Below, piece by piece: positions 1 through 64,000 of a DNA stretch of 64,000 nt. Made by a program: the position numbers and the translations under genes. Origin of the DNA: a virus; IMG/VR virus record IMGVR_UViG_3300032213_001813, positions 124,001 to 188,000 of that record; one strand, written 5' to 3'. Every line of letters starts with the position of its first letter. Position 1 is the first letter of the stretch. Under the pieces are notes generated by a model that was given only the letters and a program-made list of their open reading frames with translations, did not search any database and had not been told where the DNA came from.

Positions 1-2
1 GT

Positions 3-101
3 ATTAGAGCAATCCAAAAAGATGAGTGGGCTGATGAAGCAAACAAAGCATTGGATTATAACATAGATATATTAGATGAACTACACCGAATATTTGGATG
101 A
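3..101 (+). CDS. C-terminal fragment, possible heme oxygenase
   Basis: The window opens inside this reading frame, and only about 32 C-terminal residues are visible before the TGA at 99-101. The visible helix has Trp, then Ala-Asn-Lys-Ala, then an Asn-Ile-Asp-Ile-Leu-Asp-Glu-Leu run. This resembles the last helix of bacterial and phage heme oxygenases (pattern A-x-x-A-F-x-x-N-x-x-I-F-x-E-L). It overlaps the bilin reductase start by 26 bases. Known marine phage bilin reductases are encoded next to a heme oxygenase, which would supply biliverdin. The identity is an inference from a short stretch plus context; any helical protein could look similar. Confidence 0.45.
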   Translation: MRAIQKDEWADEANKALDYNIDILDELHRIFG

Positions 102-717
102 GTTAGCAGATAGGTTCTTATCCGTAATGAAACACTCACCTAATTGTAAAGTACTACCTACGGAAGATTTTGGGTGGGTGAATCATCGTTTTGAATCTGA
201 TGTGTATAGAATGGCACACGTTGAAAGATATGGTGATAGGGCAATTGAGGTACTACACGTTACCACATTCCCACACCCAACATCACCAGAACCTATATAC
301 GGATTTGATGTCATAACTACTAAATCAGGTGTAACTGGTGTTTATATGGATTTATCACCCGGCATTAAGGAATATAACTTTGATGAAGGTATAGATTTTA
401 ATGGGAGAAAACCACTACCGCAATGGGCAACTGTCTTTTCGGATAAATTTATTATGATTAAACCCGAATCGGATAGTGAGTTTATTAGGTTTTGTAGTTG
501 GTCCTTAGAAAAGTACAAATCGTTTTTGAAAGATGGGTTATATTTAAAAGAAGAGGCGAGTGATATTAATAAAGTTATTGATATCCAAAATCGTTATTGT
601 GAAGTTCAAGCATCAAATCCTCGTACCTTTGGAGCATTGAAAGCAAAAATAGGAGAGGAAAGAGCAAGATACTTTATGGAAAAAATATTATTCCCTAAAA
701 TAGAAAACAATAATTAG
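76..717 (+). CDS. Ferredoxin-dependent bilin reductase (PcyA/PcyX-like)
   Basis: 213 residues, the usual length for this family. Such enzymes reduce biliverdin IX-alpha with electrons from ferredoxin to make phycobilin-type chromophores. The core matches the PcyA pattern as I recall it. HVE at 48-50 supplies the Glu equivalent to PcyA Glu76. LHVTTFPHP at 60-68 supplies the His equivalent to His88. YGFDV at 75-79 supplies the Asp equivalent to Asp105, followed by MDLSP. The C-terminus (NPRTFG through the FMEKILFP segment) matches the conserved family ending. All three catalytic acids/base appear present, so the enzyme should be active. It overlaps the upstream possible heme oxygenase and is followed 8 bases later by a 2OG oxygenase. 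The exact product (PCB, PEB or another) cannot be told from sequence. Confidence 0.87.
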   Translation: MNYTEYLDELADRFLSVMKHSPNCKVLPTEDFGWVNHRFESDVYRMAHVERYGDRAIEVLHVTTFPHPTSPEPIYGFDVITTKSGVTGVYMDLSPGIKEYNFDEGIDFNGRKPLPQWATVFSDKFIMIKPESDSEFIRFCSWSLEKYKSFLKDGLYLKEEASDINKVIDIQNRYCEVQASNPRTFGALKAKIGEERARYFMEKILFPKIENNN

Positions 718-725
718 ATTACAAT

Positions 726-1277
726 ATGAACAAAGTACCATTAGGAGAAAAAACTTATTGCTACGAAGAATTTATAACAAAAGAACAGCAAGACGAACTA
801 TATAGTTGGGTATTTAATAGTTTTCCTTGGATGAATTTTGCCAATCCTTGCAACGATGAAGAAGACCAGATGGATAATTCGGTTAGACATTTTGCTAGGA
901 TAGATTTACTACCAACAATACCACCACTATTTTGGGATGTACATGATAAGATAGTAGAGTTAGAAGGTATAAATCCCGTTATAGAAGCACCCCAGAATGG
1001 ACATTGGGTTGGGTTAACTGGTAAAGAAGCTAGAGTAGAACCACATACTGATTGGAACGGAGAAGAGGAAGGGTGGTATTGTAGAAGATATAATTTATTA
1101 GTATCACTGCCAACGGAAGGTGGGCAACCATTGTACGGAGATGAGGTACTGAATGTAAAAGAAAGAATGTTATGGAGGTGTGATGCTGGTTTAGTTGAGC
1201 ATTCATCCATACCAAACGAAGGTAATAGATTAAGAGCTAATATTTCATTTGGTTTCTTAATTCCTGTTGAAAAGTAA
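726..1277 (+). CDS. 2OG-Fe(II) oxygenase family protein
   Basis: 183 residues with the double-stranded beta-helix signature of Fe(II)/2-oxoglutarate dioxygenases. HTD at 107-109 gives the first two iron ligands, and the distal His is in GLVEHSSIP (His159). Arginines in NRLRANISFGF (168, 170) would bind 2-oxoglutarate. The RYNLLVSLPTEGGQPLYG stretch is the core strand. Substrate unknown; aspartyl/prolyl hydroxylase-like enzymes of this kind are common in T4-like cyanophages. It sits 8 bases after the bilin reductase and is probably co-transcribed. Confidence 0.83.
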   Translation: MNKVPLGEKTYCYEEFITKEQQDELYSWVFNSFPWMNFANPCNDEEDQMDNSVRHFARIDLLPTIPPLFWDVHDKIVELEGINPVIEAPQNGHWVGLTGKEARVEPHTDWNGEEEGWYCRRYNLLVSLPTEGGQPLYGDEVLNVKERMLWRCDAGLVEHSSIPNEGNRLRANISFGFLIPVEK

Positions 1278-1318
1278 AAAAGGTTATATATATATGTATA
1301 GTTAAACAATAAACAATT

Positions 1319-1777
1319 ATGAAAAAATTAATGTTATTGTTTGTAATGTTATTCGGAATGAGTATCGTTGCAAACGCACAAGAGTGGTTTATTACCGCTA
1401 CCCGTAAGGGTGGACCATCGGATGGTTATATTACCGGTGGATATATGAAAAAAGGTTGGGGTTTCTTCGCTGGACTTCCTTATACTGAAATTAAAGACCA
1501 AAACTCAAGCGGAATTGTACTTCCTCCGGGAGTAAACACTTCAACTGGAACAATCTCTTCCAATATGAAGTTTGGTGTTTTAAGACAATTGAAAGAAGAT
1601 AAGGCAATTGTAGGATTTGGTATCCAACCAACCGCAGGTGGAAACAAACCGAATGCATTTTTAATGTACAACCCATTAAGACCAGGTAGCACACTTAATT
1701 TGTGGACAATTGGTAACTTAGTAGGTAGTGATTTCACATTAGGATTGGGTTTATCTTACAAAATAGGAAAGAAGTAA
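1319..1777 (+). CDS. Exported protein of unknown function
   Basis: 152 residues with a clear signal peptide (MKKLMLLFVMLFGMSIVANAQ, cleavage after NA or AQ in the usual Bacteroidota style). The mature part is rich in Gly, Thr and aromatic residues in alternating beta-strand patterns and ends in an amphipathic strand (FTLGLGLSYKIGKK). It therefore looks like a small outer-membrane barrel or periplasmic beta protein. No family recognised. It lies 41 bases after the oxygenase, with a short AT-rich leader. Confidence 0.75.
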   Translation: MKKLMLLFVMLFGMSIVANAQEWFITATRKGGPSDGYITGGYMKKGWGFFAGLPYTEIKDQNSSGIVLPPGVNTSTGTISSNMKFGVLRQLKEDKAIVGFGIQPTAGGNKPNAFLMYNPLRPGSTLNLWTIGNLVGSDFTLGLGLSYKIGKK

Positions 1778-1793
1778 AAAAAGATTAAGAAAC

Positions 1794-1826
1794 GTTTGGA
1801 TTTATCAAAAAGATTTCGTATCTTTG
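1794..1826 (+). promoter_or_regulatory. Class A promoter before the tRNA-Met gene
   Basis: TTTGGATTT in the -33 region (1795-1803) and TATCTTTG at 1819-1826 as the -7 box. Spacing fits Bacteroidota sigma-A-type promoters. It drives the tRNA that starts at 1863. Confidence 0.65.
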
Positions 1827-1862
1827 TAAACGATAAAGAAAAACGTTTCTTTTTTTATACAT

Positions 1863-1934
1863 CGCGGGGAGGTTGTTGGTCACCCACCGGTCTCATAAGC
1901 CAGGTTTACGGCAGTTCGATTCTGTCCCCCGTTA
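1863..1934 (+). tRNA. tRNA-Met(CAU), initiator-like
   Basis: Cloverleaf with anticodon loop CTCATAA. The acceptor CGCGGGG faces CCCCGTT, leaving position 1 unpaired (C against T), as in bacterial initiator tRNAs, which have an unpaired 1-72. T-arm GGCAG/CTGTC with loop TTCGATT. No encoded CCA. The anticodon stem has one mismatch and lacks three consecutive G-C pairs, so initiator identity is likely but not certain. Confidence 0.7.
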
Positions 1935-1967
1935 CTAAAAAATATTTTGAAAATAATTTACAAAATA

Positions 1968-1999
1968 TTAGGAAATACGAAAAAAGTTTCGTATCTTTG
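1968..1999 (+). promoter_or_regulatory. Class A promoter for a small RNA
   Basis: TTAGGAAAT at 1968-1976 and TATCTTTG at 1992-1999. No open reading frame follows; the transcript would start near 2006 and enter the small structured stretch at 2006-2105. Confidence 0.7.
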
Positions 2000-2005
2000 A
2001 AAAAC

Positions 2006-2105
2006 AAATTAGGAAATGGTTGAAGCCAACATCTAATAAAACCGAATGTGTGAAGTCCAACCATAAGTGGTAAACTATAAAGCCGGATACCATTTACTAA
2101 TTTGA
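2006..2105 (+). ncRNA. Candidate small RNA between two promoters
   Basis: About 100 bases without a coding frame, bounded by two near-identical class A promoters. ATGGTTG near 2016 can pair with CAACCAT near 2058. AGTGGTA near 2067 can pair with TACCATT near 2089. A local GTTG/CAAC hairpin competes with the first. No match to a known RNA class recognised. It could also be a leader of the long RNA downstream. Confidence 0.45.
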
Positions 2106-2124
2106 AAAAATAATTAAGAAATTA

Positions 2125-2156
2125 TTAGGAAATACGAAAAAAGTTTCGTATCTTTG
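2125..2156 (+). promoter_or_regulatory. Class A promoter for the long structured RNA
   Basis: TTAGGAAAT at 2125-2133 and TATCTTTG at 2149-2156, almost identical over 30 bases to the promoter at 1968-1999. Transcription would start near 2163, at the 5' edge of the long RNA. Confidence 0.72.
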
Positions 2157-2162
2157 ATAAAC

Positions 2163-3037
2163 AATAAAGAAAAAGTTCTTTGAAAGATATTAGAGTACAT
2201 AGTGAACTTGTTTCACATAGTATTCAATCGGCCGCTTATGGTCGTGAAATAAACTACGAAAGTAGGATAAAGTGAATCATTTGGTTAAGTGGTTTGCGGC
2301 TTTGTAAGGAGCTTGAGTAGGCAAGTGGAATATCATTTCACCTTTAGTATTGAGGGTAACACTGTAAAGAGGGTGGTGAGATGACTGGGCTAATGTAGAT
2401 AGTTCGGTTGAGGTAGGGATATCAATAAGAATAATCCATAGAGTTATTGTAAGAAGTAAGGACTTAATCTCTCCTTATCATTGCGTGATTCAATATTAGA
2501 GTAATCTTAAAACCGAAAGGTAAGATAAAGTACAGGTGGTGCTGTTATTATCCTTACTCTTCACCTACCAAGGTAGGAGTTATGAAGATGACTTGAAATA
2601 TGGTGTTAGGGATAACACATCGAGTAGTTCAGTATTTCCTCGTTCAAAAGGTGGGGAAGCTGATGGGTGGACCACTACTTGAATAAATCTACAACCAAAA
2701 CTCAATTTGCTATATGGTGCAAACTTAAACAAAAAGAGCAAAAGTGTCCATCAGTTACGAACGAAAGGTGCGTACATAGTAGGGAGTTGTTCCTTGCCAC
2801 AAACATCCGCAAGATGAATGTGATTCTTTTGAAAAATTTCTAACACCGCAAGTGTGAGTTTGCTCGGCAGAGTAGAAGAAACGGATTAGGGAGAGAGTAG
2901 TTTGTAACTTTATGAGTGGTTGGCATTACTAACCCGCATTGAATCGGTACTACTCAAAAGGTAGTGGAAACGAAACTAAAACATAAGGTTTCTAAAGCTG
3001 GTTCGCTTACGTGAGTATTCTCATCCGTAACCACTAA
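2163..3037 (+). ncRNA. Giant structured RNA (GOLLD/ROOL-like candidate)
   Basis: About 875 bases with no credible coding frame, own promoter, G+C content higher than the flanks, and ending directly at a tRNA array. Many compact hairpins are visible: CTAC-GAAA-GTAG (2254-2265), CCTAC-CAAG-GTAGG (2564-2577), GTGTTA-GGGA-TAACAC (2603-2618), CATC-CGCAA-GATG (2804-2816) and ACAC-CGCAA-GTGT (2843-2855). An outer AGTAGT/ACTACT helix encloses a TCAG/CTGA helix near 2623-2682. AGTGGTT at 2288-2294 can pair with AACCACT at 3029-3035, linking the 5' region to the 3' end. GNRA-type loops, length, and position beside phage tRNAs are the known hallmarks of GOLLD and ROOL RNAs. I cannot align it to either family by eye, so it may be one of them or a new class. 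Confidence 0.72.
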
Positions 3038-3039
3038 AA

Positions 3040-3109
3040 GCGGTATTAGTGTAAAGGTAGCACGCTCTGCATCCGTAGAGAAGTTGGGGTTCGATTCCTT
3101 AGTTCCGCT
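3040..3109 (+). tRNA. tRNA-Gly-like, aberrant anticodon loop
   Basis: Acceptor GCGGTAT/GTTCCGC with discriminator T (glycine-like). D-arm GTGT/GCAC and T-arm TGGGG/CCTTA with loop TTCGATT. The anticodon arm CTCT...AGAG encloses GCATCCGT, which holds TCC but without the usual T33. One base seems missing on the 3' side of the stem. No encoded CCA. It may be a specialised or decaying glycine tRNA; the decoding role is uncertain. Confidence 0.6.
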
Positions 3110-3114
3110 CACAA

Positions 3115-3185
3115 GCGGTGGAAGTGTTACGGTAGCACATTGGCCGTCCAGGTCGAAGGAGGTGGTTCAATTCCATCCCACCGCT
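3115..3185 (+). tRNA. tRNA-Gly(UCC)-like, G at position 33
   Basis: Perfect acceptor GCGGTGG/CCACCGC with discriminator T, and T-arm GGTGG/CCATC with loop TTCAATT. The D-arm is nearly the same as in the preceding gene. The anticodon stem TTGGC/GTCGA encloses CGTCCAG, giving anticodon TCC but G instead of the near-universal T at 33. No CCA encoded. Five bases separate it from the previous glycine-like gene, so the two may be a diverged duplication. Confidence 0.65.
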
Positions 3186-3316
3186 CTACAACGTGAGTTG
3201 TTTTCATATCTTGATTTTTATTACATTGTGAAGTGGGAGATTTCGGTCTCCCATAACACTAAAGATGTGGAATAACCGAAAAAACAAATAGTACATACTT
3301 ATATAAAAGAAATAGA
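3186..3316 (+). other. Intergenic hairpins after the first tRNAs
   Basis: Holds ACAAC-GTGA-GTTGT followed by TTTT (3188-3205), a weak terminator or processing hairpin, and GGGAGA-TTTCGG-TCTCCC (3235-3252). The 11-mer GTGGAATAACC occurs here and again near 3443. No convincing gene. Confidence 0.4.
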
Positions 3317-3451
3317 ATGAAAACTCTTAACCTACATACACCCAATTATCAACCGGCAACGAATATGTTGTGGGCTGGGATTAGTGTGTGTGATTTTAAT
3401 TCGAAGAGAATTGAACTAAAGTTAAGGGTACAAAATGTAGAAGTGGAATAA
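3317..3451 (+). CDS. Possible 44-residue peptide
   Basis: ATG at 3317 opens a 44-codon frame (starts MKTLNLHTPN, ends RVQNVEVE) between the glycine-like tRNAs and a strong terminator, on the strand used by everything nearby. An A-rich stretch precedes the start, as in other genes here. No family recognised, and composition is not decisive; it may be part of a non-coding spacer. Confidence 0.35.
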   Translation: MKTLNLHTPNYQPATNMLWAGISVCDFNSKRIELKLRVQNVEVE

Positions 3452-3476
3452 CCAAACTACATATAAAGGTTAAAAG

Positions 3477-3519
3477 ACCCCTAACTGAAATCAAAATCGG
3501 TTAGGGGTTTTTTGTTTTT
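3477..3519 (+). terminator. Rho-independent terminator within the tRNA array
   Basis: ACCCCTAAC and GTTAGGGGT form a perfect 9-bp stem around a 14-base loop, followed by TTTTTGTTTTT. It separates the long RNA/glycine-like unit from the main tRNA array. Confidence 0.85.
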
Positions 3520-3521
3520 AA

Positions 3522-3593
3522 GGGGTGGTAGCTCAGAGGCAGAGCAGATGACTGTTAATCATCAGGTCGAGATATCGTAATTCTCCCTCCCCT
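3522..3593 (+). tRNA. tRNA-Asn(GUU)
   Basis: Acceptor GGGGTGG/CCTCCCC (one T-T mismatch), D-arm GCTC/GAGC, anticodon arm GATGA-CTGTTAA-TCATC. The T-loop is unusual (ATCGTAA instead of TTCGANT). No CCA encoded. Confidence 0.8.
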
Positions 3594-3624
3594 CAATATA
3601 GTTCTTTGACATCGTGGTAAAAAT

Positions 3625-3697
3625 AGTGGGTTAGCTCAATTGGCAGAGCGCCGTCTTTACATGGCGGATGTTGGGGGTTCAAATCCCTCACTCACTA
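3625..3697 (+). tRNA. tRNA-Val(UAC)
   Basis: Acceptor AGTGGGT/ACTCACT, discriminator A. Anticodon region CGCCG-TCTTTACA-TGGCG has an 8-base loop containing TAC. T-arm GGGGG-TTCAAAT-CCCTC. No CCA encoded. The extra loop base makes the anticodon slightly ambiguous. Confidence 0.75.
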
Positions 3698-3704
3698 CAT
3701 TAAA

Positions 3705-3779
3705 TGCTCTTGTAGACAAAAGGTAAAGTCATCGGTCTTAGACACCGAGTTTTATAGGTTCGAATCCTATCAGGAGTAC
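3705..3779 (+). tRNA. tRNA with UAG anticodon (Leu?), short variable loop
   Basis: Acceptor TGCTCTT/AGGAGTA, anticodon arm TCGGT-CTTAGAC-ACCGA with anticodon TAG, T-arm ATAGG-TTCGAAT-CCTAT. Leucine tRNAs normally carry a long variable arm; here it is about 4-5 bases, which is atypical. No CCA encoded. Confidence 0.75.
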
Positions 3780-3816
3780 AGGTAGTTCCCGATGCTACAT
3801 ATCAAAATCGGAATAG

Positions 3817-3890
3817 GGAGTGGTGGCAGATGAGGTTCATTGCGTTGGACTGAAAATCCAGAGGAACAGGTTCGATACCTGTCCGCTCCA
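3817..3890 (+). tRNA. tRNA-Phe(GAA)
   Basis: Acceptor GGAGTGG/CCGCTCC, discriminator A, anticodon arm TTGGA-CTGAAAA-TCCAG, T-arm ACAGG-TTCGATA-CCTGT. No CCA encoded. Confidence 0.87.
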
Positions 3891-3895
3891 CTAAC

Positions 3896-3968
3896 GAACT
3901 CGTAGCTCAATTGGTAGAGCACTACACTTTTAATGTAGGGGTTTTGGGTTCGATTCCCAACGGGTTCA
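3896..3968 (+). tRNA. tRNA-Lys(UUU)
   Basis: Acceptor GAACTCG/CGGGTTC, discriminator A, D-arm GCTC/GAGC, anticodon arm CTACA-CTTTTAA-TGTAG, T-arm TTGGG-TTCGATT-CCCAA. No CCA encoded. Confidence 0.92.
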
Positions 3969-3974
3969 CAATAT

Positions 3975-4050
3975 AGGGTGGTATATCAATGGTTAGATTA
4001 CTTGCTTTGGGAGCAAGAGGCTGTGGGTTCGAGTCCCGCTCACCCTACCA
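3975..4050 (+). tRNA. tRNA-Pro(UGG)
   Basis: Acceptor AGGGTGG/TCACCCT, anticodon arm CTTGC-TTTGGGA-GCAAG, T-arm with loop TTCGAGT. Encodes its own 3' CCA, unlike most neighbours in this block. Confidence 0.9.
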
Positions 4051-4053
4051 CAT

Positions 4054-4127
4054 AGGAATATAGCTCAGCTGGTTAGAGCGTTAGTCTGATACACTAAATG
4101 TCTGTGGTTCGAATCCACATATTCCTA
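4054..4127 (+). tRNA. tRNA-Ile(GAU)
   Basis: Acceptor AGGAATA/TATTCCT, anticodon arm TTAGT-CTGATAC-ACTAA, T-arm TGTGG-TTCGAAT-CCACA. No CCA encoded. Confidence 0.92.
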
Positions 4128-4148
4128 CAATACGATTTAGTATTATCC

Positions 4149-4219
4149 GCATCCATAGTGAAATGGTATCATGCCGCTCTCCAAAAGCGTTGTTCTGGGT
4201 TCGAATCCTAGTGGGTGTG
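4149..4219 (+). tRNA. tRNA-Trp(CCA)
   Basis: Acceptor GCATCCA/TGGGTGT, discriminator G, anticodon loop CTCCAAA within CCGCT/AGCGT (one mismatch), T-arm CTGGG-TTCGAAT-CCTAG. No CCA tail encoded. Confidence 0.85.
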
Positions 4220-4225
4220 CAAAAT

Positions 4226-4297
4226 AGTTCCGTAGTTTAACGGATAAAATGATTGGCTACGAACCAATTGATGGGAGTTCGATTCTCTCCGGAACTA
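4226..4297 (+). tRNA. tRNA-Arg(ACG)
   Basis: Acceptor AGTTCCG/CGGAACT, anticodon arm ATTGG-CTACGAA-CCAAT, T-loop TTCGATT. No CCA encoded. An A34 anticodon needs deamination to inosine by the host enzyme to read all CGN codons. Confidence 0.9.
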
Positions 4298-4301
4298 CAT
4301 A

Positions 4302-4374
4302 AGGCGAGTTGTTAGAGTGGTTATATGGAGCTCTGCAAAAGCTCTCACACAGGTTCGAATCCTGTACTCGCCTC
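4302..4374 (+). tRNA. tRNA-Cys(GCA)
   Basis: Acceptor AGGCGAG/CTCGCCT, anticodon arm GAGCT-CTGCAAA-AGCTC, T-arm ACAGG-TTCGAAT-CCTGT. No CCA encoded; abuts the next tRNA. Confidence 0.9.
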
Positions 4375-4449
4375 GGTGATTGTCGTCTAATGGTAGGACA
4401 AATGTTTGTGGTGCATTCAATAAGGGTTCGATTCCCTTCAATCACACCA
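4375..4449 (+). tRNA. tRNA-His(GUG)
   Basis: Extra G at -1 (4375) before acceptor GTGATTG/CAATCAC, as expected for histidine tRNA, though the discriminator is A rather than C. Anticodon arm AATGT-TTGTGGT-GCATT. Encodes CCA. Confidence 0.88.
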
Positions 4450-4453
4450 ATCA

Positions 4454-4525
4454 TTGCGTGGCTTAGTGGAAAAGAGCTATCTCTCATAAGGAAAGCCAAA
4501 TGAGTTCGAACCTCGTACACGCAAC
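4454..4525 (+). tRNA. tRNA with CAU anticodon (Met or Ile2)
   Basis: Acceptor TTGCGTG/CACGCAA, loop CTCATAA, T-arm ATGAG-TTCGAAC-CTCGT. The anticodon stem has a mismatch. CAU may be elongator Met or the lysidine-modified Ile tRNA reading AUA; sequence alone does not decide. No CCA. Confidence 0.78.
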
Positions 4526-4553
4526 TTTAAAAATAATTTAAAAATATTTTACA

Positions 4554-4590
4554 AAAGGCTTGTTTATATCAAATTTTTTGCGTACCTTTA
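4554..4590 (+). promoter_or_regulatory. Class B promoter and leader
   Basis: AAAAGGCTTG at the -33 position and TACCTTTA at 4583-4590. The leader that follows has GTTG-AGAGAC-CAAC hairpin and the CTCCCCTCCCTCC tract typical of this class, ending just before the ATG at 4634. Confidence 0.72.
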
Positions 4591-4633
4591 ATATGTGGTT
4601 GAGAGACCAACTCCCCTCCCTCCACATTAAGAT

Positions 4634-4915
4634 ATGATGATTAACGAATTGAATTTAACTGAATTGGAAACCAAAACATTAACTACCTTTATTGGTGGTT
4701 TGTACGCTGAACCGGGTTTCTCTGATGTGGATGTGAACGATTTGAGTTCAGAGTTAGGAATCTCTACAAAAGTGTTGAGAGGTGCATTGGGTTCATTAGT
4801 TAAGAAAGGTATTGTGTTTGTTGATGAGAGTGATAGTGGTTATGATATCATCTACTTAAACAAACCATATTGGAGTTTGGTAAACGAAAGTTGGGCTGAA
4901 GAAGCTAATTATTAA
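4634..4915 (+). CDS. Small winged-helix-like protein
   Basis: 93 residues. The middle (DVNDLSSELGISTKVLRGAL, then GSLVKKGIVFVDES and a beta pair) reads as a helix-turn-helix with wing, like MarR/small transcription factors. The second helix pair would contact DNA. It is headed by a strong class B promoter and lies between two tRNA groups, so it may regulate phage genes. Fold assignment is by pattern only. Two adjacent ATG codons at 4634 and 4637 could each start it. Confidence 0.7.
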   Translation: MMINELNLTELETKTLTTFIGGLYAEPGFSDVDVNDLSSELGISTKVLRGALGSLVKKGIVFVDESDSGYDIIYLNKPYWSLVNESWAEEANY

Positions 4916-4934
4916 TCCTTAAAATCTGAAAGAT

Positions 4935-5177
4935 ATGAAACACAGAGCAAAGTATGAGAAATTGTTAAAGAATTCTAACGGTCAATATCGTTATCAATTC
5001 AATTGGGTAAGTGGTGGGTTCAATGATGTTTGGGCTAAGAACCTTAAAGAGTTCAAATTAGAACTTAATCGCCAGTTCGGTAATTCCAACTTAGATGTGG
5101 ATTACAACACACTTCACAAAGCAACCGAAAGTGGTGCTAGGAGTTGGGATAAGGCAGGTAATATGTTGTGTTGGTAA
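4935..5177 (+). CDS. Hypothetical protein
   Basis: 80 residues, basic and aromatic-rich (MKHRAKYEKLLKNSNGQYRY start, ends DKAGNMLCW). No family recognised. It follows the winged-helix gene by 19 bases, probably in the same transcript, with an A/G-rich stretch before its ATG. Confidence 0.65.
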   Translation: MKHRAKYEKLLKNSNGQYRYQFNWVSGGFNDVWAKNLKEFKLELNRQFGNSNLDVDYNTLHKATESGARSWDKAGNMLCW

Positions 5178-5218
5178 AAGAACCACACAAAATTTGAAAT
5201 AGTGATAGTTATTTAAAA

Positions 5219-5343
5219 GCGGGTGACCAGCTAATAATATGGTAATGTGGGAACTCCTATAAGGAGATAACAAAAATAAAGGCTGGCCATTGTAATTAGT
5301 TACGATGAAGTGGTAAATGGAGGTTCGAATCCTCCCATCCGCA
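5219..5343 (+). tRNA. tRNA-like RNA with an internal insertion
   Basis: Perfect tRNA ends: acceptor GCGGGTG (5219-5225) pairs with CATCCGC (5336-5342), and the T-arm is GGAGG-TTCGAAT-CCTCC. About 90 bases lie between acceptor and T-arm instead of about 45. CCAGC/GCTGG encloses an ACTCC/GGAGA hairpin, then CATTGTAA-TTAG-TTACGATG forms an 8-bp hairpin. No standard 7-base anticodon loop is visible. It may be a tRNA with an insertion or a tRNA-mimicking RNA. Confidence 0.6.
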
Positions 5344-5348
5344 CAACT

Positions 5349-5420
5349 GCTCCCATCGACAAGCGGTTAAGTCACGTCCCTTTCACGGATGAGTCACGGG
5401 TTCGAATCCCGTTGGGAGTA
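5349..5420 (+). tRNA. tRNA-Glu(UUC)
   Basis: Acceptor GCTCCCA/TGGGAGT, anticodon arm CGTCC-CTTTCAC-GGATG, T-arm ACGGG-TTCGAAT-CCCGT. No CCA encoded. Confidence 0.92.
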
Positions 5421-5435
5421 CAAAAAGTAAAACAA

Positions 5436-5508
5436 GCTTCCGTAGCTCATTTGGTAGAGCAGCTGACTTGTAATCAGCAGGTGGTTGGTTCGAGCCCGAC
5501 CGGAAGCT
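5436..5508 (+). tRNA. tRNA-Thr(UGU)
   Basis: Acceptor GCTTCCG/CGGAAGC, discriminator T, anticodon arm GCTGA-CTTGTAA-TCAGC, T-arm with loop TTCGAGC. No CCA encoded. Confidence 0.92.
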
Positions 5509-5526
5509 CAATTAGTAAAAATAAAA

Positions 5527-5558
5527 TTAGGATATGTGAAAAGTTTTCCGTATCTTTG
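5527..5558 (+). promoter_or_regulatory. Class A promoter
   Basis: TTAGGATAT at 5527-5535 and TATCTTTG at 5551-5558; the ATG at 5576 lies about 11 bases after the predicted start site. Confidence 0.75.
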
Positions 5559-5575
5559 TAAAAACAAAATAAGTT

Positions 5576-5941
5576 ATGAAAGAAATAGGTTTAGCAATTA
5601 CAATGTTCTTCAATAGTTTGTTGGGTGGTGTAGACCCTCAATTATCAAACGATAGAGGAACAATCGAATCCATAAAGAAGGAAATCAAAATACTTTATAG
5701 AGATATCGAATGGGAAACAGTCACTACATCGGATTATGCAACCAGATGGGTAAAGATTAAGAAAATCAATGATAGAATTGATAATCTTAAAAATCAAATC
5801 AAAACAATCGAAGTTCGTGCCAAGCTCAAAGAAAAATGGGCAGCGGAAGATTCGTTAGAGATTATCAAAAAGTATCCGCCAATTGAATTGAAATTAGAGA
5901 AACCATCTGAAAGTAAAGATGATGACTCTATGAAGATTTAA
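5576..5941 (+). CDS. Hypothetical coiled-coil protein
   Basis: 121 residues. The first 15 residues are hydrophobic, then residues about 28-95 form a long charged helix with heptad-like Ile/Leu spacing (IESIKKEIKILYRDIEWE, later IKKINDRIDNLKNQIKTIEV), so a coiled coil is likely. The tail is Pro/Lys/Asp-rich. No family recognised. Transcribed from its own class A promoter, probably together with the tRNA-Arg that follows. Confidence 0.75.
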   Translation: MKEIGLAITMFFNSLLGGVDPQLSNDRGTIESIKKEIKILYRDIEWETVTTSDYATRWVKIKKINDRIDNLKNQIKTIEVRAKLKEKWAAEDSLEIIKKYPPIELKLEKPSESKDDDSMKI

Positions 5942-5976
5942 TTTATATAAAAGATTTATAAGTAGAAATAAATAAC

Positions 5977-6050
5977 GGCTCCGTAGCTCAGTTGGATAGA
6001 GCAATTCTCTTCTAAAGAATAGGTCTTTGGTTCGAGCCCAAACGGAGTCA
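5977..6050 (+). tRNA. tRNA-Arg(UCU)
   Basis: Acceptor GGCTCCG/CGGAGTC, anticodon arm ATTCT-CTTCTAA-AGAAT, T-loop TTCGAGC. No CCA. UCU reads AGA/AGG, the codons this AT-rich genome favours for Arg. Confidence 0.92.
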
Positions 6051-6064
6051 CTAAATAAAACTAT

Positions 6065-6418
6065 ATGATAAAAAATACCATAGTATGTATCCTTTTGAGT
6101 TTCGGAGTAAACGCAACGGATATAGTAACAGTGACAACTTATTCTGCAACAACATCGCAGACAGATAGTACACCTCGATTAACGGCAAGTGGGTTTCGAA
6201 TTAAGAAAGGAACAACCCGAATTGTGGCAGTTAGTAGAGATTTGAAGAGAAAGTACAAATTTGGAACTAAAGTACGAATTACAGGCATCGGTAAACACAA
6301 TGGAGTTTATGTAGTAAGAGATGTAATGAATGCTAGGTTCACAAAACGTGTGGATATTCTTATTAGTGGTAAGCAGAAACACACAAAGTTTAAGAAAGCC
6401 AAACTTACAAGAGTGTAG
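6065..6418 (+). CDS. Exported 3D/RlpA-type beta-barrel protein
   Basis: 117 residues with an N-terminal signal peptide. The body fits the 3D domain/double-psi beta-barrel seen in peptidoglycan lytic enzymes (MltA/RlpA relatives): TTYSATTSQTDSTPRLTASG, then VAVSRDL, then FGTKVRITGIGKHNGVYVV and RDVMNARFTKRVDIL with its conserved Asp residues. It would act on, or bind, cell-wall glycan in the periplasm. A role in lysis or wall remodelling is inference. It sits between tRNA genes. Confidence 0.78.
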   Translation: MIKNTIVCILLSFGVNATDIVTVTTYSATTSQTDSTPRLTASGFRIKKGTTRIVAVSRDLKRKYKFGTKVRITGIGKHNGVYVVRDVMNARFTKRVDILISGKQKHTKFKKAKLTRV

Positions 6419-6426
6419 GTTTGATT

Positions 6427-6503
6427 GGGGGATTAGCTCAGCTGGCTAGAGCACCTGCCTTGCACGCAGGGGGTCAACGGTTCGAATCCGTTATTCTCCA
6501 CCA
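6427..6503 (+). tRNA. tRNA-Ala(UGC)
   Basis: Acceptor GGGGGAT/ATTCTCC, anticodon arm CCTGC-CTTGCAC-GCAGG, T-loop TTCGAAT, encoded CCA. Confidence 0.92.
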
Positions 6504-6513
6504 AAAAAAATAT

Positions 6514-6621
6514 GCCGGAGTGGCGGAAAGAATGGGAAGTACAACCATTAGACGTACCTGATTCGAAGTGGTGCAGTAACCGAAAAGGACTGCGTGAGAG
6601 TAACCAATCTCTCCTCCGGTA
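6514..6621 (+). tRNA. Class II tRNA-like gene (Leu/Ser type), derived
   Basis: Acceptor GCCGGAG/CTCCGGT, a GTGGCGGAA start like bacterial leucine tRNAs, and a long variable arm (GCAGT...ACTGC). About 20 extra bases lie in the D-loop region, and GTAC...GTAC forms an alternative hairpin. The T-loop is TAACCAAT rather than TTCGANT, and no normal anticodon loop can be fixed. It ends ACCCA, close to but not an exact CCA. Function as a decoding tRNA is doubtful. Confidence 0.5.
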
Positions 6622-6649
6622 CCCATATTATCGTTGAAAGAAACGATAT

Positions 6650-6726
6650 GGACTTGTAGCTCACTCGGTTAGAGCAGTTGACTCATAATCAAAAGGTAGT
6701 AGGTTCGATTCCTACCTGGTCCACCA
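6650..6726 (+). tRNA. tRNA-Met(CAU), elongator-like
   Basis: Acceptor GGACTTG/CTGGTCC (one mismatch), loop CTCATAA in GTTGA/TCAAA, T-arm GTAGG-TTCGATT-CCTAC, encoded CCA. A hairpin ATCGTT/AACGAT precedes it (6630-6647). Confidence 0.85.
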
Positions 6727-6728
6727 TT

Positions 6729-6804
6729 GCGAATGTAGCTCAGCTGGTAGAGCACAACCTTGCCAAGGTTGGGGTCGTGAGTTCGAACCTCATCATTCGC
6801 TCCA
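6729..6804 (+). tRNA. tRNA-Gly(GCC)
   Basis: Acceptor GCGAATG/CATTCGC, anticodon arm CAACC-TTGCCAA-GGTTG, discriminator T, encoded CCA. Confidence 0.93.
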
Positions 6805-6806
6805 TT

Positions 6807-6881
6807 GCGAGTATAGCACAACGGTTAGTGCTCCAGCCTTCCAAGCTGGAGATGTGAGTTCGATTCTCACTACTCGCTCCA
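6807..6881 (+). tRNA. tRNA-Gly(UCC)
   Basis: Acceptor GCGAGTA/TACTCGC, anticodon arm CCAGC-CTTCCAA-GCTGG, discriminator T, encoded CCA. A fully canonical glycine tRNA, unlike the two at 3040-3185. Confidence 0.93.
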
Positions 6882-6884
6882 ACT

Positions 6885-6967
6885 GGGGGTATCGCATAGC
6901 GGCAATTGCGGAAGACTGTAAATCTTTTCCTTCGGGTTCGGTGGTTCGAGTCCATCTGCCCCCACCA
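6885..6967 (+). tRNA. tRNA-Tyr(GUA)
   Basis: Acceptor GGGGGTA/TGCCCCC, anticodon arm GAAGA-CTGTAAA-TCTTT, long variable arm with a TTCG hairpin, T-loop TTCGAGT, encoded CCA. Confidence 0.92.
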
Positions 6968-6982
6968 ACTAAAGTATAAGTT

Positions 6983-7549
6983 ATGGCAAATCATATGAGT
7001 ACCTCACTTACGATTGGGAATTTGGACCAACCATCGTATGACAAATTGAAAGAAATCTTTAACGATGGTACTAATCAGTACTATACCAATGTTGAACACA
7101 TCATTAAGCAAATGTATGGTGATGTGGATTTCAGCAAGTTAGATTGGTGGTATGATAACATTGGTTCTAAATGGTTGGAAGTCGAATCAGCCGTTACTGA
7201 AGACTTTGAATCAGAAGTCCAAATCTATATGACATCAGCTTGGTGTGTTCCAACTCAATTTTTAAAAAAACTTTCCCAAATTTTAACAGAAATAAATAAA
7301 GAAATAGTTATCTATGGGACATACGAAGATGAATCATTAGACCCTATCGGAGCATTCGTATATGGTGATGATTATGATGATATGGAAGATTTGGATATTG
7401 AAATTGACTTTGATAAGTATTGGGGTGATGATGATTTAGAGGCCGAAGAATATCGATATGGGATACAAGATGCATTAATAGAACATAAAGAGGCAATCTA
7501 TCAGGCATATTTAGAAGTAGTAGAAGAAAGAAAAGCAGAAAAGGAGTAA
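6983..7549 (+). CDS. YubB/DUF1281-like acidic protein
   Basis: 188 residues. The N-terminal two thirds (SLTIGN, NIGSKW, TSAWCVPTQFLKKLS, then an acidic GAFVYGDD stretch) fits the ferredoxin-like 'YubB' proteins common on plasmids and phages, which typically read W-G-T-K-W, T-A-W-x-P-P and F-x-G. Function in that family is not established; anti-restriction has been suggested for relatives. Residues 125-160 are very acidic. The start is ATG 6983, though an in-frame ATG 12 bases on is possible. It lies between the tyrosine and serine tRNAs. Confidence 0.7.
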   Translation: MANHMSTSLTIGNLDQPSYDKLKEIFNDGTNQYYTNVEHIIKQMYGDVDFSKLDWWYDNIGSKWLEVESAVTEDFESEVQIYMTSAWCVPTQFLKKLSQILTEINKEIVIYGTYEDESLDPIGAFVYGDDYDDMEDLDIEIDFDKYWGDDDLEAEEYRYGIQDALIEHKEAIYQAYLEVVEERKAEKE

Positions 7550-7554
7550 AATAA

Positions 7555-7642
7555 GGAGAGTTGTCAGAGCGGTCGAACGAGGTAGTCTTGAAAACTATTG
7601 ACTGTAACAGGTCCGGGGGTTCGAATCCCTCACTCTCCTCCA
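7555..7642 (+). tRNA. tRNA-Ser(UGA)
   Basis: Acceptor GGAGAGT/ACTCTCC, anticodon arm GTAGT-CTTGAAA-ACTAT, long variable arm, T-loop TTCGAAT, encoded CCA. Confidence 0.92.
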
Positions 7643-7652
7643 TTAAAAACAT

Positions 7653-8231
7653 ATGAAGATAATTGAAAACTTTTTAACGGAAAAAGAACATCAAAACTTA
7701 ACTAAATTGGTTAAGAGTAATGTATTCGATTGGTACTATATGGATTGGACAAGTGAGGCTGATTTTTATGGTGGTAAACTTACAACCGAACGTCCTCAAT
7801 TTGTACATACCTTTTTCTATCATGGTACGACTATGAAGTATATGGAAGCCTTAGAGCCATTCAAACATGCGTTAGCAAGAAATGATATTGAGCCGGGTAA
7901 ATTACTTCATATAAAAGCAAATATGTTATTGAGAGATGAAAACTATCCACCAAATCATTTCCATCCACCGCATGCGGATGTAAATAAAGATAATTCATTT
8001 CTATCTCTATTGTATTATATAAATGATTCGGATGGGGATACATTCTTTTTTAATAAAACGCATGATGGTATGCCGGATTTTAGAAATAGAGTAGATGAGT
8101 TAAAGATAGTTCGTAGAGTAACACCAAAAGCTAATATGGCTGTATTATTTGATTCAGCTATATTACACGCATCATCTTCACCAATAGAAACGGATAGGAG
8201 ATTGGTGATAAATGGTGTATTTGAATTGTAA
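7653..8231 (+). CDS. 2OG-Fe(II) oxygenase, prolyl-hydroxylase-like
   Basis: 192 residues. HAD at 107-109 (within HPPHADV) supplies the first iron ligands and His172 (LHASSSP) the distal one. Arg183 (DRRLVING) would bind 2-oxoglutarate. The layout matches small phage 2OG oxygenases of T4-like viruses. Substrate unknown. It lies directly between two serine tRNAs, 10 bases after one and 3 bases before the next, so it is likely co-transcribed with tRNAs. Confidence 0.83.
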   Translation: MKIIENFLTEKEHQNLTKLVKSNVFDWYYMDWTSEADFYGGKLTTERPQFVHTFFYHGTTMKYMEALEPFKHALARNDIEPGKLLHIKANMLLRDENYPPNHFHPPHADVNKDNSFLSLLYYINDSDGDTFFFNKTHDGMPDFRNRVDELKIVRRVTPKANMAVLFDSAILHASSSPIETDRRLVINGVFEL

Positions 8232-8234
8232 AAT

Positions 8235-8409
8235 TGCGGTATGGTGAAATATGATTAGCACGCGTTGCTAATCCGGCAGACACACCCTCCTGTCTCGGGG
8301 GCGGGGATAAAGAAATAGGTTAGTAATATGGGGTAGACCACCAAGCCGGCCGGCGGATGTTACTAACTGAATCTCCCTTTGGATGGTTCGACTCCTCCTA
8401 CCGCAGCCA
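8235..8409 (+). tRNA. tRNA-Ser(GCU)-like with large structured insertion
   Basis: Perfect acceptor TGCGGTA (8235-8241)/TACCGCA (8399-8405) with encoded CCA after a G, and loop TTGCTAA with anticodon GCT. The gene is about 175 bases because roughly 85 bases are inserted after the anticodon arm. The insert folds on its own: AGACA/TGTCT hairpin, then GTTAGTAA pairing with TTACTAAC around GCCGGCCGGC. The anticodon stem is weak. No group I intron core could be recognised. An intact Ser(GCU) tRNA follows 5 bases later. Confidence 0.6.
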
Positions 8410-8413
8410 TTAT

Positions 8414-8505
8414 AGAGAGTTGGGTGAGTGGCTGATACCAGCAGTTTGCTAAACTGCCGATGGGATTGAACCTATCCACCGGTTCGAATCCGGTACTCTC
8501 TACCA
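8414..8505 (+). tRNA. tRNA-Ser(GCU)
   Basis: Acceptor AGAGAGT/ACTCTCT, anticodon arm GCAGT-TTGCTAA-ACTGC, long variable arm, T-arm CCGG-TTCGAAT-CCGG, encoded CCA. Confidence 0.92.
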
Positions 8506-8526
8506 TATAAACTAAAACGTTATAAT

Positions 8527-9069
8527 ATGAAAGATAAGTTTTATGTAATGCGAACACCCGAACAAAGAGAAGGGTTAGAGCAAATGATTGAGTGGATTAA
8601 TAATGTAACACCAACATCTGAAATGAGGATGATTGAAATTGGTAGTTATGTTGGGGAGAGTACTCTTATGTTTGCCCAAAACTTTAAAGAGGTGGTATCA
8701 GTAGACCCATACATAAACGATTATGATTTAAGTGATTTAGCTTGTTCATATGCACCATTTGATGTAGTGTACGCTGAGTTCTTAAAGAATACATTACCAC
8801 TACCAAACGTAAAATCAATAAGGGATACATCAACAAATGCGTTCCCAATCCTAAACCAACAACAATGGGATATGGTTTACATTGATGGATTGCATACGGT
8901 TGATGGTGTTTACTATGATATTACACACTACAAAAGTATAGTTAAGCCGGGTGGATTTGTATGTGGACATGATTATGCTTGGGGAAACATTAGACATAAC
9001 TTAGGTAAAATCTTTGATGATAAGGTAGATGCTACATTTAAAGATGGAAGTTGGGTAGTTAGAGTATAA
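8527..9069 (+). CDS. Class I SAM-dependent methyltransferase
   Basis: 180 residues. MIEIGSYVGEST is the SAM-binding glycine motif and VVSVDPY holds the acidic ribose-binding residue. DMVYIDGLHTVDGVYYDI and GGFVCGHDY match Methyltransf_24-type enzymes, often acting on sugars or small molecules. The target here is unknown. It immediately follows the tRNA block (21 bases). Confidence 0.83.
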   Translation: MKDKFYVMRTPEQREGLEQMIEWINNVTPTSEMRMIEIGSYVGESTLMFAQNFKEVVSVDPYINDYDLSDLACSYAPFDVVYAEFLKNTLPLPNVKSIRDTSTNAFPILNQQQWDMVYIDGLHTVDGVYYDITHYKSIVKPGGFVCGHDYAWGNIRHNLGKIFDDKVDATFKDGSWVVRV

Positions 9070-9101
9070 TTAGGATATTTCAATATTTATTTGTATATTT
9101 A
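9070..9101 (+). promoter_or_regulatory. Class A promoter
   Basis: TTAGGATAT at 9070-9078 (overlapping the preceding stop codon) and TATATTTA at 9094-9101, upstream of the gene at 9117 and the first halogenase pair. Confidence 0.65.
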
Positions 9102-9116
9102 CAAAATAATAAAAAG

Positions 9117-9374
9117 ATGGCCGAATTTAGTAAGCAATATTGCGAACTTCATAATCCCCAATTAGGGTGGGATTTTGATATAGAAGAAATAATAACCGAA
9201 ATACCTAGAGGATATTACAAAAGTATTATCTGTGAGGGTTTTGGGTTTATAGGAGTTGGTATTGGTATGGATAGAAGAGTTAATCTACTATTCCCAGATG
9301 AAGGTGGTGGATTTGATAAAGTGGATTATATTAAATTTATGAAAAATCAAAGTACATCATCAGACGGAATTTAA
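9117..9374 (+). CDS. Hypothetical protein
   Basis: 85 residues, no family recognised. A GFGFIGVGIG beta-turn stretch lies in the middle. It ends 3 bases before the first halogenase and shares its promoter, so it may accompany the halogenase pair. Confidence 0.68.
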   Translation: MAEFSKQYCELHNPQLGWDFDIEEIITEIPRGYYKSIICEGFGFIGVGIGMDRRVNLLFPDEGGGFDKVDYIKFMKNQSTSSDGI

Positions 9375-9377
9375 TAT

Positions 9378-10877
9378 ATGAAAATTGTTATAGTAGGTGG
9401 TGGAACTGCGGGTTGGGTATCAGCTGCAATGTTTATGAAGTATAGAACGGATTTTGAGGTTACACTCATTGAAAGTTCTAATATACCCATTATAGGTGCG
9501 GGTGAGGGTTCGGTTGAATCATTCACTAAAATTATTCACGACAATTGGCCTAATGGTATTGAAGTAGATGAGTTAGATTTTCTTCGTAAAACCAAAGCAA
9601 CACCAAAATTAGCTATCAACCTTGTAAATTGGAAAGGTGATGGTAAGCAAACGTATTCACCCATCAGAACATCCCTAACAGCAGACCAGGGTATCGATTC
9701 TCTATTCTTATATTCAATACACAAATATGGGGATTCTAATATGGCATCTCCTAATAATTGGATATTGGATGCAAACCTATCTCCATATCATTTCAAATTC
9801 AAACCAGTAGATAAAGCATTGGTTGGATATTCATATCATTTCGATGGGTTTGAAGTTGGACAGTACTTTAAAAAACATTCCATCATATTGGGTGCTAAAC
9901 TGATAACTGCTAACTTAGAAGATATTCAATTCAATGAAAACGATTATGTGAAAAGTATAACTCTATCAAACGGACAGGTAGTTGAAGGTGATTTGTTTAT
10001 AGATTGTACGGGATTTGCAAGAGCATTGATTGGTAAAACTAAAAGTAAATGGATTAGTTACAAAGAACAACTACCAACTAATGCAGCTGTAACATTCTCA
10101 ACTGGTGTTAGTTCTAAACATATTCGATTTGAAACCCTAGCTAAAACTATGAACAATGGTTGGTTATGGAAGATACCTTTACAAAATAGACATGGTAATG
10201 GTTATGTATATTCGGATGATTTTCAATCCTATGAAGATAGTGTGGAAGAGTTGGAAAGAAATGGTTTGATTCAGGGAGCACAAGTTCGTAACATAAAGTT
10301 TGAAGCAGGTAGATATGATGAGATGTGGTATAAAAATATAGTAGCAGTTGGGTTGAGTTCACATTTTTTAGAACCATTACAAGCTACCAACATACACATT
10401 ACAGTAACTGCAATATCAAATCTATTCCTACACTATTGTAAAACCAAAGAATCTATATATTCAGAAGCAAATCGGAAACGATATAACAAACATATGTGTG
10501 GTATTGTTGATGAGTATAAGGATTTATTACAAATGCATTATTTAGCTGGAAGAGATGATACTGCATTTTGGGCAACTGCAAAAAATGAATTAAAGATAAG
10601 TGATTTCAATAAAGAAATTATAGAGATATCAAAGACACGATTGTTAAACAAATATGATGTAGAACGTTCGCCTGGTGGAGTTCCTTGGCCCGTTTGGTCT
10701 CACATATTGGATATGGCTGGATTGTTCGATAGGGATATGATTGAGAAAGAATTGCGTTCTATTAATACATATGATGATATTAAGGATGTATTTAACAAAA
10801 TGCAAAATACATTTAATACAAGAATAAAAAATGAATTGTTAAACAATGAACAATTTATGAAATATATAAAGTTATGA
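9378..10877 (+). CDS. Flavin-dependent tryptophan halogenase 1
   Basis: 499 residues, full length for PrnA/RebH-type enzymes that chlorinate or brominate using FADH2, O2 and halide. The FAD motif VGGGTAGW is at 6-13 and a second glycine motif GAGEGS at 40-45. The catalytic Lys is expected at Lys77 in ATPKLAINL. The WxWxIP signature is at 262-267 (GWLWKIPLQNR). EPLQAT holds Glu332, the residue thought to position tryptophan. All signature residues are present, so activity is plausible. Substrate (free tryptophan, peptide or other) is unknown. It overlaps the second halogenase by 4 bases (ATGA). Confidence 0.92.
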   Translation: MKIVIVGGGTAGWVSAAMFMKYRTDFEVTLIESSNIPIIGAGEGSVESFTKIIHDNWPNGIEVDELDFLRKTKATPKLAINLVNWKGDGKQTYSPIRTSLTADQGIDSLFLYSIHKYGDSNMASPNNWILDANLSPYHFKFKPVDKALVGYSYHFDGFEVGQYFKKHSIILGAKLITANLEDIQFNENDYVKSITLSNGQVVEGDLFIDCTGFARALIGKTKSKWISYKEQLPTNAAVTFSTGVSSKHIRFETLAKTMNNGWLWKIPLQNRHGNGYVYSDDFQSYEDSVEELERNGLIQGAQVRNIKFEAGRYDEMWYKNIVAVGLSSHFLEPLQATNIHITVTAISNLFLHYCKTKESIYSEANRKRYNKHMCGIVDEYKDLLQMHYLAGRDDTAFWATAKNELKISDFNKEIIEISKTRLLNKYDVERSPGGVPWPVWSHILDMAGLFDRDMIEKELRSINTYDDIKDVFNKMQNTFNTRIKNELLNNEQFMKYIKL

Positions 10878-12400
10878 AAATAGTAATTGTAGGTGGTGGT
10901 ACTGCTGGGTGGATGGCTGCTTGTTACGCAGCAAGATTTAATCATTCTGGTGATAATATAAATGATATAACGGTAATTGAATCATCCAAAATACCAATCA
11001 TTGGAGCAGGTGAAGGTTCGACTGGTACATTTACTCAAATAGTTAATTCTCATTTTAAACAATGGGGAATGAATGAACCTGAATTTTTAAATAAAACCAA
11101 ATCAACATTAAAATTAGGAATCCGATTTAAAGATTGGAATGGTATAGGTACTGAATTCCTAAGTCCTGTGCAGCCATCCGAAAGTTCTTTAAATAGTATA
11201 GATACACATTTATTGACATCACATATATTAGGCGATTATGCAGATGCCTCACCATCTGGATATCTTATGAACAAAAATTTATCATCTTATATTTCAACGG
11301 ATGGTAGAAGTATATTAGGGCATTCTTATCATTTCGATGCACATGCGGTGGGTAAATATTGGAAAGAATATGCACTTAAAAATGGTGTTAAAGTAGTAGA
11401 TACTGAAGTGGTTTCCTTAAACAAAAATACACAAAGTGGTGAGTTGGATAGTATAGAAACTACCAACGGAACTATCGAAGGTGATTTGTGGATTGATTGT
11501 AGTGGATTTGCTAGAGTGTTAATCAATCCGATGGGTGGTGGTTGGAAAAGTTATTCAGAATATCTACCAACAAATAATGCAATGCCATTCATCCAACAAT
11601 TCGAACCAAAGGAAGTTCCTAAGTTGGAAACACTATCACAAGCTCTACCAAACGGATGGATGTGGAAAATACCAACACAGGAAAGATATGGTTGTGGGTA
11701 TGTTTATTCGGATATGTTTACTACTGAAGAGAAAGCATTAAGTGAATTAAGGAAATCGGTAGGTAGAGATGTAGAACCCATCCGTAATATCAAATTTGAT
11801 TGCGGTAGATTAGAAAACATTTGGGTAAAGAATGTAGTTGCCGTAGGATTATCTGCTGGGTTCGTTGAACCATTAGAAGCAACCTCAATACATGCTACCA
11901 TTGTACAATTAGATTATCTATCAACTATCACATTAAATTTTGCAACACCAAAGAAAAGTGTGGTATTTGAAAATAATATAAAACAACACAATACTTTTTT
12001 AGGTAAATTGTTTGATGATATTAAAGATTTAATTCAGTTACACTATATGAGTGATAGAGAAGATACTGAATTTTGGAAGTATTGTAAATATGATTTGAAA
12101 CGAACAGACGCGGTAAAACATATATTGGAAGTATCAAAACACAGATGTCCATCTATGTTAGACTTTGATTTTTATCATGGTGCTGGAAATTGGGGTGTTT
12201 GGTGTTGGACAATGATGGGAATGGGACATATTACCAAAGAGATATCACACCATACATTGGATGGATATAGGCATACAACTCAAACTATCAAAGATATATT
12301 TGAATCCGTAAATCGTAGGAATAGGTTAAATGGAATCAAAGTTATGAAAAATTCGGAGTTCTTCAATGCATTAAAAAAAGGTGAAATTCGTAAAAAATAA
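10874..12400 (+). CDS. Flavin-dependent tryptophan halogenase 2
   Basis: 508 residues. FAD motif at the N-terminus (VGGGTAGW), GAGEGS, catalytic Lys80 in STLKLGIRFKDW, the WMWKIP signature and a FVEPLEATSIH stretch. It is clearly paralogous to halogenase 1 but well diverged. The ATGA overlap implies translational coupling. The C-terminal 100 residues, which cover the active site in this family, differ from its partner, suggesting distinct substrates. Confidence 0.92.
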   Translation: MKIVIVGGGTAGWMAACYAARFNHSGDNINDITVIESSKIPIIGAGEGSTGTFTQIVNSHFKQWGMNEPEFLNKTKSTLKLGIRFKDWNGIGTEFLSPVQPSESSLNSIDTHLLTSHILGDYADASPSGYLMNKNLSSYISTDGRSILGHSYHFDAHAVGKYWKEYALKNGVKVVDTEVVSLNKNTQSGELDSIETTNGTIEGDLWIDCSGFARVLINPMGGGWKSYSEYLPTNNAMPFIQQFEPKEVPKLETLSQALPNGWMWKIPTQERYGCGYVYSDMFTTEEKALSELRKSVGRDVEPIRNIKFDCGRLENIWVKNVVAVGLSAGFVEPLEATSIHATIVQLDYLSTITLNFATPKKSVVFENNIKQHNTFLGKLFDDIKDLIQLHYMSDREDTEFWKYCKYDLKRTDAVKHILEVSKHRCPSMLDFDFYHGAGNWGVWCWTMMGMGHITKEISHHTLDGYRHTTQTIKDIFESVNRRNRLNGIKVMKNSEFFNALKKGEIRKK

Positions 12401-12416
12401 TTTAAAAATATTTGAT

Positions 12417-12454
12417 AAAAAGCTTGTTTAATTCATAAAAATTGCGTACCTTTA
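12417..12454 (+). promoter_or_regulatory. Class B promoter
   Basis: AAAAAGCTTG at 12417-12426 and TACCTTTA at 12447-12454. The leader has a GTAGT/ACTAC hairpin and AAAACCCC shortly before the ATG at 12499. Confidence 0.75.
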
Positions 12455-12498
12455 ATATGTGGTAGTGATAGTACTACTACTAATTAAAACCCCTTTTT

Positions 12499-12858
12499 AT
12501 GAGTTTACCATTCAATCTTAATTCAGTTTTAGAAACCGCTTCTTTAATAGAAGGGTTTGAAGTTGTTAAAAACGCTTTCCCAGTTGAGGGACGTTTTACA
12601 AAACGTATCATCACATATGGTGATGCGGTGTATGAGGCACTTTCGGAAGTTGCCGATGATTACTCCGATTGGCCGGAAGACCAGGGTTTTGGTTCATCCG
12701 ATATGACTTATGTTCGTAAGTCATTTATTGATTCATTGATTGATATGGCTAACCTTAGAGGTTACTACGAAACCAAATTTGCTCCTTACCTTAAAGTGGT
12801 AGAGTATTCGGAAGCAGAATACCACCAGATGATGTTCCGTAGAGAGCAAGGTTTATAA
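12499..12858 (+). CDS. Hypothetical protein
   Basis: 119 residues, soluble, acidic, mostly helical by composition (for example AVYEALSEVADDYSDWPEDQ). No family recognised. The first of a run of small genes between the two halogenase pairs, with a strong class B promoter and C-tract leader. Confidence 0.72.
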   Translation: MSLPFNLNSVLETASLIEGFEVVKNAFPVEGRFTKRIITYGDAVYEALSEVADDYSDWPEDQGFGSSDMTYVRKSFIDSLIDMANLRGYYETKFAPYLKVVEYSEAEYHQMMFRREQGL

Positions 12859-12870
12859 AAAATAAATCAG

Positions 12871-12908
12871 AAAAAGCTTGACTTTCTCATTTATTTTACT
12901 TACCTTTA
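12871..12908 (+). promoter_or_regulatory. Class B promoter
   Basis: AAAAAGCTTG at 12871-12880 and TACCTTTA at 12901-12908. AACCCCC lies 6-12 bases before the ATG at 12944. Confidence 0.75.
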
Positions 12909-12943
12909 TTAAGTAATAAGAGTTCAACATAACCCCCTTTAAT

Positions 12944-13189
12944 ATGAATAATTTCGAATTTACCTTTAAAACCTACGCTGAGTACTGGTCAGCACGAATT
13001 ACCGGTTACATCGCTGAATACAAATGTGTTCGGATGGAAGTTGCCCAAAATGAGGGTAACACGCACGATTTCCCTTTACATTGTGAAGAGGAATACAATG
13101 AGTATTTAACTAAGTACTTAATTGACCATAGTAGGATTGTTAGAACATATCCAACTACTACATTTTACGAATCAGAATATTGTTATTAA
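12944..13189 (+). CDS. Hypothetical protein
   Basis: 81 residues, aromatic-rich with several Glu/Tyr pairs (FTFKTYAEYWSARITGYIAEY). No family recognised. Own class B promoter; next gene 19 bases on. Confidence 0.68.
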   Translation: MNNFEFTFKTYAEYWSARITGYIAEYKCVRMEVAQNEGNTHDFPLHCEEEYNEYLTKYLIDHSRIVRTYPTTTFYESEYCY

Positions 13190-13208
13190 AATCTAAAAAT
13201 ATAAAATT

Positions 13209-13589
13209 ATGGGATGTTTCAGTTTTTTATGTAAAGAGAGTGGTTTGCCGGTTGCATCGGATTCATTTAGTGGTGATGCAGTTCGTATGTACTTACTAAG
13301 AAATGGTAAGTTGATTGAGGAAATGAGAGGTCATTATGATTCTTATGGTAGAGTGTTTAACGATTCTACCTATGAAAACTCTTTTGAGTGGAAAACGGAT
13401 TGGGATGAAGTATGTGATTTGATGTTTACTAAAAATGAAGGTGATGGTATCGCTGTTGTTTTAGAAAAGTATTTCACTGGTAACATACCAACAACTCGTA
13501 GTGAGGGTGATAGAAATCAGGGTTGGGGTGAACCAAACGGAGGACGAGCTAAAATTACCGAACCAATGCACATTATTTATGGACGTTAA
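13209..13589 (+). CDS. Conserved phage-type hypothetical protein
   Basis: 126 residues. The layout MGCFSFLCKESGLPVASDSF, a central GHYDSYGRVF stretch and a tail with DRNQGWGEP resembles small proteins seen in several phages, plausibly a small beta domain. Function unknown. An in-frame downstream gene starts 4 bases after the stop. Confidence 0.7.
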   Translation: MGCFSFLCKESGLPVASDSFSGDAVRMYLLRNGKLIEEMRGHYDSYGRVFNDSTYENSFEWKTDWDEVCDLMFTKNEGDGIAVVLEKYFTGNIPTTRSEGDRNQGWGEPNGGRAKITEPMHIIYGR

Positions 13590-13593
13590 AAAT

Positions 13594-13854
13594 ATGAATA
13601 TCAGAGACAAATATAGAGAGCGAGCTATTCAATTCGCTAATGAGTGGAAATCGGAGTTTCCAAATGTAAGTGACCATAACATTGAAATGATGGTTTCGAT
13701 TATGGCAACGCGTGATAAGACATCGTATCCTGGCGGTGGTTTCGTAGAAGCAGTTTGTGCTAACGATTTGGTTGGAGCAGTTACTCGTGCGGATAGTGAT
13801 AACATTAGAGTTATTAAGTTATTGGCACTCACACATAAACAATGTTACTTATAA
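13594..13854 (+). CDS. Hypothetical protein
   Basis: 86 residues from ATG 13594. The frame stays open upstream to 13501, but that would overlap the previous gene by 90 bases, so the later start is chosen. Helical, with one Gly-rich turn (SYPGGGFVEAV). No family recognised. Confidence 0.65.
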   Translation: MNIRDKYRERAIQFANEWKSEFPNVSDHNIEMMVSIMATRDKTSYPGGGFVEAVCANDLVGAVTRADSDNIRVIKLLALTHKQCYL

Positions 13855-13858
13855 AGAT

Positions 13859-14410
13859 ATGAATACTAATGTAAATAGAAGTCCTTATTTGGATGGATTG
13901 GAAGCAAAAGAAGAATTTAATAACACCTTACCATTGTTGGAAACTATTTTTGGAGAATGCATCAGAGTTGGTAGGTCTCAAGTATTTAAATTTGAAAATG
14001 GCGGAAATCCAATCATAATAAGAATCGCATCAGCACCATCAAATTCTAAAGTTGTTGGTGAAATGAAAAGCGTAATTACAAGTTTAAAAGATAAATCACC
14101 TTTTTATACATTTTTTACCAGAGATGTTAAGACATATCCAAAATCTAAAGAAACATATTATGATAAATTAAAATCATTATACAAATTACGAAAACCATTC
14201 AAAGGTGCGATTATGGGTATTGATGAGTTAAAATCTCAAAATGTAATTGATACAATAAAAAATGGGCAATTGTTACCATTAAACCTAAATCGTTACAAAG
14301 ATATTGGTGGTGAGATATCGTTAGAAAGAGCATTGATGGAGCAGTTTGGGATAACAGCTAAGAAAGCAAAAGAAAAAGCAGAAGCAATAAAAGTATTACT
14401 TATAAAATAA
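13859..14410 (+). CDS. Hypothetical protein, basic
   Basis: 183 residues from ATG 13859, 5 bases after the previous stop; an earlier in-frame start at 13757 would overlap that gene. Lys-rich, alpha/beta pattern, helical Lys/Ala tail (GITAKKAKEKAEAIKVLLIK). No family recognised; nucleic-acid binding is possible from charge only. Confidence 0.68.
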   Translation: MNTNVNRSPYLDGLEAKEEFNNTLPLLETIFGECIRVGRSQVFKFENGGNPIIIRIASAPSNSKVVGEMKSVITSLKDKSPFYTFFTRDVKTYPKSKETYYDKLKSLYKLRKPFKGAIMGIDELKSQNVIDTIKNGQLLPLNLNRYKDIGGEISLERALMEQFGITAKKAKEKAEAIKVLLIK

Positions 14411-14417
14411 TAAAGAT

Positions 14418-14879
14418 ATGGGATTAGATATGTATTTGACTCGTAAGACCTACGTTAAACAATGGTCACATCAAAAGCCGGAAGAGCAGTTTGAAATCAC
14501 TATCACAAAAGGTGGTAAACCTTATGATGGTATTGATGTATCCAACGTTACCAACATCGAAGAGGAAGTTGGTTATTGGCGAAAGGCAAACCAAATCCAT
14601 CGATGGTTCGTTGAGAATGTTCAGAATGGTGTGGATAATTGTGGGGAGTATTCCGTTAGTAAAGGTGAGTTAGAAGAACTTAGGAATATATGTACGGAGG
14701 TATTCAACGACCATAGTAAAGCTGAGGAGTTGTTACCATCTGCGGCCGGATTCTTCTTTGGGAATACTGACTATGATGAGTGGTATTACAATGATGTAGA
14801 GCATACCATTGAAATTATAGATAAGATATTTTCTGAATCGGATGGTAATCAGGATATTTATTATTCATCTTCTTGGTAA
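14418..14879 (+). CDS. Conserved phage protein of unknown function
   Basis: 153 residues starting MGLDMYLTRKTY and containing YWRKANQIHRWFVENVQNG, DNCGEYSV, LLPSAAGFFFG and an ending with repeated acidic/aromatic residues. This is a recurrent family in many phages. It has no proven function, though it is sometimes misannotated as an enzyme. The internal conservation supports a real gene. Confidence 0.8.
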   Translation: MGLDMYLTRKTYVKQWSHQKPEEQFEITITKGGKPYDGIDVSNVTNIEEEVGYWRKANQIHRWFVENVQNGVDNCGEYSVSKGELEELRNICTEVFNDHSKAEELLPSAAGFFFGNTDYDEWYYNDVEHTIEIIDKIFSESDGNQDIYYSSSW

Positions 14880-14882
14880 ACA

Positions 14883-14914
14883 TTAGGAAATATCAAAACT
14901 TTTTACTATATTAG
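14883..14914 (+). promoter_or_regulatory. Class A promoter
   Basis: TTAGGAAAT at 14883-14891 and TATATTAG at 14907-14914 (a slightly off-consensus -7 box); ATG of the lipoprotein at 14919. Confidence 0.55.
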
Positions 14915-14918
14915 ATAT

Positions 14919-15194
14919 ATGAAAAAAACATTAGCAATTTACATAGCATTCATTATGGTGGGTGCTATGATTTTCGGAGCTTGTTCAAATGACCCAATGT
15001 CAAAAGAACGATTGGGTAAAGATGATGGGTTTGAGGTAGAATACCTTTTTGAGAAAGATGGTGTAAAAATGTATCGTTTTTATGATGCACCGCATTATCA
15101 TTATTTTACAAGTAGAGGTGAAACTATAACAACACAAACAAGTGGTAGTGGTAAACACGAAACTCGTCACCAAGAAAACATAAAATCTTATTAA
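14919..15194 (+). CDS. Small lipoprotein (DUF4884-like)
   Basis: 91 residues. A signal peptide with lipobox MIFGAC gives Cys21 as lipid attachment site, followed by SND. The mature part FEVEYLFEKDGVKMYRFYD...HYFTS resembles the DUF4884 lipoproteins of Bacteroides, as I recall the family. It would sit in the host membrane. Role unknown; a superinfection or envelope function is inference. The ATG is only 5 bases after the -7 box, so either the promoter call is shifted or another start is used. Confidence 0.75.
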   Translation: MKKTLAIYIAFIMVGAMIFGACSNDPMSKERLGKDDGFEVEYLFEKDGVKMYRFYDAPHYHYFTSRGETITTQTSGSGKHETRHQENIKSY

Positions 15195-15195
15195 T

Positions 15196-15360
15196 ATGGA
15201 ACTGACATTGGGAGATTTGCAAGAAATTGAATTAATTTGTATTGAGGCATCTGCTTGGGGATTGAGAGAGGAAGTTGTTGATGCAGCAGAAACTCTTATA
15301 AACGAAGGATATGAACCGGTGGTAGCATATGAGATTGCATACGCCGATTGGGTTAAATAA
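15196..15360 (+). CDS. Hypothetical 54-residue protein
   Basis: Starts 2 bases after the lipoprotein stop (TTAATATGG context). Acidic and helical (LQEIELICIEASAWGLREEV, later AAETLINEGYEP). No family recognised; tight packing supports it. Confidence 0.6.
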   Translation: MELTLGDLQEIELICIEASAWGLREEVVDAAETLINEGYEPVVAYEIAYADWVK

Positions 15361-15361
15361 A

Positions 15362-15580
15362 ATGGAAGGAGTGAAATTTTTACAAGCAAACGGAAGAGTA
15401 TATGTGGTTAAACGAATGTTTCCAGTTAATGGTTGGTTTACAACGGCAGTAAATGAATTTGGTGGAGAGTATATAGCAAAAGAATATTGTGTTGAAACAA
15501 TTATCAAAGATAACACAACTTACTATTTAGTTAATGAAGCACCCGAAATACCTTTTGAAGAAATAAAAAATGAAGTATAA
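15362..15580 (+). CDS. Hypothetical protein
   Basis: 72 residues from ATG 15362, 2 bases after the previous stop; an upstream in-frame start would overlap that gene. All-beta pattern. It overlaps the next gene by 11 bases. No family recognised. Confidence 0.65.
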   Translation: MEGVKFLQANGRVYVVKRMFPVNGWFTTAVNEFGGEYIAKEYCVETIIKDNTTYYLVNEAPEIPFEEIKNEV

Positions 15581-15911
15581 CCCAGAACAAGAACTGACAG
15601 ATAAAGAACTTAATTGTTTAGATGAGAAGGATTTCTTTGAGTACTTAGATTCCAAAGCTCAATATTTAAAACAATATACTCGTCCATTGGAATCCTATCA
15701 CACCAAACGATTTGCATCAATTGCAGCAGCTATGGAAGGTAGAGAGTTTACTGATAAGGAGTTGAAAACCGCAAGAGAGATTGGAAATAAGAACTTCCAA
15801 GAACGTATGGAGAAGGAAGCTGATATGGAAGAGAAATTAGGTGGTGACCCTAAATACAAAGATGAAGGAATTAAGAATATCAAAACACATCGTTCCCAAT
15901 GGTTCGATTAA
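15570..15911 (+). CDS. Hypothetical helical protein
   Basis: 113 residues, very highly charged and helical (TDKELKTAREIGNKNFQERM). No family recognised. Overlaps the previous gene by 11 bases and is 12 bases ahead of the next. Confidence 0.68.
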   Translation: MKYNPEQELTDKELNCLDEKDFFEYLDSKAQYLKQYTRPLESYHTKRFASIAAAMEGREFTDKELKTAREIGNKNFQERMEKEADMEEKLGGDPKYKDEGIKNIKTHRSQWFD

Positions 15912-15923
15912 ACCCAAACTAAA

Positions 15924-16247
15924 ATGAGTAAAATTAAAGAAGCTAAATTAAATAACTTAACAAAAGAAGAAATGGATAATGCAATTTATGAGATTCCTCC
16001 AATGGAATACCTTGATTTAATGGATGAATATAACAATGGTAAGTATTCTTATCTAAATCCTCAAAGTAAAAACTTCGATGAAATATTGGATAAAGCAAAT
16101 CCAAACTATTCAGAGTATAGCGTTACTGATGCAGTTGATTATGCGTTTGAAGTGATGCAAGTTACCGAAGCAGAGGTTGGTAAGGATGTATATAAAGAAT
16201 TGATTAAAGAGCAAATTATAGCATTCATTCGTTCAAGTAGATTTTAA
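15924..16247 (+). CDS. Hypothetical protein
   Basis: 107 residues, acidic, helical, Asn/Tyr-rich. No family recognised. Last gene of the 14.9-16.2 kb run before a weak TATATTTA box. Confidence 0.67.
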   Translation: MSKIKEAKLNNLTKEEMDNAIYEIPPMEYLDLMDEYNNGKYSYLNPQSKNFDEILDKANPNYSEYSVTDAVDYAFEVMQVTEAEVGKDVYKELIKEQIIAFIRSSRF

Positions 16248-16283
16248 TTTTTGTATATTTATAATAAATAAACAATAGATATT

Positions 16284-16532
16284 ATGGAAAGAATTACAAC
16301 ACAAGTAGTAAACAAAGGATTTGCTGGAGAACCAGTAGTACATGCATTGCAGGATAGAGATACATTGAAAGTATATGATTTAGAAAATATCAAAACCATA
16401 GAATATACAGATGGAAATCGTAGAGATGCAGTTATTCCAAACGATGTAGATTATGTAATAGCTAATCACGAAGGACATTTGGTAGATATTATTGAAGATG
16501 AGAATGGAGATATTACATTATTCATAAAATAA
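16284..16532 (+). CDS. Hypothetical beta-rich protein
   Basis: 82 residues. Alternating hydrophobic strands (LKVYDLENIKTIEYTDGNRR, VDYVIANHEGHLVDIIEDEN). No family recognised. A TATATTTA box at 16254-16261 lacks a good -33 element, so the promoter is uncertain. Confidence 0.68.
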   Translation: MERITTQVVNKGFAGEPVVHALQDRDTLKVYDLENIKTIEYTDGNRRDAVIPNDVDYVIANHEGHLVDIIEDENGDITLFIK

Positions 16533-16534
16533 AA

Positions 16535-16669
16535 ATGGAAATACTAAAGAGAGTTATAAAAAAGGTTGAGTTGTGGTGGGATATATACTTTGTATATTTT
16601 TTGTACAACGATAAGAAGTTAGATAGATACTATACCTACATGCGTAAAAAGTGGGGAAATGATATATGA
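16535..16669 (+). CDS. Hypothetical 44-residue protein
   Basis: Begins 2 bases after the previous stop and overlaps the third halogenase by ATGA. Aromatic and basic (KKVELWWDIYFVYFLYNDKK). Perhaps a small membrane-associated peptide coupled to the halogenase. Too short to assign. Confidence 0.6.
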   Translation: MEILKRVIKKVELWWDIYFVYFLYNDKKLDRYYTYMRKKWGNDI

Positions 16670-18243
16670 AAAAAAAGTTTGTTATAATTGGTGGTGGAAC
16701 TGCGGGGTGGTTAAGCGCTTTGTATGTTAATAAATTGTATGGAACTGATGCTGATATCACTTTAATAGAAAGTGATGAAATTGGTATATTAGGTGCAGGT
16801 GAAGGTACTGTTCCATTGTTCGTTTATATCCTAAAATATTTGGATATTGATGTTTATCACTTTATGATTGAGTGTAACGCTACTCATAAAATTGGTATAT
16901 CTTTTGAAAATTGGAATGGTGATGGTGAAAAGTACATGCATGATTTTCAAAAATCATACTTTAATGAAACCAAAGATGAGGCAACCAAAATTCAGGGAGA
17001 ATATATGGGGTATTTAATTGATAAAGGATTAAACCCATTTGATTATAGTGTATCTAAACAATTAGCATATTCAAACAAATCACCTATTTTAAAAAATGGA
17101 GATGAACCTTGTGGATACTCATTTCACTTTGATGCCCATTTAGTTGCACAATACTTTCGTAAATTAGCAGAAGAGAGAGGTGTTAAGAGAGTTGAAGGTA
17201 AGACAAAAGATTTTGTTGTAAACCAAAATGGAAATCTAACATCGGTATTGATGGAGACTGGTTATAGATACCAAGCTGATTTTTGGTTTGATTGTAGTGG
17301 ATTCAAACGATTAATAGTAGGTCAGTTATATAAAACACCTTGGATATCGTATAAGGATAAACTTACAGTAAATTCTGCTATTCCGTTCTTCTTACCACAA
17401 TCCGAAACTGAACTTAAACCATACACCCGTGCCATTGCTATGAAGTATGGTTGGATGTGGCAGATACCTTTACAAAATAGATGGGGTTGTGGTTATATAT
17501 TCGATGATAACTACATAGATTACGAAAAAGCAAAGCAAGAGGTAGAAGAACATTTAGGACATTCAATAGAAATAAATAAACTTATTAAGTTTAGAGCTGG
17601 GAGATTCTTAAACACTTGGGTGAATAATGTTATAGCTATTGGTTTAAGTAGTGGATTTACTGAACCATTAGAAGCAACATCTATTATGGTTGCTATTGCT
17701 GGATTAAAGGATTTATCTAAAACGGTATTGGATAACTATAATGAGAGAGTAATAAAGGAGTATAACGATTTTATGGGTTCTTACAACGATGAGATTGTAG
17801 ATTTCTTGCAATTCCATTATATAACTAAAAGAACCGATACACCATTTTGGAAATATTACACAGAGAAATCACCACTTTCGGATAGTTTGAGAAATATTGT
17901 TGAGAGTTATTTCAATGGAAAGTTTTTTGAAATTGATGAAAAGGATAAAATAGTATTTGCCGAAAGTAATTATATGGAAGTTGGATATGGTTTGGAGTTT
18001 TTTGATTCAGATTACTTTAAAAAAATATATCAACAATATGAAGATAAGGGTGTTGTTGAAAAAATACATCAGCACAATTCTCAAAGTCTTAAATATACAT
18101 ATGATAACTCAATGCCAGCGTTAGCATTCTTAAAGTTAGTAAAAATTGCATATGATGATAATCAATTGGATGACTTTAAAAAACTACTAAAGAAAGATGA
18201 ACCAAAAGAAAAAGAGAAATCAAGTTCTTGGAAGTTGTGGTAA
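16666..18243 (+). CDS. Flavin-dependent tryptophan halogenase 3
   Basis: 525 residues. IGGGTAGWL FAD motif, GAGEGT, catalytic Lys75 in ATHKIGISFENW, WMWQIPLQNRWGCGYIF, and GFTEPLEATSI. It has a C-terminal extension ending in a Lys/Ser/Trp-rich tail. More similar to halogenase 4 than to 1 and 2 (shared YTRAIAMKYGWMWQ and HYITKRTDTPFW-type segments), so the two pairs arose by separate duplications. Confidence 0.92.
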   Translation: MKKKFVIIGGGTAGWLSALYVNKLYGTDADITLIESDEIGILGAGEGTVPLFVYILKYLDIDVYHFMIECNATHKIGISFENWNGDGEKYMHDFQKSYFNETKDEATKIQGEYMGYLIDKGLNPFDYSVSKQLAYSNKSPILKNGDEPCGYSFHFDAHLVAQYFRKLAEERGVKRVEGKTKDFVVNQNGNLTSVLMETGYRYQADFWFDCSGFKRLIVGQLYKTPWISYKDKLTVNSAIPFFLPQSETELKPYTRAIAMKYGWMWQIPLQNRWGCGYIFDDNYIDYEKAKQEVEEHLGHSIEINKLIKFRAGRFLNTWVNNVIAIGLSSGFTEPLEATSIMVAIAGLKDLSKTVLDNYNERVIKEYNDFMGSYNDEIVDFLQFHYITKRTDTPFWKYYTEKSPLSDSLRNIVESYFNGKFFEIDEKDKIVFAESNYMEVGYGLEFFDSDYFKKIYQQYEDKGVVEKIHQHNSQSLKYTYDNSMPALAFLKLVKIAYDDNQLDDFKKLLKKDEPKEKEKSSSWKLW

Positions 18244-18246
18244 TTT

Positions 18247-19758
18247 ATGAAAAAACAAATTGTTATAGTAGGTGGGGGAACTGCAGGATGGATGACTGCA
18301 CTTTATATCAATAAACAATACGGAGATACTGCCGATGTTAAGATAATAGAAAGTGAGGAAATTGGTATATTGGGCGCAGGTGAAGGGTCTGTTCCATTGA
18401 TGGTTGATTTTTTACAAAATCTAAACATAGATATTTACGATTTTTTATTAGAAACAAAGGCAACTCATAAGTTTGGTATCATATTTGAAAATTGGAATGG
18501 TGATGGTACTGAATATATGCATGAATTTCACGCCTCATATCTAAAAAAAGAAAAAAATAATCCAAATATTGAAGATTTAGAATGCGAATACATTGGATAT
18601 CTATTGAAAAACGGAATGAATCCGAATGAATATGGATATGGTAAACGCATGTTAATGAATCAAAAATCTCCAATTTTAGTAGATGGTACTGTTCCGAGTG
18701 GTTATTCGTTTCACTTTGATGCAAATCTAACTGCCAAATATTTTCGTAGAATAGCAGAACAAAGAGGTATTAAACACATAGAAGGTACTGCTAAAAGGTT
18801 CATGCAAAAAGATAGTGGTGATATCTACGCAGTTGTTATGCAGAATGGTATGACTATTAAGTGTGATTTTATATTTGATTGTACCGGATTCAAACAAATG
18901 ATAGTTGGTAAGTTGTACAATACTAAATGGAAATCCTATAAAGATAAACTCACAGTCAATTCAGCATCTGCTTTCTTTTTACCACAAAACGATACTCACT
19001 TAAAACCATACACAAGAGCAATAGCAATGAAGTATGGATGGATGTGGCAAGTTCCACTTCAACACAGATGGGGGTGTGGATACATTTTTGATGATAAGTA
19101 CATAAATGAAGATGAGGCTAAGAAAGAGATAGAAGAGGTAATGGGGTATGATGTTAAGATTGTTAGAAATTTTAAATTCAATTCCGGTAGGTATGAAAAA
19201 GTTTGGGTTAATAATTGTATAGCTATTGGATTAAGTACTGGTTTTAATGAACCATTGGAAGCAACTGCACTATTAGCATCTATGGTTCAATTGAGTGAGA
19301 TAGATAAGTACATAATCGATAGGAGTGATATTAAAGATATTGAAACATATAACCAAAAAATAGCAAGTTATAGCGATGACATTGTGGATTTTTTACAATT
19401 TCATTATCTTACAAAACGAACCGATACACCATTTTGGACTGAATATTGGAAATCTAATATGTCGGAATCATTGAAACATATATTAGAAACCTATTACAAC
19501 GATAATAAAATAGATTTAATTTACAATCCAAATCTATGCTTTAATAGAAAAAACTTTATTGAATGTGGTAGGGGGCAGGGTATATTTACTGATGAGTTTT
19601 TTATTAAGGAATATGAAAAATTTGAAGATAAAGAACTAATAAATGAAATACACAACTACAATGAAAAAAAGTTGCAAGAATTGATGGGAAAATCTATCAG
19701 CTATAAGAACTTTTTGACTATGATAAAAATAGCATATAATAAAGTAAAGTTAAATTAG
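18247..19758 (+). CDS. Flavin-dependent tryptophan halogenase 4
   Basis: 503 residues. VGGGTAGWM, GAGEGS, catalytic Lys75 in ATHKFGIIFENW, WMWQVPLQHRWGCGYIF, GFNEPLEATAL. It follows halogenase 3 by 3 bases. Like the others it needs a flavin reductase for FADH2; none is encoded in the window, so the host would supply it. Confidence 0.92.
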   Translation: MKKQIVIVGGGTAGWMTALYINKQYGDTADVKIIESEEIGILGAGEGSVPLMVDFLQNLNIDIYDFLLETKATHKFGIIFENWNGDGTEYMHEFHASYLKKEKNNPNIEDLECEYIGYLLKNGMNPNEYGYGKRMLMNQKSPILVDGTVPSGYSFHFDANLTAKYFRRIAEQRGIKHIEGTAKRFMQKDSGDIYAVVMQNGMTIKCDFIFDCTGFKQMIVGKLYNTKWKSYKDKLTVNSASAFFLPQNDTHLKPYTRAIAMKYGWMWQVPLQHRWGCGYIFDDKYINEDEAKKEIEEVMGYDVKIVRNFKFNSGRYEKVWVNNCIAIGLSTGFNEPLEATALLASMVQLSEIDKYIIDRSDIKDIETYNQKIASYSDDIVDFLQFHYLTKRTDTPFWTEYWKSNMSESLKHILETYYNDNKIDLIYNPNLCFNRKNFIECGRGQGIFTDEFFIKEYEKFEDKELINEIHNYNEKKLQELMGKSISYKNFLTMIKIAYNKVKLN

Positions 19759-19786
19759 GATATATCAAAAATATTTACTATATTTG
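19755..19786 (+). promoter_or_regulatory. Class A promoter
   Basis: TTAGGATAT at 19755-19763 (overlapping the halogenase stop) and TATATTTG at 19779-19786; ATG at 19791 is very close, so the message would be almost leaderless. Confidence 0.65.
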
Positions 19787-19790
19787 TAAG

Positions 19791-20534
19791 ATGAGAATTA
19801 CACACATTTCAGATACCCACAACAAACACAACCAACTTACGCAAGATTTGCCGGGTGGTGATTTAATTATCCATAGCGGAGATATATCTTCATTGGGTAG
19901 GAAGAGTGAATGCCAACGATTTGTAAATTGGTTTGGAAATCTACCATACACATACAAAATATTCGTTGCAGGAAATCACGACCTATCATTTGAATCCGAA
20001 ATACTATATCGTAAGAAAGCACAATACTTTGATGGTACAAATGATTGGGATGCTCCAGCAGTTGAGGGAAAACCTGAATGGGTTACTGAATTGATTGATA
20101 ATCTACCCAAAGGAGTTATCTATTTGGAGAATCAATCAGTTAATATCGATGGAGTTAAGATTTGGGGTTCACCATATTCAGCACGTTTTGGTAGAGAGTG
20201 GGCATTCAATGTGAGTAGAGGTGAGGATAGTAGAAAGTTGTGGGGAACGATTCCGCCGGATGCTAATATCATAGTTACGCACGGTCCTCTATTTGGTGTA
20301 GGGGATAGAACCAACAATAATATGAATGTTGGGTGTGAGGATTTGAGAGAAACAATAATGAATTTAGAACCGGATTTCCACTTATGCGGACACATCCATG
20401 AAGGTGCAGGATATGTACAATTTGGTAAAACACATTGTATAAATGGTTCTAACTTATCATTGGGATATGAATACAAAAACAAACCAGTAACATTTGATTA
20501 CAATTTTGAAACAAAAGAAATCCAATTTATATAA
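19791..20534 (+). CDS. Metallophosphoesterase (UPF0046/MPPED-like)
   Basis: 247 residues of the calcineurin-like fold. ISDTHNKHN at the start gives metal ligands Asp8 and His10. Then IIHSGDIS, VAGNHDLSF, IVTHGPLFGVGD and CGHIHEG complete the five conserved metal-binding motifs. The pattern resembles the MPPED/UPF0046 group that hydrolyses phosphodiesters or nucleotides. Substrate unknown. Single-gene unit with its own promoter. Confidence 0.87.
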   Translation: MRITHISDTHNKHNQLTQDLPGGDLIIHSGDISSLGRKSECQRFVNWFGNLPYTYKIFVAGNHDLSFESEILYRKKAQYFDGTNDWDAPAVEGKPEWVTELIDNLPKGVIYLENQSVNIDGVKIWGSPYSARFGREWAFNVSRGEDSRKLWGTIPPDANIIVTHGPLFGVGDRTNNNMNVGCEDLRETIMNLEPDFHLCGHIHEGAGYVQFGKTHCINGSNLSLGYEYKNKPVTFDYNFETKEIQFI

Positions 20535-20552
20535 AAAATATTTGGCAAATCA

Positions 20553-20584
20553 TTTGGAAATATCAGATTTTTTACATATCTTTA
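20553..20584 (+). promoter_or_regulatory. Class A promoter
   Basis: TTTGGAAAT at 20553-20561 and TATCTTTA at 20577-20584, ahead of the gene at 20598. Confidence 0.65.
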
Positions 20585-20597
20585 CTATGTAATAAAA

Positions 20598-20972
20598 ATG
20601 ATAGATATGGAAAATTTAATTGGTCAAATGGTTCATGTGGTAGTTTCCAAAGGTGGTAAATCTGCTACTAAATTCCTCAAAGTTTGTAAGGTGAAAGCAC
20701 GTTCAGTTCTATTTATTGAAGTAGATAAGGAAAATCGTAAAAACATTTTCCGTAAGGTTAAGACGAATGATATTACACCTATTGGGTTGATTGGAGAATC
20801 TCCCGCGTTTTCTATTAAAGAAGGTGTGTTGCCTGATAAGTGGGAATCCGAATGGGATAACATTGGTAACGTCTCCCGAATGGCAGCAGGTTCATTCCAA
20901 TACACATCCCGTCCTATATATAGTAATCACTCAAAAGGTTGGGCACCCAATGGAGCACACTTTAGAACATAA
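20598..20972 (+). CDS. Hypothetical protein
   Basis: 124 residues. The first 50 residues look like a small beta-barrel (MVHVVVSKGGKSATKFLKV, then VLFIEVDKENRKNIFRKVK), so an RNA/DNA-binding fold is possible. The tail is Gly/Ser/Asn-rich. ATG 20607 is an alternative start with a longer leader. No family recognised. Confidence 0.68.
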   Translation: MIDMENLIGQMVHVVVSKGGKSATKFLKVCKVKARSVLFIEVDKENRKNIFRKVKTNDITPIGLIGESPAFSIKEGVLPDKWESEWDNIGNVSRMAAGSFQYTSRPIYSNHSKGWAPNGAHFRT

Positions 20973-20973
20973 T

Positions 20974-21090
20974 ATGATGGAAAGGATAAAACAATTGTTA
21001 TACGATTTTTCGATGAGTTGTGTGATAATGGTATTCGCTGTTATAGCGTTCATCGAATATTTAATTACTGAAACATTTAAAAAAAGATAA
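20974..21090 (+). CDS. Small single-span membrane protein
   Basis: 38 residues from ATG 20974 (a second ATG follows at once). One hydrophobic helix (CVIMVFAVIAFIEYLI) flanked by charged ends. The longer frame from 20791 would overlap the preceding gene completely. Likely inner-membrane peptide of unknown role. Confidence 0.6.
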   Translation: MMERIKQLLYDFSMSCVIMVFAVIAFIEYLITETFKKR

Positions 21091-21093
21091 GAT

Positions 21094-21375
21094 ATGAATT
21101 TAAGAGGTAGAAGTTTTGCATTGGTATTACACGCTGCAACCGGTGGTTTAGCAGTATTCTCACTTGTTACAAACCTATTAGCAGGAAACTATGATATTAG
21201 TTGGCAGGCGAACACAATAATTTTTGTTTGTTTATCAGCAACTCATATGTTAGAAGTAGTTGGTTACGAAAATGTAATTGAAACAGCAAACACCAAAGCA
21301 GTCAAAATGTTGGAGGATGCTATGGAACAAAAAAAACAATTTGATAAAAAACATTCAACTAAAACTCAAAAATAA
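21094..21375 (+). CDS. Membrane protein, two spans
   Basis: 93 residues with hydrophobic segments at about 8-29 and 39-56 and a Lys-rich cytoplasmic tail (DAMEQKKQFDKKHSTKTQK). No family recognised. Resembles small phage membrane proteins or holin-like topology, but evidence for a holin is thin. Confidence 0.68.
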   Translation: MNLRGRSFALVLHAATGGLAVFSLVTNLLAGNYDISWQANTIIFVCLSATHMLEVVGYENVIETANTKAVKMLEDAMEQKKQFDKKHSTKTQK

Positions 21376-21376
21376 T

Positions 21377-21577
21377 ATGGAAGGTAAATTAAACGTTAAG
21401 TACAGCGATTTTCAAACACAGTTATCATTTAATGAGTGGGCACAGTACATTCAGGCATCTACTCTATGGGATGAAGCAACTAATGAACGTAATAGACAAT
21501 TCATTGAGCAGTATCGAAACTTTAAGTTCGCGGAGGCATTTCCTGCAAAAGAACTATCATTACAAAGGGTATGCTAA
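21377..21577 (+). CDS. Hypothetical protein
   Basis: 66 residues from ATG 21377, one base after the previous stop; the longer frame from 21278 would overlap it. Acidic/aromatic helix-rich. Overlaps the next gene by 7 bases. No family recognised. Confidence 0.62.
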   Translation: MEGKLNVKYSDFQTQLSFNEWAQYIQASTLWDEATNERNRQFIEQYRNFKFAEAFPAKELSLQRVC

Positions 21578-21909
21578 AATTTATAGTTACGTTCGTAGTT
21601 TTTATAACTACATTATATCTACTGATTGGGTATGATAAAATACTCAATAGGTATGGTATGTATCTTAAAAAGCAATATTGGACAGATTACAATACCATTG
21701 AATTTTGTAGTTGGATGGCGAAAGCAATTATCATTGTGCCGGGATTGGTATTTGGTATTGAGTTATGGTATATGCACTTCTTAACTCTAGCCACATCATC
21801 TGCACTAATTTGGGCAAGTATGAGAAAGAGTTTACCAACACTAATCCTATTCAATACGATATGGATTTGTATATCTTTGACTATTATAATACGAAATTTG
21901 TTTCCATAG
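21571..21909 (+). CDS. Multi-span membrane protein
   Basis: 112 residues with about four hydrophobic helices (5-20, 46-62, 66-84, 90-108). No family recognised. It may act with the neighbouring small membrane proteins at 20974, 21094 and 21956. Confidence 0.68.
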   Translation: MLKFIVTFVVFITTLYLLIGYDKILNRYGMYLKKQYWTDYNTIEFCSWMAKAIIIVPGLVFGIELWYMHFLTLATSSALIWASMRKSLPTLILFNTIWICISLTIIIRNLFP

Positions 21910-21910
21910 A

Positions 21911-21942
21911 TTTGGAAATATCAAATAATTGTTGTATCTTTA
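21911..21942 (+). promoter_or_regulatory. Class A promoter
   Basis: TTTGGAAAT at 21911-21919 and TATCTTTA at 21935-21942. Confidence 0.65.
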
Positions 21943-21955
21943 CTAAAATAAAAAT

Positions 21956-22162
21956 ATGATTGTTGCATTCATAATAAGTGGTATATTACTATTGATTGGA
22001 TTTATTTATATAGGTGTAGTACACTATCTATTGGCAATGGAAATGGGTGATGCTATAAAGAGATTACCACCCGATGTTGAATTGGTTGATATAACAACAC
22101 TCAAATTTCCAGAAGAAATGGAATATGATGATGAGTATCACAAACCAGATTATAAAAAATAA
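21956..22162 (+). CDS. Small membrane protein with acidic tail
   Basis: 68 residues: one N-terminal hydrophobic helix (about 2-27) and a cytoplasmic acidic tail (MEYDDEYHKPDYKK). No family recognised. Leads the FkbM methyltransferase by 3 bases. Confidence 0.65.
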   Translation: MIVAFIISGILLLIGFIYIGVVHYLLAMEMGDAIKRLPPDVELVDITTLKFPEEMEYDDEYHKPDYKK

Positions 22163-22165
22163 GTT

Positions 22166-23113
22166 ATGATTAAAGATTACTCTATACTTTATAATGGAAT
22201 GACGGAAGGTAAAACCAAGTTTCACTATTCCTTAAACGCCAAAGAACCAAAGGAAGTTATTGCAACTGTGTACAATCAGTTTCTAAAATTGGTTGAGTAC
22301 AAATACACAATGACATTAGCACCTAATGTTGGTTATTGGACATACGTTCCATCAAATTCAAATAATAGGTATGTGGAGTTTAGAGATGCTGAGACGTATG
22401 ATGTAGTTGGTATGTTTGGTTTGGATGGGGAGATTGATTACAATACCATACCACAAACCGATTACATACAATCATTGGTATCTGGTTTGGATACAAATGG
22501 TAAGAAGGATTTGCAGTACATATTAAATGAAATATTCTACGAAAATATATACAATAACGATTTTGTGTGTGTTGAAAAGAATGATGTAGTAGTTGATATT
22601 GGATTTAATTGTGGTTTATTTGCTATCGATGCATTAAAATATGAACCAAAGGTTGTATATGGATATGAACCTAATAAAAAATTAGTAGATGATTTTGAAA
22701 GATGGGATATTGAAAAAGTTGTAGTTCACAATTCAGCCGTTTCAAATGAGTATGGGAAAGCACCATTCTATGAGAATAAGTTTGCTGGTAAATCATCTAT
22801 GTATTCGGATATAAATTCAGATACAACATTAAGAACATACGATGTTGATGTGTTGGAGTTTGATGCGGAGTTTAAACACATTTTAATCGATTACCTTAAA
22901 GTAGATTGCGAAGGTGGCGAGTACGCTATCTTTGAATCTATGAGTAATGAATATCTATCTAACAGCATTCGTAAGATAGCATTGGAGTTTCATCACAACA
23001 TAAACGATGAAAAAGTAAAAAATTTAATACTTAAAATAGAGGGATGTGGTTTCCAAACAAAACTATTATACAAAGATGGGGACACTACCGGTATGTTATA
23101 CGCAAAAAAATAA
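22166..23113 (+). CDS. FkbM-family methyltransferase with N-terminal extension
   Basis: 315 residues. The C-terminal half is FkbM-like: VVVDIGFNCGLFAIDA (SAM motif I), VVYGYEPNKKL (acidic residue in strand 2), YLKVDCEGGEYAIFES and IRKIALEFHHN. The first 115 residues are an unrecognised beta-rich extension (YWTYVPSNSNNRYVEFRDAE). FkbM enzymes O-methylate sugars and natural products. The target here is unknown; glycan modification is a fair guess. Confidence 0.83.
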   Translation: MIKDYSILYNGMTEGKTKFHYSLNAKEPKEVIATVYNQFLKLVEYKYTMTLAPNVGYWTYVPSNSNNRYVEFRDAETYDVVGMFGLDGEIDYNTIPQTDYIQSLVSGLDTNGKKDLQYILNEIFYENIYNNDFVCVEKNDVVVDIGFNCGLFAIDALKYEPKVVYGYEPNKKLVDDFERWDIEKVVVHNSAVSNEYGKAPFYENKFAGKSSMYSDINSDTTLRTYDVDVLEFDAEFKHILIDYLKVDCEGGEYAIFESMSNEYLSNSIRKIALEFHHNINDEKVKNLILKIEGCGFQTKLLYKDGDTTGMLYAKK

Positions 23114-23117
23114 AATT

Positions 23118-23753
23118 ATGAAAAAACTATTAACCACTATGTTGGTGTTACTTTCAGTAGTAGCATTAGCACAAACACCAAAAGCACTACGTGTTAAAAC
23201 TTACAAAGATGGAAAAGTTATAAATACAAAATTGTACAATATAATTCAACCAATAAATGTAACTCAAATAAAATATGTGCCAAAACGGATTACAAAAACC
23301 AAAATTGTAAGAGTACCAGTTGTTAAGATAGAATACAAATTGGTTGAAGTTCCAACAAAACCAACTGCATTGGATACGGTATCAATTCTACAAGCATATT
23401 ATCCAAAGAATGCATTTAAAGATGTACTAGTATTACCTGAAAAGCAGGGTAAAGTAACTATCACCGATACTATTTCACACAATCGTTTGGCAAGTAGAAG
23501 TTGGGTAGCGGATATTACACCAAGAGTAGTTAAAGAGGTAGTAGAAGTACCAGCACCTAAAATTAGAGAATACTATTTAGGGCCGGAGTTCAGTACTAAT
23601 TTTCGTTCAATCAACAATTGGTATAGTTTGAACCTATTAGTTAAGAACAAATCAAACCACATAATCAAAATTGGTGGTGGGGTAAATATGAGAGATGGTA
23701 TAGATGGTCCTCGCCCGTGGATGGCAGCTGGATTCTTTTTTAAGATTAAGTAA
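23118..23753 (+). CDS. Exported protein of unknown function
   Basis: 211 residues from ATG 23118; the longer frame would overlap the methyltransferase. Signal peptide MKKLLTTMLVLLSVVALAQ. The mature part contains repeated Val/Lys/Pro strands (IKYVPKRITKTKIVRVPV) and ends in a barrel-like stretch (YYLGPEFSTNFRSINNWYSL, then WMAAGFFFKIK). Possibly a periplasmic spike joined to an outer-membrane anchor. No family recognised. Confidence 0.75.
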   Translation: MKKLLTTMLVLLSVVALAQTPKALRVKTYKDGKVINTKLYNIIQPINVTQIKYVPKRITKTKIVRVPVVKIEYKLVEVPTKPTALDTVSILQAYYPKNAFKDVLVLPEKQGKVTITDTISHNRLASRSWVADITPRVVKEVVEVPAPKIREYYLGPEFSTNFRSINNWYSLNLLVKNKSNHIIKIGGGVNMRDGIDGPRPWMAAGFFFKIK

Positions 23754-23773
23754 AACAATTAAATAAGTTATAT

Positions 23774-23983
23774 ATGAAGTGTATCAAAAGTAAAGACGGA
23801 GAAATCCGTAGAGTATCGGATATCGATGCCGATGTGAAAGTGTTAATACATGGATGGGTATTCGTCCCAAAATCAGAATGGAAAGCTCTTCGTAAACCAA
23901 TTCAAAAGCAGGAAGTAACTGCGGGTGGAGAAGAACTGTCTATTGAGGAAAAGAGATTAAAACGTAAAAAACAAAGTAAATAA
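23774..23983 (+). CDS. Hypothetical basic protein
   Basis: 69 residues. N-terminal MKCIKSKDGEIRRVSDIDAD...WVFVPKSEWKAL looks like a small SH3-like/beta domain common in phages. The tail is Lys/Arg-rich. Ends 2 bases before groES. Confidence 0.68.
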   Translation: MKCIKSKDGEIRRVSDIDADVKVLIHGWVFVPKSEWKALRKPIQKQEVTAGGEELSIEEKRLKRKKQSK

Positions 23984-23985
23984 TT

Positions 23986-24297
23986 ATGGCAGAGGAGAAC
24001 TTTCAATTGGCTAAACCTTTAGGGGATAGAGTGTTAATTGAATTAAAAGCAGAAGAAAAGACAGCAAGTGGTATCATCCTAACCGAATCAGCTCAAACGC
24101 TGGATGGTAAGATTGGTGTAGTAGTTGCATTAGGTAACGGAGTTTACACAAACAACGGAGCAAAAATCCCTATGGAAGTTAAGGTAGGTGATAAGGTTAT
24201 GATGCCACAAGGTGGTATGAGTGCACAAAAGGTAAAGTTAGGAGATAACGAATACTATTTGTGTAGAGAGATGGATTTATTAATGGTAATACGATGA
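23986..24297 (+). CDS. groES: Co-chaperonin GroES (Cpn10)
   Basis: 103 residues. LAKPLGDRVLIELKAEEKTASGI matches the conserved Cpn10 start. Residues about 18-36 (TASGIILTESAQT) form the mobile loop that contacts GroEL, and GVVVALGNG and KVGDKVMMPQGG follow in the normal order. Phage GroES homologues (T4 gp31, RB49 CocO) replace the host cap to fold phage capsid protein; this one could do likewise. It overlaps the next gene by 4 bases. Confidence 0.92.
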   Translation: MAEENFQLAKPLGDRVLIELKAEEKTASGIILTESAQTLDGKIGVVVALGNGVYTNNGAKIPMEVKVGDKVMMPQGGMSAQKVKLGDNEYYLCREMDLLMVIR

Positions 24298-24875
24298 AAG
24301 AAGAGCATAGAGTAGAACTTATTGAGTTGTACCCTGAAATGTTCAGTTGGAGTTATAGAGCTGAAGAGAAAAGTGGATACGAACAATTCTACAATAAATG
24401 TTTGAGTTGGATACATAAAAGGTTTAAATTCACTCGTAAGATTAACTACATTAAGCAGGTCAATCCATACAATTTTGGATTCGGAGTTGGTGATGGGTGG
24501 TATGGTATTCTCAAAGAACTAATCATTGGTATTAAAGCTGGGGATAGTAAGGAAAAGAATAATTGGATTACAAAGGTAACACAATGTAAGGAAAAGTTTG
24601 GAGGTTTAAGATTCTATGTTACAGGCACATCCAAAAAGAATTGGGAGTTAATCCGTAAAGCAGAAGATAAATCAATGGTAGTTTGTGAAGAAACCGGCTC
24701 AGAAGTTGAGGTTGGTACTTGGAACGATGGGTGGGTTAAAACTATTTGTAGAAAGAAAGCATTTGAAATGTTTGCATTAGGAAACTATGGAAAGAGAACG
24801 TTTGAACAATTGTGGACACCAAAAGAAAAAGCAGTAACGATTACAACCAAAAGAAAAAATGGACAGAAGAGCTAA
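24294..24875 (+). CDS. Conserved phage hypothetical protein
   Basis: 193 residues. Contains FGFGVGDGWYGILKELI, VTQCKEKFGGLRFYVTG, a VVCEETGSE pair and DGWVKTIC. This arrangement recurs in phage and prophage proteins, with conserved cysteines that could bind a metal. No function known. Overlaps groES by 4 bases and the next gene by 17. Confidence 0.75.
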   Translation: MKEEHRVELIELYPEMFSWSYRAEEKSGYEQFYNKCLSWIHKRFKFTRKINYIKQVNPYNFGFGVGDGWYGILKELIIGIKAGDSKEKNNWITKVTQCKEKFGGLRFYVTGTSKKNWELIRKAEDKSMVVCEETGSEVEVGTWNDGWVKTICRKKAFEMFALGNYGKRTFEQLWTPKEKAVTITTKRKNGQKS

Positions 24876-25116
24876 GATTGCCGAAGTAAATCCAGACGCT
24901 ATCCTATGGGATGGGTTAGATGATGCTATTATTGGTATCACTCAAGACAATGTAGCAGTTTATGATATCTACAAAATGGAGTTGGAAATTATGAAATTGC
25001 AAGATTGTACATTTGATGAAGCAGTTGAATGGGTAGATTATAATATCCTATCTGCTTATGTAGGAGAAGGAACACCGGAACACATTTGGATAATGCCTGA
25101 AGATGAAGGAGAATAA
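24859..25116 (+). CDS. Conserved phage hypothetical protein
   Basis: 85 residues with the recurring phage pattern AILWDGLDDAIIGI, VYD, DEAVEWVDYNILSAYVGEGTP. No function known. Overlaps both neighbours (17 and 14 bases). Confidence 0.75.
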   Translation: MDRRAKIAEVNPDAILWDGLDDAIIGITQDNVAVYDIYKMELEIMKLQDCTFDEAVEWVDYNILSAYVGEGTPEHIWIMPEDEGE

Positions 25117-25351
25117 CGTAGATGAAGTAGGTGGATGTTTATTAGGACTTATGTTCATGTCATCCATAGTATTGACTATCATTAAGTTGGAATGGTATTT
25201 AGATTTCAGTTGGTGGTGGGTGGTTGTACCAATTATTATTCCTGCTCTTGCAATGGCGATAGCAGTTATATATGTTGAGTTAGAAAATGGATTCGCCGAT
25301 ATGGCTAAGAAACAAGTTGAAAAAGAAGAAAAACTAAAAAAACAAAAATGA
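25103..25351 (+). CDS. Membrane protein, two spans
   Basis: 82 residues. Hydrophobic segments at about 10-27 and 33-55 and a Lys-rich helical tail (KKQVEKEEKLKKQK). Overlaps both neighbours by a few bases. Function unknown. Confidence 0.68.
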   Translation: MKENNVDEVGGCLLGLMFMSSIVLTIIKLEWYLDFSWWWVVVPIIIPALAMAIAVIYVELENGFADMAKKQVEKEEKLKKQK

Positions 25352-25641
25352 AGCAGTTCAAATTTACTTTATTATCCGTAGTATTACTACCCCTATTAGT
25401 GTCATTTCAAACTATGGCAAGGGAGAAGTATCGTATCAAAGTACAAAAAATTGAGGGTGTTGTAAAGTACATGCCACAAATTAAACGTAGTGTTCCTCAA
25501 TTCTATGCCAAACATTGGATGGATATTTCGAACCAACCATTGAGTACACAAGCAGAAGCAGAGGGGTTTATTATTGAAGAAAAGGAGGCCGAAAAACTAC
25601 TTATTCAAAATAATAAATCTACATATATTTATATAAAATAA
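25348..25641 (+). CDS. Exported or membrane-anchored protein
   Basis: 97 residues. N-terminal signal-like segment FTLLSVVLLPLLVSFQTMA; the rest is basic and soluble. No family recognised. ATGA-type overlap with the preceding gene. Confidence 0.65.
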   Translation: MKQFKFTLLSVVLLPLLVSFQTMAREKYRIKVQKIEGVVKYMPQIKRSVPQFYAKHWMDISNQPLSTQAEAEGFIIEEKEAEKLLIQNNKSTYIYIK

Positions 25642-25664
25642 TATATGCTAAACCAAACACTACC

Positions 25665-25976
25665 ATGCTTCTCGAACGAAATGAAAACCGAATCAATTTC
25701 AAATTAGAAATTACCAAATTCTTTATGGATTGGGATTTTTCAAAAGGTCCTATGTATCCATTCCACAAAAAAGATATGATTGATATCATAGCTGGGATTA
25801 AACAAAAGATTAAAGAATTTACACCACATCTACAATACGTTGATTATCATACGTTTGGTGAAACTCTTATCTTTGGATTTAGTTGGGAAGGTGAAGGTGT
25901 TTCAGTTGAGGTTAATATTAATCCGGTTAGTGAAGAAAACAAAGATAAATTCAGAGCACTGTTCAGATGGAGGTAG
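25665..25976 (+). CDS. Hypothetical protein
   Basis: 103 residues, alpha/beta (helix MIDIIAGIKQKIKEF followed by strands YVDYHTFGETLIFGFSW and VSVEVNINPVSEENK). An in-frame ATG at 25680 is an alternative start. No family recognised. Confidence 0.67.
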   Translation: MLLERNENRINFKLEITKFFMDWDFSKGPMYPFHKKDMIDIIAGIKQKIKEFTPHLQYVDYHTFGETLIFGFSWEGEGVSVEVNINPVSEENKDKFRALFRWR

Positions 25977-26059
25977 TTAAGAAACTTATTCATTACTTAT
26001 ATATCACAGCTATGACATTAGTAGCTATTGGGGTAGTTGTATTTTGGATATTCGTATAA
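25967..26059 (+). CDS. Small single-span membrane peptide
   Basis: 30 residues, one hydrophobic helix (TAMTLVAIGVVVFWIFV). Start overlaps the preceding gene by 10 bases and its stop overlaps the next ATG (TAATG). Accepted because the packing is typical; no homology seen. Confidence 0.5.
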   Translation: MEVVKKLIHYLYITAMTLVAIGVVVFWIFV

Positions 26060-26199
26060 TGAAATGCGATATACACATATGGAATACTACTGAAGATAGT
26101 TCTACCTGCTGGAAATGTAATGAGTTGAAGTATAAAGATAGATTAAAAGAAAAACCAAAGAAAAGAAATGATAAAGATTATAGATTACTTTCTAACAAA
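26059..26199 (+). CDS. Hypothetical 46-residue protein
   Basis: Cys pair CWKC near residue 16 and a Lys/Arg-rich tail suggest a mini zinc-binding or nucleic-acid-binding peptide. Overlaps the next gene by 32 bases, more than usual here, so it is less certain. Confidence 0.45.
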
Positions 26200-26719
26200 T
26201 GAGGATTGTGATGCTTTAATTGAATTAGCCAAACCACAACTGCATGATGCAACTGTGTTGGGTGCTGCTATTGATGGTTATAGAACTGCACAAACTACAT
26301 TTTTCCACTTTTCAAACGAACTTACTGATAAACTACAAAACTTAATAGCTTTTGAAAGTGGAATACCTTTTCAAAACCAAGAAAAAATAAGTGTAATCAA
26401 ATACGAAAGAGGTGGTGAGTACAAAACACATCACGACTTTTTCCATCCGAACGAATCATATTTTGATGCGGAAGTTAGTAGAGGTGGGCAGAGAACTCAA
26501 ACTTTTTTGTTTTATCTAAACGATGATTATCACGGAGGTCAAACTGATTTCCCAACCAAAAAAATAATGGTAACTCCCAAAAAAGGTAGGGCTTTAGCTT
26601 GGAAAAATCTTAAAGATGATGGGAGTCCTGATTATGAATCCCTACATGCTGGATTGCCTGTATTGGCTGGGACAAAGTGGATTGCCGTAGTTTGGATTAG
26701 AGAAAACAAATTTGACTAA
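26168..26719 (+). CDS. Prolyl 4-hydroxylase-type 2OG-Fe(II) oxygenase
   Basis: 183 residues with the P4H layout: YERGGEYKTHHDFF (ligands His88 and Asp90), GGQRTQTFLFYLNDDYHGG, QTDFPTKKIMVTPKKGRALA, distal His160 in LHAGLPVLAGTKWIAVVWIR, and Lys170 as the 2-oxoglutarate-binding residue. These enzymes hydroxylate proline in peptides; phage copies have unknown targets. The second 2OG enzyme follows directly. Confidence 0.9.
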   Translation: MIKIIDYFLTNEDCDALIELAKPQLHDATVLGAAIDGYRTAQTTFFHFSNELTDKLQNLIAFESGIPFQNQEKISVIKYERGGEYKTHHDFFHPNESYFDAEVSRGGQRTQTFLFYLNDDYHGGQTDFPTKKIMVTPKKGRALAWKNLKDDGSPDYESLHAGLPVLAGTKWIAVVWIRENKFD

Positions 26720-26720
26720 T

Positions 26721-27212
26721 ATGAATGTACACAATATACTAACATCGGATGAGTGTAAAGATTTGGCATTTGAGATATTAGATGCTTCAATTGATGGTAG
26801 ATTACACAAAGAAACCGATGAAAGATATTATAAAAATTCATATGGAACTCAATTACCATCCCATTGGAAATTATTTGATAAATTTACAGAAGATGTTTCG
26901 GAATTGGTTGGTAAGAAACTAAAACCAGCAAATCCATATTGTAGAATATATAATCACGAATCTACACTAAATCCACACACAGATAGAGATGGGTTAGATT
27001 GGACATTATCGATATGTGTGTTTGATAATACAGATGTGGTATGGCCATTGCAAGTTGAAACCGAAGATGATACCTATGGATATATAATTAAAGTTGGAGA
27101 TGGGGCAATTATGAACGGAAAGAAGTACAAACATTGGAGAGACCCATTAAATTGTGGGTATGGTAAGATGGCAATCTACATATTCCTACATTGGGTAGAA
27201 GTAAATGATTAA
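26721..27212 (+). CDS. 2OG-Fe(II) oxygenase family protein
   Basis: 163 residues from ATG 26721, one base after the preceding stop; a TTG at 26712 is a possible but unlikely start. HTD at 86-88 and His138/Arg140 in KHWRDPL supply the iron and co-substrate residues, with LDWTLSICVFD and VGDGAIMNG between. Tandem with the P4H-like gene; they may act in one pathway or on one target. Confidence 0.8.
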   Translation: MNVHNILTSDECKDLAFEILDASIDGRLHKETDERYYKNSYGTQLPSHWKLFDKFTEDVSELVGKKLKPANPYCRIYNHESTLNPHTDRDGLDWTLSICVFDNTDVVWPLQVETEDDTYGYIIKVGDGAIMNGKKYKHWRDPLNCGYGKMAIYIFLHWVEVND

Positions 27213-27215
27213 ATA

Positions 27216-27252
27216 AAAATCCAATAGACATTTGTTTTATTGGATTTTTTTT
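27216..27252 (+). terminator. Rho-independent terminator
   Basis: AAAATCCAATA (27216-27226) pairs with TATTGGATTTT (27238-27248) and runs into T residues. Its 3' arm doubles as the -33 element (TTGGATTTT) of the next promoter. Confidence 0.8.
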
Positions 27253-27262
27253 CGTATATTTG
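27240..27262 (+). promoter_or_regulatory. Class A promoter overlapping a terminator
   Basis: TTGGATTTT at 27240-27248 and TATATTTG at 27255-27262. The ATG at 27266 is so close that the transcript would be leaderless or the true start site lies elsewhere. Confidence 0.5.
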
Positions 27263-27265
27263 TAT

Positions 27266-27478
27266 ATGTTATCAATCAAAAAATATATAACTGAAGGTAT
27301 TACTATTAACCAAACTAAAGATGGTTACAGGGTATTCACCACACCAACCCAACACTTTAATATCAAAGAGTTGGATGAATTAACTGCCGAACGATTTGAG
27401 AAAGAAATAAATCTACAAGCAGAAAACGAAAAACTTCAAACACAATTATTTGGAGAGTATTTTAAGGACTTATTTTAA
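27266..27478 (+). CDS. Hypothetical protein
   Basis: 70 residues from ATG 27266. Beta-rich first half (ITINQTKDGYRVFTTPTQHF) and a charged helix at the C-terminus. No family recognised; possibly expressed from a leaderless message. Confidence 0.6.
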   Translation: MLSIKKYITEGITINQTKDGYRVFTTPTQHFNIKELDELTAERFEKEINLQAENEKLQTQLFGEYFKDLF

Positions 27479-27482
27479 TATT

Positions 27483-27794
27483 ATGAGCTTATACAAAAAT
27501 TACACAACAAAACTGACATTTGAGCAGTATGATACTAAGGTTACATTAGAGAAACCTAATTCCGATACTACAATTGATGAGGTGTTGGAACTATTCAAAG
27601 GTGCAGCATTAGCAATGGGATATTCTGAAAAGGGATGGAATCGTGCAGTATTTGAATATTGCGAAGAGAATACTGATAGTGATGTGATGGATGGGATAAC
27701 CGAAGAGATGTTAGATGAGGCATTCGCACAACACAATGCGCATGAAGACGGATTTGATATTGATTTTGATAACAAATATAAAGCAGAAGAATAA
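27483..27794 (+). CDS. Hypothetical protein (P22 AR/phage-type)
   Basis: 103 residues from ATG 27483. The pattern LTFEQYDTKVTLEKPNSDTT, then LELFKGAALAMGYSEKGW, occurs in many phage hypothetical proteins. Acidic tail. TAATG overlap with the next gene. Confidence 0.7.
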   Translation: MSLYKNYTTKLTFEQYDTKVTLEKPNSDTTIDEVLELFKGAALAMGYSEKGWNRAVFEYCEENTDSDVMDGITEEMLDEAFAQHNAHEDGFDIDFDNKYKAEE

Positions 27795-27985
27795 TGGAGT
27801 TCAAATTAACAGAAGTAGAGGAAGCCAGAGTAAAGGAGTTTGAAACGGCCTTAATACAAATCTATGGTGAGGTGGGTATAATTAAGTACATATTCACACC
27901 TGCAACTGGTTTAGGTTATGGGATTGAAATACATTCCGAAAAAGCAAACATTACAAAAGATATAACTGATTACGAAAGCTGGTAA
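27794..27985 (+). CDS. Hypothetical protein
   Basis: 63 residues, alpha/beta (EVEEARVKEFETALIQIYGE, then FTPATGLGYGIEIHSEK). No family recognised. Confidence 0.65.
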   Translation: MEFKLTEVEEARVKEFETALIQIYGEVGIIKYIFTPATGLGYGIEIHSEKANITKDITDYESW

Positions 27986-27988
27986 GAT

Positions 27989-28207
27989 ATGGAAGTAATT
28001 TTATTATTAATTATTGGGATATTTTTGATATACCGAATGATGCGAGTTGAGGAACGTATGAATAAGTTGGAGCACGATATGTTCAGATTTAAGCAAGATG
28101 CTTTGTGGAATGAAGAGTTGGAGAAACAATATTGGGCAGAGCAACCACCATATCCATTTGCAACGCCAGAAGAGTTGGATGAATTAAAGAAAAATGGTAA
28201 ATTATAA
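27989..28207 (+). CDS. Membrane-anchored coiled-coil protein
   Basis: 72 residues: N-terminal hydrophobic helix (VILLLIIGIFLIYRMM), then a charged helix with heptad spacing. Overlaps the NlpC/P60 gene by 14 bases, reminiscent of a spanin or lysis accessory arrangement, but that is conjecture. Confidence 0.65.
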   Translation: MEVILLLIIGIFLIYRMMRVEERMNKLEHDMFRFKQDALWNEELEKQYWAEQPPYPFATPEELDELKKNGKL

Positions 28208-28637
28208 GATAAAAATATTGCATTTGGTATTTTGTCTATTGTGTTATATGGCTAAAGGACAAACACCAGATACTACATTAAATAAATTCATTTGGCATTG
28301 GATAGGTAAACCATACCAATTAGGTGGTACAAATGAAAGAGGTATTGATTGTAGTAACTTTAACAGAAAACTATATAATGATGTGTATCGTATAGAAATG
28401 CCAAATGTGTGCTACAAACAATGGAGGGTAACTGATAGAGTGAAACGTGATAGTTTAATAGTAGGAGATTTACTATTCTTTAGTAGTAGAGAATCCCCAT
28501 CGGGTTGGCATTGTGGGACATACATAGGTAATAATCTATTTGTTCACGCAGCAAATAGGGCAGAAGGAGTTAAAATTAGTACATTAGAAGAACCAAAATA
28601 TAAAAGACGGTATAAAGGAGCCGGACGAAGAAGATGA
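28194..28637 (+). CDS. Exported NlpC/P60 cysteine peptidase
   Basis: 147 residues. Signal peptide (ILHLVFCLLCYMAKGQ), then the NlpC/P60 core: YQLGGTNERGIDCSNF with catalytic Cys53, and WHCGTYIGNNLFVHAA with His106 and His118 as the likely catalytic and third polar residues. The family cuts peptidoglycan stem peptides. Export suggests a periplasmic endolysin or wall-remodelling enzyme; together with the 3D-domain protein at 6065 it is the best lysis candidate in the window. Confidence 0.83.
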   Translation: MVNYKIKILHLVFCLLCYMAKGQTPDTTLNKFIWHWIGKPYQLGGTNERGIDCSNFNRKLYNDVYRIEMPNVCYKQWRVTDRVKRDSLIVGDLLFFSSRESPSGWHCGTYIGNNLFVHAANRAEGVKISTLEEPKYKRRYKGAGRRR

Positions 28638-28900
28638 AAGTAAACTACGCAGTTGTATTCGCCGATGTGGTGGATGGCAATGAAATGAAAATCAAACACA
28701 TTTGTGTGTATGAAAACGAACCAGACCAATCCGATATCGATTTGTTAGCATCGGAGTTGGCAGTTGAGGAAGAGTTTGGTATGGTAGGGGATACTGATTA
28801 CAAAATCTATAAGTTTGATAGGAGTATCGAAGAACACAATGAATTTATGAGTGTTGAATTAGAACTACCAGAAGAAATTGATGGTACTGAAGGATTATGA
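28634..28900 (+). CDS. Hypothetical acidic protein
   Basis: 88 residues, beta strands followed by acidic helices. ATGA overlap with both neighbours. No family recognised. Confidence 0.68.
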   Translation: MKVNYAVVFADVVDGNEMKIKHICVYENEPDQSDIDLLASELAVEEEFGMVGDTDYKIYKFDRSIEEHNEFMSVELELPEEIDGTEGL

Positions 28901-29130
28901 TTAGAACGAAAGAAGTTACGAGAGCTCAAAAGGAATTCATACCAAAATTGTATGCGTGGTTAGTTGCTGGTTACGATAATTACGATACGTTTGATGGTAT
29001 GAATAGAGATGTTGCCTACTATAAAGCAATGGTAGAAAAGATAAGTATAATTGGAGAATATACGCAAGATGAGGCAGATGAACTTACTAAATTGACACAA
29101 ATATATAAAAAAGAAAAGAAAATAGTATGA
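28897..29130 (+). CDS. Hypothetical protein
   Basis: 77 residues, helical and charged. ATGA overlaps on both sides. No family recognised. Confidence 0.66.
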   Translation: MIRTKEVTRAQKEFIPKLYAWLVAGYDNYDTFDGMNRDVAYYKAMVEKISIIGEYTQDEADELTKLTQIYKKEKKIV

Positions 29131-29384
29131 ATCGAAACGTAGAAAATTGGTTAAGAGCAACGCTTATGGTAGGTGGTTTTATAGGTGGGATTACTTTGGT
29201 TTTATATGGTGGCTTTAAGTTATATACCCATTATCCAACCGAATTTCGTTGGGGTGCGGCAATTGGTATTATATTGACATTTGTATATGCTATCATTTAT
29301 TTTATCAAAGAAGAGTTGGATGCGAAGGATGCATCGGATAAGTATTGGGAAGAGAAATATCCATCCTATTACAAAAAGAAATAA
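29127..29384 (+). CDS. Membrane protein, two spans
   Basis: 85 residues, hydrophobic segments at about 9-27 and 37-57 with a basic linker, and a charged tail. No family recognised. Confidence 0.67.
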   Translation: MNRNVENWLRATLMVGGFIGGITLVLYGGFKLYTHYPTEFRWGAAIGIILTFVYAIIYFIKEELDAKDASDKYWEEKYPSYYKKK

Positions 29385-29385
29385 G

Positions 29386-29556
29386 ATGAACTTTGATGAT
29401 ATAATAACGGAGTTGGTTGCGTTGGAATATGAGGTAACTCTAGCCAATATGAATGGGCATAAAGCAAGCGATGATGATGAATATGCCGGAAAACGAAAGA
29501 GAGTAGGGGAGTTGAGAGAACTATTAAACAAATTAGAGAATGGAGCAGAAAGATGA
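29386..29556 (+). CDS. Hypothetical 56-residue helical protein
   Basis: From ATG 29386, one base after the previous stop; the longer frame would overlap it. Charged helices (KRKRVGELRELLNKLENGAE). Overlaps the next gene by 17 bases. Confidence 0.6.
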   Translation: MNFDDIITELVALEYEVTLANMNGHKASDDDEYAGKRKRVGELRELLNKLENGAER

Positions 29557-29977
29557 TAATTGGGATATGGCTACCACATTGGGAAGGTATCTGAATAGTG
29601 GAGGTTATGGTGTGGGGTATATTAAAGATGCTATAAACGAAGGACCGGCAATAACACCTTTATTGGGATTGGAGAACCCTGAAAAACTTACTAAAATTAA
29701 GAGGCATAATATGGTATTATTCCATATACCAACCACCAATGAATCTGCTTTATATTATTCTTGGAGAGCCGAAGATGTTTTAGGACAGCAGGGAGTTTTG
29801 AAAATCCATAGACTGATACATGATAACGAACATACGGGTAAAAGGGAGGTTGAATTCAGATGGGATGGTCAGCATAGTGGAGCTGAATCCATACCAGTTA
29901 ATAGAGTAAAAGACCCTCATTTTGTATTGGATTACATAGAATCTTGCCTAAATGGAAAGCACTCATTACCTTTTTAA
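29540..29977 (+). CDS. Hypothetical protein
   Basis: 145 residues, mixed alpha/beta, several His and Trp residues (HNMVLFHIPTTNESALYYSW). No family recognised. Confidence 0.68.
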   Translation: MEQKDDNWDMATTLGRYLNSGGYGVGYIKDAINEGPAITPLLGLENPEKLTKIKRHNMVLFHIPTTNESALYYSWRAEDVLGQQGVLKIHRLIHDNEHTGKREVEFRWDGQHSGAESIPVNRVKDPHFVLDYIESCLNGKHSLPF

Positions 29978-29978
29978 A

Positions 29979-30281
29979 ATGAAAAATATGACAGGAGCAG
30001 AAATAATAATGTTACTATTGATTGCCATAAATGGATTGGTAATCGCAGCAGAGTTGGTAAGTTGGACACGATATGTGAATGGTTTGGAAAAAGAAAAGAA
30101 GGCAAACAAATACCTAAATTCAGAGCAATTCCAAATCGATAAGCAAATGAGATTGAATGAAACCTATAAGATGATAGATAAGATTAGGGAAACAAAGGAT
30201 GCCCAATTACTATCTAAGAATCAAAAGGGAAAGAAATCAAAGCCAACACCAAAGGGCAGAAATATGATAGATAAGTTATGA
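29979..30281 (+). CDS. Membrane-anchored coiled-coil protein
   Basis: 100 residues from ATG 29979. One N-terminal membrane helix (EIIMLLLIAINGLVIAAELV), then a Lys/Glu-rich coiled-coil and a basic tail (KGKKSKPTPKGR). No family recognised. Confidence 0.66.
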   Translation: MKNMTGAEIIMLLLIAINGLVIAAELVSWTRYVNGLEKEKKANKYLNSEQFQIDKQMRLNETYKMIDKIRETKDAQLLSKNQKGKKSKPTPKGRNMIDKL

Positions 30282-30469
30282 AAAGATACCATTTAGAAGT
30301 AATTACGGGAAGTGATTTTGGTGTAGATTACGAAGTAGAGGCAGATACATATGATTATAGTGGAAGTGGGTGTTATACTTTCTATATTCGGCCTAATATA
30401 AATAGTTTGGAGGTTGTGGCATCCTATCCAATCAATAGAACAATTATCAAACGAATCGAAGAGATATAA
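30278..30469 (+). CDS. Hypothetical beta-rich protein
   Basis: 63 residues with Tyr/Gly-rich strands (YDYSGSGCYTFYIRPNINSL). ATGA overlap with the previous gene. No family recognised. Confidence 0.65.
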   Translation: MKRYHLEVITGSDFGVDYEVEADTYDYSGSGCYTFYIRPNINSLEVVASYPINRTIIKRIEEI

Positions 30470-30472
30470 GAG

Positions 30473-30946
30473 ATGAGTTTAACGGGAGCGTGGGCAAAGT
30501 TGCAGATGCAAATGGAAATGGATAGGATACGAGCTCACTATGATACCCAACAAAAAATTTTAAAGTTACACAAATCAATGTGGGACAGAGATGATAAAAA
30601 TAATTCAGATATGCTAACTATACAAAACATAGGTAAGATAATAGGTATGACTATCCCTATGAACTATCCATTGAGATTAGCAAGAATACAGGATGTGTAT
30701 GGGACAGCCGATACCTATGCGTTTAGAATAAAAGTAGAGACACCTAAAGATACGAAACATTATACTTTGAAATTGAATAGGGAGAAAATACCATATCCAA
30801 TAGTACTAACTGATTGCTGGGAACTATCGTATGAAGAGAAACCAAACCAACTGAAAGTAGAAGCATTGGGTAAGGGAGATTTACGAAATATGGGAGAGGT
30901 TATACGGAGAATCCAAAATTTAATGGAAAGGGTATTAAATCCGTAG
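30473..30946 (+). CDS. Member of the M-x-x-I-x-N paralogue family, N-extended
   Basis: 157 residues. Residue 47 begins MLTIQNIGKI, the family's usual start, so either ATG 30473 gives a 46-residue helical extension or translation really begins at 30611 (111 residues). After the motif come alternating strands (DTYAFRIKVETPKDTKHYTL) and a C-terminal helix (MGEVIRRIQNLMERVLNP), the layout shared with the four genes after it and five more at 36.9-39.5 kb. Function unknown. Confidence 0.7.
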   Translation: MSLTGAWAKLQMQMEMDRIRAHYDTQQKILKLHKSMWDRDDKNNSDMLTIQNIGKIIGMTIPMNYPLRLARIQDVYGTADTYAFRIKVETPKDTKHYTLKLNREKIPYPIVLTDCWELSYEEKPNQLKVEALGKGDLRNMGEVIRRIQNLMERVLNP

Positions 30947-30948
30947 GT

Positions 30949-31302
30949 ATGAAATTGACGATAAAAAACATAGATAAGATATTTGGTAGACAGTTGTATT
31001 CGAAGTGGATACAAAATTCATATGGTTGGGCAGTTCAAAGTGTTGAAGGGAATGATGATACCTATTATTTTGAATTGGCAAGTAACGGACCTATAAAACA
31101 AATTGAGGTAAAATTAAGAAGAGAACCTAGCAAATATAACCCCGATGAAAAGGAATTCTTATATGAGTTATGGGCATGGAATCACATAAATTCCAATTGG
31201 CAGCAAGAATACTATACAAAGAGAGATTTGGATACGATGGAAGGAATGGTAATGAGATTAGGATTGATGCTAGAAAAGGTTATACCCAAAAATATTGTAT
31301 AG
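30949..31302 (+). CDS. Paralogue family member (MKLTIKN start)
   Basis: 117 residues. MKLTIKNIDKIFG, then a YGWAVQSVEGNDDTYYFEL strand, VKLRREPSKYNPDE, strand pair and a terminal helix (MEGMVMRLGLMLEKVIP). Closest in the window to the gene at 39225, which also has a REP turn after the third strand. Two bases after the previous stop. Function unknown. Confidence 0.72.
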   Translation: MKLTIKNIDKIFGRQLYSKWIQNSYGWAVQSVEGNDDTYYFELASNGPIKQIEVKLRREPSKYNPDEKEFLYELWAWNHINSNWQQEYYTKRDLDTMEGMVMRLGLMLEKVIPKNIV

Positions 31303-31303
31303 T

Positions 31304-31660
31304 ATGAGAATCAATATCGAAAACCCAATGGAATTACAAAACTATTCCAATATACAGCCCCAAAAAGAGCAGACATTGATATCGGTAGTTGGTACTGATG
31401 AAACGTATCCTTATTTACTATATAGCAGGGGAAAGATTAGGGGAAACGTTTGGATAGATAAGGAAGTACACTATAATCCATATGGTATTACAACGGTGAG
31501 CATTGCCGCTGAGAAATCCGTAAGAATCGGTATGAAATTGGAGAATTGGAGCAGTAGTGTTTTTCATTTTATTCCATACAATACGGTAAGTAGTGTGTCA
31601 TATGTATATTCTCAAATTGTTCAGATGTACCAAAAATATAGAGTGATGGAAGCTGTTTAA
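31304..31660 (+). CDS. Paralogue family member (MRINIEN start)
   Basis: 118 residues from ATG 31304, one base after the previous stop. Starts MRINIENPMEL, followed by beta strands and a C-terminal helix (VSYVYSQIVQMYQKYRVM). More diverged than its neighbours but with the same start, size and secondary-structure order. Confidence 0.7.
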   Translation: MRINIENPMELQNYSNIQPQKEQTLISVVGTDETYPYLLYSRGKIRGNVWIDKEVHYNPYGITTVSIAAEKSVRIGMKLENWSSSVFHFIPYNTVSSVSYVYSQIVQMYQKYRVMEAV

Positions 31661-31664
31661 TAAT

Positions 31665-32015
31665 ATGGAAAAGATAAACATCGAAAACCCAAACAAACTG
31701 ATTGATTTTGTAGAAAAGAGTTTAACGAGTTGGAAAATTCATTATGTAGGAGAGAACCCAACCGGAGGTATATATGAGTATGTACTAGCGGATAAAGAAA
31801 ACCCTAACATAAAGATATTAGTACAAATCTATAAGGAGACACAACAAATGTATGACCCGAATGATTTTTTGAGGCATCAATATGTAAAAATCTATTGTAA
31901 CAATGTAAACCAACCCCTTGCAAGAGGATGCACTAAATTTTTAAGAGTAGAGGAATTTAAGGATATGAGAAGGGTATTTAATCATATACATAGTGGGGCT
32001 AGACAAGTATTGTAA
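31665..32015 (+). CDS. Paralogue family member (MEKINIEN start)
   Basis: 116 residues. MEKINIENPNKLIDFVEKSL, SWKIHYVGENPTGGIYEYVL, then IKILVQIYKETQQMYDPNDF and a C-terminal helix. Clearly related to the next gene, with which it shares the first 15 residues almost exactly. Confidence 0.72.
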   Translation: MEKINIENPNKLIDFVEKSLTSWKIHYVGENPTGGIYEYVLADKENPNIKILVQIYKETQQMYDPNDFLRHQYVKIYCNNVNQPLARGCTKFLRVEEFKDMRRVFNHIHSGARQVL

Positions 32016-32019
32016 TAAT

Positions 32020-32385
32020 ATGGAAAAGATTAAGATAGAAAATCCCAATAGGTTGGTTGATTTTGCTGAAAGTAATACCATATGGACTATAAAATATAGA
32101 GGAGAGGTTAGTGATGCATATAAATTTGGATTTCAATTTGACGCGAATAAAGTGTGGGACCAATATCAAATCTATATCCTAAAGAAAACGAAAGTGATAA
32201 CGGATGTATATGATATGGTTACAAAACATTACTATGTAGATATGATATGTGAAGAGATGACAGGTAAACACATTGGATTACGAAAGCAAATCACTAACAC
32301 AATACCATTAGATGATGCGATGAGAGTGGGGAAGGTATTGGCACATATGCTGGATGGAGTAGCTGAAATGGAAGGGAGATTATAA
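32020..32385 (+). CDS. Paralogue family member (MEKIKIEN start)
   Basis: 121 residues from ATG 32020. MEKIKIENPNRLVDFAES, TIWTIKYRGEVSD, YQIYILKKTKVITDVYDM, and helix MRVGKVLAHMLDGVAEM. Tandem duplicate of the preceding gene, now well diverged after the N-terminus. Confidence 0.72.
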   Translation: MEKIKIENPNRLVDFAESNTIWTIKYRGEVSDAYKFGFQFDANKVWDQYQIYILKKTKVITDVYDMVTKHYYVDMICEEMTGKHIGLRKQITNTIPLDDAMRVGKVLAHMLDGVAEMEGRL

Positions 32386-32548
32386 AGCAAAACGGAATCC
32401 ATACGAAGCCGGACACATCTAATAAAATAAATTCAGCTAAAAGTACTAGTAGTAATAAGACAATAAGAAGAGTAAGTAAATAAGAACTAAGTATAGGTAG
32501 TATAGATATAACTCCCTACCTAACGGAATAACTAAAAACACTAATAAT
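32386..32548 (+). other. Non-coding spacer
   Basis: AT-rich, many stop codons in all frames. An AGGTAG/CTACCT stem (about 32495-32523) is the only structure seen. Confidence 0.4.
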
Positions 32549-32668
32549 ATGGAATACTTTTTATACGGAATGGTAGCAGGGATAGGGATAACAATAATAT
32601 CCTTAATCATCATATCCCATTACCTATTTCGAACTAAGAAAGAAGATGATAACCAATGGGAAGCTTAG
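32549..32668 (+). CDS. Small single-span membrane protein
   Basis: 39 residues: one hydrophobic helix (GIGITIISLIIISHYLF) and a charged tail KKEDDNQWEA. Overlaps the next small membrane gene by 13 bases. Confidence 0.55.
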   Translation: MEYFLYGMVAGIGITIISLIIISHYLFRTKKEDDNQWEA

Positions 32669-32799
32669 GAGACGAATTAAAAAAGATAGGGAGAATTAGC
32701 AAGGAACTTGTTAAGAAATACTGGTGGCTTATCCTTGTTTACTACACCCTAAAAGGGATTGCTTTCCTATTCGTTATGTGGTATTTCCTTAACGCCTAA
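32656..32799 (+). CDS. Small membrane protein
   Basis: 47 residues: basic amphipathic N-terminus (LKKIGRISKELVKKYW), then an aromatic membrane helix (LILVYYTLKGIAFLFVMWYF). Last gene before the long non-coding region. Confidence 0.57.
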   Translation: MGSLGDELKKIGRISKELVKKYWWLILVYYTLKGIAFLFVMWYFLNA

Positions 32800-33466
32800 G
32801 AGCAGTATTTTTATATACTAATAATTATCTACGTTTTTTATCCAAAATCGCTAAGAATTCAACTATCGAAGAATTATGATATCCAATGTGGTTAAAAAAC
32901 GTATCCATATCACACTCACATAGAGCAGAACGGAAATCTCCTAAAGTTATATATTACTAAGGGCACAAAGATAGCTAGTTAATATATCACATTACTATCG
33001 AGGCCCAAGCACACCCATTTTGAGAGCAAATTTTTTTCCTGAGCCCAAGCTTCCATACCATTTTTGGATACGTTTTTTATTCAAAATTATGGATACGTTT
33101 TGTATTCAACGGATACGTTTTTTATTTCCAATAGCTGAGGAATTCCGGATAAAATATAAGCTGTGCGGAGTTTACAAATGTTACAAGCCCATTCACAATT
33201 GTATTATTTTTAGAATTGTAAAAAGCTGGGAAAATAACCACCCCTCTCTATTGCTCCCTGATTAACTTTCCCGTATACCTGAACAAAAACGAAACAAAAA
33301 ATAGCATATGATTTTTCTAATAAACGGGCCATATTGGTTTTGTGCCACCAATTTTTGTTATATAATTTGTATTATGTTAAGTAGAGTGCGCTCATCTTAG
33401 AAAAGTACAACACTTACTGCTTATCGGGTGCAGATTTGGCGTAAAAAAATACAAAAAATAAATACG
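32800..33466 (+). other. Long non-coding region with iteron-like repeats
   Basis: About 670 bases without a credible gene. It is AT-rich with five copies of a TACGTTTTTTAT-type motif (three forward copies at 33066-33127, one forward at 32830, one inverted at 32894-32906). Candidate replication origin or regulatory hub; no DnaA-box-like sequence was recognised. Confidence 0.5.
33066..33127 (+). repeat. Iteron-like direct repeats
   Basis: Three 17-base units beginning GGATACGTTTT at 33066, 33091 and 33111 (spacings 25 and 20). The related unit TACGTTTTTTATCC lies at 32830 and an inverted AAAAAACGTATCC at 32894. Each unit is T-rich and could serve as a binding site for an initiator or regulator. 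Confidence 0.7.
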
Positions 33467-33504
33467 AAAAAGCTTGACATTGTGGATATTTTTTCGTATT
33501 TTTA
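33467..33504 (+). promoter_or_regulatory. Class B promoter without a direct gene
   Basis: AAAAAGCTTG at 33467-33476 and TATTTTTA at 33497-33504 (weaker -7 box). The next 60 bases hold no open frame and lead into a class A promoter, so it may make a leader or small RNA. Confidence 0.5.
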
Positions 33505-33568
33505 AGGGAGTGGAGGGCGGGTTCTATATTCCATCTTCCAGCTCGTTTGAAAAATATATTCGAATTCA

Positions 33569-33600
33569 TTAGGATATATCAGGACTTTTTCGTATCTTTG
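33569..33600 (+). promoter_or_regulatory. Class A promoter
   Basis: TTAGGATAT at 33569-33577 and TATCTTTG at 33593-33600, just before the ATG at 33606. Confidence 0.72.
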
Positions 33601-33605
33601 TATTG

Positions 33606-33899
33606 ATGGAAAAAACAAGGCAGATGCACTTGGTGGCACAACTATACACCAATGATAAGACAGGAGAGTACTATGTGGTAACAAATCCGCATTCAGATGA
33701 GCCAACATCCATTCGAAAATATTATCTACCAATCGGCCCAAAGCTTATATACCCTAAGAGATGGGGAAAGAAAGCTGGCGCATTAGAACTGCTGAAAGCA
33801 AAGATTGAAGACCAGAAGAGAATACTACATAATGCAAATAAAGAATTATCTAAGCTTCAGGCTTGTGAAGTAGAAACTCTAAAATGGAAGGATGATTAA
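33606..33899 (+). CDS. Hypothetical protein with C-terminal coiled coil
   Basis: 97 residues from ATG 33606 (a TTG lies one codon upstream). The first 45 residues are beta-rich (LVAQLYTNDKTGEYYVVTN); residues 55-95 form a charged helix (ALELLKAKIEDQKRILHNAN). No family recognised. Overlaps the next gene by 8 bases. Confidence 0.68.
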   Translation: MEKTRQMHLVAQLYTNDKTGEYYVVTNPHSDEPTSIRKYYLPIGPKLIYPKRWGKKAGALELLKAKIEDQKRILHNANKELSKLQACEVETLKWKDD

Positions 33900-34071
33900 A
33901 TACACAAAAGAATCAATGGTGCTTATAGCGGAATCAATGGGGATGGATGAAGAACTTTATTCATACGCTAGACAGATACAATCCATACTATCAGTCGATG
34001 GGGATGTATGTACCTATGATGATGCTATTGAAATGGCGTTCGAAGAGTTAATCCGCCCAAATATAGCCTGA
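33892..34071 (+). CDS. Hypothetical 59-residue protein
   Basis: Acidic and helical (MVLIAESMGMDEELYSYARQ, then DDAIEMAFEELIRP). Overlap with the previous gene supports it. The stop codon lies inside the first copy of a 22-base tandem repeat. Confidence 0.62.
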   Translation: MIKYTKESMVLIAESMGMDEELYSYARQIQSILSVDGDVCTYDDAIEMAFEELIRPNIA

Positions 34072-34110
34072 CAAATCGTCATACAAATCCTGACAAATCG
34101 TCATATAAAT
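34067..34110 (+). repeat. Tandem 22-base direct repeat next to a promoter
   Basis: Two copies of a unit starting CCTGACAAATCGTCATA at 34067-34088 and 34089-34110, differing by one base, ending 2 bases before the -33 element of the promoter at 34113. This position suits an activator or repressor site. Confidence 0.75.
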
Positions 34111-34112
34111 AA

Positions 34113-34144
34113 TTAGGAATTTCCATGTCTTTTTCATACCTTTA
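34113..34144 (+). promoter_or_regulatory. Class A promoter
   Basis: TTAGGAATT at 34113-34121 and TACCTTTA at 34137-34144. The leader starts with GAGAGAGAT, as in class B leaders. Confidence 0.68.
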
Positions 34145-34148
34145 TTAT

Positions 34149-34274
34149 ATGAGAGAGAGATTGATAACCCTGATTGTTTTTTTACTGATTACTGACCATC
34201 CGTGTCGTATGAGGGTAAGGGCTATTGAGATTAAACCTTTATCTAAAATTGAAATAAGTTTTAAACCCCGATAA
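34149..34274 (+). CDS. Possible 41-residue leader peptide
   Basis: Frame starting MRERLITLIVFLLITDHPCR, five bases after the -7 box and within what is otherwise a GAGAGA-type leader. Either a short hydrophobic upstream peptide or an untranslated leader of the gene at 34276. Weak evidence. Confidence 0.3.
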   Translation: MRERLITLIVFLLITDHPCRMRVRAIEIKPLSKIEISFKPR

Positions 34275-34275
34275 T

Positions 34276-34449
34276 ATGTTGAATCCCCTATTAACTGATG
34301 AACGTTACGATGAGATGATTTCTGAAGCTATGATGTACCAACCTATGTGTGATGAGTTGAAGATTGGAGTTCGGAGAGCTAAGAACATAGATAATCAGAT
34401 TTACGAATTGTTAGAGCAGTTAGAAGAGATTTATTCAGTTAAACTATAA
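34276..34449 (+). CDS. Hypothetical 57-residue protein
   Basis: Helical and acidic (EMISEAMMYQPMCDELKIG, then YELLEQLEEIYSVKL). Preceded by AAACCCC seven bases before the ATG, as in other genes of this region. No family recognised. Confidence 0.62.
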   Translation: MLNPLLTDERYDEMISEAMMYQPMCDELKIGVRRAKNIDNQIYELLEQLEEIYSVKL

Positions 34450-34461
34450 CCCCCATTTATT

Positions 34462-34704
34462 ATGAGATATTCAGATAGTAAGATTACGGATTTAGTTAAG
34501 GTTGTTGGTGAGGTAACATCAGAGAACTTTTCACCTACCAATCGTGCGAAGCTGGTGGGTATTAATGAGTACGCTGGTGTGTGTACTATGGAGGTAGTTC
34601 CTTCTCCCTATCCAGCTCATTCATTCTCAGCTTCTAATAACCATAGAGCTGGTGAGAGGTATGAGAGACCTTTGGAGTATGTATGGAACGCTTTCTTTTT
34701 TTAA
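34462..34704 (+). CDS. Hypothetical protein
   Basis: 80 residues, beta strands in the middle (AKLVGINEYAGVCTMEVVPS). Preceded by AACCCCC. No family recognised. Confidence 0.66.
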   Translation: MRYSDSKITDLVKVVGEVTSENFSPTNRAKLVGINEYAGVCTMEVVPSPYPAHSFSASNNHRAGERYERPLEYVWNAFFF

Positions 34705-34715
34705 AAATAAATGAG

Positions 34716-34753
34716 AAAAAGCTTGTTTATATGAAACTTTTTGCGTACCTTTA
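34716..34753 (+). promoter_or_regulatory. Class B promoter and leader
   Basis: AAAAAGCTTG at 34716-34725 and TACCTTTA at 34746-34753. Full class B leader follows: GAGAGAGAC, TTCTCCTCC, then AACCCCCC five bases before the ATG at 34798. Confidence 0.8.
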
Positions 34754-34797
34754 TTAAGTGAGAGAGAGACAGTTCTCCTCCTATTAACCCCCCTATT

Positions 34798-34995
34798 ATG
34801 ACTAATGAAGAAATGGTTGCTTTGAGTTTGGTTGAGTATTGTGATTTGTTAATCGCTATGGCGGAGTTCAACGGGCATAATGACCCTCATAAGACCAACT
34901 GGGATTACTGCCGTTGGCATGGTGTAGTGAGTGAAGAACGTTATGCGGAGGCGATACCTCTGCTGGTTGATAGAGGATATGAGTCTTGGATGTAA
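34798..34995 (+). CDS. Hypothetical protein
   Basis: 65 residues, acidic, with clustered aromatic/Cys/His residues (NWDYCRWHGVVSEERYAEAI). No family recognised. The promoter is one of the best class B examples, so it should be well expressed. Confidence 0.68.
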   Translation: MTNEEMVALSLVEYCDLLIAMAEFNGHNDPHKTNWDYCRWHGVVSEERYAEAIPLLVDRGYESWM

Positions 34996-35047
34996 GACTA
35001 AGATATAGATTTGTTTGTTTTTTTGAGTTAATGTTTTCGCCATTTTG

Positions 35048-35081
35048 TTTAAACCCCTCCGGTACTGCTGGTGGGGTTTGT
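35048..35081 (+). terminator. Weak terminator-like hairpin
   Basis: AAACCCC and GGGGTTT flank an 18-base loop in the 150-base spacer after 34995; the following T-run is broken (GTTGTATG), so efficiency is doubtful. Confidence 0.45.
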
Positions 35082-35146
35082 TGTATGCGGAGGCCCCGGT
35101 ATATACCGCTAAATAAATAATGAAAAAAAAGTGAAAATATTTTGAT

Positions 35147-35183
35147 AAAAGCTTGTATACGTCATAATTTTTGCGTACCTTTA
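35147..35183 (+). promoter_or_regulatory. Class B promoter and leader
   Basis: AAAAGCTTG at 35147-35155 and TACCTTTA at 35176-35183. Leader with GAGAGTGAGAG, TTCTCCTCC and AACCCCC before the ATG at 35231. Confidence 0.8.
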
Positions 35184-35230
35184 TTATATGAGAGTGAGAG
35201 ATGGTTCTCCTCCTTAAAACCCCCTCTATT

Positions 35231-35818
35231 ATGGCTTCTGCTAAAAACACTACGAAATTTATGTTAATGGGTATCACTTACGAATTACCCTCTGCTTGTT
35301 TAAGAACTACCAACTACTGGGGTGAGGCTCGTGCCAACCCTATTATTACTATCGGGCGTAAGGAAGTTCCTCTGATGTTCAAACAATTTATGAAAGTTAA
35401 ATATCCTAATATGTTGGTATGGGGTAAATCCTCTACCTTCGCTAATGGTTCTTCTTCTGACTTGTATGCTTGTAACGCTGATGGTTCGGAGTTGGAATGG
35501 GGTTCTGAAGAGTATAAAGATATTTCTTCATTCTGTAATATGTTCAAAGGTGGACATTACGATGGGATGCATGATTGTTATGAGTACGCTGAGAATGGTA
35601 AGAGTGATAACGGAACTGAATTAGAGTTCAACGCTAAGTATGTTTCCTTTAATGGTAAAGCCCCTTTTGGTACTTGGCCTGAAGCGTTACGTTCCCTAAA
35701 GGGTATGTTGGCTGGTGAGTATGTGTGGGGTGTGTTGACTATCGAGAAAGCAATTGAGAAATTAAAAGGATATTCCTACACCGAAGCTACCATCGCTAAA
35801 GCAGTGGCTAGCTTGTAA
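35231..35818 (+). CDS. Hypothetical protein
   Basis: 195 residues from ATG 35231; the longer frame from 35201 would begin inside the leader. Mixed alpha/beta with a central Ser/Gly-rich part (GKSSTFANGSSSDLYACNAD) and a helical C-terminus (EATIAKAVASL). Codon use is richer in C/T-ending codons than the neighbours, which hints at high expression or different origin. No family recognised. Confidence 0.72.
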   Translation: MASAKNTTKFMLMGITYELPSACLRTTNYWGEARANPIITIGRKEVPLMFKQFMKVKYPNMLVWGKSSTFANGSSSDLYACNADGSELEWGSEEYKDISSFCNMFKGGHYDGMHDCYEYAENGKSDNGTELEFNAKYVSFNGKAPFGTWPEALRSLKGMLAGEYVWGVLTIEKAIEKLKGYSYTEATIAKAVASL

Positions 35819-35859
35819 TCGGACACTAATAAAAATAAATTTACCTAAAACCCCTATAT

Positions 35860-36042
35860 ATGCAAAATCAAAATGGTTACTTACGGAGAATCCAATACTA
35901 CACCAAAGAGATAGTAAGAGTATCCAACGAAATGTTATACTGCCACCCGAAGTATGTAGTACGAAAGAGGGTATCCCTATCCAACACCATTCAGAAATTA
36001 AATTACTATGTGAGTGAGCATGCTAAATTGTGTGAGGTATAA
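35860..36042 (+). CDS. Hypothetical basic protein
   Basis: 60 residues, Arg/Lys/Tyr-rich, helical. AAAACCCC lies 7 bases before the start. No family recognised. Confidence 0.6.
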   Translation: MQNQNGYLRRIQYYTKEIVRVSNEMLYCHPKYVVRKRVSLSNTIQKLNYYVSEHAKLCEV

Positions 36043-36333
36043 TGCGGAGGCGGCTTGATGTACAACCACCTACCAGGGGGGGACTGGTTTCTTGTAAAAG
36101 GTCCAGTTCGCTTAGCGGAACACCCACGCCTAACCCCTTCACGTATCGGGAGCAATTTTTTTGCTGGGAAACAACTTTTTTTGAGACAGAGTAGAAACTC
36201 GGATTACCCCAAAGGGAAGGTGTTTGGATAGTACCTATCTAGCTAACCCATATGGATTACTATGTGTATCCAGCTTACTTGAACTAGCTAACTTACTTAT
36301 GTGGATTGATACAAAAATAAATTTACCTAAATG
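36043..36333 (+). ncRNA. Candidate structured non-coding stretch
   Basis: About 290 bases without a gene, G+C-richer than the surroundings. GGAC/GTCC (around 36101-36113), GTTC/GAAC around CGCTTAGCGG, and several AGCTAAC repeats near 36240-36290 suggest folding. No promoter was seen directly upstream; it could be a 3' untranslated region of the operon ending at 36042. No known class recognised. Confidence 0.35.
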
Positions 36334-36365
36334 TTTGGAATTGTGAATTATTTTACTTACCTTTA
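36334..36365 (+). promoter_or_regulatory. Promoter with class A -33 and class B-type leader
   Basis: TTTGGAATT at 36334-36342 and TACCTTTA at 36358-36365, then a leader with GGTTGAGAGAC and CCTTCCTTCCCTCC. Confidence 0.68.
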
Positions 36366-36412
36366 ATACGTGGTTGAGAGACAACAAACCTTCCTTCCCT
36401 CCACTCTATGAT

Positions 36413-36643
36413 ATGACAACAAAGGATTATTTGAAACGATGTAAAGAGATTGATACCACCATTGGTGAGTTGAGGAAACAACCTAATCCGTATAAGGGTT
36501 TAGAATGGTTATCCAATCGTACTACTATCTCCGCCCCTAAATCACATTGGGATAAGATGATAGATGAGTTGGTTGAGCAAAAGAGAGTGTTGAAGGATAG
36601 AAGAGATTACTCCTTACGACATGGTTATGGGTTCGCTAATTAA
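36413..36643 (+). CDS. Hypothetical helical protein
   Basis: 76 residues from ATG 36413. Charged helices with Lys/Glu/Arg (DKMIDELVEQKRVLKDRRDY). No family recognised. Confidence 0.66.
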   Translation: MTTKDYLKRCKEIDTTIGELRKQPNPYKGLEWLSNRTTISAPKSHWDKMIDELVEQKRVLKDRRDYSLRHGYGFAN

Positions 36644-36657
36644 AACAAATAAGAGAT

Positions 36658-36894
36658 ATGAATACTTTAGAATTAGTTGGTTACTTCGCAATGGGTATGA
36701 GTGTACTCTCCTTTGCGTTCTCTAAACAAAAGCTGGTTCGGATAGTAAACTTCTTTGCCTGCTTAGTTTGGGTTTGGTATGGGTTTCTAATTCAGAATAA
36801 CCCTACTATCATTGTAAACGTTATGGTATCGATGGTACACCTCTATTGGTTTATCAATCGTTGGTGTAGAATCAGTAAGTTAAATCGTAAGTAA
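36658..36894 (+). CDS. SemiSWEET/YgjV-like membrane protein
   Basis: 78 residues with three membrane helices: LVGYFAMGMSVLSFAFSKQK, VNFFACLVWVWYGFLIQNNP, and IIVNVMVSMVHLYWFI. The order G-Y-x-A-M-x-x-S-V-L, basic loop, W-x-x-Y-G-x-L, Asn-Pro and final N-x-x-x-x-x-V-H resembles SemiSWEET-type or YgjV-type three-helix units, which act as dimeric small-molecule transporters. Family assignment is by pattern only. Confidence 0.68.
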   Translation: MNTLELVGYFAMGMSVLSFAFSKQKLVRIVNFFACLVWVWYGFLIQNNPTIIVNVMVSMVHLYWFINRWCRISKLNRK

Positions 36895-36897
36895 GAT

Positions 36898-37188
36898 ATG
36901 CTAACAATAAAGAACTACCATCGTTTATGTGATAAACCCATTGGAACGGATGGATGGAAAGTCCTATTTTGTGCGGAGGGGGATAATCACTACGAAATTA
37001 AATTAGTGTGTGTGGGTAAAACATCCGTAACTATATGTTTGGAACGGAACGCCGAAAGGGCAAACAATGGTAGGATGGCATATATGTTTAGGAATTGGAA
37101 TGGTGAACTAACTGAAATGGGTGTAACTTCGGATTGGATTTCGGATATGGATAACTTATTACACGCCTTAGAGGCATTTACATTTTAA
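36898..37188 (+). CDS. Paralogue family member (MLTIKN start)
   Basis: 96 residues. MLTIKNYHRLCDKPI, DGWKVLFCAEGDNHYEIKLV, beta strands, and a C-terminal helix (DWISDMDNLLHALEAF). Shortest member of the family. Three bases after the membrane gene. Confidence 0.72.
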   Translation: MLTIKNYHRLCDKPIGTDGWKVLFCAEGDNHYEIKLVCVGKTSVTICLERNAERANNGRMAYMFRNWNGELTEMGVTSDWISDMDNLLHALEAFTF

Positions 37189-37191
37189 GAT

Positions 37192-37713
37192 ATGAAACAA
37201 CGAAAGAAGAGTTTTAAAGAGTTATTGGATTACATTTGTGAATCCAAATTGATGTTGGAACAAAACCCAAATCTATATAGGTATATAATTGATGCCGTTA
37301 GGTGTAATATTTTTTATATGACGGCTACTAATGAATTTTTTACGGGTAAGTATTCCTTCAAAGCGTTTGACTGGATACGAAGTGGGGGTAAGGTATCGGA
37401 GTTGTGTAAGGAGCATCACTATTCTCTAAAGCGATTGTGTACCGAAATTATGTATTCAAACCTAAGTAGGGATGTGATATCGGATATGATTAAATCCAAA
37501 GGTACATTTAACCTAACTACAAAGGATGAGAATCATATACTAAGAAGAAATAGACAATCCTATGAGAAGAGCGAAATTACTATAAACACATACAATGGTT
37601 GGTTGTGCGATGAATTGGGTTCGTATCCATCAACCGAAACGGAGTATGTAGATTCCATACCTGAAATGTATGTTGATTGGGTTGAAGAAAAACGAGATAC
37701 AAGATTCTGGTAA
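37192..37713 (+). CDS. Hypothetical protein
   Basis: 173 residues, helical and basic, with several Cys residues. Segments such as VSELCKEHHYSLKRLCTEIM look like a helix-turn-helix but the match is not strong. Embedded among the paralogue family but not a member. Confidence 0.67.
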   Translation: MKQRKKSFKELLDYICESKLMLEQNPNLYRYIIDAVRCNIFYMTATNEFFTGKYSFKAFDWIRSGGKVSELCKEHHYSLKRLCTEIMYSNLSRDVISDMIKSKGTFNLTTKDENHILRRNRQSYEKSEITINTYNGWLCDELGSYPSTETEYVDSIPEMYVDWVEEKRDTRFW

Positions 37714-37714
37714 T

Positions 37715-38050
37715 ATGCTAACAATCCAAAACGTTAGAAGAGATATTGATTATAAGGATGGGTATCAAATTGATGAATTCCAATTGATAGATGGAGGCCT
37801 ATCCGGCGCTTCTTTAGGTAATTTGGAGAATCCATTCTACACATTCTATTGGTCTATGTGGGATGATAAGAGGCGGTTTAAGGTCGTAGTTAAAAGGGAT
37901 GAGGAGGATGGATATCATCATCTTTGGATTGAGGATTTAAGAATGGATGTTAGGATTCACAATGTTAGGGTTAAGAGTAGCTTGTTTACGGATAGGGAAA
38001 GGTTCTATAAGTGGATGGTGGATAGGATTAAGGATTCACTATCAAATTAA
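37715..38050 (+). CDS. Paralogue family member (MLTIQN start)
   Basis: 111 residues from ATG 37715, one base after the previous stop. MLTIQNVRRDIDYKDGYQID, FYTFYWSMWDDKRRFKVVVK, then DLRMDVRIHNVRV and a C-terminal helix (RFYKWMVDRIKDSLSN). Same start, size and order of elements as the family. Confidence 0.72.
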   Translation: MLTIQNVRRDIDYKDGYQIDEFQLIDGGLSGASLGNLENPFYTFYWSMWDDKRRFKVVVKRDEEDGYHHLWIEDLRMDVRIHNVRVKSSLFTDRERFYKWMVDRIKDSLSN

Positions 38051-38112
38051 ACGTTTACCAAAAAAATCTTAAATTCGACACGAAGGAGAGTGGGTGATAT
38101 AATTAAACTGAT

Positions 38113-38457
38113 ATGCTAACAATAAAGAACATTAGGTCATTAAAGGGAACTCAATGTAATGGGTGGATAATTAAATTTATTAGTGAAGGCATCTATTTAT
38201 ACGATGACGATGATTTGAACATTATTCAAACGGAATACTATTCGATTACATTTGTATCGGGGTTGGGTTCGAACATAGGTAGGATACTCATTGGTAGAGA
38301 ATACGATACAGCGTATAAAACACAATATAGGTATATAATTTATTTGAATCAAAAGAAGTTCGATACCGGTGGGATAAGTAAATATGGGTTGCAAGATAAG
38401 GATGGGTTTATCCAATCCGTAGTAGATACATTAGATTATCAATTAAAAAATAAATAA
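38113..38457 (+). CDS. Paralogue family member (MLTIKN start)
   Basis: 114 residues. MLTIKNIRSLKGTQCNGWII, acidic loop (YLYDDDDLNII), strands YSITFVSGLG and YRYIIYLNQKK, and a helix DGFIQSVVDTLDYQLK. Function unknown. Confidence 0.72.
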   Translation: MLTIKNIRSLKGTQCNGWIIKFISEGIYLYDDDDLNIIQTEYYSITFVSGLGSNIGRILIGREYDTAYKTQYRYIIYLNQKKFDTGGISKYGLQDKDGFIQSVVDTLDYQLKNK

Positions 38458-38460
38458 GAT

Positions 38461-38586
38461 ATGAAACCATTTTTAAACAATTTACTATTACTATCATCTA
38501 TTACCTTTATATGGGTAATGGTATTTCCGTGTTGGGTTATTAAAGAAATTATATTTAGAATTAAAAACAACAAACATACGCTATGA
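38461..38586 (+). CDS. Small single-span membrane protein
   Basis: 41 residues: hydrophobic helix (NLLLLSSITFIWVMVFPCWV) and basic tail (FRIKNNKHTL). ATGA overlap with the next gene. Confidence 0.58.
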   Translation: MKPFLNNLLLLSSITFIWVMVFPCWVIKEIIFRIKNNKHTL

Positions 38587-38846
38587 AAGAATTTAAAGAT
38601 TTAGAATTTAAGGAATTGCCCGATGGGAGTGGTATATACTCCCGCACTATGTTTGAGAACGGATTTGGTTCAAGTGTAATAAGACACAAATACTCATACG
38701 GAGGTGCGGATGGATTGTATGAGTTGGCAGTATTGGATACTGATGGTGAGATAGACTATGATAATACAGTTGCCGAAGGTGATGTGCATGGTTATTTAAC
38801 TGAAGATGATGTTACCGAATTACTAAAGAGAATCCAGCTACTATAA
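38583..38846 (+). CDS. Hypothetical protein
   Basis: 87 residues, beta-rich (SVIRHKYSYGGADGLYELAV) with an acidic C-terminal helix (LTEDDVTELLKRIQLL). Common type of small phage protein, no function known. Confidence 0.67.
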   Translation: MKEFKDLEFKELPDGSGIYSRTMFENGFGSSVIRHKYSYGGADGLYELAVLDTDGEIDYDNTVAEGDVHGYLTEDDVTELLKRIQLL

Positions 38847-38847
38847 A

Positions 38848-39228
38848 ATGCTAAAAATACAAAACTTTGAGGAACGATTAACTCCTTTAATTTTCAAAAA
38901 AAGCTTTTTAGGTTGGTATATAATAGAGGCAGTTGAAATATACAATCATTACTATCTTATAAACTTACAAAAAAATTCAACCGATGATTTTAATTGGGTT
39001 GCTGTTTGGTTAGGTAAAGAGGTTGATACTGATTTTCCGAATGATGATGATTCCGATGGTATGTATAAACTGAAATTTGTAGGTGAAGATGGAATAGTTA
39101 TATACGAACATTGGTTATCTCATAAATGGTTAAAGAAAACAACCGCAATTGGATTTATGAATAAAATGGCTAATATTATTGAGAGTTTTGTAGTTAAACA
39201 TCCAAATAATAAATGGCCAGTAGTATGA
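38848..39228 (+). CDS. Paralogue family member (MLKIQN start)
   Basis: 126 residues. MLKIQNFEERLTPL, FLGWYIIEAVEIYNHYYLIN, WVAVWLGKEVDTDFPNDDDS, YKLKFVGEDG, and helix IGFMNKMANIIESFV. Its stop overlaps the start of the next member (ATGA). Confidence 0.72.
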   Translation: MLKIQNFEERLTPLIFKKSFLGWYIIEAVEIYNHYYLINLQKNSTDDFNWVAVWLGKEVDTDFPNDDDSDGMYKLKFVGEDGIVIYEHWLSHKWLKKTTAIGFMNKMANIIESFVVKHPNNKWPVV

Positions 39229-39512
39229 AACTAACTATAAAGAACTACGATAAGATTATAGGTTGTGTTGTAGGTAACTACCAAGTTGCACAAGTCAGAC
39301 AATTAAGTAAGTTGTATGAAATTGCCTTTAGAGGTAAGAATCGAAGATACCATAAAATAGTAACCATATATAGAGAACCATTGGAGGAATACGAACAATT
39401 AGTTTACAAAGTAGTATGTAGCGGTAGGTGGACAACTATTTGGAATATTACATTAAAGGATAAGATTGCTACCTTACAATATATTTCACATTGGCTTGAA
39501 AATTTATTGTAA
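39225..39512 (+). CDS. Paralogue family member (MKLTIKN start)
   Basis: 95 residues. ATG 39225 is preferred over 39213 because it gives the family start MKLTIKNYDKI and the ATGA overlap. The KIVTIYREPLEEYEQ strand-turn matches the REP turn of the gene at 30949, showing that the two clusters are homologous. Ends with helix ATLQYISHWLENLL. Confidence 0.72.
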   Translation: MKLTIKNYDKIIGCVVGNYQVAQVRQLSKLYEIAFRGKNRRYHKIVTIYREPLEEYEQLVYKVVCSGRWTTIWNITLKDKIATLQYISHWLENLL

Positions 39513-39516
39513 ATAA

Positions 39517-39548
39517 TTAGGAAATGTGGGTTTTTTTACTTACCTTTA
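39517..39548 (+). promoter_or_regulatory. Class A promoter for the RNA-repair operon
   Basis: TTAGGAAAT at 39517-39525 and TACCTTTA at 39541-39548. AAAACCCCC lies 6 bases before the ATG at 39574. Confidence 0.72.
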
Positions 39549-39573
39549 TTCTATAATTAAAACCCCCAATAGT

Positions 39574-40236
39574 ATGAAGATTAATCTAAATAAAGGACAA
39601 AAGTTGTGGTTCACTTCAGATACCCACTTCAATCACGCAAATATTTGTAGAGGTACTACCGAGTGGGATAAGAGCAAACCTAATCACTTTAGAGATTTTG
39701 ATTCTTTGGGTGAGATGAATGATAGGTTAGTTGCTGGTATCAATGCCGTAGTTGGTGAGAATGATATCCTAATCCATTTAGGTGACTGGTCTTTCGGTGG
39801 GTTTGATTCCATTAGAGAGTTCCGTAGCAGATTGAATTGTAAGAACATCCATTTAGTATTAGGAAACCACGACCATCACATCGGTAAAAATAAAGATGGG
39901 GTGCAGGATTGTTTCATTAGTGTAAACCATTTAGTTAATTTGGTTGTTAAGTGGAATATAGGAACTTTAAATCAAAAGGAAGCACAATTTGTGTTGATGC
40001 ACTTTCCAATTGCTAGTTGGGAAAATTTAGGTAGAGGTGTTATTCATTTGCACGGACACGTTCACTTACCTAACCATCGTAGAGTTGGTAGTGGTAAAGT
40101 TATGGATGTGGGTGTTGACGGTAATGGTTTGAATCCAATCAGTTTAGAAGAAGTGTTGAGTATTATGGAGAAACAACCAATCGGTAGTATGATGCCAAAT
40201 GACCACCACACTATTGTAGAAAATTATTTAAGATAA
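39574..40236 (+). CDS. Metallophosphoesterase of the RNA-repair operon
   Basis: 220 residues from ATG 39574 (upstream in-frame codons lie before the predicted transcription start). Calcineurin-like motifs: FTSDTHFNHANI, LIHLGDWSFGG, LVLGNHDHH, MHFPIASW and LHGHVHLPNHRR. It is followed 4 bases later by a kinase and then an RNA ligase. In bacterial Pnkp the 2',3'-phosphatase is also a metallophosphoesterase, so this gene may supply the end-healing phosphatase (inference). Confidence 0.85.
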   Translation: MKINLNKGQKLWFTSDTHFNHANICRGTTEWDKSKPNHFRDFDSLGEMNDRLVAGINAVVGENDILIHLGDWSFGGFDSIREFRSRLNCKNIHLVLGNHDHHIGKNKDGVQDCFISVNHLVNLVVKWNIGTLNQKEAQFVLMHFPIASWENLGRGVIHLHGHVHLPNHRRVGSGKVMDVGVDGNGLNPISLEEVLSIMEKQPIGSMMPNDHHTIVENYLR

Positions 40237-40240
40237 AATT

Positions 40241-40657
40241 ATGATACCAAAAATATTAACATTAGTAAGAGGATTGCCAGGTAGTGGTAAATCAACATTC
40301 GCCAATACTATTACAAATAAATTTTCAATATGTGAAGCAGATAAATTCTTTTATGATAAAGAAGGTAACTATAACTTTGATGGTTCTAAATTGAGGCAAG
40401 CGCATGAATGGTGTAAAAACCAAGTTGAGACTCGTATGAAAGATAATCAATTAAATCCTCAATTTTATCCTGAAATTGTAGTATCAAATACATTTACACA
40501 AGAGTGGGAGATGGAAGCATACTATAAGTTAGCAGAACAATACGGATATAAAGTATTCAGTATTATTGTTGAGAATAGACATGGTGGTGTGAATGAGCAC
40601 GGAGTACCTGCTGATAAGTTAGAACAAATGCGTAATAGATTTGAAGTAAAATTATGA
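40241..40657 (+). CDS. P-loop kinase, likely polynucleotide 5'-kinase
   Basis: 138 residues. Walker A GLPGSGKST at 11-19, CEADKFFYDKEG, a DGSKLRQAHEWCKNQV helix, VVSNTFTQEWEMEAYYKLA and a NEHGVP segment. This matches the N4BP2L1/AAA_33 kinase group that includes polynucleotide kinases. It lacks the C-terminal phosphatase domain of T4 Pnkp. ATGA overlap with the ligase points to RNA 5'-end healing. Confidence 0.82.
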   Translation: MIPKILTLVRGLPGSGKSTFANTITNKFSICEADKFFYDKEGNYNFDGSKLRQAHEWCKNQVETRMKDNQLNPQFYPEIVVSNTFTQEWEMEAYYKLAEQYGYKVFSIIVENRHGGVNEHGVPADKLEQMRNRFEVKL

Positions 40658-41853
40658 AATACGATTTAGAAGTTTTATCGGATTATATCAATAGAGGTTT
40701 GGTGATTAAACAAAATCATCCTACACTACCTTTATCTATATACAACTATTCCCGTGAATGCCAATACAATGGTATGTGGGATGATATTACTTTGAATTGT
40801 AGAGGATTGGTTTTGGATAACGAAGGTAATGTTATTGCCAAACCTTTTCCAAAGTTCTTTAACTATGAAGAGCATACTACCAATGAGATTCCAAATGAAA
40901 ACTTTGAGGTTTATGAAAAGATGGACGGTTCATTAGGTATTCTTTTTTATTACGAATATGAATTGAGTGATGAAAAAAGATATAACATATGGTTTAATAA
41001 CAATTACGAAACCGGTATGGAAAGGTTCTTTGACCCAAACAACTTACCCAACTTCGATGACCCATACTATGAACCTACACCAAAAATAAAAGGTGAATGG
41101 CATATGGCAACACGTGGTTCATTTACATCCGAACAAGCAATCAAAGGTAGAGAGTTATTGGAAAAGTATAATTTTGAAAAACTACATACCGATTACACAT
41201 ATTTGTTTGAAATAATTTATAATGAAAATCGAATAGTATGCAATTATGATTTTGAAGATATTGTTTTATTGGGTATAATAAATACAAAAACAGGCAATGA
41301 AGTTAATCTATATAATGATACTGAAGATATTCGTATTAAAAATATTATTTCTAATATTGGGTTTCGTACTGCTACATTATATAAGACTTGGGGAGAGGAT
41401 TGGGAAACTTTGAAAAAAGAAATATCCAAAGATAATGAGGGATATGTAATTCGTTTTTCAGGCGGTATGCGGATGAAGATTAAAGGAGAGGAGTATGTGA
41501 GGTTGCATAGAATCCTTACTAATTTTTCTACTAAAGATATTTGGGAGTTGTTAAAGAACGGAGAACCATTAGAACCATTCTTGAAAAGAGTACCTGATGA
41601 GTTTGATGTTTGGGTAAGGGAAGTTGTTAGGGATTTACAAACTCAATATAATACCATCTTAAACGATTACCGAACTATTTTATTTAATATATGGCATCCT
41701 GATAAGAAGGTATTTGCCGAATACGCTAAAAGATATCCACACCCATCTTTGTTGTTTGCTTTGTACGATGGGAAGAATGAATCTGCATATGATTACGTTT
41801 GGAAAATGATTAAACCAAAGTATGAAAAACCTTTCAAAAAAGATGAAAAATAA
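40654..41853 (+). CDS. RNA ligase, T4 Rnl1-type
   Basis: 399 residues, close to T4 Rnl1 length. Motif I EKMDGSLG with the AMP-accepting Lys89, an upstream LNCRGLVLD stretch, motif III-like YTYLFEIIYNENRIV, motif IV NEGYVIRF and motif V MRMKIKG. It joins 3'-OH and 5'-phosphate RNA ends. T4 Rnl1 with Pnkp repairs tRNA cut by the host anticodon nuclease PrrC; a similar counter-defence role is likely given the large tRNA set. Confidence 0.88.
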   Translation: MKYDLEVLSDYINRGLVIKQNHPTLPLSIYNYSRECQYNGMWDDITLNCRGLVLDNEGNVIAKPFPKFFNYEEHTTNEIPNENFEVYEKMDGSLGILFYYEYELSDEKRYNIWFNNNYETGMERFFDPNNLPNFDDPYYEPTPKIKGEWHMATRGSFTSEQAIKGRELLEKYNFEKLHTDYTYLFEIIYNENRIVCNYDFEDIVLLGIINTKTGNEVNLYNDTEDIRIKNIISNIGFRTATLYKTWGEDWETLKKEISKDNEGYVIRFSGGMRMKIKGEEYVRLHRILTNFSTKDIWELLKNGEPLEPFLKRVPDEFDVWVREVVRDLQTQYNTILNDYRTILFNIWHPDKKVFAEYAKRYPHPSLLFALYDGKNESAYDYVWKMIKPKYEKPFKKDEK

Positions 41854-41858
41854 TTGAT

Positions 41859-41896
41859 AAAAAGCTTGTATATGTCAATCTTTTTACTTACCTTTA
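41859..41896 (+). promoter_or_regulatory. Class B promoter
   Basis: AAAAAGCTTG at 41859-41868 and TACCTTTA at 41889-41896. Confidence 0.75.
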
Positions 41897-41919
41897 CTAT
41901 GTACTAAGAGATACACACT

Positions 41920-41985
41920 ATGAAAGTTTTATTATTTGATTCGGTTTGGTTTGGTTTGAGAGTGTTAAAAATGTTAGGATACTAA
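41920..41985 (+). CDS. Possible 21-residue leader peptide
   Basis: Short frame MKVLLFDSVWFGLRVLKMLG Y just after a class B promoter and 11 bases before the SWIM gene. Could be a leader peptide or chance. Confidence 0.3.
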   Translation: MKVLLFDSVWFGLRVLKMLGY

Positions 41986-41996
41986 ACAATAGACAT

Positions 41997-42179
41997 ATGA
42001 AATGGTTTTACAGCGAAATGGGTAGTGTGAATAAGAAGACTGGAAAGTATAAGCACTATAAAGTAACAATTGAAGATTGGAAGATTACGGGTTGTAACTG
42101 CGAAGCTAGAGATTTCCGTAAATACACACCCTGTAAACATATGATTTCAATCCATAATAAGTTAGGACATAGTTTATAA
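41997..42179 (+). CDS. SWIM-type zinc finger mini-protein
   Basis: 60 residues from ATG 41997; an upstream in-frame start overlaps the short leader frame. CNCEARDFRKYTPCKHM gives the C-x-C-x(10)-C-x-H pattern of SWIM zinc fingers (Cys33, Cys35, Cys46, His48), preceded by two beta strands. SWIM domains bind DNA or protein and occur in SWI2/SNF2, MuDR and recombination mediators. Here it is a stand-alone domain, role unknown. Confidence 0.75.
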   Translation: MKWFYSEMGSVNKKTGKYKHYKVTIEDWKITGCNCEARDFRKYTPCKHMISIHNKLGHSL

Positions 42180-42191
42180 AAAATAATTAAG

Positions 42192-42229
42192 AAAAAGCTT
42201 GACATTATCAATTTTTTTGCATACCTTTA
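42192..42229 (+). promoter_or_regulatory. Class B promoter
   Basis: AAAAAGCTTG at 42192-42201 and TACCTTTA at 42222-42229; ATG at 42252. Confidence 0.75.
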
Positions 42230-42251
42230 TTAAGTAATAAATAACAAACAT

Positions 42252-42518
42252 ATGAACATTCAATTTAAAAAACCCAACAAAAATCATCCCCAACCATTTA
42301 TCCGTCATTCGAACTTTTCTATTATGAAAGCGGAAACTGAAAAGTATCCTGAAATGGTTGAAATTCTGAGAGGACCTTCTTATGCTAGAAAATTCTTTGG
42401 TAAGAAATTCATAAACCTTGAATCAGCTATCAAAAGTGTAGATTTGATATGTGCAGAACGTATGATTGCAAAGCAGTCAATGGTTGAAACCGAGTCAATA
42501 GAGAACGCTTGGTGTTAA
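42252..42518 (+). CDS. Hypothetical basic protein
   Basis: 88 residues, Lys/Asn/Pro-rich start (FKKPNKNHPQPFIRHSNF) and helical remainder. No family recognised. Single gene with its own class B promoter. Confidence 0.66.
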   Translation: MNIQFKKPNKNHPQPFIRHSNFSIMKAETEKYPEMVEILRGPSYARKFFGKKFINLESAIKSVDLICAERMIAKQSMVETESIENAWC

Positions 42519-42542
42519 ACCTTAAAAAAAACTTAAAGAATA

Positions 42543-42574
42543 TTAGGATTTTTGATATTTTTTTCGTATATTTG
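42543..42574 (+). promoter_or_regulatory. Class A promoter
   Basis: TTAGGATTT at 42543-42551 and TATATTTG at 42567-42574, ahead of the lipoprotein at 42611. Confidence 0.7.
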
Positions 42575-42610
42575 TATAATTATAATTAATAACCTTAAAC
42601 AAAAAGTAGA

Positions 42611-42775
42611 ATGAAAAAATTATTAGCATTAGCGTTTATCGCATCTGGATTAGTATTAGCAGCATGTGGTGAATCAAAACAAGAAGTTGCAAGTGATTCG
42701 TTAGCAGTTGATACAATTGCAGTTGATAGTGTAGCAGCAGATTCAGCAGTAGTTGATACAGCAGTTGCAAAGTAA
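42611..42775 (+). CDS. Small Bacteroidota-type lipoprotein
   Basis: 54 residues. Signal peptide MKKLLALAFIASGLVLAAC with lipobox Cys19, then GESKQE and a low-complexity tail of repeated Val-Asp/Asp-Ser units (DSLAVDTIAVDSVAADSAVV). Near-identical tiny lipoproteins are abundant in Chitinophagaceae-like host genomes, so a host origin is likely. Own promoter and terminator: an independent 'moron'-like cassette. Confidence 0.75.
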   Translation: MKKLLALAFIASGLVLAACGESKQEVASDSLAVDTIAVDSVAADSAVVDTAVAK

Positions 42776-42802
42776 AAATTAAATTTTGATTGTGAATAAT
42801 GG

Positions 42803-42834
42803 AAAGGGGTAGACTTTTAGTTTATCCCTTTTTT
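42803..42834 (+). terminator. Rho-independent terminator after the lipoprotein
   Basis: AAGGGGTA and TATCCCTT form a stem with one bulge around TAGACTTTTAGTT-type loop, followed by TTTT. Confidence 0.75.
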
Positions 42835-42866
42835 GTTGCCTAAAAATAATTTAAAAATATTTTGGT

Positions 42867-42903
42867 AAAAGCTTGTTTATATCGATTTTTTTACTTACCT
42901 TTA
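42867..42903 (+). promoter_or_regulatory. Class B promoter and leader
   Basis: AAAAGCTTG at 42867-42875 and TACCTTTA at 42896-42903. Leader GAGAGAGAC, TTCTCTTCC, AACCCC before the ATG at 42950. Confidence 0.78.
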
Positions 42904-42949
42904 TTATATGTGAGAGAGACAGTTCTCTTCCTTTTAACCCCACATTGAT

Positions 42950-43141
42950 ATGAATTATCCAAAAAAACTTAATGAGTATGTTCACTTCATCACTATCATC
43001 TATGGTGGTACAATGCGTAAAGAAGGTATCATAGAATGTATTATGGCTAACACTATTGGTTACGCTAATGGATTAGTATCCCGTACTACTTATAGAGGAG
43101 CCGAAAAACATTTTGTAAATTTATTAAAAAATATTTCGTAA
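42950..43141 (+). CDS. Hypothetical protein
   Basis: 63 residues, mixed composition (YVHFITIIYGGTMRKEGIIE). No family recognised. Its stop codon overlaps the next class B -33 element. Confidence 0.64.
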   Translation: MNYPKKLNEYVHFITIIYGGTMRKEGIIECIMANTIGYANGLVSRTTYRGAEKHFVNLLKNIS

Positions 43142-43177
43142 AAAGCTTGTTTAATTCAGGAATTTTACTTACCTTTA
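43140..43177 (+). promoter_or_regulatory. Class B promoter and leader
   Basis: AAAAAGCTTG at 43140-43149 and TACCTTTA at 43170-43177. Leader GGGAGTGAGGGAC, TTCCTCCTCC, AACCCCCCC before the ATG at 43226. Confidence 0.8.
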
Positions 43178-43225
43178 TTATATGGGAGTGAGGGACGTTC
43201 CTCCTCCATTAACCCCCCCTTTGTT

Positions 43226-43453
43226 ATGAATATTAGAAATTATTATGTGAATGAGTTCCCATCAGATGAGTTAGGTTTAGAGATTGACCCAAAAGCCAAC
43301 TTCGAATCTTTATGGCTCGCAATTCGTGGTGATATGGTCTATGAATACATTGGTGTTTCTGATAGTGTGATACGAGAGAGATTGTTTGAAAAGTTTTCCG
43401 AACTCACCGGTCATACTTACGATTATATTTACCAAGAATGGTTAAACGCCTAA
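43226..43453 (+). CDS. Hypothetical acidic protein
   Basis: 75 residues, helical, acidic (EFPSDELGLEIDPKANFESL). No family recognised. Confidence 0.66.
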   Translation: MNIRNYYVNEFPSDELGLEIDPKANFESLWLAIRGDMVYEYIGVSDSVIRERLFEKFSELTGHTYDYIYQEWLNA

Positions 43454-43511
43454 TCAAATTTTAATTTTAAATTTATTTCTTAATTATTATTCAATTTAAA
43501 TTTTAAATGTT

Positions 43512-43658
43512 ATGCAAGAAGTACCTAGATTACCTTTTACAACAATGGATTACATTGTACATGGATTCCATTTAGTATGTTTACTTTCAATCATTGTGTT
43601 GGGAGTAGCATATATTATTCACGATTATAAAACATTCAAACCCAAAGATAGATTTTAG
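43512..43658 (+). CDS. Small single-span membrane protein
   Basis: 48 residues: hydrophobic helix (VHGFHLVCLLSIIVLGVAYI) and basic tail. Preceded by an AT-only inverted repeat (AAATTTTAATTTTAAATTTA region, 43456-43508). Two bases before the next gene. Confidence 0.58.
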   Translation: MQEVPRLPFTTMDYIVHGFHLVCLLSIIVLGVAYIIHDYKTFKPKDRF

Positions 43659-43660
43659 AT

Positions 43661-43909
43661 ATGGCAGTATATAAACAACTTACGTTAATATTTATTGCAC
43701 TTATTATAGCAGTAACTGCAATAGGTATATTTGCATTTGTACCTAGCAAATCGGATAAAGCTAAGTACACCATTACATCAGAAAACGGAAAAACTTATTA
43801 CGCAAATACATTTAGAGTGTATGGTAGAGGAGTTATGTTTGATGATATTTATGGTAACACAGTCATCGTTCAGGGTGACTTGGAAATTAAATGTAAAAAA
43901 ACTGAATGA
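43661..43909 (+). CDS. Membrane-anchored beta protein
   Basis: 82 residues: N-terminal membrane helix (LIFIALIIAVTAIGIFAFV), then a beta domain (YTITSENGKTYYANTFRVYG). Function unknown. ATGA overlap with the next gene. Confidence 0.67.
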   Translation: MAVYKQLTLIFIALIIAVTAIGIFAFVPSKSDKAKYTITSENGKTYYANTFRVYGRGVMFDDIYGNTVIVQGDLEIKCKKTE

Positions 43910-44205
43910 AACTATTAAGTAAAACAAAAGAAATATTTGAGGCTTGGGCAATATCGTTTAATCCAAATGATGCCCAAGCTGAATTAGCATCAGAACGTAT
44001 TCAGATTTGTGATGCATGTGAACATAAAGCAGTAGAGCCTTACATTCATTGTAATCAATGCGGATGTGCTCTTAAAGCAAAGATATACACCCCTAAAACC
44101 TTTATGGATGAGGGTGGTTCATGTCCTAAAGCAAGATGGAAAGCAGTTGAAATTGAATACCTTAAAACAAAAAATTTAAATCGTTATAACGAACTAAACA
44201 AATGA
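43906..44205 (+). CDS. Zinc-ribbon-type phage protein
   Basis: 99 residues. CDACEHK, CNQCGCALKAK and a later SCPKARW give four or more cysteine ligands in a zinc-ribbon arrangement common in T4-like phages. Probably binds zinc; possibly nucleic acid or RNA polymerase, but that is unproven. Confidence 0.75.
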   Translation: MKLLSKTKEIFEAWAISFNPNDAQAELASERIQICDACEHKAVEPYIHCNQCGCALKAKIYTPKTFMDEGGSCPKARWKAVEIEYLKTKNLNRYNELNK

Positions 44206-44348
44206 TAGAATTTGTAAAGCATGCATTAGGGTTATGTGGAGAACATTGGCATCCTAACCTATTCACAATAATAGCAAGTGGATTTGGATTATTACCTGCA
44301 TTGGAATATGTTAAATACAAATACTTTAAGAATGGAAGAACCAAATAG
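44202..44348 (+). CDS. Small conserved phage protein
   Basis: 48 residues. LGLCGEHWHPNLFTIIAS then a hydrophobic helix (GFGLLPALEYVKYKYF). ATGA overlap with the zinc-ribbon gene. Its stop lies 17 bases inside the ClpS gene. Similar small membrane proteins recur in phages; function unknown. Confidence 0.6.
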   Translation: MIEFVKHALGLCGEHWHPNLFTIIASGFGLLPALEYVKYKYFKNGRTK

Positions 44349-44598
44349 TGAAGTAGAAGTATTGGAAAAAATTGAGAAGCAACATCAAATTATAGTTTAC
44401 AACGATAATATAAATACGTTTGAACACGTAATTATGTGTTTAATAATTATATGTTCGCATGAAATGGAACAGGCGGAACAATGTGCAATGATGATACACC
44501 ACAAAGGAAAGTGTGGAGTTAAATCAGGAGGTATGGATGAATTACTTCCTATCGCTGAAGCATTGGACAAAGAAGGATTACACATACAAATCGTTTAA
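44332..44598 (+). CDS. clpS: ClpS-like N-end rule adaptor
   Basis: 88 residues from ATG 44332; the longer frame would overlap the previous gene. HQIIVYNDNINTFEHVI, AEQCAMMIHHKGKC and VKSGGMDELLPIAEAL follow the Bacteroidota ClpS core almost end to end. The N-degron pocket residues are recognisable: Asn24-Asp25-Asn26 (second Asp replaced by Asn) and His56. ClpS hands N-degron proteins to ClpAP. A phage copy could redirect or block host proteolysis. Confidence 0.88.
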   Translation: MEEPNSEVEVLEKIEKQHQIIVYNDNINTFEHVIMCLIIICSHEMEQAEQCAMMIHHKGKCGVKSGGMDELLPIAEALDKEGLHIQIV

Positions 44599-44634
44599 TT
44601 CATATCTTTATATTTATATGCAAATGTAATATAA

Positions 44635-44793
44635 ATGGAGACAATGAAAATTAACTTAACGGAATACAACCAAACATTGGAGTATAGTAACCGATTTGAT
44701 TTCTTAAATAAAATTATATCGTTACAATCCAAAAAAGGAAAGGCAATCAAAAACCAATCCCCATTTCGTAGAGCTAAAAAGATTAAAAAATGA
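44635..44793 (+). CDS. Hypothetical basic 52-residue protein
   Basis: From ATG 44635 (ATG 44644 also possible). Lys/Asn-rich with a very basic tail (FRRAKKIKK). ATGA overlap with the next gene. May bind nucleic acid by charge. Confidence 0.6.
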   Translation: METMKINLTEYNQTLEYSNRFDFLNKIISLQSKKGKAIKNQSPFRRAKKIKK

Positions 44794-45542
44794 TTAAGTT
44801 AAAATCCATATTATCCGAAGACCTCCGTAATTGGTTTGGTAAAGGTAAGGAGGGTTCAACTACCGGTGGTGGTTGGGATAGATACGATTCTACTGGAAAG
44901 AAAGTTGGTAAGTGTGGTGATTCAAAAGAAGGAGACCCTTATGCAGCTTGTTTATCAAAAGAGAAAGCAGCAAAGTTAGGTAAGGATGGAATCGCATCAT
45001 TTGTAAAAAGAAAAAGAGCTGCACAATCCAAAGCAGGTGATTCTGAAAAAGGTGGTGAACAAAAGAAAGGACAGAAACCTACATTCGTAAAGACGGGAGC
45101 TAGTGAAGGATTGGATGAGAAGTGGTCTCAAAAATATAAAAAATCAATTAATTGTAGTAACCCAAAAGGATTCTCTCAAAAAGCACATTGCCAGGGTAGA
45201 AAGAAAAACGAATTGGTTGAAGAAGCAATGCAATTATTTTTAGAAAAAAATTGTCCTACGGATTCAGCAAAATGGTCAGCATCAAAAGCAGCAGCTAAAA
45301 AGAAGTTTGATGTATATCCATCTGCTTATGCCAATGGTTGGGCTGCAAAAAACTACAAATCAAAAGGTGGTGGTTGGAAAGTGTGTAAAGAAAGTGTTAT
45401 GAAAGAAGAAGAGGTTGAGATGAATCCTAAGATATTGGATATATCGCCAGAGCAAGATGAGAGACAAAAAGAATTAGATATGTACGATGAACCTAATTAT
45501 GATGGTACATATTATTATACCGGAATGCAAGGTAAAAGTTAA
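44790..45542 (+). CDS. DUF5872-like phage protein
   Basis: 250 residues. Two Cys-containing modules: residues about 9-75 (WFGKGKEGSTTGGGWDRYDS, KVGKCGDSK, AACLSKEKAAKL) and about 155-200 (CPTDSAKWSASKAAAKKKFD, YANGWAAKNYKSKGGGWKVC). Both resemble the DUF5872 repeats found in marine T4-like phages. Very Lys/Gly-rich and basic with an acidic tail; possibly DNA-bound or packaged. Function unknown. Confidence 0.75.
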   Translation: MIKLKSILSEDLRNWFGKGKEGSTTGGGWDRYDSTGKKVGKCGDSKEGDPYAACLSKEKAAKLGKDGIASFVKRKRAAQSKAGDSEKGGEQKKGQKPTFVKTGASEGLDEKWSQKYKKSINCSNPKGFSQKAHCQGRKKNELVEEAMQLFLEKNCPTDSAKWSASKAAAKKKFDVYPSAYANGWAAKNYKSKGGGWKVCKESVMKEEEVEMNPKILDISPEQDERQKELDMYDEPNYDGTYYYTGMQGKS

Positions 45543-45547
45543 AAAGA

Positions 45548-45572
45548 AAGGGAAGTAAATCTTCCCTTTTTT
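45548..45572. terminator. Bidirectional terminator between convergent genes
   Basis: AAGGGAAG/CTTCCCTT stem with a 5-base loop, T-run on one side and A-run on the other, lying between the plus-strand gene ending 45542 and the minus-strand gene ending 45576. Confidence 0.85.
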
Positions 45573-45575
45573 ATT

Positions 45576-45992
45576 TTAATCCATTAACAACTTTTCATCA
45601 TCTTTACTACTCTGATTTGTAAATATATTATTAGTTGTGTTTGGTATTGTATATGTACTACTATTTCCACTCGTATCCGTATAAGTTAAAGTTGAACCTT
45701 TTGGAAATTGTGTTGTAGTAACCGAACCTCCTGTTGTAATAGTTCCAGCGGAACTAATAGTTCCACTCAATGGCATAATATTTGGAGTTCCAGTTGATAT
45801 CCAACCACCACCTAATTGTGGTAATACTGCCGGAGTTCCAAATCCACCATTACCAATAGGAAATCCAATAGGAGTATCCTCTACTTCTTTTAATTTTTCT
45901 CTGATTGAATCAAATTGTCTTTTGGTAATGTTGTATCCATCTACCGCATCTAAAAAACCTTTCAACCATTGTGTATATTCTTGACTAGTCAT
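45576..45992 (-). CDS. Probable structural or secreted low-complexity protein
   Basis: 138 residues. A helical N-terminus (EYTQWLKGFLDAVDGYNITK) is followed by Gly/Thr/Ser-rich beta repeats (TISSAGTITTGGSVTTT), typical of phage virion decoration or fibre-associated proteins. No family recognised. Last gene of the minus-strand block. Confidence 0.68.
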   Translation of the reverse strand: MTSQEYTQWLKGFLDAVDGYNITKRQFDSIREKLKEVEDTPIGFPIGNGGFGTPAVLPQLGGGWISTGTPNIMPLSGTISSAGTITTGGSVTTTQFPKGSTLTYTDTSGNSSTYTIPNTTNNIFTNQSSKDDEKLLMD

Positions 45993-46003
45993 AATATATT
46001 CTT

Positions 46004-46543
46004 TTATAAAAGTGATAGAATCGTATCTATACTTTTTTCGTTTACTTTAATTGGATAATAATCAATATCATATTGTTTTAATATTGTTGTTATATCATCA
46101 TCAATTTCTTTACTTTCTTCCAAACCCTGAAATCTTCCATCGGGCTGAAACATAGAATCATCTCTTTCCAATACAATATTAATAGAGTTGTACTGCTTAT
46201 GCAAATCAACTACAAACTCATCGAATGTAAATCCATAAAATGAAGATGGATAATCATAATGAGTAGAGTATCGATTCTTATAAACCAAACTTAACATAAT
46301 AGGTGAATCCACTACAATGTAATCAACTTGCTCATACAACCTTGCTATGTTCCTATGCTGATTAGCTAATACATACAATTGGTCTTTTACCATTTCGTAA
46401 CTCTTATCCCAAGCCAATAACTTTGGAAACTCATATGGCATTTCTGCATTCATATTAAGTTTCTTCATTTCATAATATAGACCGGCTGCTTGTGTGGATT
46501 TTCCAATACCCGGTCCTCCAAATAAATTAATTATCTTTGTCAT
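46004..46543 (-). CDS. P-loop ATPase (AAA_28/NadR-like)
   Basis: 179 residues. Walker A FGGPGIGKST at 8-17, DYIVVDSPI as Walker B, then a lid region with Arg. Small ATPase/kinases of this pattern are common in T4-like phages. The nearest recognised fold is AAA_28 or NadR-type kinase; substrate unknown. Confidence 0.8.
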   Translation of the reverse strand: MTKIINLFGGPGIGKSTQAAGLYYEMKKLNMNAEMPYEFPKLLAWDKSYEMVKDQLYVLANQHRNIARLYEQVDYIVVDSPIMLSLVYKNRYSTHYDYPSSFYGFTFDEFVVDLHKQYNSINIVLERDDSMFQPDGRFQGLEESKEIDDDITTILKQYDIDYYPIKVNEKSIDTILSLL

Positions 46544-46548
46544 AAATA

Positions 46549-46578
46549 AAAAGGGAGGGAGTTTATTCCCTCCCCTTA
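46549..46578 (-). terminator. Terminator after the TonB receptor gene
   Basis: On the minus strand GGGAGGGA-ATAAAC-TCCCTCCC followed by TTTTT. It separates the receptor gene from the ATPase, so the receptor is largely transcribed alone. Confidence 0.82.
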
Positions 46579-46582
46579 ATTA

Positions 46583-49500
46583 TTAGTTAAATAGGTATCT
46601 TACACCTAATTGAATTTGGTAACGAGAACCAAATCCTACGTTATCTCTGAATGAATCAGTAAACGGAACTTTGTTTCTTCCATCCAAATAAGGGAATGAG
46701 AAGATTGGTGTTTTACCATCAGTATCCAATTTAACAAAGTTAAGAGGAGTGATTGTTGTAGGTAATTGTTGAACACCTAATTTGCTACTAATAAAGTTTG
46801 TGAAGTTATATACATCCGCAGTAAAACGTAATGTATGCTTTATAGCTCCAACTTTAATGTAAACATCTTGCGTTAAATTCAAATCTAATCTATGAACCCA
46901 CGGAAGAACTAATGCTTGTCTTTCTGCCATCATACCTCTACGAGTTGAAAGGTAAGGATTGTTTGAAATGAAAGCATCTAATTGAGACCATAGTTCAGCT
47001 TGTGTTCTAGTATCAGCTACACCACTTACTGCAGATGCGTTAGTTAATTTAATTTGAGATGCATCTTTAGGAACGAAGATTATATCGTTACCATTGAAAC
47101 CATCGTTATTTAAATCACCACCATATGTGTATGAAAGAGATGTTTGTGCGCTGTTAGGAGAAGCCTCATATAACAAACCAATTGAAGTTCTTGTATTCTT
47201 AATAAACTCTTTACCATAATTCACACTTGCAATAATTCTATGTGGTAAGTAGTTGTTTGAAAAACCTGCTTCAAAGTTGTTAGGGTCAGTACCAGTCGGT
47301 CTAGCTCCCCACATTGTAAATGCAGTAGAACCATTGATTGTTGCATCTACTGCCGTTTGACGAGTATAAGAAGCATTTACACCTAAGTTATTAAATTGTC
47401 TTTGGATTTGCAATGTTCCAAATAAAGTATGACCTATGTTTGCATTTGTCATATAGATTGCGTTACCAATATTTGGATTCTCCGCAGTTTGAGCCGCACC
47501 AACCGCATCATAAACCGAACGTTTAACAAAACGAGTTCTACCATCACTTAATGTTGTGTTACCCGATGATGGTAATGCAACGTTTTGGAAAACAGTAGCG
47601 TTGATGTTTTGGATATAAGTTCCCTCCGCAGTTACCGTCCATCCTAATATTTTCTTATCAACTGCTAATGTAGATTTCCAAACTTGTGGGAATTTATAAT
47701 TAGGGTCAGTTACGTTAAGAGAATATGATTTGGATAAACCTGGCGTTGGTGTTGGTCTATACTTATCAATATCCGGTGAGAACACATACCCAGTTCCATT
47801 TGTAATAGAGCCAAATAATGCCATACCACTATTAGATGCCTGATTTGAAATCCATACAAATGGCGGAGGTCCTTGGAATAAACCAGTACCACCTCGTATT
47901 TGTAAAGTTTGGTCATCATTCACATCCCAGTTAAATCCAACTCTTGGTGATATTTGTAGTGAAGCAGATGGTGCTAAACCTGTGTTTAATTTCGTACCAT
48001 TATAGAACTTATCTAAACCTGCAACTACTGGATTGAAAAGGAAGTTATCAGCAAAAGAAACATAATCAGCTCTAATACCATATGTTAAAGTTATATTATC
48101 TTTTATTCTAAACTTATCCTGTGCAAATAAACTCAACTCCGTATTCTTTGGTCCAACCAAAGGAAACCCACCACTCAATGAATATGATAAATCATAGAAC
48201 GCTGCTGGTTTTGTTCCTGCTGCCGAAGCGTAGAAATCTACTAAACTATTGAAACGATATGCACCTGCGAATGAAGGTGAGAAACCATTTGAATAAGTTT
48301 TGAATGAGTTTTGTGTACCAAATGTAAATTCGTGCTTACCTTTATATAAGTTAAAAATGTTATTAACTTGGATTATATCACTATTCAATACGTTACCATA
48401 TGTAAATCTTTCATAACCAAACGTTGTGTAAGGTAAACCATTACCATCTAATATATCCACCTGTGGGAAATTACCAACACTTAAAGGTGCTCTATAATCT
48501 CTCAATTGAGTATATCCAATTTGTAATTTGTTATTTGCTGAATTAGAAAAACGAGTATTCAATTCACCAATTAAGATATCCGCATCATTGTTGATAACAT
48601 AGCCACTACCAAAGAAAGGCATTGCGGTGTTACCCGGTCTTCTACCATTCGATGAGTTTATTGAACCACTATTAGATGCTGGGATATCAGCCGAAGAACG
48701 TAACATTGTATATTTCAATGAGAATGAATTCTTTGCATTAATATTCCAATCCAACTTTGTAGTTAATCTTTGTGATTTAGAACCATACTGATAACCCTGA
48801 TATGAACCCGGATTATAATTGTATTTATCAATTAAGAATTTTTGTAAAGCATCTAAATCGGCTGCTTTAGCTTGTGAGATATTGATACCATTAGGATTGT
48901 TGTTAGCATCAGATGCTGTCCATTGTGTACCCGGCTCCATTCTTTCTTCTTGCTCTCCGTTTAGGAAGAAGAACAACTTATCCTTAACAATCGAACCACC
49001 TGCGGTGAAACCTTTAAGGTCATATGTAAATGGTTGTTGTGGTAAAGTGATATCACCTACCTTATAACCTTGTAAATCTTTATTCTTAAAATATTGGTAA
49101 ACCGAACCAAATGCCTGATTCTTACCACTACGAGTTACAGTGTTCACCGAGCCACCTGCGAAACCACCATACTTAACATCAAAAGGAGAAACGTTTACTT
49201 GAATTTGTTCAATCGCATCTAATGAGATTGGTTGTGCTCCCGTCTGTCCACCTAATGTTCCATCACCCAATCCAAATGAGTTATTGAAGTTCGCACCATC
49301 TAATGTTACGTTATTCAATTGAGAACTCATACCACCAAACGATAAGTTGTTTTGCGATGGTACTAATTTAACTAAATCTTTCCAACTACGATTTACGTTT
49401 GGTACTGATTCGATTAATCTTCTATTGATAATCTCCTGCGAACCATTACGGCTTGAGTTGAAAACTTTGTTTTGACCTGATACAACTATAACTTCATTTA

Positions 49501-49843
49501 ACGTAGTAGATGATTCCACTAAATTAAAATTAGCTTTGTGTGTCTGTCCTAACAATAATGTAATATCATTTTGTGTTTCGGTTTTATAACCTACAAATGA
49601 TACTATCACTACATACGGTCCTCCAATTTTTAAGTTTGGTAGGTTATATCTTCCATCAGCACGAGTGGTTGTACCATACTTCGTACCTGTTGGTTGATGG
49701 GTAGCTTGTACAGTTGCACCTGCAATAGCTTCCTTACCTGCCAAAACATTACCTTGAATTTCTGATGTAGTTTCTTGTGCTTTTGCTACAAATGATGATA
49801 CGAATACCAACAAAAGTAACATTAGATTTTTTAACTTTCTCAT
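46583..49843 (-). CDS. TonB-dependent outer-membrane receptor (Oar-like)
   Basis: 1086 residues, apparently complete. Signal peptide (MLLLLVFVSSFVAKAQ); carboxypeptidase-regulatory-like domain about 27-110 (IQGNVLAGKEAIAGATVQAT, DGRYNLPNLKIGGPYVV, SFVGYKTET); plug about 115-240 (LNNVTLDGANFNNSFGLGDG, QIQVNVSPFDVKYGGFAGGS, VNTVTRSGKN). The rest alternates barrel strands and ends with LGVRYLFN, a normal outer-membrane C-terminus. This is a typical Bacteroidota receptor, very rarely seen in phage genomes. Promoter, terminator and leader match the phage style, arguing for stable integration. It could exclude superinfecting phages, import nutrients, or be a recent host acquisition. Confidence 0.93.
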   Translation of the reverse strand: MRKLKNLMLLLLVFVSSFVAKAQETTSEIQGNVLAGKEAIAGATVQATHQPTGTKYGTTTRADGRYNLPNLKIGGPYVVIVSFVGYKTETQNDITLLLGQTHKANFNLVESSTTLNEVIVVSGQNKVFNSSRNGSQEIINRRLIESVPNVNRSWKDLVKLVPSQNNLSFGGMSSQLNNVTLDGANFNNSFGLGDGTLGGQTGAQPISLDAIEQIQVNVSPFDVKYGGFAGGSVNTVTRSGKNQAFGSVYQYFKNKDLQGYKVGDITLPQQPFTYDLKGFTAGGSIVKDKLFFFLNGEQEERMEPGTQWTASDANNNPNGINISQAKAADLDALQKFLIDKYNYNPGSYQGYQYGSKSQRLTTKLDWNINAKNSFSLKYTMLRSSADIPASNSGSINSSNGRRPGNTAMPFFGSGYVINNDADILIGELNTRFSNSANNKLQIGYTQLRDYRAPLSVGNFPQVDILDGNGLPYTTFGYERFTYGNVLNSDIIQVNNIFNLYKGKHEFTFGTQNSFKTYSNGFSPSFAGAYRFNSLVDFYASAAGTKPAAFYDLSYSLSGGFPLVGPKNTELSLFAQDKFRIKDNITLTYGIRADYVSFADNFLFNPVVAGLDKFYNGTKLNTGLAPSASLQISPRVGFNWDVNDDQTLQIRGGTGLFQGPPPFVWISNQASNSGMALFGSITNGTGYVFSPDIDKYRPTPTPGLSKSYSLNVTDPNYKFPQVWKSTLAVDKKILGWTVTAEGTYIQNINATVFQNVALPSSGNTTLSDGRTRFVKRSVYDAVGAAQTAENPNIGNAIYMTNANIGHTLFGTLQIQRQFNNLGVNASYTRQTAVDATINGSTAFTMWGARPTGTDPNNFEAGFSNNYLPHRIIASVNYGKEFIKNTRTSIGLLYEASPNSAQTSLSYTYGGDLNNDGFNGNDIIFVPKDASQIKLTNASAVSGVADTRTQAELWSQLDAFISNNPYLSTRRGMMAERQALVLPWVHRLDLNLTQDVYIKVGAIKHTLRFTADVYNFTNFISSKLGVQQLPTTITPLNFVKLDTDGKTPIFSFPYLDGRNKVPFTDSFRDNVGFGSRYQIQLGVRYLFN

Positions 49844-49876
49844 ACTTTTTTTGTTTTTGTTTTGTTTGTTTAATTA

Positions 49877-49908
49877 AAATAAAAAAGGTGTAGGGACATC
49901 CCACACCT
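49877..49908 (-). promoter_or_regulatory. Terminator hairpin in the TonB leader (attenuator candidate)
   Basis: On the minus strand AGGTGTGGGA and TCCCTACACCT pair and run into TTTTTT, 34 bases before the receptor ATG and downstream of its promoter. It would stop transcription unless prevented. Confidence 0.75.
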
Positions 49909-49925
49909 GCTTAAAGATAGAATAG

Positions 49926-49994
49926 TTGCCTGTTAGAAGGCTCGTTTAAAAATGTAACTTTTTTTAGATTTATTTGTTTGTCTAACATAGGCAA
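49926..49994 (-). promoter_or_regulatory. Upstream stem in the TonB leader
   Basis: On the minus strand TTGCCTATGTTAG pairs with CTAACAGGCAA (11 bp with a 2-base bulge) just ahead of the attenuator hairpin. The arrangement suggests a sensing domain or stabilising stem. Confidence 0.6.
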
Positions 49995-50039
49995 TGTTTT
50001 CTATCCTTTTATAACTATTTGATAGATATAAAATTTTAA

Positions 50040-50071
50040 CAAAGATACGAAGAAAAAATGAAAAATCCTAA
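50040..50071 (-). promoter_or_regulatory. Class A promoter for the TonB receptor
   Basis: Minus-strand TTAGGATTT (50071-50063) and TATCTTTG (50047-50040). Leaves a leader of about 190 bases before the ATG at 49843. Confidence 0.75.
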
Positions 50072-50119
50072 TTTTTTGTTTAGTATTTTACCAATACGAT
50101 TAGTATGCCCACAATAATT

Positions 50120-50590
50120 TTATCTAAATACTACAGATATTCTTCTATCAGTAACACGCTCTATTGAATGTTCCCAATCAGTTCTATGTTCTCCAGTTAA
50201 TAAAAGTGCTGACCTGTTAGGGAATTCAAAGGATATTCTCTCATCTCCTTTTCTTAAATTAAAATTGATTGGAGTTAGCATGCTAAGTATTAATGTATCA
50301 TCATCACCCAAATCAATGTGGTAATCTATGTAATCGTTTGGTTTATAAATGTTAATTGTATAATCTTTAGGTACGAATTTAAGTATGCCCAATTCAGTAA
50401 GTTTGTCTGATAAATCTAAAAGATATTGCGGTACTTCTAAAGATATTAAATTATTATCATATTTTGAAATACCATAACGTAATATCTTCCTACTATATTT
50501 TCTAGTAAGATTTGGTATATTTTGATTTAATTCATTTTCTTCTTCTACCGATATTACATCTCTATATAAGTAATCATCTAAATTAAACAT
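50120..50590 (-). CDS. AlkB-like 2OG-Fe(II) dioxygenase
   Basis: 156 residues. YTINIYKPNDYIDYHIDLG holds His91 and Asp93, TGEHRTDWEHSIERV holds His141, and RRISVVFR ends the protein with the two Arg residues (150, 156). This matches the AlkB pattern N-x-Y, H-x-D, H-x-I and R-x-S-x-x-x-R. AlkB enzymes oxidatively remove alkyl groups from DNA or RNA; some act on protein. Start overlaps the LRR gene by 8 bases. Confidence 0.82.
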   Translation of the reverse strand: MFNLDDYLYRDVISVEEENELNQNIPNLTRKYSRKILRYGISKYDNNLISLEVPQYLLDLSDKLTELGILKFVPKDYTINIYKPNDYIDYHIDLGDDDTLILSMLTPINFNLRKGDERISFEFPNRSALLLTGEHRTDWEHSIERVTDRRISVVFR

Positions 50591-51428
50591 AATTTATTAC
50601 TGCCCCATCACTATATGCGATTATTTGTTGAATTTCATCATTAACACCGCCACCGCTACCATTGGTTTGCATTACAATAGGGAATGTTGCTATTAATCCG
50701 TTTGGTGTATCTATATTAATCGGTCCATTGAATGCGGCCGCTCCTAAGAAAGTACAAAGAGGTAAATATAATGTTATTGGTAAAGTTGCCGAATTAAAAG
50801 CATATATAAATCCACTTGCTCCAACCGATGTTACATTTGGTAAATAAACATATTGTAATGCAGTGCAATTTTGGAATGCACTATCACCAATTGTAGTTGC
50901 TCCCAATAATTCAACAAGAGTAAGTTTTTGACAAGAATAAAATGTATAATCTCCAACTTCTATAATTGTTCCATTATCTTGAATACTTAAAAGGTCTTCC
51001 CCAAGTCCATGAGGATTTTCTAGAATACCATTGAATGCATTATCTTTCAATACTACATTAGAACCACCACCCAAATATATTGTATAAGTTGTTTCATTTA
51101 CACTAATTGATGTGTATGGATTACCGGTTTGTACTAATCTATCATTCCAATCCGCAAGATTCTCAACACCATTTGTTAAAAATAAATCAACCGTTGCAAA
51201 ATCTGAAAAAGTTATTGTAAGGTCACCACTTGATGCTGGTATAGATGGGTTATCACCACCACCCAATGAAGTTGAATTAACATTTTGATTTTGCATATAT
51301 GTTAATCTACTTTGTAATATTTCGTTTATATATATGTTGTATTGACGAACTTGCTCATTAAGAGGAAGTAATCTTATATCCGGTAAAGTTGCATATTCTT
51401 GCCAACTTAATTCATTTAATATGAGCAT
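50583..51428 (-). CDS. BspA-type leucine-rich-repeat protein
   Basis: 281 residues. Residues about 105-235 contain BspA/LRR_5 repeats (IIEVGDYTFYSCQKLTLVEL, TTIGDSAFQNCTALQYVYLP, VTSVGASGFIYAF). No signal peptide: the N-terminus (LSWQEYATLPDIRLLPLNEQ) is soluble and helical, like a virion-attachment domain. A surface-binding virion or tail-fibre-associated protein is plausible. Next to an AlkB-like gene. Confidence 0.75.
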   Translation of the reverse strand: MLILNELSWQEYATLPDIRLLPLNEQVRQYNIYINEILQSRLTYMQNQNVNSTSLGGGDNPSIPASSGDLTITFSDFATVDLFLTNGVENLADWNDRLVQTGNPYTSISVNETTYTIYLGGGSNVVLKDNAFNGILENPHGLGEDLLSIQDNGTIIEVGDYTFYSCQKLTLVELLGATTIGDSAFQNCTALQYVYLPNVTSVGASGFIYAFNSATLPITLYLPLCTFLGAAAFNGPINIDTPNGLIATFPIVMQTNGSGGGVNDEIQQIIAYSDGAVINYV

Positions 51429-51480
51429 ACATTTAATTGTTTATTTAATAATAAATATTAAAAAAATATTTACTAAAAAA

Positions 51481-51512
51481 TTAGGAAATATGAAAACTTT
51501 TTATTACCTTTA
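51481..51512 (+). promoter_or_regulatory. Class A promoter
   Basis: TTAGGAAAT at 51481-51489 and TACCTTTA at 51505-51512, reading away from the minus-strand block into the gene at 51539. Confidence 0.72.
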
Positions 51513-51538
51513 CTATGTAATAAATGATAAGATAAGAT

Positions 51539-51859
51539 ATGAAAAATTACAATAACCCCATCGTTGAAAAGTTTATTGAAAAAGTGAATGCTGAAATCGA
51601 AGAGTATTATTCAACTCACTTATCAAACCTAACACCCAAACCAATGGAGATGCGTGTTGGTACTAAGTTTATCAAATTAATTAGTAACGGAAGTGTATGG
51701 GGATTTATCTCCCGATACGATGGTGATTACAAAGGAGTTCCAATTAAGAAAGGTGATTTAATGAAATCTGCTTCTCGTAATGCTCCTGCCAAACATAGTA
51801 GAGGTAACATCGTTGATGGAACTGCTAGATATGGTGTGTATGGAGTTCAGTACCTATAA
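51539..51859 (+). CDS. Hypothetical protein
   Basis: 106 residues. Helical N-terminus, then a small beta domain (FIKLISNGSVWGFISRYDGD, then PIKKGDLMKSASRNAPAKHS). Similar proteins occur in T4-like phages without known function. First gene of the helicase operon. Confidence 0.7.
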   Translation: MKNYNNPIVEKFIEKVNAEIEEYYSTHLSNLTPKPMEMRVGTKFIKLISNGSVWGFISRYDGDYKGVPIKKGDLMKSASRNAPAKHSRGNIVDGTARYGVYGVQYL

Positions 51860-51869
51860 AAAATAAAGA

Positions 51870-53246
51870 GTGCAGTTAAGACCTAATCAAATAGAACCTG
51901 TTAAAAAGGGAGTGGAATTCTTTAAGCAAAAGAAAGCCGTTCCCTCAATTATTGTTGCCCCAACGGCATTTGGTAAATCAATTGTTATCGCTCAGATAGC
52001 AAAAGAAGTTGGAGAGAAGTTATTAGTTATCCAACCATCTAAAGAGCTCTTAGAGCAGAACTATAATAAGTTTATAGGATTGGGTGGTGAGGCATCCATC
52101 TATTCGGCTGCAATGGGTGAGAAAGAGATTGGACACGTTACTTATGCAACCATTGGTTCGATTGTAAACATCGCATACAAGTTTAAGGATATGGGTATCA
52201 CCAAAGTAATTATCGATGAGTGTGATAGATTCCCAAGAGACCCTAAAGGAATGATGAGAAGATTTTTAGATGCTGCAAAAACAACTCACATATTAGGATT
52301 AACTGCAACTCCATTAAAGTTACAAACCAATATGGGGGATGATGGAAGACCTTTTTCTAAATTGGTAATGTTGACATCCCGGTCTAAAAAAGGTATATTC
52401 TTTAAGGAGGTACTTCATGTAGCACAAATTAAAGAGATGGTTGATTTACAATTTTGGTCTCCTCTAAAATATGAATCATACGATTTTAATACTGGGGATT
52501 TGGTTTACAATTCGACCAACGCAGAGTTTACCGATGAATCAATTCAAAAAGCTTACAAAAATCAAGATATTGGTGGTAAAATAATGAAGAAGATTTCGGA
52601 TATGCCTGATAGAAAATCTATATTAGTTGCCGTACCCTCAATTGATGATGCTAAATTATTATCAACAAAATTACCATCATGTGAAGCAGTATATAGCGGA
52701 ATGCCTGATAAGGATAGAGATAGGATTATTGATGATTTTAAAAACCTAAGATTACGAATTGTAGTTCAAGTTACTATTCTTTCAGTAGGATTTGACCATC
52801 CACAATTAGATTGTATTATTACAGGTAGACCCACTGCATCTTTAAGTTGGTGGTATCAATTTGTGGGAAGAGTAACTCGTATCCACCCCGAAAAGCCAAA
52901 TGGATTGGTTATAGATTTTGTGGGTAGTGTTCCGAAATTTGGAAAGGTAGAAGATTTATACTTTAAGAAAGAAGGTGTGATGTGGAAACTTTATGGAGAA
53001 GGTCAAAAGTTATTGACTGGTATTCCATTGCACGAAGTTGGATTACATATAGAAGGACAGAAATCTCCACATGAATTAGCAGAAGAAAGTCCTGATGTAA
53101 TTATGACATTTGGTAAATACAAAGATACACCAATTAGAAAGATACCTATATGGTATAGAAAGTGGATGTTGGAGAACATTACTTGGAATCAATTTAATCA
53201 AGCTATCAAAGCTGAATTACTCCGATTAAAAAATATTGGAATTTAA
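51870..53246 (+). CDS. DEAD/DEAH helicase with C-terminal DUF3820-like domain
   Basis: 458 residues, start codon GTG (51870). SF2 motifs in order: Walker A APTAFGKS at 30-37, IDECDRF (motif II), GLTATP (motif III), then the second RecA domain with LVAVPSIDDA, VTILSVGFDHP and YQFVGRVTRIHPEKP (motif VI). Resembles UvsW/Ssl2-type helicases. The C-terminal 55 residues (MTFGKYKDTPIRKIPIWYRK, WMLENI) look like a DUF3820-type module fused to the helicase. Likely acts in DNA replication, recombination or repair. Confidence 0.87.
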   Translation: MQLRPNQIEPVKKGVEFFKQKKAVPSIIVAPTAFGKSIVIAQIAKEVGEKLLVIQPSKELLEQNYNKFIGLGGEASIYSAAMGEKEIGHVTYATIGSIVNIAYKFKDMGITKVIIDECDRFPRDPKGMMRRFLDAAKTTHILGLTATPLKLQTNMGDDGRPFSKLVMLTSRSKKGIFFKEVLHVAQIKEMVDLQFWSPLKYESYDFNTGDLVYNSTNAEFTDESIQKAYKNQDIGGKIMKKISDMPDRKSILVAVPSIDDAKLLSTKLPSCEAVYSGMPDKDRDRIIDDFKNLRLRIVVQVTILSVGFDHPQLDCIITGRPTASLSWWYQFVGRVTRIHPEKPNGLVIDFVGSVPKFGKVEDLYFKKEGVMWKLYGEGQKLLTGIPLHEVGLHIEGQKSPHELAEESPDVIMTFGKYKDTPIRKIPIWYRKWMLENITWNQFNQAIKAELLRLKNIGI

Positions 53247-53266
53247 TCTATTCAATATTTATTGGT

Positions 53267-53512
53267 ATGTTGAATAAATTTAGATACTACATATCAAGAT
53301 ATTGGGTTACTATATCGTTTATAGTATTAGCAATTTATTTTTATCCAACACATACTGAAATAACTCAATGTGGTTCAATGTTATTGGATTCAAATAATAA
53401 TCATAAAACATTATTTGGATTGGGTGAAATGAGTTGGATGTGGTTATTGATGGCAATAGCACATGGTGCTAACTATTGTTATTGCGATATAAAAAAATTA
53501 ATAAAAAAATAA
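53267..53512 (+). CDS. Membrane protein, two spans
   Basis: 81 residues, hydrophobic segments at about 11-28 and 54-70; both ends are charged. Function unknown. Two bases before the next gene. Confidence 0.67.
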   Translation: MLNKFRYYISRYWVTISFIVLAIYFYPTHTEITQCGSMLLDSNNNHKTLFGLGEMSWMWLLMAIAHGANYCYCDIKKLIKK

Positions 53513-53513
53513 A

Positions 53514-53747
53514 ATGTCATATTTCGTACACAAACAACTAATACCCATTGATTCAAATATGGGTGACCCGAATTGGGCAAAAAGACAGATTTGGGTTTTA
53601 CGCCTAAATCCAAATGATACCATTGATGAGTTCGATACAATCGATGAAGCACAAGTCAAAGTTGGATTATTAATGAATGAAGACCCTTCCGGTCGAATTT
53701 ACAAAGTTGTAGAAAAATTGGAAGATGGTACATTCTCTGATATTTAA
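53514..53747 (+). CDS. Hypothetical protein
   Basis: 77 residues, beta-rich (KRQIWVLRLNPNDTIDEFDT; GRIYKVVEKLEDGTFSDI). Typical small phage protein, function unknown. Confidence 0.68.
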   Translation: MSYFVHKQLIPIDSNMGDPNWAKRQIWVLRLNPNDTIDEFDTIDEAQVKVGLLMNEDPSGRIYKVVEKLEDGTFSDI

Positions 53748-53984
53748 AAAACAATAAATATACATGCGGTAACACTTCCCTGGTTTGCACTGTGTCACGT
53801 GTCTACCTGCGAAAAGTTGTCAAAAGATTGAAATTAAAAATTTTGCCTGAACCAATAATCTTCCAACTTTCTTAGGTGATTAAAGTATAGTATCCGAAGG
53901 ACACATTTATATATATGACCATCTTTTACCAAACGAAAGAAAAAAATCAAAAAATATTAAAAAAATAAAATATAGTTTGTTTTG
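53748..53984 (+). other. Non-coding region
   Basis: About 235 bases with no gene. The first half has a mixed-composition stretch (about 53765-53900) that could be a structured 3' end, the second half is A-rich and leads into a promoter. No clear terminator or repeat. Confidence 0.4.
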
Positions 53985-54016
53985 TTTGGATTTATCAATT
54001 TTTATTCTTATCTTTG
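53985..54016 (+). promoter_or_regulatory. Class A promoter
   Basis: TTTGGATTT near 53986-53994 and TATCTTTG at 54009-54016; ATG at 54039. Confidence 0.72.
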
Positions 54017-54038
54017 TAAATTAACTAAAACAAAATAT

Positions 54039-54398
54039 ATGTTACACTCGAATTTTGAAGACCCTTCAATTGTTGAATTAGCCGAAAAGGATTACCCTGA
54101 AACTACTGCTGAATACAAACGAATTATGTATGAGCAATATGAATTGTTCTGCCGTAAACAATCAAACTATGGACCGGGAAACATTTCAGTAGGAACTGAA
54201 TGTAGAAGTGATGCGGATGTAAAGTTATCATTGACTGGATTGTGGTTTAGAATTAATGATAAGATTAATCGTTTAAAACAAATGATTATTATTGGAGCAC
54301 AAGATAATGTTGGAGAATCTCTAACGGATACATATCAAGACCTTTCAGTATATGGTATCATCGCTCAAATTGTACAAAACAAAAAGTGGGGTAAATAA
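54039..54398 (+). CDS. Nucleotide modification associated domain 1 (DUF1599) protein
   Basis: 119 residues from ATG 54039. FCRKQSNYGPGNISVG, VKLSLTGLWFRINDKINRLK, and SLTDTYQDLSVYGIIAQIV match the DUF1599/Nmad1 family. That family is linked in phages with thymidylate-synthase-type hypermodification of bases. It overlaps the dCMP deaminase start by one base, supporting a nucleotide metabolism role. Confidence 0.82.
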   Translation: MLHSNFEDPSIVELAEKDYPETTAEYKRIMYEQYELFCRKQSNYGPGNISVGTECRSDADVKLSLTGLWFRINDKINRLKQMIIIGAQDNVGESLTDTYQDLSVYGIIAQIVQNKKWGK

Positions 54399-54838
54399 TG
54401 GAGTGGGGTGAATACTTTATTAATATAGCCGAACAGGTTAAATTAAAATCAAAAGATAACAACACCAAAATAGGAGTGGTTATAGTTGGTAAAGACAATG
54501 AGATTGTTTCTACCGGCTATAACTCCTTTCCAAGAGGTATTGATGATAGTGTTAAAGAAAGGCAAGAGAAACCTGAAAAGTATTTTTGGTTTGAGCATGC
54601 AGAACGTAACGCAATCTACAACGCAGCACGAATCGGAGTATCAACTTTGGGAACTACAATGTATATGACTTGTGGTATCAGTTGTGCGGATTGTGCTAGA
54701 GCTATTATCAATGCAGGAATTTCAAAGATTGTACTTCGTAGTGGGAAAGGTGCAATGAGTCCAAAGTGGGTAGATTCAGCCCAACGTTCAAATCAAATGT
54801 TTACCGAAGCTGGAATTCAAATCGAATATTATGATTAA
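54398..54838 (+). CDS. Deoxycytidylate (dCMP) deaminase
   Basis: 146 residues. Zinc motif FEHAERNAIYNA (His67 ligand, Glu69 proton shuttle) and TCGISCADCARA (Cys96, Cys99), the standard CDA-fold signature of dCMP deaminase. Converts dCMP to dUMP for dTMP synthesis, as T4 gene cd does. TAATG overlap with the DUF1599 gene. Confidence 0.9.
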   Translation: MEWGEYFINIAEQVKLKSKDNNTKIGVVIVGKDNEIVSTGYNSFPRGIDDSVKERQEKPEKYFWFEHAERNAIYNAARIGVSTLGTTMYMTCGISCADCARAIINAGISKIVLRSGKGAMSPKWVDSAQRSNQMFTEAGIQIEYYD

Positions 54839-54853
54839 TTCATATTTATTTGT

Positions 54854-56119
54854 ATGGAATACATTACATTAGACATAGTTGAAAATCAATATCCAAAGAC
54901 ATTAAATCCAAATTTAATACCATATAATTCGGTTGCTAAAAATACATTTGATTTTAATGGTATATATCCAGATATAAACAAAGTTGAATTTACTATTAAT
55001 TCAATAAATGATATTATACCTGTCGAAGAAACTACATTTCAATTTATATTAGCTATAAAAAAATATAAAGATGATGCACCTGAAACTATAAAGTATTTTA
55101 CATCACCATCTTTTTTTACAAAGTTGGAAGATTCTTTATTTGAAGCAAACCCATATTTTGTAAACTCTTCATTTGGAAAATATTTTTATTACGATTTTTC
55201 ACAAAAGCCAACAAGACAATTTACAGCACAAGCTCAATATATAGTTGAAATTACATTGGAAGAAACATTATCTTTATTTAAGCAACCAACAGACCTCAAT
55301 AAAAAATCATTAAAAAGATTAGAAAACGAAACTGGTGTTAATTTTAAAAAAAATATATACTATAATTACAAAGATAATTCAATTGATTATGAGGCATTGG
55401 TTAGATATATTAATTGGGTTGTATCATCAGAAACTCTTCCTGAAATTATAGAATCAAATGGTGTACTTACACCTGATTTATTATGTGAATTTGATTATGG
55501 TGTATTGGATGCTGATGGTAATTTTATAACAAAAGCTCAATACGATTTGGAAACAAAAATGGCTGATTTACAGGATGAATTAATTGGAGTAGATAGTGAT
55601 ATAGCAAAAGTAGAATATGCTATTCAAAATCCCGATAAAGCTAATTTAGATTTGGCAAGTTTAGCAATTGGGGCAGGTGCTAGTGGATTAGCCGCAGCCG
55701 GACTTGGAATTGCTGGTTCCGCATTAGCTGGCGCTGGTGCTCTTATAACAACAACTACTACTCTTGGAGTTACGGGAGGAATTGGTACAGCGTTAGGGAT
55801 TGCAGCTACAACCACAACTGCAGCTACTGGATTGGGTACTGCGGTTAGTATTCTTGGTGCTTTAGGTGGGCCTATTGGAATAGCAGCTGCATTGGTGGTA
55901 GGTGGATTATTTGCATTTTTTAGTAGTAGCAAATCAAAAAATGAACAACAAAAGAAAATAAATGAATTTGTTCAAAATCTTAAAGGTGAGTTGGTAAAAT
56001 TAAAAGCAAAGAAAGCTGAAATAGAAGTTAAACTACAAAATTTAAAAAAAGATATGACAATAGTAGGTTCATCCGAAGTTAATTTAAGTGGTGCTAACAA
56101 AATAGATTTGACAAAATAA
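54854..56119 (+). CDS. Large protein with glycine-zipper membrane segments
   Basis: 421 residues. Residues 1-215 are soluble, Asn/Phe-rich. Residues about 230-265 are a coiled coil (DLETKMADLQDELIGVDSDI). Residues about 268-355 are a striking Gly/Ala-rich hydrophobic run (ASLAIGAGASGLAAAGLGIA, ALGGPIGIAAALVVGGLFAF) with glycine-zipper spacing. A second coiled coil and polar tail follow. This layout suggests membrane insertion, as in ejected virion proteins or pore formers. No family recognised. Confidence 0.72.
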   Translation: MEYITLDIVENQYPKTLNPNLIPYNSVAKNTFDFNGIYPDINKVEFTINSINDIIPVEETTFQFILAIKKYKDDAPETIKYFTSPSFFTKLEDSLFEANPYFVNSSFGKYFYYDFSQKPTRQFTAQAQYIVEITLEETLSLFKQPTDLNKKSLKRLENETGVNFKKNIYYNYKDNSIDYEALVRYINWVVSSETLPEIIESNGVLTPDLLCEFDYGVLDADGNFITKAQYDLETKMADLQDELIGVDSDIAKVEYAIQNPDKANLDLASLAIGAGASGLAAAGLGIAGSALAGAGALITTTTTLGVTGGIGTALGIAATTTTAATGLGTAVSILGALGGPIGIAAALVVGGLFAFFSSSKSKNEQQKKINEFVQNLKGELVKLKAKKAEIEVKLQNLKKDMTIVGSSEVNLSGANKIDLTK

Positions 56120-56173
56120 TACCCTTTTTATTTACTTTAAGATACTTATTAGTAATAAAACTAAGTTTTGCCT

Positions 56174-56539
56174 ATGGCATATTCTAAGGTACATTGGAAA
56201 AAGTATTTAGATAGTTCACATCCTACTATCAATCAATACCTTAGTGTATTTGGTGATAACTTCATCAAACAAACTCACCACCGAATCAAACAAGCTCACA
56301 AAAGAAAATTGCCCGAAATCGTTCTCATTCGATTTAAGGATTCCGATATTGTTTCCATCGTAAAAAGTAAACATTATATTTCAGTATTGGAAAATCTTCT
56401 AAACTTATGCATTAAGTTAGAGAAGTATGAGTTGTGTGGGGATATACACCAAACATTAGATTTGTTAAAAAGTAAAAATAAGATTAGAATCGCACTAGGT
56501 GTGGTTGGTAAAACTAATCCGGTTACGTTAGTGAACTAA
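56174..56539 (+). CDS. Hypothetical basic helical protein
   Basis: 121 residues from ATG 56174 (56168 is an alternative). Lys/His-rich helices (HHRIKQAHKRKLPEIVLIRF). No family recognised. Thirteen bases before the PhoH-like gene. Confidence 0.68.
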   Translation: MAYSKVHWKKYLDSSHPTINQYLSVFGDNFIKQTHHRIKQAHKRKLPEIVLIRFKDSDIVSIVKSKHYISVLENLLNLCIKLEKYELCGDIHQTLDLLKSKNKIRIALGVVGKTNPVTLVN

Positions 56540-56551
56540 ATAGTAATCAAT

Positions 56552-57391
56552 ATGGGAAAGAGACAACCAAAAACTCTGGATGAAGTAAGAGAGGCAATAA
56601 ACGTTTTGCCAAAAGTAGTAAAAAAGATTAAATTCAAAACAAAAAATCAAAAGAGGTTTTTTAAAGCAATTGAAAGTGATGGAAATAATATTGTAATGGC
56701 TCATGCATTAGCAGGGGCAGGTAAGACGTATGTTGCAATACAAAAAGGATTGGAGTTGTTATTCCACAAATCATCACCAATTGAAAAACTTATTATTATG
56801 AACCCAACGGTTGATGTGGGTGGCGAGGATAAGTTGGGTTTCTTACCCGGTGATTTGATGGAGAAGATTGAAGTACACAACGAATCTGCTCTATACATTT
56901 TAGATAAGATAATAGGATTGGCAGAAACTCGTAGATTAATTGCACAAGGAAAGATTGAGTTCAAAGTACTTAACTTTTTGAGAGGAAACAATATGGAGAA
57001 ATCGTATGTTATATTGGATGAAGCACAAAACGCATCACCTCTACAACTTAAAACATTAGTAACCCGTATTACGGATGATTCAAAACTTATTATTCAGGGT
57101 GACCTTTCACAATGTGATAAGTATAGAAATAATGGAACACCTGCTTACCAAAAGAGTGGGTTCTACGATGTGTGGAAACGATTGGCAGGATTGAAGGGAG
57201 TTTATCAAATAGAGTTTACTAAAGATGATTGTATCCGTTCTGGTATTGTTAAAAGAATATTGGAAAGATATGAATTGGAAGAGGAGATATATTTGGGAGA
57301 AAACAACGCATACGAAATAGATGTTGATTATAATCCAGCCGTAGAGATATTGGATATAGAAGAGTACCAGTTTGTTGATGAAATACAATAA
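56552..57391 (+). CDS. phoH: PhoH-like ATPase
   Basis: 279 residues. KTKNQKRFFKAI lead-in, Walker A ALAGAGKT (52-59), NPTVDVGGEDKLGFLPGD, Walker B YVILDEAQNASPLQLKTLVT, and LIIQGDLSQCD followed by YQIEFTKDDCIRSGIVKRIL. This is the PhoH core, near-universal in marine T4-like phages. Biochemically PhoH proteins are ATPases, probably RNA/DNA helicases; the role in phosphate stress is debated. Confidence 0.9.
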   Translation: MGKRQPKTLDEVREAINVLPKVVKKIKFKTKNQKRFFKAIESDGNNIVMAHALAGAGKTYVAIQKGLELLFHKSSPIEKLIIMNPTVDVGGEDKLGFLPGDLMEKIEVHNESALYILDKIIGLAETRRLIAQGKIEFKVLNFLRGNNMEKSYVILDEAQNASPLQLKTLVTRITDDSKLIIQGDLSQCDKYRNNGTPAYQKSGFYDVWKRLAGLKGVYQIEFTKDDCIRSGIVKRILERYELEEEIYLGENNAYEIDVDYNPAVEILDIEEYQFVDEIQ

Positions 57392-57440
57392 TTTTTGTCA
57401 GTAAAATTTTAATAAAAGTAAAAAATAAAGGGGTAAAAAT

Positions 57441-57471
57441 TTGGTAATTTCAATTATTTTTCGTATATTTG
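57441..57471 (+). promoter_or_regulatory. Class A promoter inside an inverted repeat
   Basis: TTGGTAATT at 57441-57449 and TATATTTG at 57464-57471, flanked by AAAGGGGTAAA (57427-57437) and TTTACCCCTTTT (57485-57496), which are complementary. Confidence 0.65.
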
Positions 57472-57499
57472 AAAGTACTAATGATTTACCCCTTTTATT

Positions 57500-57955
57500 A
57501 TGAACAAAAAAGTTATTTGGATTGATATGGATGGTGTGTTGGTTGACTTCGGTGGACACATTGAAAGTGTGATGAGAGAGAATCCCCATCTAAACGAAGA
57601 ATATGAAGGAAGAGAAGATGAGATTCCAAACATATTCAGACACGCTCCCCCAATCGAAGGGGCAATTGAGGCAGTAAGAAAATTAGAAGAGAGTGGAAAG
57701 TATGAGTTGTACATTGCAACTGCCGCTCCGTGGGAAAATCCTTCTGCCGCTATGGATAAAAGATTGTGGATTGTAGAACACTTTGGTGATTTGTTTGTTA
57801 AAAGAATGGCAATCACTCACTTAAAGAATATGTTGATTGGGGATTACCTAATTGATGATAGAACTAAAAATGGTGCTGGTGAGTTTAACGGAACTCACAT
57901 TCATTTTGGACAAAACGGAACTGATTGGAATGAAGTTTTAAGATTGTTACTATGA
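57500..57955 (+). CDS. 5'(3')-deoxyribonucleotidase (HAD family)
   Basis: 151 residues. DMDGVLVDFGG gives the HAD nucleophile Asp9 and acid/base Asp11. IATAAPWENP (motif II) and LIGDYLIDDRTKNGAGEF (motif IV acidic pair) complete the NT5C pattern. Dephosphorylates deoxynucleoside monophosphates; in a phage it would help recycle nucleotides. Overlaps the lipoprotein gene by 4 bases. Confidence 0.85.
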   Translation: MNKKVIWIDMDGVLVDFGGHIESVMRENPHLNEEYEGREDEIPNIFRHAPPIEGAIEAVRKLEESGKYELYIATAAPWENPSAAMDKRLWIVEHFGDLFVKRMAITHLKNMLIGDYLIDDRTKNGAGEFNGTHIHFGQNGTDWNEVLRLLL

Positions 57956-58545
57956 AAAAGTTAATCATATTAGCATCATTATTTGCGTTTGGGTGCGGTG
58001 ATGGTATCGAAATAAAAGAACCAATACCAACAACAAGCAAAAATACATCCATAAATACCACTCCATTGATAGTTAAAAAATATACAATATCAATAGATTC
58101 TGTATTAAATAGAAATGGTTTATCATCTGTACCAAAGGATAGTAAGGGATATTATCATATAAAATTACAACCAATTCCTCAACAACAATCACATAGAGTT
58201 ACTGGTAGAATTTTATTAAATGATAATGAACCAATTCCTGCTGAAAAAGTAGAATGGGAAAGTAATTTATATTGGTATATTAAAAAAGGTGATATAGTTA
58301 CAACAATAACAAAATCATACATAAATTATTTTACAGGTCAATATACTATTATAAATTTACCAGCATTAATATCAACTGTAACTGCATTAGTTCCAACTAC
58401 AAATCCATCATCTTATAGTGGAACTGGTGGTAGGATAAATACGATAATATCACCAACTGGTAATATGATTGGAGATACATTAGTATTAAAGACATATCAT
58501 TATGAATCAAAAATAATTTTATATACTAAAATAGTTTTAGAATGA
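57952..58545 (+). CDS. Lipoprotein of unknown function
   Basis: 197 residues. Signal peptide and lipobox LFAFGC (Cys15). The mature part is Thr/Ile/Tyr-rich with repeated beta strands. No family recognised. ATGA overlap with the next gene. Confidence 0.75.
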   Translation: MKKLIILASLFAFGCGDGIEIKEPIPTTSKNTSINTTPLIVKKYTISIDSVLNRNGLSSVPKDSKGYYHIKLQPIPQQQSHRVTGRILLNDNEPIPAEKVEWESNLYWYIKKGDIVTTITKSYINYFTGQYTIINLPALISTVTALVPTTNPSSYSGTGGRINTIISPTGNMIGDTLVLKTYHYESKIILYTKIVLE

Positions 58546-58934
58546 GAAGCAAAGAATTTAAGTTGCCAACTACACCCATAACCGAAAAAACATTTATTAG
58601 GCAGGGGTGGGAAAAGGCTCATATTGGTGATAGGTATATTGATGATGAGGGATTTGAAGAAGATGCCGAAGAGTTTGAAGAGGAAGAAGAAATAGAAGAT
58701 GATGATGCATATTATTGGACACTCCCATTACCAAAGAGTAGAAGGGAAGACCCCTATGCGGTTGTACTAACATCAAATGCAACTGATGAGTTAAGTGTTG
58801 TTAGAGAGTTTGGATTGCAAGATGGTTCGTTTATTGTTGAGATATTCGATTCAGATGGATTAGGATTGTGTACAAACGAAGAAGAGTTAGAAGTATTATA
58901 TAGAGCATTAACAGGAGAAGAAATAGAAGATTAA
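58542..58934 (+). CDS. Hypothetical acidic protein
   Basis: 130 residues with a run of Glu/Asp at about 37-55 (EEDAEEFEEEEEIEDDD), then a soluble alpha/beta half. Strong acidity suggests a DNA-mimic or charge-based binder, only as a possibility. No family recognised. Confidence 0.7.
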   Translation: MRSKEFKLPTTPITEKTFIRQGWEKAHIGDRYIDDEGFEEDAEEFEEEEEIEDDDAYYWTLPLPKSRREDPYAVVLTSNATDELSVVREFGLQDGSFIVEIFDSDGLGLCTNEEELEVLYRALTGEEIED

Positions 58935-58936
58935 TT

Positions 58937-59545
58937 ATGAAATTTGAAGAATTTAAAATGAACCCCGAATGGGAAGATTGGATGAAAAATATGTTCCATA
59001 GTTTTTATACCGAAATATGGGATGACCACGAATACGATAGATTTGGAATTGAAATATCCGAAGGAGATGTTGTTGTAGATTTAGGCGCTAGTATAGGATT
59101 GTTTTCACAATACGCAGTTAGTAAAGGTGCATCAAAAGTATTTGCTTTTGAATGTATGGATGAGAGGTTTGAATTGATTAAAGAAAACATTTCAAATACA
59201 AATAAGATTGTACCAATGTACGGATTGATTTCGGATAATGCGGATGGTGATAACTACAATTTGGAAAGAATCTTTAAGGATTGTAATGTAGACCATATTG
59301 ATTTTATGAAGGTAGATGTGGATGGTTATGAGTATCCATTTATATTAAATACACCTGATGAATTATTTAAAAAAGTAGATAAGTGGGCAATGGAAGTTCA
59401 CATTTGGGGGATGTTTGATAACCGAGCAGATGAGTACATAAAGATGATGCAGATTATAGAGAAGTTCAGTAAGAACGGATATAAGGTAGCTTGTGAGCAC
59501 GTTCATAAGAATACAAATCTTTATATGTTATACGCTTCAAAATAA
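58937..59545 (+). CDS. FkbM-family methyltransferase
   Basis: 202 residues. VVVDLGASIGLFSQYA (motif I), VFAFECMDERFELIKENIS (acidic strand 2), VDHIDFMKVDVDGYEYPFI and KWAMEVHIWGM. Shorter than the gene at 22166 and lacking its N-terminal extension. Probably O-methylates a sugar or small molecule; substrate unknown. Confidence 0.84.
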   Translation: MKFEEFKMNPEWEDWMKNMFHSFYTEIWDDHEYDRFGIEISEGDVVVDLGASIGLFSQYAVSKGASKVFAFECMDERFELIKENISNTNKIVPMYGLISDNADGDNYNLERIFKDCNVDHIDFMKVDVDGYEYPFILNTPDELFKKVDKWAMEVHIWGMFDNRADEYIKMMQIIEKFSKNGYKVACEHVHKNTNLYMLYASK

Positions 59546-59546
59546 A

Positions 59547-59578
59547 TTTGGAAATATCAAAAAGTTTTATTATATTTG
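59547..59578 (+). promoter_or_regulatory. Class A promoter
   Basis: TTTGGAAAT at 59547-59555 and TATATTTG at 59571-59578; ATG at 59583 is almost adjacent, so the message is nearly leaderless. Confidence 0.65.
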
Positions 59579-59582
59579 TAAC

Positions 59583-60245
59583 ATGAGAAATTATACTGAA
59601 CAACAATTACAAGAGAACTACGAAAAGTTCTTAAACTTCATTCGTAAAGCATTCGCTAACCAACCGGAACGAATGGAAAAATTATTACATATGTATTCCG
59701 CTGAAGAGTTGGGTATGGAATTATTGGTGGCGCCTGCTAGTGGTAGGGCTCATTTCCATTCTGCTTATATTGGTGGATATATGGACCATGTGATGAACGT
59801 ATGTAAAAACTCAATCGGGCAGATGAATCAATTTAAAGCAGGTGGTGGTACTATTGACTTTGAAGTTGAGGAATTATTATTTGCTGCATTGCATCATGAT
59901 TTGGGAAAGTTAGGAGATGGTACATATCCATACTACATTCCAGAAGCTTCGGATTGGCATCGTAAAAATCAGGGTTCATTATTTACACAAAATGGACAAT
60001 TACATTATATGGATGTAACGCATAGAGCATTGTGGTTATTGCAAAAATATGGTATTGAATTTACCCAAAAAGAAATGTTGGGTATTATGTTAGCTGATGG
60101 TTTATACAATGAAGCTAGTAAAAAATACTTTATTTCATACACCGAAGATTTTGCTCTTAAAACCGAATTACCATATCTATTACATTGGGCAGACCATATG
60201 AGTTGTAGAATAGAAAGTAACGAATATAAGAATGGGGTTGTTTAA
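59583..60245 (+). CDS. HD-domain phosphohydrolase
   Basis: 220 residues from ATG 59583; upstream in-frame codons precede the promoter. HSAYIGGYMDHVMNV (His60/His69) and LHHDLGKLGDG (the HD pair, His105-Asp106) with a later LHWADHMSCRI Asp give the metal-binding set. Related HD proteins are common in T4-like marine phages. Substrate unknown, probably a nucleotide. Confidence 0.83.
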   Translation: MRNYTEQQLQENYEKFLNFIRKAFANQPERMEKLLHMYSAEELGMELLVAPASGRAHFHSAYIGGYMDHVMNVCKNSIGQMNQFKAGGGTIDFEVEELLFAALHHDLGKLGDGTYPYYIPEASDWHRKNQGSLFTQNGQLHYMDVTHRALWLLQKYGIEFTQKEMLGIMLADGLYNEASKKYFISYTEDFALKTELPYLLHWADHMSCRIESNEYKNGVV

Positions 60246-60345
60246 TTTTTAGATAACCTTATATTTATATAGGATGGAGCTGGCCAGCACATCCTCGTAC
60301 TATCCAAATGGAAGTACAAACTTAACGCTTAAACAAGGTAAAAAA

Positions 60346-60825
60346 ATGAAAAATCAAATCCAAAGGGGATTCCCTAACCCCGTATTTAGGGACGAGTTCT
60401 TCTCACCATTAGATACTTTATTCGATAAAGTATTTTCAGAATCATTTCCTGAATTATCAAAGGAAATCGGTATCAACCCATTCCAACAAAATGCTTATCC
60501 AAAATGTGACATCATCAACTTTGATGACCGTATTGAAATTGTAGCAGAAGTTCCTGGTCTAACCAAAGAACAAATTACCATCGATGTAGATGGTGATTGC
60601 ATTTGTTTGAAAGGAGAAAGGTCAAACAAAGCAACTGAAAAAGAAGGTGGAGTATATCTTCGAAGAGAAGTTAAACGTTCATCGTTCCTAAGAAGTTTTA
60701 CGGCCGATTCTAAAATCTTTGATTTAGATAATGTAAAAGCATCATTTGAAGATGGGGTATTGGAATTGCAGATACCAAAGAGGGAACCTGAACAACCAAA
60801 AAAGAGAACTATTAAGATAGGTTAA
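60346..60825 (+). CDS. Small heat-shock protein Hsp20
   Basis: 159 residues from ATG 60346, a normal Hsp20 length (ATG 60274 would add 24 residues). Alpha-crystallin core: CDIINFDDRIEIVAEVPGLT, KEQITIDVDGDCICLKGERS, VYLRREVKRSSFLRSFT, and VKASFEDGVLELQIPKRE. The tail ends in TIKIG, the I-x-I motif for oligomer docking. Hsp20 is widespread in cyanophage-like T4 relatives. Confidence 0.9.
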   Translation: MKNQIQRGFPNPVFRDEFFSPLDTLFDKVFSESFPELSKEIGINPFQQNAYPKCDIINFDDRIEIVAEVPGLTKEQITIDVDGDCICLKGERSNKATEKEGGVYLRREVKRSSFLRSFTADSKIFDLDNVKASFEDGVLELQIPKREPEQPKKRTIKIG

Positions 60826-60838
60826 TAATAAAAAAATG

Positions 60839-60871
60839 AGGGAGTGGGTGTCAATATTCACTCCCTTTTTA
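60839..60871 (+). terminator. Rho-independent terminator
   Basis: GGGAGTG (60840-60846) pairs with CACTCCC (60859-60865) and runs into TTTTT. Confidence 0.85.
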
Positions 60872-60901
60872 TTTTTGTTATATTTATACTAAAGAATTTA
60901 T

Positions 60902-61081
60902 ATGAAACCCGAATACAAACAAAAGGCTCAAGAGAATTTAGAAGCTATTTCAAAAAGAGCAAAAGTTATTTCCGAAATGTTGCATGGTGAGAGACCGGCT
61001 AATGAGGAAGAAGCTAAGAGATTAGCAAGAGAGATTGAAAGATTGGTTGAACTTACTACTAACATAGTAGATTTATCATAA
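60902..61081 (+). CDS. Hypothetical 59-residue helical protein
   Basis: Charged helices with heptad-like spacing (AQENLEAISKRAKVISEMLH, then LAREIERLVELTTNIV). Three bases before the next gene. A small coiled-coil partner of the membrane protein downstream is possible. Confidence 0.62.
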   Translation: MKPEYKQKAQENLEAISKRAKVISEMLHGERPANEEEAKRLAREIERLVELTTNIVDLS

Positions 61082-61084
61082 TAT

Positions 61085-62320
61085 ATGAATTGGCTTAAAG
61101 TGCTTTTATTTATGGCTGCTATTGCAGTAGCCGGAACTGGAGCATACTTTTCGGTAACTGGTTTGGGTGTTCTATTTAGTGGAGCATCTACGGCTGTTAT
61201 TGTTATGGCATCTGCATTGGAGTTCGCTAAATTAGTAACTGCATCATACCTTGAACAAAAATGGAGAGAAACCACATTATTTTTAAAAGTTTACTTAACA
61301 TCAGCCGTATTTATACTAATGCTCATCACATCAGCTGGTATCTTTGGTTACTTATCTAATGCTTTTCAGCAACAAAATATCAAACTACAACAAGTAGATA
61401 GAGAAATTTTGGTATTTCAAACAAAAATTGACCAAAATACCTCTCAAATAGAGCAATTATCAACTCAAATTAGTGAATCAAACAAAAATCAGACAACAAT
61501 ATTGGGTAAAGGTAAGGTGAACAACCGACTTTTACGTTCAATTGATAACAGAGACCGTCAAATTAGCAAAATTAACAATAACATTGCCAAATTGCAGGAA
61601 GATAACGCTAAAAACAACGAAGAAATCAACAAAATTAGGTTAAATAACTTAGATTTGGAGAAAGAAGTGGGTGGATTTAAGTTTGTTGCTCAAGCATTTG
61701 ATGTAGAATTGGATAAAGTAGTAAAATGGTTTATGTTTTTGATTGTTTTTGTGTTTGACCCACTTGCAATCGCTTTAGTGTTGGCATTAAACAAACTTTT
61801 AAAGGAAAATAAGCCAAAAATTGAAGAAAACGAACCTTTAGTGGAAAAAAATTACGAAGTTTACGGAGATAGTGGAAAAATTCCATCAATAAATGAGATT
61901 TTAAGTGTTAATGTGGAAAATAATCAACAAATGGGTTTGTATGAACCACCATTTGATAATCCATTAATAGATAATGAAGAAATATTCACCGAAGATGATA
62001 AGAAAGCATTAGAACCCGAAATCACCGATGAAATACTATTAAATCTACAAACTGACTATTCCAAAAGACCGATTGATGTGGATGGTGATGGTACTCTTGA
62101 TGGATATGATACTGATGGTGATGGTTTAATTAATATTATCAGAGCAGAGCATCCAAGTAGAGCTGAAGAGGTTAAAACAAAACTACCATACTATGCAAGG
62201 GGTGATTTTAATTGGTCTGATAGAAAAAATTGGATAAATGACCAAAATGCAGTGAACTATTGGATTAAGCATATTAAACAATCTCAATATCCTGAAGATT
62301 TCTCTGGAAAATCTTATTAA
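61085..62320 (+). CDS. Membrane coiled-coil protein with Ca-binding repeats
   Basis: 411 residues. Three or four N-terminal membrane helices (LLFMAAIAVAGTGAYFSVTG, VIVMASALEFAKLV, YLTSAVFILMLITSAGIFGY), a coiled coil about 95-210, a further membrane helix (WFMFLIVFVFDPLAIALVLA), then an acidic linker. Two DxDxDG-type repeats follow (DVDGDGTLDGYDTDGDGLIN), which bind calcium in thrombospondin type 3 or dockerin-like modules. Similar membrane/coiled-coil proteins occur in marine T4-like phages. Function unknown. Confidence 0.78.
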   Translation: MNWLKVLLFMAAIAVAGTGAYFSVTGLGVLFSGASTAVIVMASALEFAKLVTASYLEQKWRETTLFLKVYLTSAVFILMLITSAGIFGYLSNAFQQQNIKLQQVDREILVFQTKIDQNTSQIEQLSTQISESNKNQTTILGKGKVNNRLLRSIDNRDRQISKINNNIAKLQEDNAKNNEEINKIRLNNLDLEKEVGGFKFVAQAFDVELDKVVKWFMFLIVFVFDPLAIALVLALNKLLKENKPKIEENEPLVEKNYEVYGDSGKIPSINEILSVNVENNQQMGLYEPPFDNPLIDNEEIFTEDDKKALEPEITDEILLNLQTDYSKRPIDVDGDGTLDGYDTDGDGLINIIRAEHPSRAEEVKTKLPYYARGDFNWSDRKNWINDQNAVNYWIKHIKQSQYPEDFSGKSY

Positions 62321-62323
62321 AAA

Positions 62324-62355
62324 TTAGGATTTCTCATAAATAATTCGTATATTTG
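62324..62355 (+). promoter_or_regulatory. Class A promoter
   Basis: TTAGGATTT at 62324-62332 and TATATTTG at 62348-62355; ATG at 62378. Confidence 0.72.
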
Positions 62356-62377
62356 TTTTCATCATTCAAATAACACT

Positions 62378-63268
62378 ATGAATTTAGGATACGCCTGTAT
62401 CAATATGAGTTTAGGTAAGAACGTAACCACAAATCGTTCTATGGTTAAACGCACATTTAATGAAAAAGGTTTAGATTATGTTTCCGAACTTGCTTTAGCA
62501 AATTCTAAAGATGTAATTAAAATATTAGTGTGGAATAAGAACAATAATATAAAGTTCTTCCGTTTATCATCAGCGCTCGTTCCTTGGGGTGATGGCTTGG
62601 ACCTAACAACCTTAAAAGACTATGATGAGATAAGTATCGCACTTCGTAGAGCAGGTGATTATGCTAAAGCAAATGGTATTAGAATCACATCACACCCCGG
62701 CCCCTTTGTAGTTCTAACTTCACCCAAAGAAAATGTGGTAGAGGCAGCTATTAAAGATTTAGAATTGCATGGTAAAATATTTGATTTATTAGGGTTATCA
62801 CAAACTCCTTATAACAAAATAAACATACATTGTAATGGTGTTTACGGAGATAAGTTATCTGCAATGGATAGATTTTGTGAGAATTATCTTAGATTATCCG
62901 ATAGTGTTAAGAAACGTTTGACTGTTGAGAACGATGATAAAGCAACAATGTACAATGTAAAAGATTTAATGTACATTCATAATAAAATTAATATTCCAAT
63001 TGTATTTGATTATCATCATCACACATTCAATACAGGTGATTTAACCGAAGAAGAGGCACTTAAACTTGCTATCACAACTTGGGGTGATATTACGCCGGTT
63101 GTTCACTATTCAGAATCAAAAGCATTGCATGAAGAAAATAATAAACTAAAACCACAAGCTCATTCAGATTATATCAAATCACTTCCAAATACATACGGAT
63201 TGAACGTAGATATTATGGTTGAAGCAAAAGCTAAAGAGTTAGCAATATTACCATTTATTAAAAAGTAA
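62378..63268 (+). CDS. uvdE: UV-damage endonuclease UvdE/UvsE
   Basis: 296 residues, TIM-barrel fold. Starts LGYACINMSLG as in the family. Metal ligands appear in order: SHPG (His), NIHCNG (His), TVENDD (Glu), FDYHHH (Asp/His), VVHYSES (His), AHSDYI (His/Asp) and DIMVEAKAKE (Glu). Nicks DNA 5' of UV photoproducts and some abasic sites, giving light-independent repair. The N-terminal LNxxTT-like part is present. One base before the next gene. Confidence 0.9.
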   Translation: MNLGYACINMSLGKNVTTNRSMVKRTFNEKGLDYVSELALANSKDVIKILVWNKNNNIKFFRLSSALVPWGDGLDLTTLKDYDEISIALRRAGDYAKANGIRITSHPGPFVVLTSPKENVVEAAIKDLELHGKIFDLLGLSQTPYNKINIHCNGVYGDKLSAMDRFCENYLRLSDSVKKRLTVENDDKATMYNVKDLMYIHNKINIPIVFDYHHHTFNTGDLTEEEALKLAITTWGDITPVVHYSESKALHEENNKLKPQAHSDYIKSLPNTYGLNVDIMVEAKAKELAILPFIKK

Positions 63269-63269
63269 A

Positions 63270-63884
63270 ATGTATATACCTCAATTAACCGAAGTAAATC
63301 TATTTGACCCATTAATATTTAAATCACATTTTTATCAATGGGATTGGAAAAAAATAGAACCATTATGTGAACAATGGATAGGTGAGAAGCCAACAAAAAT
63401 TTATTTAGAACAAGGAAATGCTGCAAGTTCTGTAGCTAATGTAAATGAATTGAGACCACATCAACATCCTGAATTTGCATCATTTTATAAATGGGTAAGG
63501 CCAATTGCAGATAATATAATGTTTAAAAAATGGAAATTATCAACAGGGTTTGATTATAAAATAGTTAATTCTTGGGTAAATGTACATGGTGAGGGTGGTA
63601 TGACTGAAATCCACGACCACGGACCTACTACATTGGTTATAACAGCCTATTTAAATTTACCTGAAAATGGAGGGTTTATACAATTCAAAGACCCATTGGA
63701 ATATCATCATGCCCATTTAATAAAAGAATTTGATACTGAATTGGGGTCTTGGAGAACATTTCCTGCTAAAACAGGCGATGTTGTTATGTTTCCTGGTTGG
63801 TTACGGCATAGGACTGAACCAAACAAGTCAAAAGAAAAAAGATGGGTATTAACAACAAATATAAATTGTATTATAACAGATTAA
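63270..63884 (+). CDS. 2OG-Fe(II) oxygenase family protein
   Basis: 204 residues. SWVNVHGEGGMTEIHDHGPT carries the iron ligands (His115/His117), PENGGFIQFKDP is the core strand, and TGDVVMFPGWLRHRTEPN has His180. KRWVLTTNIN has Arg191 for 2-oxoglutarate. The pattern is typical of phage 2OG oxygenases encoded by marine T4-like viruses. Target unknown. Confidence 0.83.
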   Translation: MYIPQLTEVNLFDPLIFKSHFYQWDWKKIEPLCEQWIGEKPTKIYLEQGNAASSVANVNELRPHQHPEFASFYKWVRPIADNIMFKKWKLSTGFDYKIVNSWVNVHGEGGMTEIHDHGPTTLVITAYLNLPENGGFIQFKDPLEYHHAHLIKEFDTELGSWRTFPAKTGDVVMFPGWLRHRTEPNKSKEKRWVLTTNINCIITD

Positions 63885-63896
63885 AAAAATAAAATT

Positions 63897-64000
63897 ATGG
63901 ATACGAACACAACATTAAAAATTACATTAGGTACAATACTAATAGTTGGAATTATAGCAATATCAATAGTATCAATAGGATTTAGTATGAATAATAAAGA
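63897..64000 (+). CDS. Membrane protein fragment (runs off the window)
   Basis: Start of a gene (MDTNTTLKITLGTILIVGII) with one hydrophobic helix at about 8-30; only about 34 codons are visible. Nothing more can be said. Confidence 0.55.
   Translation, partial: MDTNTTLKITLGTILIVGIIAISIVSIGFSMNNK

What the first reader, a model, noticed from the sequence alone, without database searches (positions are those of the whole stretch)
2163..3037. Giant structured RNA beside the tRNA array (GOLLD/ROOL-like or new class)
An 875-base stretch has its own strong promoter, no coding frame, higher G+C than its surroundings, several short hairpins with GAAA, GGGA and CGCAA loops, nested helices, and a possible 5'-3' closing helix. 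It ends exactly where a phage tRNA array begins. Size, ornate structure and tRNA adjacency are the known hallmarks of GOLLD and ROOL RNAs, whose biological role in phages is unresolved.
Basis: partly seen in the sequence, partly recalled or inferred. Interest (0 to 1): 0.92.

Follow-up and report, generated by a model that had tools for sequence, protein, structure and literature searches.

The report
GOLLD giant RNA beside tRNA genes
The stretch is an intact GOLLD RNA, a known class of giant phage RNA whose solved example builds hollow RNA cages, here in a virus that probably infects Bacteroidota; just upstream lies a small conserved RNA that matches nothing in Rfam.

Summary
Window 2620-3027 is a full-length match to the Rfam GOLLD model (288.7 bits, threshold 150, E=1.8e-81). 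It is not ROOL and not a new class. Rfam models only the 3' domain. I tested the 5' half (2163-2619) with 66 non-redundant full-length homologues from viral contigs. It carries 28 covarying base pairs under a tree-based null; in a 40-sequence alignment its 19 helices are 94.7% paired, against 36-41% when partners are slid. The pair that should form the known inter-subunit kissing bridge L20 x J13/15 is present here and covaries in 65 of 66 homologues, so cage assembly is the best-supported inference, untested here. tRNA adjacency is real in this genome but not a rule: half of the well-flanked homologous loci have no downstream tRNA. Promoter elements point to Bacteroidota hosts. The proposed 5'-3' closing helix has no covariation support. 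Novelty for the finding is low: a new member of a known class. The more novel item is a neighbour at 2008-2099: a conserved small RNA family with no Rfam match, found before GOLLD and also before uvsX in at least 119 viral contigs.

The parts
2138..2156 (+). promoter element AAAAAGTTTCGTATCTTTG (TAnnTTTG type) of the GOLLD transcript
   Evidence: exact copy; 3 copies at 1808, 1981 and 2138, expected 0.04 in the window; TAnnTTTG lies upstream of GOLLD in 117 of 124 homologous loci against 28.6% of random windows
2163..2619 (+). GOLLD 5' (cap) domain, outside the Rfam model; 19 conserved helices between 2229 and 2618
   Evidence: 28 covarying pairs at E<=0.1 under a tree-based null; 94.7% of cells paired, covariation score 0.519 against 0.076-0.110 for slid versions
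2234..2238 (+). hairpin-loop strand of a 5-bp covarying loop-junction helix (partner 2318-2322)
   Evidence: variable pairs 2235x2321 and 2236x2320 change together (TA/CG; GC/CG/AT/TA/TG); 100% of cells paired in A1
2318..2322 (+). junction strand pairing with 2234-2238
2620..3027 (+). GOLLD 3' domain, full RF02032 model 1-416
   Evidence: 288.7 bits, E=1.8e-81; 48 further covarying pairs
2667..2672 (+). 5' strand of a pseudoknot helix (partner 2746-2751)
   Evidence: 2668x2750 and 2669x2749 covary at E<0.07; 2670, 2671 and 2672 also pair
2683..2735 (+). variable linker (the part reported to lie disordered inside the env-38 cage); no tRNA in it
   Evidence: poorly alignable stretch between conserved helices; no tRNA inside GOLLD in any of 95 loci
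2738..2739 (+). J13/15 side of the predicted intermolecular kissing bridge B7 (G2738-C2810, C2739-G2809)
   Evidence: 2739x2809 is CG 39, GC 23, AT 3 and other 1 of 66; covariation E<0.07; bridge described in PMC12286853
2808..2812 (+). loop L20 (CGCAA), partner of J13/15
2847..2851 (+). loop L21a (CGCAA), internal GC; predicted self-kissing bridge B8
   Evidence: GC dinucleotide in 52 of 66; CG-type loops (GTCG) in 11, the same switch as reported in PMC12286853
3012..3026 (+). P27 and loop L27; base 3018 covaries with 2969 in J24/26
   Evidence: 2969x3018 is TA 46, AT 19 of 65
3040..3110 (+). tRNA-like gene abutting GOLLD, anticodon loop apparently one base short (ARAGORN tRNA-???)
3471..3514 (+). 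intrinsic terminator after GOLLD and two tRNAs, before the main tRNA array
   Evidence: 18-pair stem plus T run
2008..2099 (+). neighbour, separate RNA: small conserved RNA with no Rfam match (P1 closing stem, P2 with loop AAUAAAACCG, P3, strand AAAGCCGGA)
   Evidence: own promoter copy at 1981-1999

Best explanation
It is a GOLLD RNA gene of a large phage that probably infects Bacteroidota. Shown: the full 3' domain model match, a conserved 5' domain, a dedicated promoter-like element, and covarying pairs at the positions of known tertiary and inter-subunit contacts. Inferred: transcription starts near 2160 and runs through GOLLD and two tRNA-like genes to the terminator at 3514; RNase P cutting at the 5' end of the abutting tRNA-like gene (3040) would leave the RNA's 3' end at about 3039. 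Inferred from the solved env-38 relative: each RNA folds into a 5' cap and a 3' ring domain, and copies join through kissing loops and A-minor contacts into a hollow RNA cage (14-mer in env-38) with the variable linker inside. Most likely role, weakly supported: an infection-phase RNA compartment that holds or shields phage or host RNA (tRNAs, ribosomal components).
For: Full-length CM match, 138 bits over threshold. Of 76 viral records fetched only by a 5'-domain motif, 64 carry the GOLLD 3' domain, and the 12 misses all have the motif within 64-591 nt of a contig end, so the two domains form one RNA of about 865 nt. Covariation over the whole length. Pair 2739x2809 at the position of bridge B7 is kept as CG, GC or AT in 65 of 66. 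L21a carries GC or CG types, as reported for bridge B8. L27 x J24/26 covaries. Cage, linker position and bridges are from PMC12286853. Promoter copies. Terminator.
Against: No experiment on this RNA. The 14-mer is known for one relative; stoichiometry could differ. My mapping of bridges B7 and B8 to window bases rests on the paper's text, not its figures or coordinate file. The function of GOLLD is unresolved in the literature. A tRNA abutting GOLLD is not general (12 of 52 loci within 100 nt), so RNase P maturation of the 3' end cannot be universal.
Confidence: 0.8

Rival explanations
1. A new class of giant structured RNA, or a ROOL RNA.
For: Before any model search, size and ornate structure alone would allow it; the 5' half is outside the Rfam model.
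Against: Full-length GOLLD match 138 bits above threshold; no ROOL match at E<=1; the 5' half accompanies the GOLLD 3' domain in every contig long enough to tell.
Confidence: 0.01
2. The stretch is mainly a long structured leader of the tRNA operon: it folds and is made, but acts as a monomer that guides tRNA processing, and no cage forms in this lineage.
For: The tRNA-like gene starts 13 nt after the RNA; similar abutment occurs in a minority of homologous loci.
Against: 26 of 52 well-flanked loci have no downstream tRNA, yet GOLLD is kept; bases at kissing-bridge positions covary, which a monomer would not require.
Confidence: 0.12
3. A decayed GOLLD copy that no longer folds or is not transcribed.
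For: No expression data; the abutting tRNA-like gene looks degenerate.
Against: Full-length match; the window sequence keeps the covarying and kissing pairs; a promoter element with exact repeats lies upstream; a second contig carries a 98.9% identical copy.
Confidence: 0.04

Closest known systems
GOLLD RNA (Rfam RF02032), env-38 cryo-EM structure (PMC12286853)
   Same: Full 3' domain; two-domain layout of about 830-870 nt; variable linker; pair at the position of the L20 x J13/15 kissing bridge; GC/CG L21a loop; L27 x J24/26 contact; tRNA neighbourhood; phage origin.
   Different: Probably Bacteroidota phage host (inferred from promoters); own TAnnTTTG promoter; no tRNA in the linker; multimer not tested; helix numbering of the 5' domain not matched to P1-P12.
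ROOL RNA
   Same: Giant, ornate, phage, often near tRNAs; forms a cage (8-mer).
   Different: No sequence or covariance-model match here.
GOLLD of Mycobacterium tRNA clusters (PMC6582537)
   Same: GOLLD inside a phage-derived tRNA cluster; expressed by Northern blot.
   Different: There a pseudo-tRNA lies inside the GOLLD gene; none here.

Membership tests
GOLLD (RF02032) | score at or above the curated gathering threshold over the 3' domain model | tested here: met
   288.7 bits against 150, model 1-416 of 416; 76 of 90 related records also over the cut-off
GOLLD (RF02032) | separate, less conserved 5' domain joined to the 3' domain | tested here: met
   19 covarying helices in 2229-2618; 5' motif found without the 3' domain only at contig ends
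GOLLD (RF02032) | intermolecular kissing L20 x J13/15 (bridge B7), known from covariation | tested here: met
   2739x2809 pairs in 65 of 66, CG/GC/AT; assignment to B7 made from the text of PMC12286853
GOLLD (RF02032) | L21a loop with self-complementary GC or CG (bridge B8) | tested here: met
   window CGCAA; 52 GC-type and 11 GTCG-type of 66
GOLLD (RF02032) | phage or prophage location near tRNA genes | tested here: met
   IMG/VR virus record, 23 tRNA genes from 3040 to 8505; not universal in relatives
GOLLD (RF02032) | assembly into a closed 14-mer RNA cage | not testable with these tools
   needs purified RNA and cryo-EM or mass photometry
GOLLD (RF02032) | expression rising during phage lysis | not testable with these tools
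   no RNA-seq for this uncultured virus
ROOL | match to the Rfam ROOL covariance model | tested here: not met
   no match at gathering threshold over 64 kb or at E<=1 over 1780-3620

The most novel reading that the evidence does not exclude
The GOLLD itself is ordinary, but the RNA gene about 64 nt before it (2008-2099) belongs to an apparently undescribed conserved RNA family: a closing stem P1, a hairpin P2 with loop AAUAAAACCG, a variable hairpin P3 and invariant strands UUGAAGCC and AAAGCCGGA (with a possible CCG x CGG pseudoknot). It occurs in at least 119 viral contigs, in two main settings: between tmRNA/tRNA-Met and GOLLD in Bacteroidota-type phages, and 22-29 nt before uvsX-type recombinase genes. 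It may be a processing or self-cleaving RNA, or a 5'-end protector, used both in a non-coding RNA operon and in phage mRNAs.
Probability: 0.55. Interest if true: 0.62.

Novelty: new member of a known kind. Interest (0 to 1): 0.32.

Why it matters
It adds a well-supported full-length GOLLD group and gives an independent covariation test of the 5' domain, which Rfam leaves out. Conservation at cage-bridge positions in phages far from the solved example supports the view that cage assembly is selected for. For most readers the result is ordinary. The locus may matter more for the neighbouring small RNA family, which has no Rfam match and sits in front of both GOLLD and uvsX genes.

Tried and rejected
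Single-sequence folding as proof of structure: z -2.41 only. ROOL: no match. 5'-3' closing helix: no covarying pair. tRNA embedded in the linker, as reported for other GOLLDs: none in 95 loci. tRNA adjacency as a universal rule: 26 of 52 loci lack a downstream tRNA. A 5'-domain RNA without GOLLD: all 12 cases sit at contig ends. A longer exact 5' pattern gave no viral match. For the small neighbour RNA: no Rfam family at gathering score in 20 loci, nothing credible at E<=10 on L206; no blastn match in 50,697 phage records, which is weak evidence because the query is short; only one prokaryote genome contig matched; no held paper on an RNA family prints its core. Paper PMC10085705 was read for permuted ribozymes and gave no match.

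Full report
IDENTITY. cmscan of the whole window against Rfam 15 gives GOLLD (RF02032) at 2620-3027 on the + strand: 288.7 bits against a curated threshold of 150, E=1.8e-81, model 1-416 complete. A permissive scan of 1780-3620 gives no ROOL or other large RNA. The window is bases 124001-188000 of a 188,016-base IMG/VR virus record, which holds one GOLLD copy.

EXTENT. The Rfam model covers only the 3' domain. The 5' domain (2163-2619) is conserved in close viral relatives at 74-99% identity over the full length, and at 65-74% in pieces in two huge-phage genomes, LR756502 and LR745206. A short 5'-domain pattern, AAACNNCGAAAGNNGGATAAAGTG, hits 119 or more viral contigs. Of the 76 listed records reached only by this pattern, 64 carry a GOLLD 3' domain; the 12 others have the pattern within 64-591 nt of a contig end. 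In the loci measured the pattern lies 364-398 nt before the 3' domain. The two halves are therefore one RNA of about 865 nt.

COVARIATION. I aligned 66 non-redundant full-length sequences and built a tree. Scoring was a G-test with average-product correction, with a null in which each column keeps its number of substitutions but places them at random on the tree. 76 pairs reach E<=0.1 over 935 columns, nearly all in canonical helices; 28 of them lie in the 5' domain. An independent count on a 40-sequence alignment gives 94.7% of cells paired (77.6% in shuffles, 36-41% when partners are slid 1-3 columns) and 91 of 121 pairs with double-sided changes. A caution: the consensus structure came from largely the same sequences, so the slide control leans in its favour. 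The tree-based test does not use the structure.

TERTIARY AND INTER-SUBUNIT CONTACTS. Several covarying pairs lie outside the nested structure. 2234-2238 pairs with 2318-2322. 2667-2672 pairs with 2746-2751. 2769-2772 pairs with 2935-2938. 2739 pairs with 2809 (CG 39, GC 23, AT 3, other 1). 2969 pairs with 3018 (TA 46, AT 19). By position, 2739x2809 is the L20 x J13/15 kissing contact, which PMC12286853 shows to be an intermolecular bridge (B7), and 2969x3018 is the L27 x J24/26 contact of the same structure. L21a loops are GC-type (52) or GTCG-type (11), the switch reported there as support for bridge B8. These assignments were made from the text, without the coordinate file.

EXPRESSION UNIT. 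AAAAAGTTTCGTATCTTTG stands at 1808, 1981 and 2138, against 0.04 expected. TAnnTTTG, the Bacteroidota -7 element (established knowledge), is found upstream of GOLLD in 117 of 124 homologous loci against 28.6% of random windows. Hosts are therefore probably Bacteroidota (inference). After GOLLD come a tRNA-like gene at 3040, tRNA-Gly at 3115 and a strong terminator at 3471-3514. RNase P cutting at 3040 would form the 3' end (inference).

tRNA ASSOCIATION. In 52 homologous loci with more than 3 kb downstream, 12 have a tRNA within 100 nt, 20 within 1 kb and 26 none. No locus has a tRNA inside GOLLD. GOLLD in tRNA clusters is known, for example in Mycobacterium (PMC6582537).

MECHANISM. The best-supported model is a self-assembling RNA cage, as solved for env-38 (PMC12286853). 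Identity is shown. The conserved contacts are shown. Assembly is inferred. Cargo and purpose are open; my preferred but weak view is an infection-phase compartment for RNA or ribosomal components.

A SMALL NEIGHBOUR RNA. Between a Met-like tRNA remnant (1861-1935) and GOLLD lies a conserved element at 2008-2099 with its own promoter copy. Pattern searches give 119 or more viral contigs. In the 118 sorted loci it precedes a uvsX-like recombinase in 46, sits with tmRNA, tRNA-Met or GOLLD in 34, and has other settings in 38. P1 (11 pairs, 10 with double-sided changes) and P2 covary; the covariation score is 0.636 against 0.181 in shuffles and 0.083-0.193 when slid. Loop AAUAAAACCG, GUG and AAAGCCGGA are invariant because the search pattern required them. 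UURAAGC was not required and is present in 110 of 110. The CCG x CGG pseudoknot is therefore only a possibility. A covariance model (R1) finds it in 18 of 100 GOLLD-locus sources and once in the window's genome. Rfam has no match. It may still have been described outside Rfam or in papers not held here.

VERDICT. A real, well-preserved GOLLD RNA: known class, new member, modest interest. The neighbour RNA is the lead worth following.

Noticed in passing
window 2008-2099; L206:1520-1600; L262:6239-6322 and others: Small conserved RNA family with no Rfam match: covarying P1 and P2, loop AAUAAAACCG, strands UUGAAGCC and AAAGCCGGA. Found before GOLLD and before uvsX genes in at least 119 viral contigs.
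   Followed up: partly
G000:37460-37839; L002, L004, L005, L006, L009, L011, L012, L226, L236: Phage-encoded tmRNA genes. In several relatives tmRNA, tRNA-Met, the small RNA and GOLLD lie in a row; in the window's own genome the tmRNA is about 89 kb away.
   Followed up: partly
window 3040-3110; L008, L015, L128: The tRNA-like gene abutting GOLLD has an apparently short anticodon loop (ARAGORN tRNA-???); similar odd tRNAs abut GOLLD in some relatives. It may serve as a processing signal rather than in decoding.
   Followed up: partly
window 1861-1935: Met-like tRNA with CAT anticodon and an imperfect anticodon stem, missed by ARAGORN and by the Rfam tRNA model; about 87% identical to sequences near tmRNA in relatives.
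   Followed up: partly
window 9378-12400 and 16666-19758: Four tryptophan-halogenase-like ORFs in two tandem pairs (9378, 10874, 16666, 18247); three confirmed by Pfam PF04820, the fourth (10874) by resemblance only.
   Followed up: partly
window 46583-49843 (-): A 1086-aa TonB-dependent-receptor-like outer membrane protein (OMP_b-brl_4, CarboxypepD_reg, Plug), unusual in a virus record; phage cargo or host DNA not decided.
   Followed up: no
window 3190-3300: Strong hairpin region between tRNA-Gly and the terminator (z -3.30, none of 200 shuffles as good), about 72% identical to stretches in L002, L006, L007, L009, L014 and L069.
   Followed up: no
L023 / G001:21475-21576: Partial second copy of the GOLLD 3' end (model 306-415, 30.8 bits) next to the full copy, which also has a large insertion in a 5'-domain hairpin.
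   Followed up: no
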